Positions 1 to 30,291 are shown, counted from the stretch's first letter. The stretch: 30,291 bases of DNA from a virus (IMGVR_UViG_3300017749_003025:1-30291), one strand, 5' to 3'. The notes: generated by a model from the letters alone, not told the origin. Numbers and translations: made by a program.

Positions 1-516
1 CTTATTACCAATCATTGGGTAAGAGATCATGCAGACCTCTTAGAGCACGTACAAGCGTTGGACTGGGAAGATGTAGACTTGGACACGCCAGAAGGCCAAG
101 AACGCTTTGTAGCGTTAAATAAGCAGGCTGTAGACGGTGGTTATGAAGGTGTTATGATAAAAGACGTTGATGCACCGTACGAATGTAAGCGTACACACGC
201 TTGGTTAAAGGCAAAACCATTTATAGAAGTAACATTGGAGGTAGTAGATGTTGAAGAAGGCACTGGCCGTAATGAAGGCAGACTTGGAGCGATTGTCTGC
301 GAAGGAACCGACGACGGTAAGACTATTAGCGTTAATGTCGGTAGTGGGTTCACTGATGTTCACAGGGACGACTATTGGAATAGTCGTGATGCTCTTGTTG
401 GCAATCTTGTAGAGGTAAGGGCTGACGCTGTTACACAGAATCAAGACGGAACATATAGTTTGCGTTTTCCACGCTTTAAAACATTCCGTGGCTTTGAACC
501 AGGAGAGAAACTGTAG
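1..516 (+). CDS. 30: ATP-dependent DNA ligase, C-terminal part (5' end outside window)
   Basis: Seals nicks in duplex DNA using ATP during phage replication and repair. The frame is open from base 1, so the N-terminus and the motif I lysine lie outside the window; 171 residues are visible. Motif IV (EGVMIK) is at about residues 49-54. Motif V (WLKAKP, with lysines at about 70 and 72) is followed by the OB-fold domain, containing a stretch EVVDVEEGTGRNEGRLGAI typical of T4-like and archaeal-type ligases. It ends with RFPRFKTFRG, a usual ligase C-terminus. The ORF ends one base into the next gene (TAGTG overlap). The family is certain from the motifs; assignment as the T4 gp30 equivalent is inferred from the gp44, late promoter and fibre context. 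Confidence 0.93.
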   Translation, partial: LITNHWVRDHADLLEHVQALDWEDVDLDTPEGQERFVALNKQAVDGGYEGVMIKDVDAPYECKRTHAWLKAKPFIEVTLEVVDVEEGTGRNEGRLGAIVCEGTDDGKTISVNVGSGFTDVHRDDYWNSRDALVGNLVEVRADAVTQNQDGTYSLRFPRFKTFRGFEPGEKL

Positions 517-935
517 TGAATTGGAAATGTAAACATACGTGGAGACAAAGTGCAAACAATACCAAATGGTGTTTGCTCGGTTGTAGCATAGGTGACTTCG
601 GTACTATCTTTGCTTTCCAGATGTTTGCACCAGAAGTTAGTATGTGGATTGTAATGCCACTTGCTATAGTTAACGGTCTACTCACTAGCATTGCACTAGA
701 AACAGTAATACTAATGCGACAAGCGATGGACTTTAAGTCTGCACTTGATACAGCATTTAAAATGAGTTTTGTTAGTATGGTAGCAATGGAATTAAGTATG
801 AACATCACAGACCTTGTGTTAGTGGGTGGAGTACTTACATGGTGGGCAGTACCTATCATGTTAGCAGTTGGGTTCTTAGTACCTTGGCCCTACAACTATT
901 ACAGATTAAAGAAATACGGCATTAGTTGCCATTAG
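516..935 (+). CDS. DUF4396-like integral membrane protein
   Basis: 139 residues with a GTG start that overlaps the ligase stop codon by one base, suggesting translational coupling. Four hydrophobic segments are visible at about residues 18-35, 41-66, 83-103 and 109-126. The first carries the Cys-Leu-Leu-Gly-Cys-Ser-Ile-Gly-Asp motif, which resembles the HCLLGCAIGE signature I know from DUF4396 proteins. The third contains MELSMNITD, like the family's MEIVDN, and the last has the family's hydrophobic-Pro-hydrophobic ending. DUF4396 is a bacterial inner-membrane family of unknown biochemical role, often seen near metal-handling genes. The two cysteines in segment 1 could bind a metal, which is inference. 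It is an unusual cargo for a T4-like phage. Confidence 0.6.
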   Translation: MNWKCKHTWRQSANNTKWCLLGCSIGDFGTIFAFQMFAPEVSMWIVMPLAIVNGLLTSIALETVILMRQAMDFKSALDTAFKMSFVSMVAMELSMNITDLVLVGGVLTWWAVPIMLAVGFLVPWPYNYYRLKKYGISCH

Positions 936-949
936 GAAAAACTTACTTA

Positions 950-1189
950 ATGACTGATAGGTACGAGCTTTATACTTTCAATATGGCAGATGTAGAGGAT
1001 CCAGACCTCTTTGTTTCTGCACCTATATACGAATGGCAACAAACTCCTGAAGGCAAGTTCTGTATGAAGAATGCCTCCGACATAAAATATCACATTTCGC
1101 CAGACGATCATTCTTACGGGTATAAAGTAAAAATAACAGGAAACATGAAAGACAAGCATTTGACGTGGTTAACACTAAAAAAGACTTGA
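950..1189 (+). CDS. Small conserved-looking protein of unknown function
   Basis: 79 residues starting at MTDRYELYTF. An ATG at 926 in the same frame would give 87 residues, but it overlaps the previous gene, and the 950 start has an AGGAAA element about 11 bases upstream. The product is acidic/aromatic, has no membrane segment and reads as a small beta-rich domain (short hydrophobic strands near IKYHISPD and YKVKITGNM). I do not recognise the family. It ends immediately before the sigma70-type promoter at 1186-1214, whose -35 hexamer overlaps the last codons of this gene, so it is probably the last gene of the unit that begins upstream with the ligase. Confidence 0.6.
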   Translation: MTDRYELYTFNMADVEDPDLFVSAPIYEWQQTPEGKFCMKNASDIKYHISPDDHSYGYKVKITGNMKDKHLTWLTLKKT

Positions 1190-1214
1190 CTTTTATAACT
1201 AACGTATATATACT
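1186..1214 (+). promoter_or_regulatory. sigma70-type (early) promoter
   Basis: TTGACT at 1186-1191, a 17-base spacer and TATACT at 1209-1214: near-consensus -35 and -10 boxes at ideal spacing. The -35 lies on the stop of the upstream small gene. The predicted start at about 1221 leaves a leader of about 25 bases with TAGGAG before the ATG at 1246. Because it uses host-type boxes rather than the TAAATA late motif, I infer early expression of the 432-residue protein downstream. Confidence 0.75.
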
Positions 1215-1245
1215 ATAGAAAATCACTATTTAGGAGAAGACTTAA

Positions 1246-2544
1246 ATGGCAATGCCAAAAGTTAAAAAGAAGAAGCCTAGAGCGGCACCACGCATACAAC
1301 GCGGAGCAAAACTTAAGGAACCTTCATGGGAAGGCTGGGAAGAATGGACTGGTGAACAGATCCATAGGCATCGTAGACATACACATGCATGGTACTACGA
1401 ACACTTCAAGCCAGCGGACTTGTATACTAATGTTCCTAAGTGGATGGAACAAGACGATGACTTCTATTCTAAAGAAGATATTAAGGCAGTAAAGAACGCT
1501 CCTAATAGTGCGTTAAGTATTACAGCAGGTATTGTAGCACGTATGGATATGATGGGTGCGCCTAGACTAAACAAGAAAGAAGCAGAACATTGGAATAGCC
1601 TGCCAGGCACTAGTGGTGAACTAACTTGTGGTGTAGAACAATTCTTGCGAAGAAAAGTTGCAGAGGCAATTAAAATTGGTCTTGAAGTTGCGGAAGTAAA
1701 AGAAGAAGAAGAAAAAGAAAAGGTTAAAAAGTACGTACCAACCATTCAAGAGCGTATACAAGAACAGTGTCGTTCAATGTGTGAACCAATTGAAGATTGG
1801 TTAGAAGGTTGGGTAGAAGACCCAAAGTCATTTGATCCTGACGGATTAGACATTTCAAAACATCTTAAAAGAGTACAGTGTACACAAGCACATGCTAGAA
1901 AGATGAAACAATGGTACGAAGCAGAAATACAAGATTTTAACGAGTTAGATCGTATGCCAACAAAAGGACAGTTGGCTAAAATGAGCGAGCATGATGCTGA
2001 TATGTGGGAACAACTAAAAGAAGGTTACGCACATCTTAAAAAATCAGACATTGCTAAGATTAAAAAAGCAAATGCAAAACTTCTTAGTAACTTTGATATG
2101 ATTATTGACATGGCTAAAGCAACACGTAAACCACGTAAGGCTAAAGCAAGAAGTGCAAGTAAAGTAGTTGAAAAACTTAAATTCTGTAAAGCAGATGACA
2201 AGTATTCACTCGCATCAATTGATCCTACAAGCATTGTAGGTGCTAATGAGCTTTGGGTATTCAATATTAAGACCCGTAAAATAGGCAAATATATTGCAAG
2301 TAATATAGATCCTAAAGGACTTGCTCGAGAAGGCAGTGGACTTAGTGTTAAAGGCACAACTATTATTGGCTTTGATGAAGAACAAAGTATACAAAAGACT
2401 ATGCGTAAGCCTGTAGATCAGTTAAAAGAGTTTAAAGACTCGGGTAAAGTGAAACTACGTACATTCTTAGAAGACATCAAAACAACAGATACTAAACTAA
2501 ATGGTAGGTGTAACCCCGAGACAGTGCTTCTTAAAGTTGTTTGA
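1246..2544 (+). CDS. Conserved phage protein of unknown function, 432 residues
   Basis: Starts at ATG 1246 with a strong TAGGAG element 9 bases upstream; a second ATG two codons later is also possible. The N-terminus is very basic (KVKKKKPR), and the body is charged and mostly helical. There is an acidic-basic stretch (KEEEEKEKVKKY) near residue 155 and a cysteine pair in EQCRSMCEP near residue 175. The C-terminal 110 residues look globular, with motifs such as KFCKADDKYSLASIDP and ELWVFNIKTRKIGKYI. Similar proteins occur in marine T4-like phages as far as I recall, without assigned function. A nucleic-acid-binding role is possible from the basic N-terminus but is inference. It is expressed from a sigma70-like promoter, and its stop overlaps a late promoter for the next gene. 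Confidence 0.75.
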   Translation: MAMPKVKKKKPRAAPRIQRGAKLKEPSWEGWEEWTGEQIHRHRRHTHAWYYEHFKPADLYTNVPKWMEQDDDFYSKEDIKAVKNAPNSALSITAGIVARMDMMGAPRLNKKEAEHWNSLPGTSGELTCGVEQFLRRKVAEAIKIGLEVAEVKEEEEKEKVKKYVPTIQERIQEQCRSMCEPIEDWLEGWVEDPKSFDPDGLDISKHLKRVQCTQAHARKMKQWYEAEIQDFNELDRMPTKGQLAKMSEHDADMWEQLKEGYAHLKKSDIAKIKKANAKLLSNFDMIIDMAKATRKPRKAKARSASKVVEKLKFCKADDKYSLASIDPTSIVGANELWVFNIKTRKIGKYIASNIDPKGLAREGSGLSVKGTTIIGFDEEQSIQKTMRKPVDQLKEFKDSGKVKLRTFLEDIKTTDTKLNGRCNPETVLLKVV

Positions 2545-2550
2545 TAAATA
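2543..2550 (+). promoter_or_regulatory. T4-type late promoter (GATAAATA), leaderless geometry
   Basis: GATAAATA matches the T4-like late -10 element. In T4 the start site is the sixth base after the motif, here 2556, which is exactly the A of the next ATG. No Shine-Dalgarno is present between motif and ATG (CATAC only). The motif overlaps the TGA stop of the previous gene. Confidence 0.7.
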
Positions 2551-2555
2551 CATAC

Positions 2556-3677
2556 ATGAGCAATAAGAATGTAAGTGATCAAGAGTTATTACGCATTAAG
2601 CAAGGTCTAACAGACTTAGGCGATGCAGTATTTCAGCTATCAAGATCCCCGTCCCCAGAACCAACTGTTGGACCCAGAAGTTTAACAGGCGATGCAATTC
2701 ATGGCGGAATGATCACATCATTTGCCAGTCAAGGCATAAGAGATAATAGTGATAGACTTATAGTTGTAGTAGACAACGATGGTATTACTACAGATAACAT
2801 TGACGTTGAAAACATAGTAGGCAACACAAACGTTACAGGTAACTTAGTTGTTGAAGGTAGTGTTACTGCTCAAAAACTACACGTTGACGAACTTACAGCA
2901 GACATTAGACTAGAACGTTCTACTCCATTAGAGTTTGTTGCAAGTGCAAGTGACGACATATACCAAAAAGGTCTTATGTGGAAGAAAGAAGGTGCTTCAA
3001 AGCAGTTCGTTCTTCGTAGTGGACCAGATAGAATTTGGTCTTCAGAACCAATTGACTTACAAACAGGTGCATACTATTCAATAGATAGTATAAGTGTACT
3101 AAGCGGAAGTGAATTAGGACCAACAGTAACAAAAAGTTCCTTAACACAAGTAGGTGTTTTAAACAACCTAGCAGTTGATGGCAACTTTAACATTGATCAA
3201 TATGTGTTCTGGAACGGCGACTACATGCGTTTTGGTATTGGTACTGAAACACCAAACGGAACATTCGGCATAGTGCAAGACGATGCAGAATTTATTATTG
3301 ATACTGAAGGTAAAACAGCAACCTTTGGTACTTTCTCAACTGCTGACATTAACATTATCACAGATAATACTAAACGTATTAGTATAAGTGCTACAGGTAG
3401 AATTATACTTGGTAATGATAGTGATAGTAAAACTACTGTAAAAGGTAAGTTAGGAATAAACGTTGAGAATCCAACAGCAGATATAGAAACAGCAGGACCA
3501 GTTAGTTTTGATGGTAAGCGATTTGAAGTTTCTAGTGAAGCACCACTGAGTGGTTCATACCGTAAAGGTGATGTTGTGTGGAATTCAAATCCAAAGCCAG
3601 CAGGATATGTTGGATGGATTTGTACCCGCGAAGGAACTCCAGGAATTTGGAAGACCTTCGGACCTATTTCTTCATAA
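2556..3677 (+). CDS. Tail-fibre-like virion protein
   Basis: 373 residues starting with MSNKNVSDQELL; an in-frame TTG at 2541 is less likely because it lies inside the previous gene and the promoter. The first 60 residues are helical and low-complexity. They are followed by repeating beta-strand units typical of trimeric fibres (NTNVTGNLVVEGSVTAQKL; LGINVENPTADIETAGP). The C-terminus has the module GDVVWNSNP...GYVGWICTREGTPGIWKTFG, common at the ends of phage tail-spike and fibre proteins and often thought to aid trimerisation or receptor contact. The gene has its own late promoter, which fits a structural protein. Which fibre it belongs to, and its receptor, cannot be told from the sequence. 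Confidence 0.75.
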   Translation: MSNKNVSDQELLRIKQGLTDLGDAVFQLSRSPSPEPTVGPRSLTGDAIHGGMITSFASQGIRDNSDRLIVVVDNDGITTDNIDVENIVGNTNVTGNLVVEGSVTAQKLHVDELTADIRLERSTPLEFVASASDDIYQKGLMWKKEGASKQFVLRSGPDRIWSSEPIDLQTGAYYSIDSISVLSGSELGPTVTKSSLTQVGVLNNLAVDGNFNIDQYVFWNGDYMRFGIGTETPNGTFGIVQDDAEFIIDTEGKTATFGTFSTADINIITDNTKRISISATGRIILGNDSDSKTTVKGKLGINVENPTADIETAGPVSFDGKRFEVSSEAPLSGSYRKGDVVWNSNPKPAGYVGWICTREGTPGIWKTFGPISS

Positions 3678-3706
3678 TACTAGCAATTAATATTTGGCGC
3701 CAGGTC

Positions 3707-3714
3707 CATAAATA
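3707..3714 (+). promoter_or_regulatory. T4-type late promoter (CATAAATA)
   Basis: CATAAATA lies in the 85-base gap after the fibre-like gene. The predicted start at about 3720 gives a leader of about 43 bases to ATG 3763, the longest leader of the late promoters seen here. It should drive the two overlapping membrane-protein genes downstream. Confidence 0.65.
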
Positions 3715-3762
3715 CTTGTGGAGTTCGCCACTGAGCCTCCGTTAACAAAAGGCAAGAGAAAA

Positions 3763-4092
3763 ATGACAAAAAAAGAACACAAGGCAACCGAACAGGCAAT
3801 TGAAATACAAGTCGAGAGATGGGATTTATATGCCCGCATTACTCCAACTATATTTCTAATTATATCAATTATATTAATAGCAACAGGCATCATAGATTTT
3901 AAAACCGCATTCTGGCTAGGACTTGGAATGTTTGCCGTCACAGCAGTGACATGGTGGTTTTGGACTATATACACAATAAGACATCTGATAAGAACACTTA
4001 ATAGGGCAAGTAATAACATAGTCGAAGTTAAAGACGAGTTCATCAGTATTAAAAAAGAAGTTGAGGCTTTTAGGAGAGATAATGAACAATAG
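3763..4092 (+). CDS. Two-TM membrane protein with C-terminal helix, unknown function
   Basis: 109 residues starting at MTKKEHKATE; the frame is open further upstream, but this ATG is the first with a purine-rich element (AAGAG) before it. Two membrane segments are seen at about 26-44 and 50-70, separated by a short polar turn. A charged amphipathic helix, probably a coiled coil, occupies 72-105. Both termini are predicted on the cytoplasmic side. It overlaps the next membrane-protein gene by 11 bases and shares its late promoter, so the two may act together. Small two-TM proteins under late control include holins, but nothing specific to a holin family is seen, so that is only a possibility. 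Confidence 0.65.
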   Translation: MTKKEHKATEQAIEIQVERWDLYARITPTIFLIISIILIATGIIDFKTAFWLGLGMFAVTAVTWWFWTIYTIRHLIRTLNRASNNIVEVKDEFISIKKEVEAFRRDNEQ

Positions 4093-4564
4093 TCTAAAAA
4101 GATATATGTATGTTAAGGCCATGTTGAATGTAATTAGTGGACTTAGCATGGTAACAATTATATCATTAGGAATTGCGTATATGAGTTTTGACAATGCATT
4201 TGTATTTACAGATACGGAAATTAGCGTAGTAAACAATCCAATTGAAAACGATCAGGACATAGAGTTCTTTATGGTAGGCTCAAAGAAGTATCAGTGCAAC
4301 AGCACAGCCGCATATGGCGTAGCACATGCTGTAGACGGTTCACACTCACATAACCTAAACACATTTACAAAACGCTACATACAAGCAACAGCACCAGGCG
4401 AACGTGTAGAAAATGGTTGGCATATGAGAGTACCGGACGATATGCGACAAGGTGGCGAGTATCGTGTTAGTATGACAGGTGAATTTACATGCGTACACTT
4501 GATATTCAAAACACACAAAATACAAGTATTCGATAACATCTATTTAAAAGTAGACCCCCGCTAA
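4082..4564 (+). CDS. Single-pass membrane-anchored protein with extracytoplasmic domain
   Basis: 160 residues. ATG 4082 is preceded by TAGGAG 8 bases upstream, inside the end of the previous gene. A basic N-terminus (NNSLKRYMYVK) and one hydrophobic segment at about 14-34 indicate a signal anchor. The rest (about 36-160) should lie outside the cytoplasm. It contains two cysteines, one in KKYQCNSTAAYG and one in GEFTCVHLIF, that could form a disulfide, and alternating hydrophobic strands that suggest a beta-sandwich. I do not recognise a named family. Overlap with the two-TM gene and a shared late promoter suggest a paired envelope function, for example lysis or superinfection control, but this is inference. 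Confidence 0.65.
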   Translation: MNNSLKRYMYVKAMLNVISGLSMVTIISLGIAYMSFDNAFVFTDTEISVVNNPIENDQDIEFFMVGSKKYQCNSTAAYGVAHAVDGSHSHNLNTFTKRYIQATAPGERVENGWHMRVPDDMRQGGEYRVSMTGEFTCVHLIFKTHKIQVFDNIYLKVDPR

Positions 4565-4567
4565 ATA
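4560..4567 (+). promoter_or_regulatory. T4-type late promoter (GCTAAATA), leaderless geometry
   Basis: GCTAAATA overlaps the TAA stop of the preceding gene. Five bases (ATTTT) separate it from ATG 4573, so the T4-rule start site is the A of the ATG. No Shine-Dalgarno is present. Confidence 0.65.
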
Positions 4568-4572
4568 ATTTT

Positions 4573-5163
4573 ATGTACGTATTTGGAAACGGCGAAAGTC
4601 GCACCTCTATTGATATAGATAAACTCGATGGCCCAAAGATAGGATGTAACGCAATACATCGTGACTACCATATGGATCATTTAGTTTGTGTAGATAGGCG
4701 TATGGCACAAGAAGCAGTTGATGCAAACTTAAAACATACACAAATTTATACTAGAAAAGATTGGATATCTTGGTTCCCACAAGGAGTAACTACAGTTCCT
4801 GACTTACCATATGAAGGTAAACAAAGATGGGACGAACCTTTTCAATGGGGGAGCGGACCTTATGCTGTATTGCTGTCTGTAACGCTATATAACGACCGTA
4901 CAGCGCATCTTATAGGCTTTGACTTGCATAGTACTACTACAACTGTAAACAACGTATACAAGGGTACTAGCAACTACGACAAAGCAGACAAACGTCCTGT
5001 TGATCCTAGATACTGGATACATCAAATTGGTATGGTATTCAATTGTTTTCCTAATACACAGTTTAAAATACTAGTTAAAGACGACTGGACTTTACCAAAA
5101 GCCTGGACTCAACCTAATGTAAAGGTTGACAACATAAGTACTTTACTATATAATAAGATATAA
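4573..5163 (+). CDS. Rossmann-like protein resembling MptE/DUF115 and GT42-type proteins
   Basis: 196 residues. The N-terminus MYVFGNGESRTSID resembles the nucleotide-binding start 'GNGxSR/GPSL' of DUF115 (MptE-like) proteins and bacterial sialyltransferase-like proteins, followed by IGCNAIHRDYHMDHLVCVD, a second beta-alpha unit with a conserved Asp. Later motifs are QWGSGPYAVLLSVTLY and HLIGFDLHS, again like this fold (a helix leading to a strand ending in GFD). A nucleotide-sugar or pterin/pyrophosphate substrate is plausible by fold, but the actual reaction is not known. The late promoter gives it a predicted leaderless mRNA. It sits just before a pterin enzyme (queD-type) and a glycosyltransferase, and may share a pathway with either. 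Confidence 0.5.
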   Translation: MYVFGNGESRTSIDIDKLDGPKIGCNAIHRDYHMDHLVCVDRRMAQEAVDANLKHTQIYTRKDWISWFPQGVTTVPDLPYEGKQRWDEPFQWGSGPYAVLLSVTLYNDRTAHLIGFDLHSTTTTVNNVYKGTSNYDKADKRPVDPRYWIHQIGMVFNCFPNTQFKILVKDDWTLPKAWTQPNVKVDNISTLLYNKI

Positions 5164-5228
5164 CATTAACAGGACTTGGCGTCAACCCTTCTAACTCTGC
5201 CGCCCATATAATTATACAGGAGAATATT

Positions 5229-5678
5229 ATGGGAAAACATTTAAGCACAAAACATTATGGACACAACATTGGACTGTCAGCAGTCTTTAGACAGCCTAAT
5301 GCAGATCATTCGCATTGCCATTTGTTACATGGCTACAGTTTAGCGTTTACATTTACATTTGGTTGTGATGAACTAGACAATAAAAATTGGGCAGTTGACT
5401 TTGGCGGACTAAAGCCTTTGAAGAAGTGGCTAGAAGATCACTTTGATCATAAGACAGCAATTGATAAAAACGATCCGCACATGGACAAGTTTATGGAACT
5501 ACAAGAACTTGACCTAGCAGAGATTGTTGTAATGGATGGTGTTGGTGCAGAGAAATTTGCAGAACATGCATTTAACTTTGCAGATAAACTAGTACGTGAA
5601 ATGAGCGACAACCGTTGCTATTGCGTAAGAGCAGAATGTGCAGAGCACGGGGCAAACTCAGCAATATACGAGGGATAA
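5229..5678 (+). CDS. queD: 6-carboxy-tetrahydropterin synthase / 6-pyruvoyl-tetrahydropterin synthase family (QueD-like)
   Basis: 149 residues; ATG with TACAGGAG 8 bases upstream. QueD converts dihydroneopterin triphosphate to 6-carboxy-tetrahydropterin in the 7-deazaguanine (queuosine, preQ0) pathway. A His/Cys-rich motif at residues 27-36 (HSHCHLLHGY) carries the putative catalytic Cys30 and zinc-binding histidines. VDFGGLK (56-62), FDHKTAID (72-79) and the C-terminal EHGANSAIYEG are also family features. The canonical HGH zinc motif reads HGY here; I recall the same HGY variant in alphaproteobacterial homologues, so it is probably a subfamily trait rather than damage. Phages use this pathway for modified DNA bases or for tRNA queuosine. 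No queC, queE or folE is in the window. Confidence 0.8.
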   Translation: MGKHLSTKHYGHNIGLSAVFRQPNADHSHCHLLHGYSLAFTFTFGCDELDNKNWAVDFGGLKPLKKWLEDHFDHKTAIDKNDPHMDKFMELQELDLAEIVVMDGVGAEKFAEHAFNFADKLVREMSDNRCYCVRAECAEHGANSAIYEG

Positions 5679-5682
5679 GTCG

Positions 5683-6489
5683 TTGAAAAAGTACGTTGAA
5701 GGCGAGACAAAGGATCAACGTAAGCGCAGAAAAGCTCTTGAAAAAATGGCAAGAGATGATGCTCCACAAATTAATTCAAATAAAAAATACTATGTGTTGT
5801 GCTTAAAGCATGGCACAAAGTACTCTGCTGATTATGTAAACAAACTATACAATATGGTCGAACGTAATTGTACACTTGACTATGAGTTTGTTTGCTTAAC
5901 AGAAGATCCAGGTGGATTAAATCACAACATAAGAGTTATACCATTACCAGGACACTTACAAGGTTGGTGGTGTAAGCCTTATATGTTTACAAAAGACTTA
6001 CCTATCAATGGTACTGTATTATATATGGACCTTGATGTAGTTATATCAGCAAATATAGATAAACTGTTTACATACAGTCCGGGACATTGGTGTACTATAA
6101 GAGACTTTACTCGTGTTATGCGTAAAGGTTGGCAGAAGTATAATTCAAGTGTTGTTAGATATGAAGTAGGACAACTTGATCACGTATGGACAGAGTTTCA
6201 AAAGGATCCAATTGCAATACAAAAAAGGTTGCATGGAGACCAAGATTGGTTGTTCGAATCAACTCGAAAGACTCAAGCAATGTTATATCCAGATAGTTGG
6301 ATACAAAGTTGGAAATGGGAAGTTAGACAAAGCCGATCATTTGCACATGGCGGCATACGAGGAAATAAAAAGTTCGAAATAGAAGAACATGATGCAGTAC
6401 CTAGAGTAGAGTGTTGTATTTGTGTGTTTCACGGAGACCCACAACCGTCAAATGTAACAGATAAATGGGTGGTTGATAATTGGCGTTGA
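5683..6489 (+). CDS. GT-A-fold glycosyltransferase-like protein
   Basis: 268 residues from TTG 5683, chosen because a GAGGGA element lies about 10 bases upstream and the earlier in-frame ATG would overlap queD by 40 bases. A charged N-terminal tail (KKYVEGETKDQRKRRK) precedes a Rossmann-like start (YYVLCLKHGTKYSADYV). The metal-binding DxD motif is at residues 116-118 (YMDLDVVI), typical of GT-A enzymes that transfer sugar from a nucleotide donor. GDQDWLF is the usual downstream acidic motif. Donor and acceptor are unknown; candidates are phage DNA, a virion protein or a host surface glycan. It directly follows queD (4-base gap), probably in one operon. Confidence 0.7.
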   Translation: MKKYVEGETKDQRKRRKALEKMARDDAPQINSNKKYYVLCLKHGTKYSADYVNKLYNMVERNCTLDYEFVCLTEDPGGLNHNIRVIPLPGHLQGWWCKPYMFTKDLPINGTVLYMDLDVVISANIDKLFTYSPGHWCTIRDFTRVMRKGWQKYNSSVVRYEVGQLDHVWTEFQKDPIAIQKRLHGDQDWLFESTRKTQAMLYPDSWIQSWKWEVRQSRSFAHGGIRGNKKFEIEEHDAVPRVECCICVFHGDPQPSNVTDKWVVDNWR

Positions 6490-6514
6490 CAAACTTTAAG
6501 AAACGTGTTATACT
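6486..6514 (+). promoter_or_regulatory. sigma70-type promoter upstream of uvsE
   Basis: TTGACA at 6486-6491 (perfect -35), a 17-base spacer and TATACT at 6509-6514. The predicted start at about 6521 lies 118 bases before uvsE. It overlaps the first codons of the 49-residue ORF at 6486, so if that ORF is expressed it must be read from an upstream transcript. Confidence 0.7.
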
Positions 6515-6635
6515 ATTTAAACAATGGTACAAACAACTACGACAACACCCACACTATGCATGGTACAACTGTGTACAGTGGGCATGGTCAAACTCAGGCA
6601 CACACGAGCTAGACGGCTCATACAGGAAATGGTAA
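6486..6635 (+). CDS. Possible 49-residue aromatic-rich protein
   Basis: TTG start overlapping the glycosyltransferase stop (TTGA), end three bases before the uvsE ATG. The product is basic and rich in Trp/Tyr/His (FKQWYKQLRQHPHYAWYN, then QWAWSNSGTHELDGSYRKW). That composition is unlike random AT-rich DNA and fills the gap between two genes with coupling at both ends. There is no strong ribosome-binding site, and a sigma70 promoter overlaps its start. It is therefore either a coupled small gene or a chance ORF in a leader region; I lean slightly towards real. Confidence 0.5.
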   Translation: MTNFKKRVILFKQWYKQLRQHPHYAWYNCVQWAWSNSGTHELDGSYRKW

Positions 6636-6638
6636 CTT

Positions 6639-7775
6639 ATGGATCTTAAATTTACAACAGCAGGAGACTTTTTGAAATCACAAGAAGACATTCAGCGCAT
6701 TGGCTTTGCTTGCAAATACATGCATCCAGACCAATCGCAGAAGAAGAAACTACTAGAAGAAATTCAACGCCCACTAAATACTCGTAGCACAACAGTACAA
6801 TGGCTTAACAGGCAAACTGTTGATGTAGCCGAGCAACGTTTGTGGGACATCATGGTCCATAACATTGCCGCATACAAAAGGTTGATTGAATATGTTGGAT
6901 CACTTCCTCCACAACTTAGAATGGTACGACTCGGTTCTGATGTTCTTCCTGTTTATACCCAGCATGAGTGGTCTTATTATTGGCGTAAGCCTGACGTTCG
7001 TGCATACTGTGAAACAGAATTTGCAAAAGTCGGCGACACGGCAAGAGCCCTTGATGTGCGACTATCGATGCATCCAGGTCAGTTCACAGTGCTTGCCAGT
7101 GATAACCCGGAAATTGTAGAACGTAGTATAGAGGAGTTTGAATATCATGTGGATTGCATCAGGTGGATGGGTTACGGACAATCATTCCAAGACTTCAAGT
7201 GTAACGTACACATCTCAGGCAGACAAGGTCCAGCCGGCATCAAGGCCGCACTCAAGAGACTCACGCCAGAAGCGAGAAATGTTATCACAATCGAGAACGA
7301 CGAAAACAAGTGGGGACTTGACGCAAGCCTCGAACTTGCAGACGACCTTGCATTGGTACTCGACATACACCATCACTGGTGCCGTGAAGGTGAATATATA
7401 CAGCCCACCGACGATAGATTTGCTCGCGTAATAGATAGTTGGCGTGGTGTGCGTCCTGCAATACATTATTCATACAGTCGTAACGAAGCATTGCCCGAAG
7501 GCTTTGCACACGATACTATGCCTGATATGCCAGCACTACTAGAAGCAGGCTACAAGAAAGCAAAACTACGAGCGCACAGCGACTACTATCCTAACCAAAT
7601 TGTCAATGACTGGGCTTTGAGCTTCTTGCCTTACACAGATATTATGTGCGAGAGCAAATGTAAGAACCTTGCTAGTATTGACTTATATAAATACAAAGAG
7701 GAATTAGAACACTATGAGTTATTTGAATCAAATGTACGGACGTCAGTCCAAGAACACAGCGCCATCAGCGGATAA
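6639..7775 (+). CDS. uvsE: UV damage endonuclease (UvsE/UVDE)
   Basis: 378 residues. UVDE is a metal-dependent TIM-barrel endonuclease that nicks DNA 5' of UV photoproducts and starts an alternative excision repair. Seen here: RIGFACKYMHPD at 20-31, HPGQF at 145-149, NVHISG at 189-194, TIENDENKWG at 217-226, the metal-binding LDIHHHW at 241-247, and a further His in AIHYSYS at 274-280. These are the expected metal-ligand positions of the UVDE family. Length is slightly above the usual 300-350. AGGAAAT upstream serves as a weak ribosome-binding site. T4 itself uses DenV for this job, so this is a non-homologous replacement. Its end overlaps the next gene by 62 bases and carries that gene's late promoter. 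Confidence 0.9.
   Translation: MDLKFTTAGDFLKSQEDIQRIGFACKYMHPDQSQKKKLLEEIQRPLNTRSTTVQWLNRQTVDVAEQRLWDIMVHNIAAYKRLIEYVGSLPPQLRMVRLGSDVLPVYTQHEWSYYWRKPDVRAYCETEFAKVGDTARALDVRLSMHPGQFTVLASDNPEIVERSIEEFEYHVDCIRWMGYGQSFQDFKCNVHISGRQGPAGIKAALKRLTPEARNVITIENDENKWGLDASLELADDLALVLDIHHHWCREGEYIQPTDDRFARVIDSWRGVRPAIHYSYSRNEALPEGFAHDTMPDMPALLEAGYKKAKLRAHSDYYPNQIVNDWALSFLPYTDIMCESKCKNLASIDLYKYKEELEHYELFESNVRTSVQEHSAISG
7686..7693 (+). promoter_or_regulatory. T4-type late promoter (perfect TATAAATA) inside the end of uvsE
   Basis: TATAAATA is an exact T4 late consensus. It lies 21 bases before ATG 7714, within the last codons of uvsE. The predicted start at about 7699 leaves a 15-base leader that begins with AGGA. 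Confidence 0.7.
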
Positions 7776-7995
7776 AAATCCCAACAGAGTTACAGGCGGA
7801 CTAAAAGCACAAGGTGTTGACCGCTTTACTATGCTCGGCGAAGATGGTACACAACAAGAGGTACCGTCACTCTCATACGTAACTAGTTTGGAAGAGCAGT
7901 CAAGAAAACAGCGAGCGGCTATTACTGTATTAGAGCGTAAGCTAACTCGCTGTGAAACTGCTATAGAGCAGTTAAAAGGCCTTATTAGGCCTTAA
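7714..7995 (+). CDS. Small protein with C-terminal coiled coil, unknown function
   Basis: 93 residues, overlapping the end of uvsE by 62 bases. The first half is polar and low in hydrophobics (MSYLNQMYGRQSKNTAPSA). The second half (about 52-90) is a heptad-like helix: TSLEEQSRKQRAAITVLERK and LTRCETAIEQLKGLIRP. A late promoter lies just upstream, so it is probably made late, perhaps as a minor virion or assembly factor, but no family is recognised. Its stop codon lies in a small palindrome shared with the convergent gene on the minus strand; the two ORFs overlap by 11 bases. Confidence 0.7.
   Translation: MSYLNQMYGRQSKNTAPSADKNPNRVTGGLKAQGVDRFTMLGEDGTQQEVPSLSYVTSLEEQSRKQRAAITVLERKLTRCETAIEQLKGLIRP
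7976..7993. terminator. Possible bidirectional terminator between convergent genes
   Basis: AAGGCC (7976-7981), loop TTATTA (7982-7987), GGCCTT (7988-7993): a perfect 6-bp stem lying on both stop codons of the converging genes. There is no clean T-run in either direction, so terminator function is uncertain. Confidence 0.35.
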
Positions 7996-8260
7996 GTCTA
8001 CTTAAAATTTCACTCTTAGAAAGACTTGCATTGGCTTTAACGCCACGTTGCTTTGCCTCTTTAAGGAGTTGAGTTTTAGTTAACTTATCGAAATCACATT
8101 TACCTGAACCTTTCTTCTTAGTAGAAGTCTTCTTGGTTGTTGCTTTTTTCTTTGTCGAAGCCTTAGGTTTTGGCTCAGCTGGTATTTCTTCTGGAAATAC
8201 TTCCTCAATAATATTGGGTACTGTTGCTCTACCTAAGATCTTGTTTATCCATTTAAACAT
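7985..8260 (-). CDS. Small basic protein with SAP-like C-terminal motif
   Basis: 91 residues read on the minus strand. The start at 8260 has a perfect GGAGG Shine-Dalgarno 7 bases upstream, so longer upstream versions are rejected. Layout: an N-terminal amphipathic segment (MFKWINKILGRA), an acidic/proline stretch (EEVFPEEIPAEPKPK), a lysine-rich linker (STKKKATTKKTSTKKKGSGK), and a C-terminal 35-residue helix-extended-helix reading LTKTQLLKEAKQRGVKANAS then LSKSEILSRLKA. The last part matches the SAP/Rho-N pattern (Leu-x-x-x-Ala-x-x-x-Gly, then K-x-E-I/L-x-x-L), a DNA- or RNA-binding fold. A nucleic-acid-binding role is therefore likely but unproven. It is one of only two minus-strand genes here. 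Confidence 0.75.
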   Translation of the reverse strand: MFKWINKILGRATVPNIIEEVFPEEIPAEPKPKASTKKKATTKKTSTKKKGSGKCDFDKLTKTQLLKEAKQRGVKANASLSKSEILSRLKA

Positions 8261-8283
8261 AATTTTCCTCCTATAGGAACATA

Positions 8284-8291
8284 TATTTAAT
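8284..8291 (-). promoter_or_regulatory. Possible late promoter for the minus-strand SAP-like gene
   Basis: On the minus strand the sequence reads ATTAAATA, one base off the late motif, 23 bases before the start codon at 8260. It overlaps the plus-strand late promoter at 8289-8296 by three bases, so the two would form a back-to-back divergent pair. Confidence 0.4.
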
Positions 8292-8296
8292 AAATA
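8289..8296 (+). promoter_or_regulatory. T4-type late promoter (AATAAATA)
   Basis: AATAAATA with a predicted start at about 8302 and a 16-base leader containing CAGGAGAAG before ATG 8318. It should drive the run of three small plus-strand genes at 8318-8937. Confidence 0.65.
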
Positions 8297-8317
8297 CATT
8301 ACACAGGAGAAGCAAAT

Positions 8318-8509
8318 ATGGCTCAAAGAAAAGTATCAAGAGTATTCAATAAAGGTGAACTAACACTAGACAAAGTAGTTGGTGTAAGGCCTGATAATAC
8401 AAATCAATTTATTAAGGCACCACTTAGAAAGGATACAACTTTTCGTAGAGGCGTACCTTCAATGAAGACCGTTGCAAATGAAACTGCTGACGGATTTAAG
8501 AAAAACTAG
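8318..8509 (+). CDS. Small basic protein, unknown function
   Basis: 63 residues with a strong CAGGAG site 9 bases upstream and a late promoter. The product is basic (MAQRKVSRVFNKGELTLDKV at the N-terminus, then charged turns with FIKAPLRKDTTFRRGVPS) and has no membrane segment. I do not recognise a family. Late timing and positive charge would fit a minor structural or DNA-binding protein, but nothing more specific can be said. Confidence 0.65.
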   Translation: MAQRKVSRVFNKGELTLDKVVGVRPDNTNQFIKAPLRKDTTFRRGVPSMKTVANETADGFKKN

Positions 8510-8518
8510 GAGTAATTT

Positions 8519-8683
8519 ATGACTAACTGGATAAAAGCAAGAATTGACGAGCGTACATCTTGGGATGGAGCCGCTCTTATTGCAGTAGGTGTTATTGTAT
8601 TGATTGCAGGACCTTTTGCTAAATTAGCCGCATACGGTGCTATTGCATACGGTGCTTGGACTATTTGGAAAAAAGAAGACTAA
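8519..8683 (+). CDS. 54-residue membrane protein
   Basis: ATG 8519 with CTAGGAGT 8 bases upstream; the stop is followed after two bases by the next ATG. The N-terminus is polar (MTNWIKARIDERTSWDGA), followed by two closely spaced hydrophobic segments at about residues 18-32 (ALIAVGVIVLIAGPF) and 36-48 (LAAYGAIAYGAWTIW), and a charged end (KKED). It may be a hairpin membrane protein with both ends cytoplasmic. Similar tiny proteins occur in marine T4-like phages as far as I recall, without assigned role. It is in one late unit with its neighbours. Confidence 0.7.
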   Translation: MTNWIKARIDERTSWDGAALIAVGVIVLIAGPFAKLAAYGAIAYGAWTIWKKED

Positions 8684-8685
8684 TA

Positions 8686-8937
8686 ATGTTAGTAGGAAAA
8701 TATGATTTCACATATGTAAATTCAGGCAATGTTAGAACATTGCCTGGTGGGTTTACTAAGCCATTATTTAATATTACAATAACAGATACTGAAACTGATA
8801 CTACAATTGAAGTTGATGATGTTGTAGAGGTGTTTGAACGTGAAGATTGGTTAGATACTATCTATACCAACAGTAAAAGAGCATGTGATAACCCAGACGA
8901 CGAAGCATGTTGCTATAAAACAGCACGTTACGTCTAA
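8686..8937 (+). CDS. Small acidic protein, unknown function
   Basis: 83 residues from ATG 8686, two bases after the previous stop; an upstream in-frame TTG is less likely because it lies inside the previous gene. The sequence is beta-rich and acidic (FNITITDTETDTTIEVDDVV), with a cysteine cluster near the C-terminus (CDNPDDEACCYKTARYV) that might bind a metal. A perfect 9-bp hairpin lies inside the coding region near the 5' end. No family recognised. Its stop overlaps the convergent minus-strand zinc-ribbon gene by four bases. Confidence 0.65.
   Translation: MLVGKYDFTYVNSGNVRTLPGGFTKPLFNITITDTETDTTIEVDDVVEVFEREDWLDTIYTNSKRACDNPDDEACCYKTARYV
8723..8746 (+). other. Strong intragenic hairpin
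   Basis: CAGGCAATG (8723-8731), loop TTAGAA, CATTGCCTG (8738-8746): a perfect 9-bp stem with a 6-base loop, 37 bases inside the gene starting at 8686. It could slow ribosomes, stabilise or process mRNA, or act as an attenuator; there is no U-run after it (GTGGGTTTACT follows). Confidence 0.6.
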
Positions 8938-9221
8938 AGTTTACTAATATCTAAACCACTAGACGCAGGCATATCCCAGATGTTTTTCTTGGTTACGCCC
9001 ATCTTTTGTGCAAATTTCTTTGCATCACAATTCTTACATACATGAAAATAGTTGTTCGAAATACGTTTAGGATCCATTGATCCTCTTGGACGTTCGAACT
9101 CTGTATTACAATTATCACAACGCATTACTACTAATGTTACATCACGACTATAGGTATGTTCCTTGCCGGTTTTACTTTTACGAACGTGCCTGGTTTGTGA
9201 TTTAAATTCTCTTATAAACAT
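8934..9221 (-). CDS. Zinc-ribbon-like protein, unknown function
   Basis: 95 residues on the minus strand, starting MFIREFKSQTRHVRKSKTG. Two CxxC pairs, CDNC in VMRCDNCNTEF and CKNC in YFHVCKNCDAK, are separated by about 27 residues: a classical zinc-ribbon spacing. Between them is a basic segment with PRGSMDPKRISNN. The C-terminus (NIWDMPASSGLDISKL) is well formed. I recall similar proteins in marine T4-like phages, with no known role; nucleic-acid binding is the usual role of such ribbons. The late-like motif TGTAAATA lies five bases before the start, giving a predicted leaderless mRNA. A longer frame upstream exists but is hydrophobic and unsupported. Confidence 0.7.
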   Translation of the reverse strand: MFIREFKSQTRHVRKSKTGKEHTYSRDVTLVVMRCDNCNTEFERPRGSMDPKRISNNYFHVCKNCDAKKFAQKMGVTKKNIWDMPASSGLDISKL

Positions 9222-9226
9222 AACTA

Positions 9227-9234
9227 TATTTACA
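9227..9234 (-). promoter_or_regulatory. Possible late promoter (minus-strand TGTAAATA), leaderless geometry
   Basis: On the minus strand TGTAAATA is followed by TAGTT and then ATG at 9221, the same five-base spacing as at 2543 and 4560. The second base differs from the common A/C. Confidence 0.45.
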
Positions 9235-9254
9235 TTAAGATTATAAAAACATAG

Positions 9255-9262
9255 ACTAAATA
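9255..9262 (+). promoter_or_regulatory. T4-type late promoter (ACTAAATA)
   Basis: ACTAAATA with a predicted start at about 9268 and a 12-base leader that begins with AAGGAG before ATG 9280. It may also serve the giant structural gene at 9679, which has no clear late motif of its own. Confidence 0.65.
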
Positions 9263-9279
9263 CTACAAAGGAGTTGAAT

Positions 9280-9657
9280 ATGATCACACTTACTGATGCC
9301 GCAAAAACACAATTAGACAAATTATGTACAGATAATAGCGTATACGCTGTTACTTTAGGCATGAAAGGTGGTGGCTGTGCTGGGTTCGAATACGATTGGG
9401 ACACTGCTACAGAACGTTCAGATCTTGAAGATGACGCATTAATTGTTGAAGCTGGCAATGGAAACTTAGCAGTTGAAACAATGAGTTTACTTTATCTTGC
9501 AGGTTCAACTATTGATTACAAAACAAGCATTATAGGATCGCAGTTTGAAATAGACAATCCTATGTCTAAAAGCAGTTGCGGCTGTGGTGTTAGCATTAAC
9601 ATAGACATGGACAAACTTGCTGAACAAGAACAAATTCTTGCAACAGAATTAAAATAG
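9280..9657 (+). CDS. A-type iron-sulfur carrier (HesB/IscA/ErpA-like)
   Basis: 125 residues; ATG 9280 has AAAGGAG 7 bases upstream, and the TTG two codons earlier is rejected. A-type carriers receive and pass on Fe-S clusters using three cysteines. These are seen as GGGCAGFEY in the middle and the C-terminal CGCG (SKSSCGCGVSI). The N-terminus (ITLTDAAKTQLDKL) and IDNPMSKSSCGCG are also family-typical. Length fits the family (about 105-130), with a short extra C-terminal helix. Such genes occur in some marine T4-like phages and would support host Fe-S enzymes in infection or a phage Fe-S protein. It is the last gene before the structural block and has a late promoter, which is unexpected for a metabolic gene. 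Confidence 0.88.
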   Translation: MITLTDAAKTQLDKLCTDNSVYAVTLGMKGGGCAGFEYDWDTATERSDLEDDALIVEAGNGNLAVETMSLLYLAGSTIDYKTSIIGSQFEIDNPMSKSSCGCGVSINIDMDKLAEQEQILATELK

Positions 9658-9678
9658 CCCGTTGGAGTATAATTTAAA

Positions 9679-12600
9679 ATGGCAAAACAAGACGTAAACA
9701 TTGGTGTAGAAGGTAACGACGGTACAGGCGATTCAATTCGCGAGTCGTTTCGTAAGGTAAACGAAAACTTTAATGAATTATATGCAGTATTTGGCGAAGG
9801 TGGCCAAATATCACTTACAGACTTAGGTGACATTGCAATTGACTCGTTTGAAAACTTTCCAAGTACAGACTCAGCGCCAGTTATGGCAGGTATCAATAAT
9901 GATACACAAGGTAGTAAATTAGAGTTTTTTAGATTTGCTTCAGATAAATTTATAGATCCTACACTAGATGATAGTATTGCATTTGATGCAAGTAGAATAG
10001 ACGACGATGGCAGACCTGTTATTGTTGTTAGAGCAGTCAAAAGTGACTTAGCAAGTGATAGTGCTCCAACACTAGGCGGAAACTTAGACATGGCTGGAAA
10101 CTTTGTTGCATACAATCCAGCGCCAGCAAATACTTGGAAACAAAAAGCAGAAGACAACGGCTACACCATTGACGATGTTCTTATTACTAAAGGTTACGCA
10201 GACTCCAATTACTTAAAAGGTGGTGGTACTGGAACAGGATCACAACTAAGAGTTAGAACAGAAGATGAAATATCTACTGAGGATTATACATTTACAATTA
10301 ATAGTTACACTAGTGGTAACGCAGTTATTAATGACAGATATATTGATGGTGTATTAACAACAGGACAAGGACACGGCTTTGATAGTTCAGCAAATGGTGC
10401 TTCCTTTACATACAGTTCAACATTAACATCAGCAATAGACCAAACAAGTACAAAAGCATTAACAGATTTAACAGAATTTCCTACTGGTACATTCTTTGTA
10501 AGAGTTGTTAGTGATACACAACTTGGCTTATACAGAACTAAAACAGACGCAGAAGCAGGAACAAATAAATTAAATGTAGCAGGCGGTACTGGTACACAAC
10601 AATTAGCAGACTTTTATTATCAGCCTAAAAAATTAACAGGCGACTTCCTTGCTAACGAAGCAATACCAAGAGAAAGCATTGTCCGTAGACAAGGTGATCA
10701 AATGGCAGGCAAATTATACTTGGAAGATCATCCAGGTGAACTTGCAGGCATAGGTACTCCTAATGGTATAGAAGATTTACAAGCGGCATCAAAATTTTAT
10801 GTAGACAACACAAGTTTTGCTTCAAACATTAATTTGTTTGTTAGTACAACAGGTGATGACACACAAGCATCAACACCTCCGGGCAAAGAAGGACGTTCAC
10901 TAGCATATGCATATAGATCAGTAAACGCCGCGGCACGTAGAGCAGAAGAAATTGTTGTATCAAGTCCAGTAGAACCTGGTCCATACATGCAGAAAATTGA
11001 GTACGGTGCTAATGCACAATCACTTGTATCATCTAAAATTTATAGTGCAGACTTTAAAGCAGGTGAAAGAGCAGATTACGGAGCATCAACTGAAAAGTTT
11101 AACTCACTTGTTATTCAAAACAAAGACTTTGTTATTGCAGAAACAATTAAATGGGTAAGTTTACAAATTGCAACAGCAAATGCTGACCTTACACTTACTG
11201 AAAGTGATCCAACTTATATATGGAAAAACTTTGCATACAACGAAGCAATATGTGCAAGAGACTTAGGTTACATTATTGATGCAGGTAGACTTGATACACG
11301 TTCAAGTACAACAGCAAACAAATTATCAAGAAGTGCTGGTTTAAGATACTACAGTAATTCAAGTGGTAGACTTGCTGTTACTACACAAGAAGCACAAACT
11401 ATTGCAACAATTAACAAAGCAAAAGAACTTTTTGAATCTTACATTTTAATTAACACAGCATATCCAAATCCACTTAACGCAGATTACGATCAGTTTTTTG
11501 ATGTTGGTTTAGTTGACGCACCAAGTGCGGCTATTGATGTGTTCAGTGCTAAGATTGGTATTGTTACAAACATTATTGACAATGGTATTGACTCAGCACC
11601 AGCACTAAGAGAAGGTGCTCCATATGTACTTAGAATTACCAATGGCGGTAATGACAGTGTATGGCAAGGTAAAGATTTAAACACAGACCTTATACCAGGT
11701 AAAGTTGTAACAGGCTCACGTAGTGGTGCTATTGGTAGAATTATTACATACAGTAATGATATTAATGATGCTACTAACACAGACGAACTAGAACTAATAC
11801 TTGAAGAACCATTTGAGTTTTTAGTTGACGGTGCTGGTAGAGATATTCAAAACGTTGAAGTTTCAGATTCGTTAGGTGACGAACTAGAATACGGTAACAG
11901 AGTTAGTCAAAAACAAATTACTATTAAAGTTGAATCAGGTATTTACGAAGAAGACTATCCAATTAAAGTAAGCTCACAAGTTTCAGTTGTTGGTGACGAG
12001 ATGAGACGTGCAATTATACGTCCAAAGAATCGTGTATCACAATCTAAATGGGCAAACACTTATTTTTATCGTGACAAATACTTTGATGGCTTAACACTAC
12101 ACAGCAACACAGTAACGTTTGCAGACGAGGTTGCTCTTACACTTGCTGGCGGTACGTTAACAGCATACAAAGGTGATATACTTACACAAACAAGTACGTT
12201 TACATACAACGAAGCAAAGTGTAGACGTGACATACAATATATTTTAGAACAAGCAGGGTTTGATATTGTACTAGGTACAAACTATAACCAGATTGTTCAA
12301 GGTCTTGCATATCAAAACACAAGTGCAGGCGTTGTACAAGCAAGTCAATTACAACAAGAATTAGCGTCAATTGGATTTGCAGGCAACAGAGTAGCATTAT
12401 TAGATGACGTTGCAGACAACACTTCAGCATTAAGTAGATCAAGAGCATACTTTGCTACTGTACTTGATCTTATTGAAAATGGTAACACAGATGAAAACAG
12501 TGTTAACAGTCCAGGTGACGGTAACTATGTTGCTGACATTACAAGTACACTTGTATTCCCAGACTTTAACGGTGTTGATTCAAACAAAGTTGCGGCAAGA

Positions 12601-15600
12601 GACAAACTACAAGCAAACAAACCGTTTATTAAAACAGAAATTATTGCACACATTAATAATGACACTACTCCTCCAGCAGGATTTGATAGTGACATGGAAG
12701 ACTTGCTTGAACAAAACATTGGACGTTGGACTGATGCATTAACATATAACATTTTATATGGCGGTAATGATGCGGCTTCAACACAAGCAAGACTATACTT
12801 TACAGATACTTCGCTTAACATTAATGGTACATACCAAACAGTTGTTAAAGCGGCTATTACACATTTCAAAACTATTGTTACAGATATTTTAACAGGTGTT
12901 ACACGTTCAGGTGCAACCGGTAACGATAACACTGACGGTATTAACGATCAGGTAGTAAGTGGTGACAATGCAAGTGCAACAGAAGGTAGTGAAGCACAAT
13001 CATTACTTGATATTATCTACAATGCTGTTAACAATCAAACATTGCCAACAGGTGTTACACTTCCTACATCAGCACTAAATGCCGCAGATATTTCACAGGC
13101 ACTTAGAGATGCTAAAGGTGATATTGATACAAACATTGCTAGTGGCGATGCAAGTGTTAATATTATCGATCTAACTATTGACTTTATTAATAGTAATACA
13201 GATTCAAGAGCAGTTGTACAAGAAGATGTTGTAAACGGCACAGCAGTAGTTGTTACATACAATGATGGATATAACCCTGCAGGAGCAAACTTCTCAGCAA
13301 GTCCACAGTTTAATTTAACAGATGATCTAAAATTAAACGGTGCGTTACAATCAGGATTAAAAGTTGCTTCAGCTGATACAACAAATACAAAAGACTTTGA
13401 CATGGGTTGGCATTATGCTTCAGACTCACGCAAACCAATTAATACAAACAGTGCATTAAGTGTTAACAACTTAGGCAACAGAATTAACGCAAGTTTAATT
13501 TTAGCAGAAAACAAAATCAATATACAAGAAGATATATATGATTGGATGGACATCCAAGCAACAGCGGCACAAACAGCAGGCTTTGGTACTTGGGCAGAAA
13601 CAACTATTGTATTCACTGGAACAGTAACGGCTGTTAAAGGCGAAACAATGACACAGGCAACTACAGGTGCTAGTGGTAAAGTTAAAGATGATCCAATTAA
13701 CGCCGCAGGTAAAACAACAGTTGTACTTGTATCGCCAACAACAATATTCAATACTGCTAACCAATTAACAGGTAGCGAATCAGGATCGCATGGTGCGGCA
13801 GGAGTTCCAGAAAGTGTTAACGTAGGTAAGTTTAGTTTTACTACTAAGTGTAAAAGAGATATTGGATACATTGTAGATGCACTTGCAAATGACTTAACCA
13901 AAGGTCGTAACGATGCATCAATGCAAGTCCAAGGCTTGTACTACGAAGGCGCAGTAGAAGTTGGACAAGAAGAAATTACAACACAAGCAATCAGTAGAAT
14001 TGCTACTGTTTGTGAAAGTTTACTTAATGTTGCAGGCATACAAGAGCCAAACGGAACAGTACTAACAACTTGGAAAACTAACTTTGCGGCGGCTGAAGAT
14101 GGTTCAAGTGGTGTAGTAACTAACCTTATTAACACAATAACATACGCTTTCAATCCAGAATACAATCCACCAATACACAACAGAGACATGGATGTGTTCT
14201 TAATGAACGATGCTACAATTATACGTAACTGTACTGTACAAGGACACGGTGGATTTATGACAGTGCTTGACCCTGCAGGTCAAATTCTTACTAAGTCACC
14301 ATATATCCAAACAGGTTCAAGTTTCTCACAATCAGTTAACAAGCAAGCATTTAGAGGTGGTATGTTTGTTGATGGATTTAACGGTAACATGCCATTAGAA
14401 ATTGTAGGTCGTAAAAATGGTAACAACTTTAGATTGTTTGCAAGAAGTAAACGCTCACAAGTTCAAGTTAATGGCGTAGGTGTAGGACACGGTTTATTTG
14501 TAAGACGTCCTGAAGTTCCAGCACCATTTTATGTAAACGGTATACGTTACCAAGTTAACTCAATTATTAACCATGATCAAGAAAACGGTACTTGTGAACT
14601 TATACTAGATGACAACTCAGGTGTTAAAGATGGTAACGGAAACGGCTTAGGCTGGGAAGGTCCAGTTACACATTATACACTAGTTAATGATGTAAGAACT
14701 CCACAGTACGGACAAAGTGAAAACTATACAACAGTATTACAAACAGCTGGTAACAGATCACAGTTAGGTAATGACTTTACACAAATTAACGACTTAGGTT
14801 ACGGTCTACTTGTTACTAACACAGGTTTATCAGAGATGGTTGGTATGTTCACATACTACTGTCATGCGGCATACTATGCAAACAACGGTTCTGAAATTAG
14901 ATCCGTAGGTGGTTCAAATGCTTATGGTAACTTTGGTTTAGTTGCGGCAGGTAGTGACCCTAACGAAGTTCCACAAAGCGGTGAACTAGCATACAACACT
15001 GTACAAACTGCTAAAGTATATAGAAACGAATCAGCACAGTTTGAAGCAGAAGAACAACAAAACTATGTGTATGTTTACGATACAGACTTTATTCCTTTAC
15101 CAGAAGGTGAAATTGATATTACCTTTGCAGAAAGAACTGCACTAGTTTCATTTACAGGAACAAATACTGTTGAAGTTACTGGACACGGATACGAAACTGG
15201 TACTAAGGTTACAATCGAAAATACTGTAGGTGTTACAGGACTAAATGACGATCACTATATTAATAGAGTTGATGCAAATACATTTACAATATTCTCAGAT
15301 GCGGCACTAACAAGTGCTAGAAACTTCTCAGGATCTTTATCAACGTTAGGTGCTATTATACCAGCAGACGAAGCAGGCACTGATGTAAGAAAATATGAAG
15401 TTGTAAATGTTATACCAGCAATAGTAGAAGATTTAATTCCAGCAGTTAACCAACAAGAGTTTACACTTAGTGGTGCAGTTAAAGCACACTATGGTGATAC
15501 AGTTACACAAGAAACTACAGGTGCTATTGGTAAAGTAGTTAGACCACAAAGAACAAGTAATGTTGACGGTGTAGTAGTTGGTGGAACAACATTGTTTATA

Positions 15601-18600
15601 TCACAAGCAGACAGTCCAGCGGCATTGTTTAATACTAGTGATAAAATTAAAATTACAGATGTATATTCTAACACAGACACAACAGAATTTACTGACAACA
15701 TAACTATTAATACTATTGACAGTAGTTCTGATACTAGTGGACTTCCTCTAAAAGGTGGCAATGGTGCTGTTTGGAAAATTACATTTAGTAACCAAACATC
15801 AGATAGTACTAGTGCAACAGGCGGACTAGCACAACAGTTATATGGTGGCGAGTCAGTTGTTATTAGAACAAGAGCTAAAGTTATATTTGACAATGTTGAA
15901 AGTACAGACATTCGTCCTTCAACAGCAGTTGTATTATCAGAAGGTTCTAAGGTTTATAGATCACTTGCATTTAATGAGCAAGCAATTTCATCATGGGGCG
16001 ATACAGCAGATCAAACATTACCTTCAGGATTTAACCTTGTAACATTTGATGACAACTACAAATACATATTAGCAACAGTTGCAAAGTCTAAATTTGAATC
16101 ACAAGTTAAACTAACACTAGGTGCTGGAGTTGCAGTAACACGTGGTGATGTAGTTACACAAGGAAGTGCAAGTGGTGTTGTTACAGAATCACAAGCAGGT
16201 GCTACTGTAATTTACCTAAGTGATTGGAACGGAACATCATTTACTACAAGCTCTATTACAATAAATGCAACAAGTACAACAGTAACAGACATTGTAGAAT
16301 TTAGTAACACTACAACATTCGGTGCAACAGCAGGTGATACAAAAGTTGCTCTTACAAGTCCTGTAACTGATGCAGATTCTTTGGGCAGACTTAACAGCGG
16401 TTCAATGATATTTGGTTGGAAAGACAGAGTACATGTTGTTGTAGCATACCATGATGGTGAAGGTAATACACAAGGTACTCCGGCAGCCGGAACACAATTA
16501 ACAGGCTTCCCATACTTTGAAGTTGGTGCGGCGGCATTAGTTGATAAGAACACACAAGTAAATCCAACACCTCCAGGTACAGGTATTGCTCGTCCATTAG
16601 ACATAGGTAGTACACAACAAGTTGTTTTAAGTGTTGGTGCGCAGGACGGTATTGGTGCAAGTATTACTGTTAATATTTCACTTAACAGAGCAACAGGACA
16701 TGACTTTAGTAACATTGGTACTGGTGGATTTAACACAAGTAACTATCCAAACATACTATTTGGTAACCCTTCAGAAGCAAAAGCAGAAGCATATACTAAC
16801 TCCGACGTAGCTGAAAAATCTCAAGTTTGGGAAAGAGGCAAAGGGCGTGTGTTTGTTATGTCAACAGACGAAGATGGATTCTTTAGAGTTGGTAAGTTCT
16901 TTGAAGTTGACCAAGGTACAGGTACAGTTAAGTTTGCGGCACAAATTAATATCTCAGGCTTAGACGGACTAGGATTTAGAGATGGTGAAACAATTAGTAA
17001 GTTCACTGGTGATAACGGTATGTCACCAATTGATAACAGTACAGTTCCAACATCATATGCTGTAGAACAATACATTGATAGACGTCTTGGATTTGATAGA
17101 AATATGAATGTTAAGGCGGCACTCTTAGGTGATGGCTTCCTTCCACAAAAGAATCCAATACTAACAATTACAAGAGATTCAAATAACAATCCAAATCATA
17201 CACTGAACATGCAGTCAGGTAGACTTGTACAGTTAGCAGATCCAACTGATGACTTAGATGCAACTACAAAACAATATGTTGATAAGCGTGTTTTTGCTAA
17301 TGACGAAGTTCAAGAACTTAAAGACATTGAACTAAATGATATTAGTTTTGAAGATGATTATGGTAAAAACGATTTATTAGTACTTACAGGTAACAGAAGA
17401 GTCTATGTTAAACAAACAATTGGTAACCCAGATGATTGGAGAATTGGACAATTAATTACTGGTGTTGCTTCTGAAACAGCGGCATACATTGAAGACCTAG
17501 AAGCCAAGACACTTGATAACGGTGAAGAAATATATGTACTAACATACTCACCATTACAAATTACAAGTATTCAAACTAGTGGTGCTAACAATAACTTAAC
17601 AGCACAAAGAGGATTTACTGTTACACAGTCTGGCACAGGTGCTACAGGTGAAATACTTTGGGAACAAGATCAAAGTACAACAAATGAAAATAGACAAGTA
17701 ACACAAGGTAATGAAATACGTTTAATTAACACAACTGGTACATTTGTTGCTGGTAATAGTGCAAACGTATTAACAATTACAGACTTGTTTGGTACAGCAG
17801 TTTCAACAACAGTTTACCCATTATCAATAACAATACCAACTGTATCAGACTTTAGTAATGAAAAGATAGAGAATACAGATGGTGCATATGGTAATACAAC
17901 AGGCGGCTTTGATGGTGCAGTTGTAACAACTACATTAGAATTTGCAAACGCAAGTGAATCAAATCTGTCAGGTGATGGCGTACCAGGAAGTACAACAAGA
18001 AGTGATGTTAACATTGCAGTCGAGCGTATACGTGGTACAATGGATAGCAATGGTCAATTATTAGACCCAGGTTCAACTAAAGTTAACCTACAACTACAAG
18101 CACAAAGTATTATTAATGCTGATGTAAACAACGAAGCAGACATTATACAATCAAAACTTGATATGAATAATGCTCCTGTACTTACTAACAGTAATAACTT
18201 TGAAGATGCAAGTACAGCAGGACAACGTACAAAACAAGCCAATCAAGGTTTAGCGGCATTTAATGCAGATGTGTTTGCTGAAGATCAAATTTGGACACTA
18301 CAAGGTGCTGACGTTACAGCGTTTATTGCATCACTAGCAGTCAATGATGTTATTACACAAACTGCTGGTGCAAAAGAAGCATACGTAGTTGCTACTGACA
18401 CAGGCGTTAACCAAATTAAAGTTAGAGTATCAACAGCATTTACTATTGGTAATGCTGGTGCAAATAGACTTACAAGAATATCTATTAACCAAAGTGACTA
18501 TACACAAGATGCTGATGCACAAAGTAATACAACTATTAATACAATATTAAATACAGGCTTTATAAATGTTAAAGACCGTGGTATTACTTTTGATAAGATA

Positions 18601-21600
18601 CAAGACTTACCAGAGAAAACACTTATTGGTCGTGCTGATATTGACTTTGATGGTGAACAAGAAGGTGCAGGCGAAAGTGGTATTGCTAGAGCTATACCAT
18701 TTAGTTTAGTAGTTGATGAAGGTGGAGGTCTACAAGATAAAGACTTTAACGATAGTGTACTAACAAAAGTTTCAGGTACAATTATTGTTACTACTGGAGA
18801 ACTTACTTTACCAGACGGTACTAATATTACACAGGTAGGTAACACAGGTGCTACAGGTACTATACAAGGTGCAGTAAATACTGAAAACGAATTGGTGCTT
18901 GTAGATACAGCAGGAACATTTAATACTACAGGACAACTACAAATTGTAAGTGGTAGTGCATTAGGTACACAAAGTGTTCCAACATCAGTTATTACTTCAC
19001 AGAATTTACTAGGCTCAGCACTTGTTAAAATACGTGACGGAGTTTATGGATCTAGTATAATTAGTAAAACAGGTTCAGACGATAGTATAGTTAGAACACT
19101 TAAAAACGGTGACACAATTTCAGGTGTAGATAATACACTTAACTTAGGTGGTTGGATTAACCCTAGAGGTTTATTAGTAGATAGTCGCAGAGTACTAGAT
19201 ACACAAAGTGACACACTTTCTATATACACTCCAAACGATCATTTAAGTATACAAATTGAAGGTACTGCACCATCAGCTAATACACCACTTTCAGATAAGA
19301 GTACAGTTAGCATACCAAATGCTTCAGTACAAATTGGTTCAACAACTATTCTTAAAGATCCTATTAACTATGGTGGATTTGCAGGTAACTTCCAACAGAA
19401 CACTGAAGGTCCTACTCAATCAAATAGTGAACCATACTTAGTTACACCTTGGGTTTACACAAACTACATTCAAGCACCAGGTGAACTTACAAGTGAAGGT
19501 ACTGGTATATCAATTGGCGCTGGTGGTAGACACACTGGTCTAAAAGAGATTGGTTTAGTAGTTGCTGGTTATACTGATGCATTTAAAGTAAAAGAAACAG
19601 AAATTTTACTAGGTACTAACGAAGTAACTCGTGTTAAAATTTTAAACGGTTCAACTAGCGTATATAACTCATTTAATATTGTTGATGGCACAGATGTTAA
19701 ATTTAGTGTAGCAGGTAATACAGGTAATACTAGTATTGTTGGTACGTTGGGTGTTACTGATGCTGTTACAGCAAACGCTGGCATTACAGTTGACGACAGT
19801 GTGTTTGATGGTAATAAAATTAGTAGAACTAACGGTGACTTTGAAATTGAAACTGTTACAGTTGCTCCTGGTACAGGTGGTGACATTATACTTAACCCAG
19901 CTGGCGAGAATGTTATATTCAAAGACGGTACTGATGAAAGATTAAACTTTGCTACTACTGAAGATGCTCAAGAGCTTACAACACAGGGTGCGTTTACTAT
20001 TGATGTTAACGGAACAGAAAAAGCCTTTACTGTTGAAGCAACAGGTAACATTGTATTAGATGCAGAGCTTGACATTGAACTTAATGCAAATGGTGGTGAC
20101 GTTGTAATTAAAGATGCAACAGCTGACATATTTAAGTTTGCTAATACTGCAAATGGTTTAAATCTAGATTATCTAGAACAAGATAAAATATTAAGTATAC
20201 GTGGCAACGATGCCGGTACTATGTTTGACGCATTAACTTTCGATATGGAAAATGATGGTAATGCTCAATTTAGTAACAATGTTCTAATTGATAATGACTT
20301 AACTGTTACTGGTAATGTTGCGTTTAATGGTAACATTGAATTAGGAAATGCAGTTACAGATACTATTACAACAAACGCTATTATCACTGACGAAGTATTA
20401 GAACTTAGACTTGATGATAACGGTGCGGCAGGATTTAATTTAAAATTCCAAAAAACAACTGACAATGTTGCTGGTGGTGATGACTTAGGTGTTATTACTT
20501 TCCAAAGTAATGGTGCAGTATCAACTACACTAGATCAAATAAAATCAACTATTACTGCAAATGCTACTGAAGTAACTAACTCCGGCGAGAGAAGTAATAT
20601 TGTGTTTGCTACAGCAAGTGGCGTAAGTACAACTGCTAATAGACTTGTAATTAGTGATACAATAACATCTAGTGCTAACATAGTAGCAAATAATACAGAG
20701 ACTCTTGGTACAAGTGGTACTCCTTGGAGTAAAGCATATGTTACTGATAACTATGGTACACATCACGGTGATATTAAAGACAGTAGTGGTAACGTAATTG
20801 TTGATGTAGGTACAGTACTAGCTGGCTCAGATGCTAACGCTAGTGTGTTCTATGGTAAGTTTAATGGTCCATTAACAGGTGGTGTTGATACTGCAGGTGT
20901 TGCAGACACACTTCAATCATCGCAGGAAGATGGTACTGCAACAGATGCAGATGTTTATCCACTATGGGTAACAAGTAACCCAGCTCATACATCTAGAACA
21001 GGACATGCGGCATTTACTACTGCTAACTTTAAACTGAATCCAAGTAACGGTAACTTAACATTAAACGGTCAACTTGGCGCAGATACAATTAACATTGGTA
21101 GTAGCAATTTAAGTAGTATTGGATTATTAACAGCAGACATTTACGCAAGTGACGGAACAAGTAAAATACTTGAAGCAGGAACTGATGGAGACGATGCTAC
21201 ATTTACTGGAGACGTTACTGGTCAAGTATCTAGTTTATCAAACCATGATACTGCTGACTTATCAGAAGGTACTAACTTATACTACACAGACACTAGAGTA
21301 TCAACATATCTTAGTAATAATAACTATGCAACTACAACTGATGTTGCTAATGCAGTATCAAATGGTGCAAGTGCAAATATAGCAGTTTCTAATACTAACT
21401 CTAGTGCTAGTGACTATTTTATTACATTTACAGATTCAAACGGTGCATCACAATCACTAAGCATTGATAAAGATGGTGGAAATGGTTTAAAATACAGACC
21501 TAGTGATTCAACACTAACAGCAACTAACTTTAGTGGTACAGCAAGTTCAGCTAACTTTGCTGACTTGGCTGAGAAATATGTAGGTGATCAAGCATACGAG

Positions 21601-21936
21601 CCAGGTACAGTATTAGTATTTGGTGGCGACAATGAAGTTACAATTTGTACAGCAAAAGGTGATCGTAAGGTTGCAGGTGTTGTTTCAACAGATCCTGCAT
21701 ACTTAATGAACAATGCACTAAAAGGTGATACAGTTGTTGAACTGGCACTAACAGGGCGTGTACCTTGTAAAGTTATTGGCACTGTTGAAAAAGGTGACAT
21801 GCTTGTAACAAGTGCAATACCAGGTTATGCAATGGTTGATAATGATCCTAAACTAGGTACAGTAATTGGTAAAGCAGTCGAAAGCAAAGACAGCGATGGC
21901 AAAGGTGTCATTGAAGTAGTTGTAGGACGTATGTAA
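9679..21936 (+). CDS. Giant tail-fibre/baseplate-type structural protein (4085 residues)
   Basis: One uninterrupted frame; GGAG lies about 11 bases before the ATG. Residues 10-40 carry the signature EGNDGTGDSIRESFRKVNEN shared with the next structural protein, probably a virion anchor. About 140-180 is fibre-like (PTLGGNLDMAGN). About 385-1770 looks like a beta-helix with pectate-lyase-like turns (ESGIYEEDYPIKVSSQVSV near 750; NDATIIRNCTVQGHGG near 1510). It is interrupted by three copies of a Cys-Arg-Asp...Tyr-Ile motif near 515, 840 and 1385. Seven loose copies of a 'TQ..TGA.G.V' beta module occur at about 670, 1317, 1936, 2154, 2642, 2887 and 3045. SYAVEQYIDRRLGFDRN is at 2458. The C-terminal domain (about 3960-4085: DLAEKYVGDQAYEPGTVLVF) resembles the end domains of other tail fibres, possibly a chaperone-like peptidase G2 relative. 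Probably host-recognition or glycan-binding; exact virion place unknown. Confidence 0.85.
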   Translation: MAKQDVNIGVEGNDGTGDSIRESFRKVNENFNELYAVFGEGGQISLTDLGDIAIDSFENFPSTDSAPVMAGINNDTQGSKLEFFRFASDKFIDPTLDDSIAFDASRIDDDGRPVIVVRAVKSDLASDSAPTLGGNLDMAGNFVAYNPAPANTWKQKAEDNGYTIDDVLITKGYADSNYLKGGGTGTGSQLRVRTEDEISTEDYTFTINSYTSGNAVINDRYIDGVLTTGQGHGFDSSANGASFTYSSTLTSAIDQTSTKALTDLTEFPTGTFFVRVVSDTQLGLYRTKTDAEAGTNKLNVAGGTGTQQLADFYYQPKKLTGDFLANEAIPRESIVRRQGDQMAGKLYLEDHPGELAGIGTPNGIEDLQAASKFYVDNTSFASNINLFVSTTGDDTQASTPPGKEGRSLAYAYRSVNAAARRAEEIVVSSPVEPGPYMQKIEYGANAQSLVSSKIYSADFKAGERADYGASTEKFNSLVIQNKDFVIAETIKWVSLQIATANADLTLTESDPTYIWKNFAYNEAICARDLGYIIDAGRLDTRSSTTANKLSRSAGLRYYSNSSGRLAVTTQEAQTIATINKAKELFESYILINTAYPNPLNADYDQFFDVGLVDAPSAAIDVFSAKIGIVTNIIDNGIDSAPALREGAPYVLRITNGGNDSVWQGKDLNTDLIPGKVVTGSRSGAIGRIITYSNDINDATNTDELELILEEPFEFLVDGAGRDIQNVEVSDSLGDELEYGNRVSQKQITIKVESGIYEEDYPIKVSSQVSVVGDEMRRAIIRPKNRVSQSKWANTYFYRDKYFDGLTLHSNTVTFADEVALTLAGGTLTAYKGDILTQTSTFTYNEAKCRRDIQYILEQAGFDIVLGTNYNQIVQGLAYQNTSAGVVQASQLQQELASIGFAGNRVALLDDVADNTSALSRSRAYFATVLDLIENGNTDENSVNSPGDGNYVADITSTLVFPDFNGVDSNKVAARDKLQANKPFIKTEIIAHINNDTTPPAGFDSDMEDLLEQNIGRWTDALTYNILYGGNDAASTQARLYFTDTSLNINGTYQTVVKAAITHFKTIVTDILTGVTRSGATGNDNTDGINDQVVSGDNASATEGSEAQSLLDIIYNAVNNQTLPTGVTLPTSALNAADISQALRDAKGDIDTNIASGDASVNIIDLTIDFINSNTDSRAVVQEDVVNGTAVVVTYNDGYNPAGANFSASPQFNLTDDLKLNGALQSGLKVASADTTNTKDFDMGWHYASDSRKPINTNSALSVNNLGNRINASLILAENKINIQEDIYDWMDIQATAAQTAGFGTWAETTIVFTGTVTAVKGETMTQATTGASGKVKDDPINAAGKTTVVLVSPTTIFNTANQLTGSESGSHGAAGVPESVNVGKFSFTTKCKRDIGYIVDALANDLTKGRNDASMQVQGLYYEGAVEVGQEEITTQAISRIATVCESLLNVAGIQEPNGTVLTTWKTNFAAAEDGSSGVVTNLINTITYAFNPEYNPPIHNRDMDVFLMNDATIIRNCTVQGHGGFMTVLDPAGQILTKSPYIQTGSSFSQSVNKQAFRGGMFVDGFNGNMPLEIVGRKNGNNFRLFARSKRSQVQVNGVGVGHGLFVRRPEVPAPFYVNGIRYQVNSIINHDQENGTCELILDDNSGVKDGNGNGLGWEGPVTHYTLVNDVRTPQYGQSENYTTVLQTAGNRSQLGNDFTQINDLGYGLLVTNTGLSEMVGMFTYYCHAAYYANNGSEIRSVGGSNAYGNFGLVAAGSDPNEVPQSGELAYNTVQTAKVYRNESAQFEAEEQQNYVYVYDTDFIPLPEGEIDITFAERTALVSFTGTNTVEVTGHGYETGTKVTIENTVGVTGLNDDHYINRVDANTFTIFSDAALTSARNFSGSLSTLGAIIPADEAGTDVRKYEVVNVIPAIVEDLIPAVNQQEFTLSGAVKAHYGDTVTQETTGAIGKVVRPQRTSNVDGVVVGGTTLFISQADSPAALFNTSDKIKITDVYSNTDTTEFTDNITINTIDSSSDTSGLPLKGGNGAVWKITFSNQTSDSTSATGGLAQQLYGGESVVIRTRAKVIFDNVESTDIRPSTAVVLSEGSKVYRSLAFNEQAISSWGDTADQTLPSGFNLVTFDDNYKYILATVAKSKFESQVKLTLGAGVAVTRGDVVTQGSASGVVTESQAGATVIYLSDWNGTSFTTSSITINATSTTVTDIVEFSNTTTFGATAGDTKVALTSPVTDADSLGRLNSGSMIFGWKDRVHVVVAYHDGEGNTQGTPAAGTQLTGFPYFEVGAAALVDKNTQVNPTPPGTGIARPLDIGSTQQVVLSVGAQDGIGASITVNISLNRATGHDFSNIGTGGFNTSNYPNILFGNPSEAKAEAYTNSDVAEKSQVWERGKGRVFVMSTDEDGFFRVGKFFEVDQGTGTVKFAAQINISGLDGLGFRDGETISKFTGDNGMSPIDNSTVPTSYAVEQYIDRRLGFDRNMNVKAALLGDGFLPQKNPILTITRDSNNNPNHTLNMQSGRLVQLADPTDDLDATTKQYVDKRVFANDEVQELKDIELNDISFEDDYGKNDLLVLTGNRRVYVKQTIGNPDDWRIGQLITGVASETAAYIEDLEAKTLDNGEEIYVLTYSPLQITSIQTSGANNNLTAQRGFTVTQSGTGATGEILWEQDQSTTNENRQVTQGNEIRLINTTGTFVAGNSANVLTITDLFGTAVSTTVYPLSITIPTVSDFSNEKIENTDGAYGNTTGGFDGAVVTTTLEFANASESNLSGDGVPGSTTRSDVNIAVERIRGTMDSNGQLLDPGSTKVNLQLQAQSIINADVNNEADIIQSKLDMNNAPVLTNSNNFEDASTAGQRTKQANQGLAAFNADVFAEDQIWTLQGADVTAFIASLAVNDVITQTAGAKEAYVVATDTGVNQIKVRVSTAFTIGNAGANRLTRISINQSDYTQDADAQSNTTINTILNTGFINVKDRGITFDKIQDLPEKTLIGRADIDFDGEQEGAGESGIARAIPFSLVVDEGGGLQDKDFNDSVLTKVSGTIIVTTGELTLPDGTNITQVGNTGATGTIQGAVNTENELVLVDTAGTFNTTGQLQIVSGSALGTQSVPTSVITSQNLLGSALVKIRDGVYGSSIISKTGSDDSIVRTLKNGDTISGVDNTLNLGGWINPRGLLVDSRRVLDTQSDTLSIYTPNDHLSIQIEGTAPSANTPLSDKSTVSIPNASVQIGSTTILKDPINYGGFAGNFQQNTEGPTQSNSEPYLVTPWVYTNYIQAPGELTSEGTGISIGAGGRHTGLKEIGLVVAGYTDAFKVKETEILLGTNEVTRVKILNGSTSVYNSFNIVDGTDVKFSVAGNTGNTSIVGTLGVTDAVTANAGITVDDSVFDGNKISRTNGDFEIETVTVAPGTGGDIILNPAGENVIFKDGTDERLNFATTEDAQELTTQGAFTIDVNGTEKAFTVEATGNIVLDAELDIELNANGGDVVIKDATADIFKFANTANGLNLDYLEQDKILSIRGNDAGTMFDALTFDMENDGNAQFSNNVLIDNDLTVTGNVAFNGNIELGNAVTDTITTNAIITDEVLELRLDDNGAAGFNLKFQKTTDNVAGGDDLGVITFQSNGAVSTTLDQIKSTITANATEVTNSGERSNIVFATASGVSTTANRLVISDTITSSANIVANNTETLGTSGTPWSKAYVTDNYGTHHGDIKDSSGNVIVDVGTVLAGSDANASVFYGKFNGPLTGGVDTAGVADTLQSSQEDGTATDADVYPLWVTSNPAHTSRTGHAAFTTANFKLNPSNGNLTLNGQLGADTINIGSSNLSSIGLLTADIYASDGTSKILEAGTDGDDATFTGDVTGQVSSLSNHDTADLSEGTNLYYTDTRVSTYLSNNNYATTTDVANAVSNGASANIAVSNTNSSASDYFITFTDSNGASQSLSIDKDGGNGLKYRPSDSTLTATNFSGTASSANFADLAEKYVGDQAYEPGTVLVFGGDNEVTICTAKGDRKVAGVVSTDPAYLMNNALKGDTVVELALTGRVPCKVIGTVEKGDMLVTSAIPGYAMVDNDPKLGTVIGKAVESKDSDGKGVIEVVVGRM

Positions 21937-21942
21937 TAAATA
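21935..21942 (+). promoter_or_regulatory. T4-type late promoter (AATAAATA)
   Basis: AATAAATA overlaps the TAA stop of the giant gene. The predicted start at about 21948 leaves a 14-base leader with GCGGAG before ATG 21962. Confidence 0.65.
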
Positions 21943-21961
21943 TAGTAAAGCGGAGACAAAC

Positions 21962-22684
21962 ATGGCACTAAAAACTATAAACCTAGGCGGAGTTGCAAAT
22001 GACGGCACAGGTGATGATCTAAGAGAAGCATTTGAAAAAGTTGTTTTTAACTTTAACGATCTAGATTTAAGAACACCAGAAGCAACTACTGTTCTTAATT
22101 TAGGAAGTGGCGAAGGATTATATGCCAGTTCAAATGTTGCCGAATTACAATTTAAATCATTAGTAGGCGGAAACAATGTAACACTAGCATCTACAGATAA
22201 TGAAATTACTGTAAACGTTGATGCAGGTGTTACACAATTTATTGTGGCTGCCGATACTGGTAGTTTAACAGTAACAGAAAATAATGGTTACACAGTCCAA
22301 GGTGGAACACTTATTTCAACAACAGTAAATGGTAGCAATATTACTATCGACTCAAGTGCGTTAGGATCATTACAAGATGACCCAGCACCAAGACTTGCGG
22401 CAGGCCTTAACGCCGACGGATACAATTTAGGTAACGTTGGTTTAATAAACGCAACAACAGTAACAGCAAACTTTGCAGGCGACTTAACAGGTAATGTACA
22501 TAACATTGATATAAGAGATCTTAACTATTATAAAGAACCTACAAACAGTTGGAACTTTGGATCTATTACGCCTGTTACAGTAACTAACTTATACGACTTT
22601 ATGTTCCAAACAGCAGTTGTAGACTTTGGTGCTATTGCAGGTGGCGGCACAAATGTAAGTTTAGATCTTGGCGACGGATTGTAA
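21962..22684 (+). CDS. Fibre-like structural protein with shared N-terminal anchor
   Basis: 240 residues. The first 35 (NLGGVANDGTGDDLREAFEK, then VVFNFNDLDLR) are clearly related to the N-terminus of the giant protein: NDGTGD, R-E-x-F-x-K-V and NFN-(E/D)-L are shared. The rest is beta-rich and glycine/threonine-rich, with fibre-type repeats (GGNNVTLASTDNEITVNV; LAAGLNADGYNLGNVGLINA, a motif common in phage fibre proteins). The last 40 residues (FMFQTAVVDFGAIAGGGTNV) may be an assembly domain. The gene has its own late promoter and GCGGAG site. Likely a short fibre or baseplate decoration bound at the same kind of site as the giant protein; inference. Confidence 0.75.
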   Translation: MALKTINLGGVANDGTGDDLREAFEKVVFNFNDLDLRTPEATTVLNLGSGEGLYASSNVAELQFKSLVGGNNVTLASTDNEITVNVDAGVTQFIVAADTGSLTVTENNGYTVQGGTLISTTVNGSNITIDSSALGSLQDDPAPRLAAGLNADGYNLGNVGLINATTVTANFAGDLTGNVHNIDIRDLNYYKEPTNSWNFGSITPVTVTNLYDFMFQTAVVDFGAIAGGGTNVSLDLGDGL

Positions 22685-22694
22685 GTCAAGAGAC

Positions 22695-22702
22695 GATAAA
22701 TA
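22695..22702 (+). promoter_or_regulatory. T4-type late promoter (GATAAATA)
   Basis: GATAAATA with a predicted start at about 22708 and a 17-base leader carrying AAAGGA before ATG 22725. Confidence 0.7.
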
Positions 22703-22724
22703 TGCTATATAAAGGATTTTTTGT

Positions 22725-25682
22725 ATGGCTCTGTGGACACTAGCAAATAACATTACTCTTCGAGAAGTAGAAGAAGGTCAGACACTTCGCCCAGCTAAAA
22801 CGGGTGAAAATAGATCGGCTGGCCTGTTGCCTATTGATTTAGGTGTAATAACTGGTAGCACTATTAGTATTATAAGCGGAAGTTTGCCCCCAGGACTTAG
22901 AATTAAAGAAGGAACACTTCAGGGAACACCTTTAGAAGTAGCACGAGAAACAGATTTTAAATTTGTTCTACGAGCAAGTAAAGATGGCAACATCGAAGAC
23001 CGAACATATAATGTTAGCGTTAAAGGTGCTGATCAACCTATATGGGGAACTACAGCAGGTTCACTTCCAATTGGAAACAATGAAACATACTACATACTTG
23101 ATAGTGCGCCAATTGACTTTCAATTAATTGCAACTGATACAGATACAGAAGCAGGCGAAACACTAGAATACTTTATTGCTAGTGGCGATGGCGAATTACC
23201 GCCAGGCATACAACTTACTAGAGATGGTAGAATTGTTGGCGTTGTAGATCCTGTACTTGCATTAGACAAAGCGGCACAGCAAGGATTTTATGATGATAGT
23301 CCTTATGGTGCATTTCCTTTTGATTTTGGTACAAGGCCTGCAAATGGTTACGACAGTTTTTATTATGACATTGAATTCTATGATAAAAGTGTTGCTACTA
23401 AGTCACCTAAAAAATTAAATAGAAACTATCAATTCCGTGTAAGTGTAAGTGACGGAGACACAATACAAAAAAGATTGTTTAGAATATATGTTGTAGGTGA
23501 TGACTTCCTACGTTCAGACAATACTATTATGCAATCGGGTAACACTTTATTTGGTGCTGATGCAACTTTTGTAAGAACACCTATATGGCTTACACCTGCA
23601 GACTTAGGTTATCGTAGAGCTGATAATTATGTAACATTATATCTTGATACAATTGATGCTAGTAATACATTAGGATTTATTACATATGCATTAAAAGATA
23701 CAAACGATGACGGTAGTCAAAGTTCTATACCACCAGGCATGACACTAGATACAGGCACTGGCGAACTAGCAGGCATAGTTCCTTATCAGCCTAATGTTAC
23801 TAAAGAGTATAAGTTTACAGTTACAGCAACACGTTATGTTGGTCCTGCAACAAACACAGAAGATTTAAGTTTCGAAGTATACGAAACAACATACCCACAG
23901 AATAGAACTCCTGCAACAAAAATGAAGGCAGGTAAAAATTATGAAATTGTAAGTGTATATGGTACTACAGATTATACAACTGTTGGTGCGGCAAATAATA
24001 ATATTGGAACAATATTTACATCATCAGGTCCTACTAGTGGAACAAACGAAAGTTTAGTTAAACAAGCCGGCGGTGCGTACACACTAAGAATTAAGAAGAG
24101 TCCTTATCTTGCTAAACTAAAAGGTAAAACTTTTAACCTTAAAGGTACATTATATACAGTAAGCGAAATTAATAACGCAAGTTATTTGTTTGATGTTTTA
24201 ATTTTTACAAAAGCATTAGATGCACGTTTAAATGTAGACGAAACGTTTACAACTACTGTAACAATACCTGGCAAAGAAGATACAAACTCTTCACCAAAAG
24301 ACAAAACATTTACAGTTAAGTTATTAGGTAAAATAGATAGTACACTTAATTGGATAAGTCCTAAAGCATTAGGAACTATTAATGCTAACCTAACAAGTAC
24401 ATTTAGTATAAATGCTACTACAAGTGTTCAAGGCGCAAACGTAAGATATATAAAAGAAGAAGGCAGATTGCCACCAGGATTATCTTTAGCACTCGACGGT
24501 GAAATATTTGGTAAGGTACAACAGTTTGGTGAAAACAGATATAAAAGTTTTTGGAAAACAAACAGAGCATATGTTAGTGATGACATTGTTAAAGTAGGCT
24601 CAACAAAATATAAATGTTTAATTGCACACACTAGTCAAGCAGAGTTTATAAGTGATACTGCAAAATGGGAAGTGTACGCAGGATTTGCAGTAAGTGGTTT
24701 AACTACATTTGATTCAAACGATATGTTGTTTGACGGTAATACTACAAGCATTGATAAAACTTACACATTTAAAACAAGAGCTGAAGACCAATACGGATTT
24801 AGTGCTATTAGAAGAGACTTTACTATTGTAATTAATGATCCTAATGATTTAGTATTCAGTAACATTATAGTTAAAGCATTTCTTGGATCGCAACAAAAAT
24901 TCTTATATAATAGTTTTATTAGTGATCCTATTGTTTTTGATCCAGCAAAAATTTACAGACCAAACGATACAGGATTTGGAACACAGTCTGATTTAAAAAT
25001 GTTAATGTATGCAGGAATTGAAACTGTTGACATGAACAAGTTTGTTGCGGCGGCTGCCAAAAATCATAAACGCAAACAATTTAAATTTGGTAGTATTAAA
25101 AAAGCAGTAGCATATGAACTTGGAACTAAAATACCAGTATACGAAGTTGTATACATTGAAGTAATAGATCCACAAGATCATAGTTCAGGCAATGTTCAAT
25201 CAACATTAAAAGTAAAAAGTAAAATTGATAGAACAATAAACAGCATACAATACGAAACACTTGACAATACAAGTGGCGTAGTTGACAATAGTCCTATTAG
25301 ACAAAGACCAATAACCAATACACTTAAGATTGATAGTGATGCAATTAAAGTAGATGAGGACAAACAACAACAAAAATATATTAGTAACATAACTAATATG
25401 AGAAATAGAATAGCCGCTGTAGGTGAAACAGATAATAACTTTTTACCATTATGGATGCGTACACCACAAGAAAACAATATTGAAGCTCTTGGATATACGC
25501 CAGCAGTAGTATTAACTTACTGTAAACCAGGAACAGCAGATGAAATTTTATTAAATATAAAAAATAGTGCATTTGATTTTAAATCAATTAACTTTGAAGT
25601 TGATAGATATATCATAGATAGCACTAGAGGAAACAGCAACGATCAGTATATACTATTCGCAAATTACGACTTTAACGTCTAA
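22725..25682 (+). CDS. Large Ig-like (He_PIG-type) virion structural protein
   Basis: 985 residues. Four copies of the putative-Ig motif '(L/I)PPG(L/I/M)...G.(I/L).G' are seen at about residues 53 (SLPPGLRIKEGTLQGTP), 156 (ELPPGIQLTRDGRIVGV), 335 (SIPPGMTLDTGTGELAGI) and 580 (RLPPGLSLALDGEIFGKV), each closing a cadherin/Ig-like beta-sandwich. At about 399-450 lies a module (AGKNYEIVSVYGTTDYTTVG) common in phage tail proteins. At about 608-648 a stretch (FWKTNRAYVSDDIVKVGSTK then YKCLIAHTS...WEVYAG) resembles the chitin-binding-type CBM5/12 fold with its conserved aromatics. The C-terminal 250 residues are mixed alpha/beta. Related proteins are virion structural proteins in marine T4-like phages. 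Own late promoter. Likely exposed, with glycan-binding capacity; inference. Confidence 0.8.
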   Translation: MALWTLANNITLREVEEGQTLRPAKTGENRSAGLLPIDLGVITGSTISIISGSLPPGLRIKEGTLQGTPLEVARETDFKFVLRASKDGNIEDRTYNVSVKGADQPIWGTTAGSLPIGNNETYYILDSAPIDFQLIATDTDTEAGETLEYFIASGDGELPPGIQLTRDGRIVGVVDPVLALDKAAQQGFYDDSPYGAFPFDFGTRPANGYDSFYYDIEFYDKSVATKSPKKLNRNYQFRVSVSDGDTIQKRLFRIYVVGDDFLRSDNTIMQSGNTLFGADATFVRTPIWLTPADLGYRRADNYVTLYLDTIDASNTLGFITYALKDTNDDGSQSSIPPGMTLDTGTGELAGIVPYQPNVTKEYKFTVTATRYVGPATNTEDLSFEVYETTYPQNRTPATKMKAGKNYEIVSVYGTTDYTTVGAANNNIGTIFTSSGPTSGTNESLVKQAGGAYTLRIKKSPYLAKLKGKTFNLKGTLYTVSEINNASYLFDVLIFTKALDARLNVDETFTTTVTIPGKEDTNSSPKDKTFTVKLLGKIDSTLNWISPKALGTINANLTSTFSINATTSVQGANVRYIKEEGRLPPGLSLALDGEIFGKVQQFGENRYKSFWKTNRAYVSDDIVKVGSTKYKCLIAHTSQAEFISDTAKWEVYAGFAVSGLTTFDSNDMLFDGNTTSIDKTYTFKTRAEDQYGFSAIRRDFTIVINDPNDLVFSNIIVKAFLGSQQKFLYNSFISDPIVFDPAKIYRPNDTGFGTQSDLKMLMYAGIETVDMNKFVAAAAKNHKRKQFKFGSIKKAVAYELGTKIPVYEVVYIEVIDPQDHSSGNVQSTLKVKSKIDRTINSIQYETLDNTSGVVDNSPIRQRPITNTLKIDSDAIKVDEDKQQQKYISNITNMRNRIAAVGETDNNFLPLWMRTPQENNIEALGYTPAVVLTYCKPGTADEILLNIKNSAFDFKSINFEVDRYIIDSTRGNSNDQYILFANYDFNV

Positions 25683-25686
25683 CTAC

Positions 25687-25694
25687 GATAAATA
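25687..25694 (+). promoter_or_regulatory. T4-type late promoter (GATAAATA)
   Basis: GATAAATA with a predicted start at about 25700 and a 17-base leader carrying CAGGAG before ATG 25717. Confidence 0.7.
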
Positions 25695-25716
25695 CTGCAA
25701 CAGGAGAATATAGATT

Positions 25717-26301
25717 ATGTCAGACGTACCAGCAAACAATCCAATTAACATAACAGATTTGGATGTAGAATTTCCAGTACCAGGGCAAGACAACGATAGC
25801 CAAGGATTTAGAGATAACTTTACTGTTATCAATACAAACAATAATGCTGTTAAAACAAGATTAGAAGATATAGAAACTAATATTGTTAGAAAAGATGAGG
25901 ACGTAACATATGTTCAGTCGTCTACTAATACAGTTACTATTGCAAATCCAAACGTAAAAGCACTTACTAAAACTAAAAAGAATATAACTACTGGAACTGA
26001 AATTGATTTTGCAGATGGTGACTATCATACTATTTCATTATCAAGCAGTAACACAACTGCAAACACTGCTACATTTGATATTACTGGCTATGCATATGCT
26101 GGTCCATACCAAAAAGTTATATTAGAAGTTTCAAGTGATGCATCTTATACAATAGCGTGGAGCCCTAGTGTTACAATTAAATTTAGTGAATCAAGTTTTT
26201 GGTCAACTCCTGTAACAAATAGTTCTAAAGTACATATATTTGAAATTTGGACAACTAACGGTAGCGTATACTTTGCTGACTATATAGGCGCATATGCATA
26301 A
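25717..26301 (+). CDS. Structural protein with fibre-type N-terminal signature
   Basis: 194 residues. The N-terminus (FPVPGQDNDSQGFRDNFTVI, then NTNNNAVKTRLEDIETNIV) is a signature I know from marine T4-like phage structural proteins, and it resembles the anchor of the two fibre-like proteins upstream (D-N/G-x-x-G-x-R-D/E-x-F). The C-terminal part (about 70-194) is all-beta with aromatic residues (ASYTIAWSPSVTIKFSESSF; WTTNGSVYFADYIGAYA), a small domain of the kind that caps tail fibres. The last base overlaps the next gene's ATG (TAATG). Own late promoter. Likely a small virion protein attached to the baseplate or a fibre; inference. Confidence 0.75.
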   Translation: MSDVPANNPINITDLDVEFPVPGQDNDSQGFRDNFTVINTNNNAVKTRLEDIETNIVRKDEDVTYVQSSTNTVTIANPNVKALTKTKKNITTGTEIDFADGDYHTISLSSSNTTANTATFDITGYAYAGPYQKVILEVSSDASYTIAWSPSVTIKFSESSFWSTPVTNSSKVHIFEIWTTNGSVYFADYIGAYA

Positions 26302-26540
26302 TGCACCCGTTGTTCGAAAGTACTGACAATCTCTCTACCAGTGAAATAGAAGATAAAATTTTAGTTTTAAACAAGCGATTTTTCCAAACTCGCAATCCTC
26401 AAGTACACGAACAAATATCAATGCTACTAGATACGTACAAACTAGAATTAGAAACACGTATGGTAGCAGAAAAGAAGCGTCAACAAGAAAACCAAGATAA
26501 TGGTGAATCAGGACTTGACAATTTAATTAATATCAGTTAA
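26301..26540 (+). CDS. Small helical conserved phage protein
   Basis: 79 residues, start overlapping the previous stop by one base, so probably translationally coupled. The product is all-helical and charged: LSTSEIEDKILVLNKRFFQT, then RNPQVHEQISMLLDTYKLEL, then a glutamine-rich helix (VAEKKRQQENQDN) and the end GLDNLINIS. I recall similar short proteins in marine T4-like phages next to the DnaE-like gene, but their role is not known. The coupling with a structural protein suggests a virion or assembly role, such as an adaptor or chaperone. A possible sigma70-like promoter for the next gene overlaps its end. Confidence 0.7.
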   Translation: MHPLFESTDNLSTSEIEDKILVLNKRFFQTRNPQVHEQISMLLDTYKLELETRMVAEKKRQQENQDNGESGLDNLINIS

Positions 26541-26543
26541 ACT
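26515..26543 (+). promoter_or_regulatory. Possible sigma70-type promoter for the DnaE-like gene
   Basis: TTGACA at 26515-26520, a 17-base spacer and TAAACT at 26538-26543 (4/6 to TATAAT). The predicted start at about 26550 coincides with the first ATG, so the mRNA would be leaderless or start translation at the second ATG (26556). The -35 is perfect; the -10 is weak. Confidence 0.45.
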
Positions 26544-26549
26544 AACTGT

Positions 26550-27080
26550 ATGCTTATGAAAACAGACTCTTTCGGTATCCCACGATTCTCTAACAAGGAT
26601 CTAGTAGATATGATCTATACAGGACATGCAGACAAAGTGCATGTAGTTCTGTGCGATCCAAGTGATGACGTGGAACAATTTAATAAGGCAATGGAAGAAC
26701 AAGGCCTTAACAAATTACAAAAATATATTCCATTAGATGTAGATCAACAGACTTTTGACGGTGTATGTCAAAGTGAATGGTTTATGCCTGATGAATACAA
26801 AGACATTAATGTATATGAATATGTACTAGGCAAAGCAGAAACACCCTGCCCACAACACGTACAAGATCGTATATGGGAAGAAATGGAAGCATATGGCGAA
26901 CGTGATATGCACAATCTATTACGCTATATGATATATCTTGTAGACTTTATGCGTGAGAATGATATTGTATGGGGTGTAGGTAGAGGTAGTTCAGTAGCAT
27001 CATATGTACTGTACATAATAGGAGTACACAAAATAAACTCAATCCAATATGACCTGGATTGGCGTGAGTTCCTTAGATAA
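26550..27080 (+). CDS. Short DNA polymerase III alpha (DnaE/PolC)-like protein lacking the catalytic aspartates
   Basis: 176 residues (or 174 from the second ATG). The last 40 residues (IVWGVGRGSSVASYVLYIIG, then VHKINSIQYDLDWREFLR) match the DnaE segment '[37 protein letters not shown]'. That segment lies directly before the catalytic PDFDID motif; here the protein ends right there, so it cannot be a polymerase. The upstream region (YGERDMHNLLRYMIYLVDFM) corresponds to the helix that precedes this loop in DnaE. Such proteins recur in marine T4-like phages as far as I recall. Possible roles are binding of DNA or the host replisome, or interference with host Pol III; none is shown. No clear ribosome-binding site. 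Confidence 0.7.
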   Translation: MLMKTDSFGIPRFSNKDLVDMIYTGHADKVHVVLCDPSDDVEQFNKAMEEQGLNKLQKYIPLDVDQQTFDGVCQSEWFMPDEYKDINVYEYVLGKAETPCPQHVQDRIWEEMEAYGERDMHNLLRYMIYLVDFMRENDIVWGVGRGSSVASYVLYIIGVHKINSIQYDLDWREFLR

Positions 27081-27083
27081 ATA
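27076..27083 (+). promoter_or_regulatory. T4-type late promoter (GATAAATA)
   Basis: GATAAATA overlaps the TAA stop of the DnaE-like gene. The predicted start at about 27089 leaves a 22-base leader with TTAGGAG before ATG 27111. Confidence 0.7.
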
Positions 27084-27110
27084 CGTATATAACCCCATTA
27101 GGAGAATAAA

Positions 27111-27527
27111 ATGGCACTAAAAGGTAACAGCAGAAAAACTTATAAAACCATGCGTGGTAAAATGGTCGATATGGATCTTTTACAAGCACGTAACGAATTA
27201 ACACCAGCAGTAGGTAATGCAAGAGTAAATGCACGTGGTGATGAAATTGGCCCAGGTGGCAAAATCATTAAGAAGCGTGAAGAACTTATGCGTGAGTACT
27301 ACGAAACAAACAATGCTATAGCACACGAAGAAATGCCTGGCAGATCACCAGCACCTATACAAGCAGATGAAGTTGTAGAAGAAAAGCCTAAAGCAAAAAA
27401 GCAAACTAGAGCGCAAGCAAAAGTTGAACAGGCTCCAGAACCTACTGCAAAAGAAGCAGAAGAATTTGGCGATGATCAAGAATGGATCGAAGACGACAAC
27501 GGAAATTTTGTACCAAAAGGTGAGTAG
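27111..27527 (+). CDS. Conserved late phage protein, unknown function
   Basis: 138 residues. The conserved N-terminal part (TYKTMRGKMVDMDLLQARNE, then LTPAVGNARVNARGDEIGPG, then GKIIKKREELMREYY) is of a kind I recall in many marine T4-like phages. The second half is an acidic/basic, proline- and alanine-rich linker (EEKPKAKKQTRAQAKVEQAP) ending in EWIEDDNGNFVPKGE. No enzyme motif is visible. It has a late promoter and TAGGAG site, and is followed directly (no gap) by the dioxygenase, whose ribosome-binding site (AGGTGAG) lies in its last codons. A structural or scaffold-like role is possible but not shown. Confidence 0.7.
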   Translation: MALKGNSRKTYKTMRGKMVDMDLLQARNELTPAVGNARVNARGDEIGPGGKIIKKREELMREYYETNNAIAHEEMPGRSPAPIQADEVVEEKPKAKKQTRAQAKVEQAPEPTAKEAEEFGDDQEWIEDDNGNFVPKGE

Positions 27528-28112
27528 ATGCTACCCAGTTTTATTGAGGAGTACGAGCTCAACGATAAATCAATTTGCAATGCATTATTAGGTCTTTATC
27601 AAGAAGGCTATAAAAGAGGTTTGACGAATGACGGTGTTGTTGGAGACTCAGACACCGTTGATCATTCTACAAAGAAAAGTGTAGACTTTCCAATGCACGA
27701 AGCAGAAAAACTTGGCCCTGCAGAAATGTTTAAGTGGCCAGACTATCACACAGAACTGTGTGGATTTATTGATCAATATTTAGAAAAGTATCAAACTTTA
27801 AAGTTTGCTGGTAAACTTGCAATGCAACAGTTACCACAAATACAATGCTATGAACCAGGAGATGGTTTTTATAAATGGCATTGTGATGGTACACAACTTT
27901 CATGTGATAGAGCTCTAGTGTATATGACTTACTTAAATGATGTGCCAGATGGGGGTACTGAGTTTATGCACCAAGAGATAACTACAAAAGCAGTAAAAGG
28001 CAAAACAGTTATTTGGCCTGCGGGACTTACACATATACACCGTGGACAAATAGCAAAAGAAGATACGAAATATATTATCACCGGATGGCTCTGGTGGGAC
28101 AACACAAAATAA
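27528..28112 (+). CDS. 2-oxoglutarate/Fe(II)-dependent dioxygenase (prolyl 4-hydroxylase superfamily)
   Basis: 194 residues. These enzymes hydroxylate a substrate using Fe(II), 2-oxoglutarate and O2. Iron ligands seen: H118 and D120 in YKWHCDG, with the distal His at 169 or 171 in GLTHIHRG, followed by K181-Y-I-I-T-G-W. The family strands LVYMTYLNDVPDGGTEF and GKTVIWPAG are intact, so the enzyme should be active. Members are common in T4-like cyanophages and pelagiphages; the substrate is unknown (protein, nucleic-acid base or small molecule). The start follows the previous stop with no gap, so it is probably co-transcribed from the late promoter at 27076 and continues into the co-chaperonin gene 10 bases downstream. 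Confidence 0.9.
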   Translation: MLPSFIEEYELNDKSICNALLGLYQEGYKRGLTNDGVVGDSDTVDHSTKKSVDFPMHEAEKLGPAEMFKWPDYHTELCGFIDQYLEKYQTLKFAGKLAMQQLPQIQCYEPGDGFYKWHCDGTQLSCDRALVYMTYLNDVPDGGTEFMHQEITTKAVKGKTVIWPAGLTHIHRGQIAKEDTKYIITGWLWWDNTK

Positions 28113-28122
28113 GAGGAAAACA

Positions 28123-28530
28123 ATGCCAACTAATGTAAACGCAATAAAAGGTAATTTAAGAGCAATCGGTAAGCGAGTACTTGTAACTGATATGCACTTT
28201 GGTGAACAAGTTACTAGAGGTGGAATTATTATCGCAGGCGACGACGGTAAACAGCGTGGCATATATCCACGTTGGGCTAGAGTTTATTCTAAAGGACCTG
28301 AGAACAATGATCCGTACGAAAAGAATCAATGGGTTCTAATTGAACATGGACGTTGGACACGTGGTATGAAAGTTGAAACAGACGACGAAGGCGAAATTAC
28401 AATTCATATGGTAGACGATGAATGTATACTAGCAATGGCAGACGAAAAACCAAACGATCATCAAATTGGCGACGAAACAGCCAACGGTGGATCAGTAGAT
28501 ATCAATCCACAAGATTTCATAAACGCATAA
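28123..28530 (+). CDS. GroES-like co-chaperonin (T4 gp31 analogue)
   Basis: 135 residues; AGAGGAAAA precedes the ATG. The N-terminal beta strand reads LRAIGKRVLVTDMHFGEQVT, then a mobile-loop-like RGGIIIAGDDGKQRGIYP, then WARVYSKGPENNDPYEKNQW, then VLIEHGRWTRGMKV and DDECILAMAD. This order (strand, mobile loop with GGIII, V..GP, hydrophobic D-E-C-I-L-A) matches GroES-type co-chaperonins, where GGIII binds GroEL. Such proteins in marine T4-like phages replace host GroES for folding the major capsid protein, as T4 gp31 does. The C-terminal 30 residues are acidic and extra. I am fairly but not fully sure; an alternative is another small beta-barrel protein. Confidence 0.7.
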   Translation: MPTNVNAIKGNLRAIGKRVLVTDMHFGEQVTRGGIIIAGDDGKQRGIYPRWARVYSKGPENNDPYEKNQWVLIEHGRWTRGMKVETDDEGEITIHMVDDECILAMADEKPNDHQIGDETANGGSVDINPQDFINA

Positions 28531-28538
28531 GGAAACAA

Positions 28539-28892
28539 ATGACAAACGTATTTGAAGATATTAATAAATTCGCAACGGCATGCGATCAAGCACCAAGCGA
28601 AGCAAACTATAAGATGTATCTTGATTTAATTCGAGAAGAAGTAGGCGAACTAGAAGATGCTATTGCAGACAACGACAGAATTGAACAGTTAGATGCATTG
28701 ATTGATATCTTAGTTGTTACAATAGGTGCAGTTCGAGCAGGCGGAATGAACGCCGAAGGTGCATGGAAAGAAGTAATGGACACAAACTTTGCTAAAATAG
28801 ATCCAACTACAGGCAAAGTTATTAAACGTGAAGATGGTAAAGTACTAAAGCCAGAAGGCTGGAAAGCACCTGAACTTACCAATTTTATCTAA
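28539..28892 (+). CDS. MazG/HisE-like nucleotide pyrophosphohydrolase
   Basis: 117 residues from ATG 28539 (AAGGAAAC upstream; the longer in-frame start lies inside the co-chaperonin gene). All-alpha NTP pyrophosphatases hydrolyse (d)NTPs or (p)ppGpp-like compounds to monophosphates using Mg2+. The metal-binding helix motifs are seen: LIREEVGELEDAI (E33, E34, E37) and a second helix with LDALIDILVVTIGAV (D52, D56). The tail VIKREDGKVLKPEGWKAPEL is typical of phage phosphoribosyl-ATP pyrophosphohydrolase-like members. Its likely role is dNTP pool control or removal of non-canonical nucleotides in infection. It is the last gene before a strong sigma70 promoter. Confidence 0.8.
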   Translation: MTNVFEDINKFATACDQAPSEANYKMYLDLIREEVGELEDAIADNDRIEQLDALIDILVVTIGAVRAGGMNAEGAWKEVMDTNFAKIDPTTGKVIKREDGKVLKPEGWKAPELTNFI

Positions 28893-28908
28893 AAACTTAA
28901 AATAATAC

Positions 28909-28937
28909 TTGACTCCTAACAGTTTATGCGTTATAAT
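28909..28937 (+). promoter_or_regulatory. Strong sigma70-type promoter
   Basis: TTGACT at 28909-28914, a 17-base spacer and a perfect TATAAT at 28932-28937. The predicted start at about 28944 gives a leader of about 17 bases with TTAGGAG before ATG 28961. The promoter should drive the small membrane gene, dexA-like gene and possibly gp44. Confidence 0.85.
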
Positions 28938-28955
28938 ATGTATAAACGTTAGGAG
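28913..28955 (+). repeat. Inverted repeat spanning promoter and ribosome-binding site
   Basis: CTCCTAAC (28913-28920), one unpaired A, GTTTAT (28922-28927); 14-base loop holding the -10 box; ATAAAC (28942-28947), GTTAGGAG (28948-28955). The two arms pair perfectly over 14 bases apart from one bulge. The right arm contains the Shine-Dalgarno TTAGGAG; the left arm lies upstream of the transcription start of the local promoter. Confidence 0.85.
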
Positions 28956-28960
28956 ATTCT

Positions 28961-29119
28961 ATGAAAATATCATCGCAAACAAGCGGTATTGGTACTACCG
29001 GTGCAACAGGCGTAGCCCTATTAGTACTACATTTAAGCGGATACATTACAGGTTGGGGCTGGCCTTTGCTATATGTAATGTTAATTATTTCAGGCATTGG
29101 ACAAGAGAATAGGAAATAA
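28961..29119 (+). CDS. 52-residue membrane protein
   Basis: ATG 28961 with TTAGGAG 6 bases upstream. The N-terminus is polar and Gly/Thr/Ser-rich (MKISSQTSGIGTTGATG), followed by a hydrophobic segment (VALLVLHLSGYITGWGWPLL) and a second hydrophobic stretch (YVMLIISGIG), ending QENRK. One or two membrane passes. No family recognised. It is the first gene behind the strong sigma70 promoter and the inverted repeat, so it is the gene most directly controlled by that structure. The stop is three bases from the next ATG. Confidence 0.7.
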   Translation: MKISSQTSGIGTTGATGVALLVLHLSGYITGWGWPLLYVMLIISGIGQENRK

Positions 29120-29121
29120 AA

Positions 29122-29658
29122 ATGGCTATTCACGCAACAATTGACTTAGAAACTATTGATACAAAGCCAGGTGCTACTGTATTAAGTCTAGGTGGTGTTA
29201 AGTTTGATCCAAAAACTAACGGCGAACCGCACTCAGAATTCTATATTAAAATTAGCATAGACGACCAAGATAGGTTAGGTCGCAGTGCAAGTGACGACAC
29301 CATAGAGTGGTGGGCGAAACAAAAACCGGAGATACGTGAAGAAGCGTTTGACCAAACAGGAGCAGTTACAGTAGATGAGGCTTTAAAGCAAATTAGTAAG
29401 TTTAGTGTTGGTGTTGATACGTTTTGGGGACAAGGATACGGTTTTGACTATACCATTATGGAAGACATGTTCCGCCAAGGCGGAAAACCTATTCCGTGGA
29501 ACTTCTGGCAAATAAGAGATTCTAGAACACTTTTTGCATGTTGCGAGAAAGATCCACGTAAAGCAATACAAAACGATTTGCATAACGCACTAGCGGATGC
29601 TTATTATCAATCAAAAGCAATCCAGGTTGCGTACAAGGAGTTAGGAGTACAAAGGTGA
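29122..29658 (+). CDS. dexA: DEDDh-type 3'-5' exonuclease (DexA-like)
   Basis: 178 residues. RNase-T/DnaQ-fold exonucleases hydrolyse DNA or RNA from the 3' end with two metal ions. Exo I: IDLET (D8, E10). Exo II: GYGFDYTIMED, where the Asp follows Phe. Exo III: HNALADA (His, then Asp five residues on). The stretch SASDDTIEWWAKQKPEIREE matches the corresponding part of T4 DexA (STIEWWKNQSPEAR), which makes DexA the closest relative I know. In T4 DexA is a 3'-5' DNA exonuclease of modest importance in DNA degradation and recombination. The stop overlaps the GTG start of the next gene (GTGA). Confidence 0.85.
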   Translation: MAIHATIDLETIDTKPGATVLSLGGVKFDPKTNGEPHSEFYIKISIDDQDRLGRSASDDTIEWWAKQKPEIREEAFDQTGAVTVDEALKQISKFSVGVDTFWGQGYGFDYTIMEDMFRQGGKPIPWNFWQIRDSRTLFACCEKDPRKAIQNDLHNALADAYYQSKAIQVAYKELGVQR

Positions 29659-29834
29659 AACGTGTAGCAAAAGAGGAGACCGCAGACGATAGACTCGTCC
29701 AAGAATATTTAAAAAACGGCGGAAAGATAACCTACTACGAAGCAGGACAACGTTCTGAAGAAATTGATTACAAAGGCGGATTTTACGCAAGACGTAAAAA
29801 GAAGAAAGAAGCCAAAGAACGCGGAGACGAATAA
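29655..29834 (+). CDS. Small charged protein, unknown function
   Basis: 59 residues from GTG 29655, overlapping the exonuclease stop by four bases; TTAGGAG lies about 9 bases upstream. The product is hydrophilic and charged: an acidic N-terminus (KRVAKEETADDRLVQEYLKN), a short middle with aromatics (GGKITYYEAGQRSEEIDYKG) and a strongly basic end (YARRKKKKEAKERGDE). There is no membrane segment. The sequence quality (no low-complexity AT noise) and coupling at both ends support a real gene. No family recognised; a nucleic-acid-associated role is possible from the basic tail. Confidence 0.65.
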   Translation: MKRVAKEETADDRLVQEYLKNGGKITYYEAGQRSEEIDYKGGFYARRKKKKEAKERGDE

Positions 29835-29835
29835 T

Positions 29836-30000
29836 TTGATTAGATGGTATGACTATCCGGCGGCAGTAGTATACGCATATCTTATTATGTATTTCTTCTT
29901 TACAATTCCTATCTTTGGTGCTATACTAGCATATATGATATACGAATACTTGTGGGGACATATGTATTGTCAATTTAGATTACAACAGGAAAACAGATGA
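29836..30000 (+). CDS. 54-residue membrane protein
   Basis: TTG start at 29836, one base after the previous stop, with GCGGAGACG about 8 bases upstream; longer versions of this frame overlap the preceding gene and are rejected. MIRWYDYPAAVVYAYLIMYF, then FFTIPIFGAILAYMIYEYLW, then a polar end (CQFRLQQENR). Two hydrophobic segments, about 8-20 and 22-40, probably form a hairpin. I recall close counterparts directly upstream of gene 44 in marine T4-like phages, which supports the call. Function unknown. The stop overlaps the gp44 ATG (ATGA). Confidence 0.7.
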   Translation: MIRWYDYPAAVVYAYLIMYFFFTIPIFGAILAYMIYEYLWGHMYCQFRLQQENR

Positions 30001-30291
30001 AAGAATTATGGGTAGAAAAGTATCGTCCGAAAACAGTAGATGGTTACGTATTTCGTGATGAAGCACAACGCAGTCAAGTAAAAAACTGGATTAAAGAAAA
30101 AACTATTCCGCATTTGCTGTTTAGTGGTAACGCAGGTATTGGTAAGACAACACTTGCTAAATTATTGTTTAATGAATTAGATTTGAATGACTTAGACATT
30201 TTAGAAATAAACGCATCGCGAACAAACTCAGTAGATGATGTACGTGATAAAATTGTAAACTTTGTACAAATGATCCCATTTGGGGACTTTA
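29997..30291 (+). CDS. 44: Sliding-clamp loader large subunit (T4 gp44), N-terminal part (3' end outside window)
   Basis: 98 codons visible. gp44 is the AAA+ ATPase that, with gp62, loads the gp45 sliding clamp on primed DNA. Seen: LWVEKYRPKTVDGYVF at 4-19, the family's start; the Walker A motif GNAGIGKTT at 44-52; and EINASRTNSVDDVRDKI, which matches the conserved 'NAS...gid.vR..i' segment of clamp loaders. Walker B and the arginine finger lie beyond the window. The start overlaps the preceding stop by four bases (ATGA). Identification is very secure. Confidence 0.96.
   Translation, partial: MKELWVEKYRPKTVDGYVFRDEAQRSQVKNWIKEKTIPHLLFSGNAGIGKTTLAKLLFNELDLNDLDILEINASRTNSVDDVRDKIVNFVQMIPFGDF

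Follow-up and report, generated by a model that had tools for sequence, protein, structure and literature searches.

Leaderless mRNAs number 375 in Caulobacter and 171 in Sinorhizobium (PMC4117421, PMC3616915), and as a rule they start with AUG (PMC3616915). Among phages, the lambda cI mRNA is the classic example of a transcript that is translated without a leader (cited in PMC9031893). In phage T4, the late promoter octamer begins at position -13, as conveyed by the phrase 'A(-13) in place of T' (PMC2988020). Because the first base of the octamer lies at -13, its last base lies at -6 and transcription begins on the sixth base after TAAATA. Thus, the start falls on the A of the ATG when exactly five bases separate the hexamer from the start codon.

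The DNA considered here is a 30,291-nt stretch of viral sequence (IMGVR_UViG_3300017749_003025:1-30291), hereafter called the window, that carries three late-type promoters joined to start codons in this arrangement. It is very likely that T4-late-like promoters fused to ATG yield leaderless late mRNAs in this phage and its relatives, beside a class of late messages with Shine-Dalgarno (SD) leaders, and that homologous genes switch between the two. In the proposed mechanism, TAAATA occupies positions -11 to -6 relative to genes A, B, and C, and RNA polymerase would begin on the A of the ATG. We infer the start at the sixth base from T4; expression late in infection and recognition by a cognate sigma factor are likewise presumed. 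The predicted mRNA would carry neither a 5' leader nor an SD, and ribosomes would load at the 5'-terminal AUG. The same promoter type would drive a second late class with SD-bearing leaders of 10-20 bases; one kind of promoter would serve two modes of translation initiation, and homologous genes would move between these modes.

Late-type promoters and gene starts in the window

The features that form the three predicted leaderless units are as follows.

2543..2550, plus strand: promoter A, late-type GATAAATA, overlapping the TGA stop of the upstream gene (2542-2544)
2556..3677, plus strand: gene A, a tail-fibre/virion-structural-like protein, predicted leaderless, with five bases from TAAATA to ATG
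4560..4567, plus strand: promoter B, late-type GCTAAATA, whose own TAA (4562-4564) doubles as the stop of the upstream gene
4573..5163, plus strand: gene B, phrog_30607, predicted leaderless, with a MYVFGNGES N-terminus conserved from the ATG
9227..9234, minus strand: promoter C, late-type TGTAAATA, divergent from the late promoter at 9255
8934..9221, minus strand: gene C, a 95-aa protein, predicted leaderless, zinc-ribbon-like with two CxxC pairs (CDNC/CKNC)
9230..9248, minus strand: conserved block TTTTATAATCTTAATGTAA, which overlaps promoter C and extends upstream of it

The original prediction held that three promoters each lie five bases before an ATG and that none is accompanied by an SD, and both statements are borne out, with the sites exactly where they had been placed. 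Promoter A is followed by CATAC and the ATG at 2556 (plus strand), promoter B by ATTTT and the ATG at 4573 (plus strand), and promoter C (9234-9227, minus strand) by TAGTT and the ATG at 9221. At A, B, and C, the bases that separate the promoter from the ATG contain nothing SD-like, and there is no other TAAATA-5-ATG in the window. Matches to TAAATANNNNNATG in the window are limited to these three promoters, and a reversed control pattern gave 0. When the 28 TAAATA positions were shifted circularly, TAAATA-5-gene-start hits had a mean of 0.014, and at least three arose by chance with P ~5e-5. Gene C is divergent, and its transcription must therefore begin within the short gap between the genes. 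Genes A and B may also gain expression from read-through RNA that originates in upstream genes.

The block TTTTATAATCTTAATGTAA, which sits between promoter C and the divergent promoter of gene 9280, is single-copy per contig. It is nearly invariant in about 70 relatives whose proteins are 61-100% identical, and it includes an exact match to TATAAT as well as a start and a stop codon paired as ATG-TAA.

The other late-type promoters in the window precede genes at greater distances.

3707..3714, plus strand: late-type promoter CATAAATA, 43-base leader, gene 3763
7686..7693, plus strand: late-type promoter TATAAATA, SD class, 15-base leader, gene 7714
8289..8296, plus strand: late-type promoter AATAAATA, SD class, gene 8318
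8284..8291, minus strand: late-type promoter ATTAAATA, SD class, sharing bases with the divergent promoter at 8289, gene 8260-7985
9255..9262, plus strand: late-type promoter ACTAAATA, SD class, gene 9280
21935..21942, plus strand: late-type promoter AATAAATA, SD class, gene 21962
22695..22702, plus strand: late-type promoter GATAAATA, SD class, gene 22725
25687..25694, plus strand: late-type promoter GATAAATA, SD class, gene 25717
27076..27083, plus strand: late-type promoter GATAAATA, SD class, gene 27111

Distances from promoter to ATG at the remaining intergenic TAAATA sites are 17, 19, 20, 21, 22, 22, 23, 27, and 48 bases, which correspond to leaders of 12-22 and 43 bases given transcription start on the sixth base. 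These values match the leaders of 12-22 bases, with one of about 43, that had been proposed for the other late genes. The accompanying claim that such leaders carry a clear GGAG holds for most of them but not for every one; the leader from the promoter at 22695 has AAGGA, and the 43-base leader before gene 3763 has no more than a weak GAGA-type sequence.

Two further features of the window can be recorded. At 8284-8296, divergent AATAAATA (plus strand) and ATTAAATA (minus strand) overlap within TATTTAATAAATA, with SD leaders on both sides. From 9679 to 21936 there is one 4085-aa open reading frame, which probably encodes a very large virion or tail protein.

Promoter spacing in relatives, whole contigs, and cultured phages

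Searches of IMG/VR with the A, B, and C proteins supplied relatives of the three genes, and their upstream regions show that the five-base spacing is conserved, contrary to what would have refuted the original prediction. For gene C, TAAATA lies 4-5 bases before the ATG in 77 of 83 relatives (69 at 5, 8 at 4), and the other 6 lack TAAATA. A gene C variant with three bases inserted upstream (ATGTAATAAATATAATT-ATG) still has a distance of 5, and two gene C relatives without TAAATA read CTAAGTATATGT-ATG, with TAAGTA at 5. Gene B relatives have a spacing of 5 in 41 of 66 cases, retained despite quite different upstream sequence, and two more have spacings of 37 and 41; in the other 23, the nearest 60 bases are free of TAAATA, and expression appears to rely on transcription from upstream. 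Among 63 gene A relatives, 34 have a spacing of 4-5 (33 at 5, one at 4) and 26 have a spacing of 20-27 with AGGA, with none at 6-19. Gene A occurs in a leaderless form, TGATAAATACTTAC-ATG, and in an SD-leader form, TGATAAATACTGTATAACAAACAGGAATTTATCA-ATG. Quick gene trees indicate at least five changes of promoter class in gene A and at least 11 in gene B. The spacing is kept across proteins down to about 50% identity.

Some SD-form relatives of gene A, such as that at G003 98453 (minus strand), carry an inverted repeat, TTGTGATAAAT...ATTTATCACAA, in which the promoter forms one arm and the SD lies in the loop.

Ascertainment bias that might come from fetching sequences by genes A-C was checked by reading five contigs and the cultured phages in full. 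The five large contigs, of 96-237 kb, belong to the clade of the window, and the sites in them were not picked by way of genes A-C. Genes were called simply as the longest open reading frames with ATG starts, which has a slight effect on the counts; the contrast with permuted hexamers used the same gene calls and is therefore unaffected by the calling method. TAAATA lies 4-5 bases before the ATG of 19, 8, 6, 9, and 7 genes in the five contigs, compared with means of 0.7-2.3 for other T2A4 hexamers at that distance, and where the top-scoring permutations exceed background, part of their surplus probably reflects these same sites displaced by one or two bases. The TAAATA-ATG distance is bimodal, at either 4-5 or 15-25 bases, with 6-14 near background. 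This two-class distribution, present in the five contigs and in cultured Pelagibacter phages, agrees with the proposal that late genes fall into messages with short SD leaders and leaderless messages. The missing spacings of 6-9 fit what is expected if a message needs either no leader or one of SD length.

Among cultured phages, the Pelagibacter phage HTVC008M has 11 genes at a spacing of exactly 5, and the independently annotated GenBank starts agree. In KC465899, the 11 ATGs are at 6280, 7562, 11972, 16007 (minus strand), 18916 (minus strand), 18943, 19456, 31132, 49760, 75830, and 142360. These genes include homologues of gp2, gp4, gp48, gp25, and gp3, whose products are a DNA end protector, a head completion protein, a tail-tube-associated baseplate protein, a baseplate wedge protein, and a tail completion protein, respectively. 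TAAATA-5-ATG genes number six in Mosig EXVC030M, which like HTVC008M is a Pelagibacter myophage, and three in Melnitz, a Methylophilales phage. Elsewhere, there are two in P-SSM4 and one in Ochrobactrum phage OC, which are too few to call, a single site at chance level in T4, and none in RB49 or Syn9. Because T4, RB49, and Syn9 lack the class, it can be ruled out that the trait is general to T4-like phages. The lineages that show it are marine, and for two of them the isolation host was an alphaproteobacterium.

The start codons of the HTVC008M gp2 and gp4 homologues (18890-18960) face each other over 26 bp that contain both leaderless promoters, and the pair forms a very compact bidirectional late unit.

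Evidence for a start on the A and alternative readings

Several marks distinguish the two classes. SD-like tetramers occur at -16 to -5 in 3 of 62 genes with spacings of 4-5 and in 70 of 80 with spacings of 15-25. The start codon is ATG in 63 of 63 genes of the 4-5 class (clade plus HTVC008M), whereas GTG and TTG are present in other classes. A count of the base at -1 was made after duplicates were removed, since G004 and G005 share near-identical stretches, and 60 distinct leaderless-class sites remained, including those of HTVC008M and Mosig. A pyrimidine occupies -1 in 59 of these 60 versus 50 of 89 in the SD class (P 7e-10), and in 42% of other genes. The -1 pyrimidine, the exclusive use of ATG, and the absence of SDs are three independent marks that fit a start on the A. 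Furthermore, a spacing of 4 accompanies a C directly after TAAATA (23 of 28), and in SD-class promoters with that C the commonest pyrimidine-A step also lies one base earlier. It therefore appears that the ATG moves with the start site, through this one-base shift as well. In Syn9, SD-class sites have a purine at the sixth base after the octamer in 18 of 18 cases, consistent with a start there.

The most serious alternative, of fairly low probability, accepts that the promoters are real and holds that starts scatter by one or two bases, such that the messages have leaders of 0-2 bases and are near-leaderless rather than strictly leaderless. A spacing of 4 does exist, in eight gene C relatives, six relatives of gene 3763, and seven genes of contig G001, and some sites in family A have two pyrimidine-A steps, at the fourth and sixth bases. 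However, whether the spacing is 4 or 5 goes with the identity of the base that follows TAAATA, and the position of the pyrimidine-A step in the SD class varies with that base too; distances of 6-9 are rare. It is far less probable that TAAATA-5-ATG is no promoter and acts instead in translation, as an A/U-rich signal within RNA that comes from further upstream. Two of the three sites do overlap the stop of a same-strand upstream gene, but gene C has no upstream gene on its own strand, and the extended motif [GC]A-TAAATA also precedes SD genes, at 15-25 bases. The exact spacing is that of promoter geometry, and the arrangement is absent from T4, RB49, and Syn9 although all three employ this promoter.

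The fused ATG might also be misread as the start, with the true codon further downstream behind an SD, because any open reading frame has internal ATGs. This is highly improbable, as residues are conserved from this very ATG (MYVFGNGES in B, M[FY]I.E[FY] in C) and tblastn matches begin at residue 1; on the strength of the conserved N-termini and the GenBank starts of HTVC008M, misassignment was rejected. Lastly, AT-rich DNA will occasionally put TAAATA near an ATG, and TATAAATA with one mismatch is no more frequent in the window than in shuffled sequence. Even so, the probability of chance placement is negligible in view of the value obtained for the window (P ~5e-5), the spacing conserved over 60-80 diverged relatives per gene, and counts at precisely this distance that far exceed those of 14 permuted hexamers, so that conservation and the permuted-hexamer controls exclude it. 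Leaderless transcription from a fused late-type promoter is the reading we prefer, and the exact spacing across very distant relatives looks like a second, deliberate way to start late translation.

Late factors, bS21, and comparison with known systems

In the clade of the window, a TATAAATA-like octamer is found at -13 to -6 before late or virion genes. A gp55 homologue was sought by single-sequence, profile, hmmsearch --max, HMM-HMM, and motif searches, and none was found in 15 clade contigs (up to 237 kb, possibly incomplete), whereas the same method gave clear hits in HTVC008M, T4, Syn9, phiM12, and Cr30; gp55 is present also in Mosig and Melnitz. One candidate, G001:141042-141806, was rejected, with E 0.19 and a match that covers only a low-specificity C-terminal stretch. 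Searches with Sigma70_r2 and phrog_12791 gave no match in the clade. Either the clade has a gp55 that the assembled sequence misses, or TAAATA is recognized there by a different factor. Thus, of the original designation of this transcription as T4-type, the motif and spacing stand and gp55 was not found, and the promoters are called T4-late-like and not gp55-dependent. Other T4-like parts in the clade are a clamp loader (gp44 homologue, window 29997+ and G001 186305), a gp32-like SSB, a gp41-like helicase, and a tail sheath stabiliser; gp45 was not detected among clade protein families of at least two members.

In phages of Bacteroidetes, the phage-encoded ribosomal protein bS21 is made late and is considered to have a role in initiation (PMC9723584). 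The complete surveyed phages with the leaderless class, HTVC008M (91237-91392), Mosig, and Melnitz, have bS21 genes, as do five of the 15 partial clade contigs (G001, G002, G006, G008, and G012). Both bS21 and a clear leaderless class are absent from the 11 reference phages surveyed (T4, Syn9, P-SSM4, S-ShM2, KVP40, RB49, pf16, OC, S-H9-2, phiM12, and Cr30). It is conceivable, albeit doubtful, that bS21, or some other late ribosomal change, moves initiation from one class of late mRNA to the other, SD-led or leaderless with a 5' AUG. If true, this would be a regulated two-channel translation program in which the leaderless class is favored or timed separately. Given the small sample and the relatedness of the phages, the association is a lead only.

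The reading offered here predicts exact 5' ends that are directly testable in cultured Pelagibacter phages, and in the annotation of very abundant marine phages it would mark start sites precisely. Moreover, the occurrence of gene A in leaderless and SD forms is a natural experiment on the choice of initiation mode.

T4-type late transcription and leaderless translation are each known, and a conserved late-gene class in phages that fuses both, with promoter and start codon locked together across wide divergence, was not found in searches of the openly licensed literature. These searches also yielded no description of leaderless late promoters in T4-like phages, cyanophages, or pelagiphages, and none of HTVC008M, Mosig, or Melnitz as leaderless. 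The T4 late promoters (TATAAATA, gp55/gp33/gp45-dependent) share the octamer and its geometry (-13 to -6) with the clade of the window, and the likeness extends to promoters before virion genes and the presence of SD-leader late genes. However, T4 and RB49 differ in that the TAAATA-4/5-ATG class is absent from them (one chance-level site and none, respectively). Alphaproteobacterial leaderless mRNAs have a 5'-terminal AUG, no SD, and AUG only, as predicted for the class in the window, but they come from host genes and host promoters and are not a late set of phage genes served by a single promoter type. Similarly, lambda cI differs in being one regulatory gene whose promoter is of the host sigma-70 kind, outside any late structural class. 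HTVC008M, Mosig, and Melnitz resemble the window in having TAAATA five bases before gene-start ATGs, and they encode recognisable gp55 and bS21, yet they differ from its clade in their smaller genomes (~141-147 kb) and distant protein similarity (34% for gene B).
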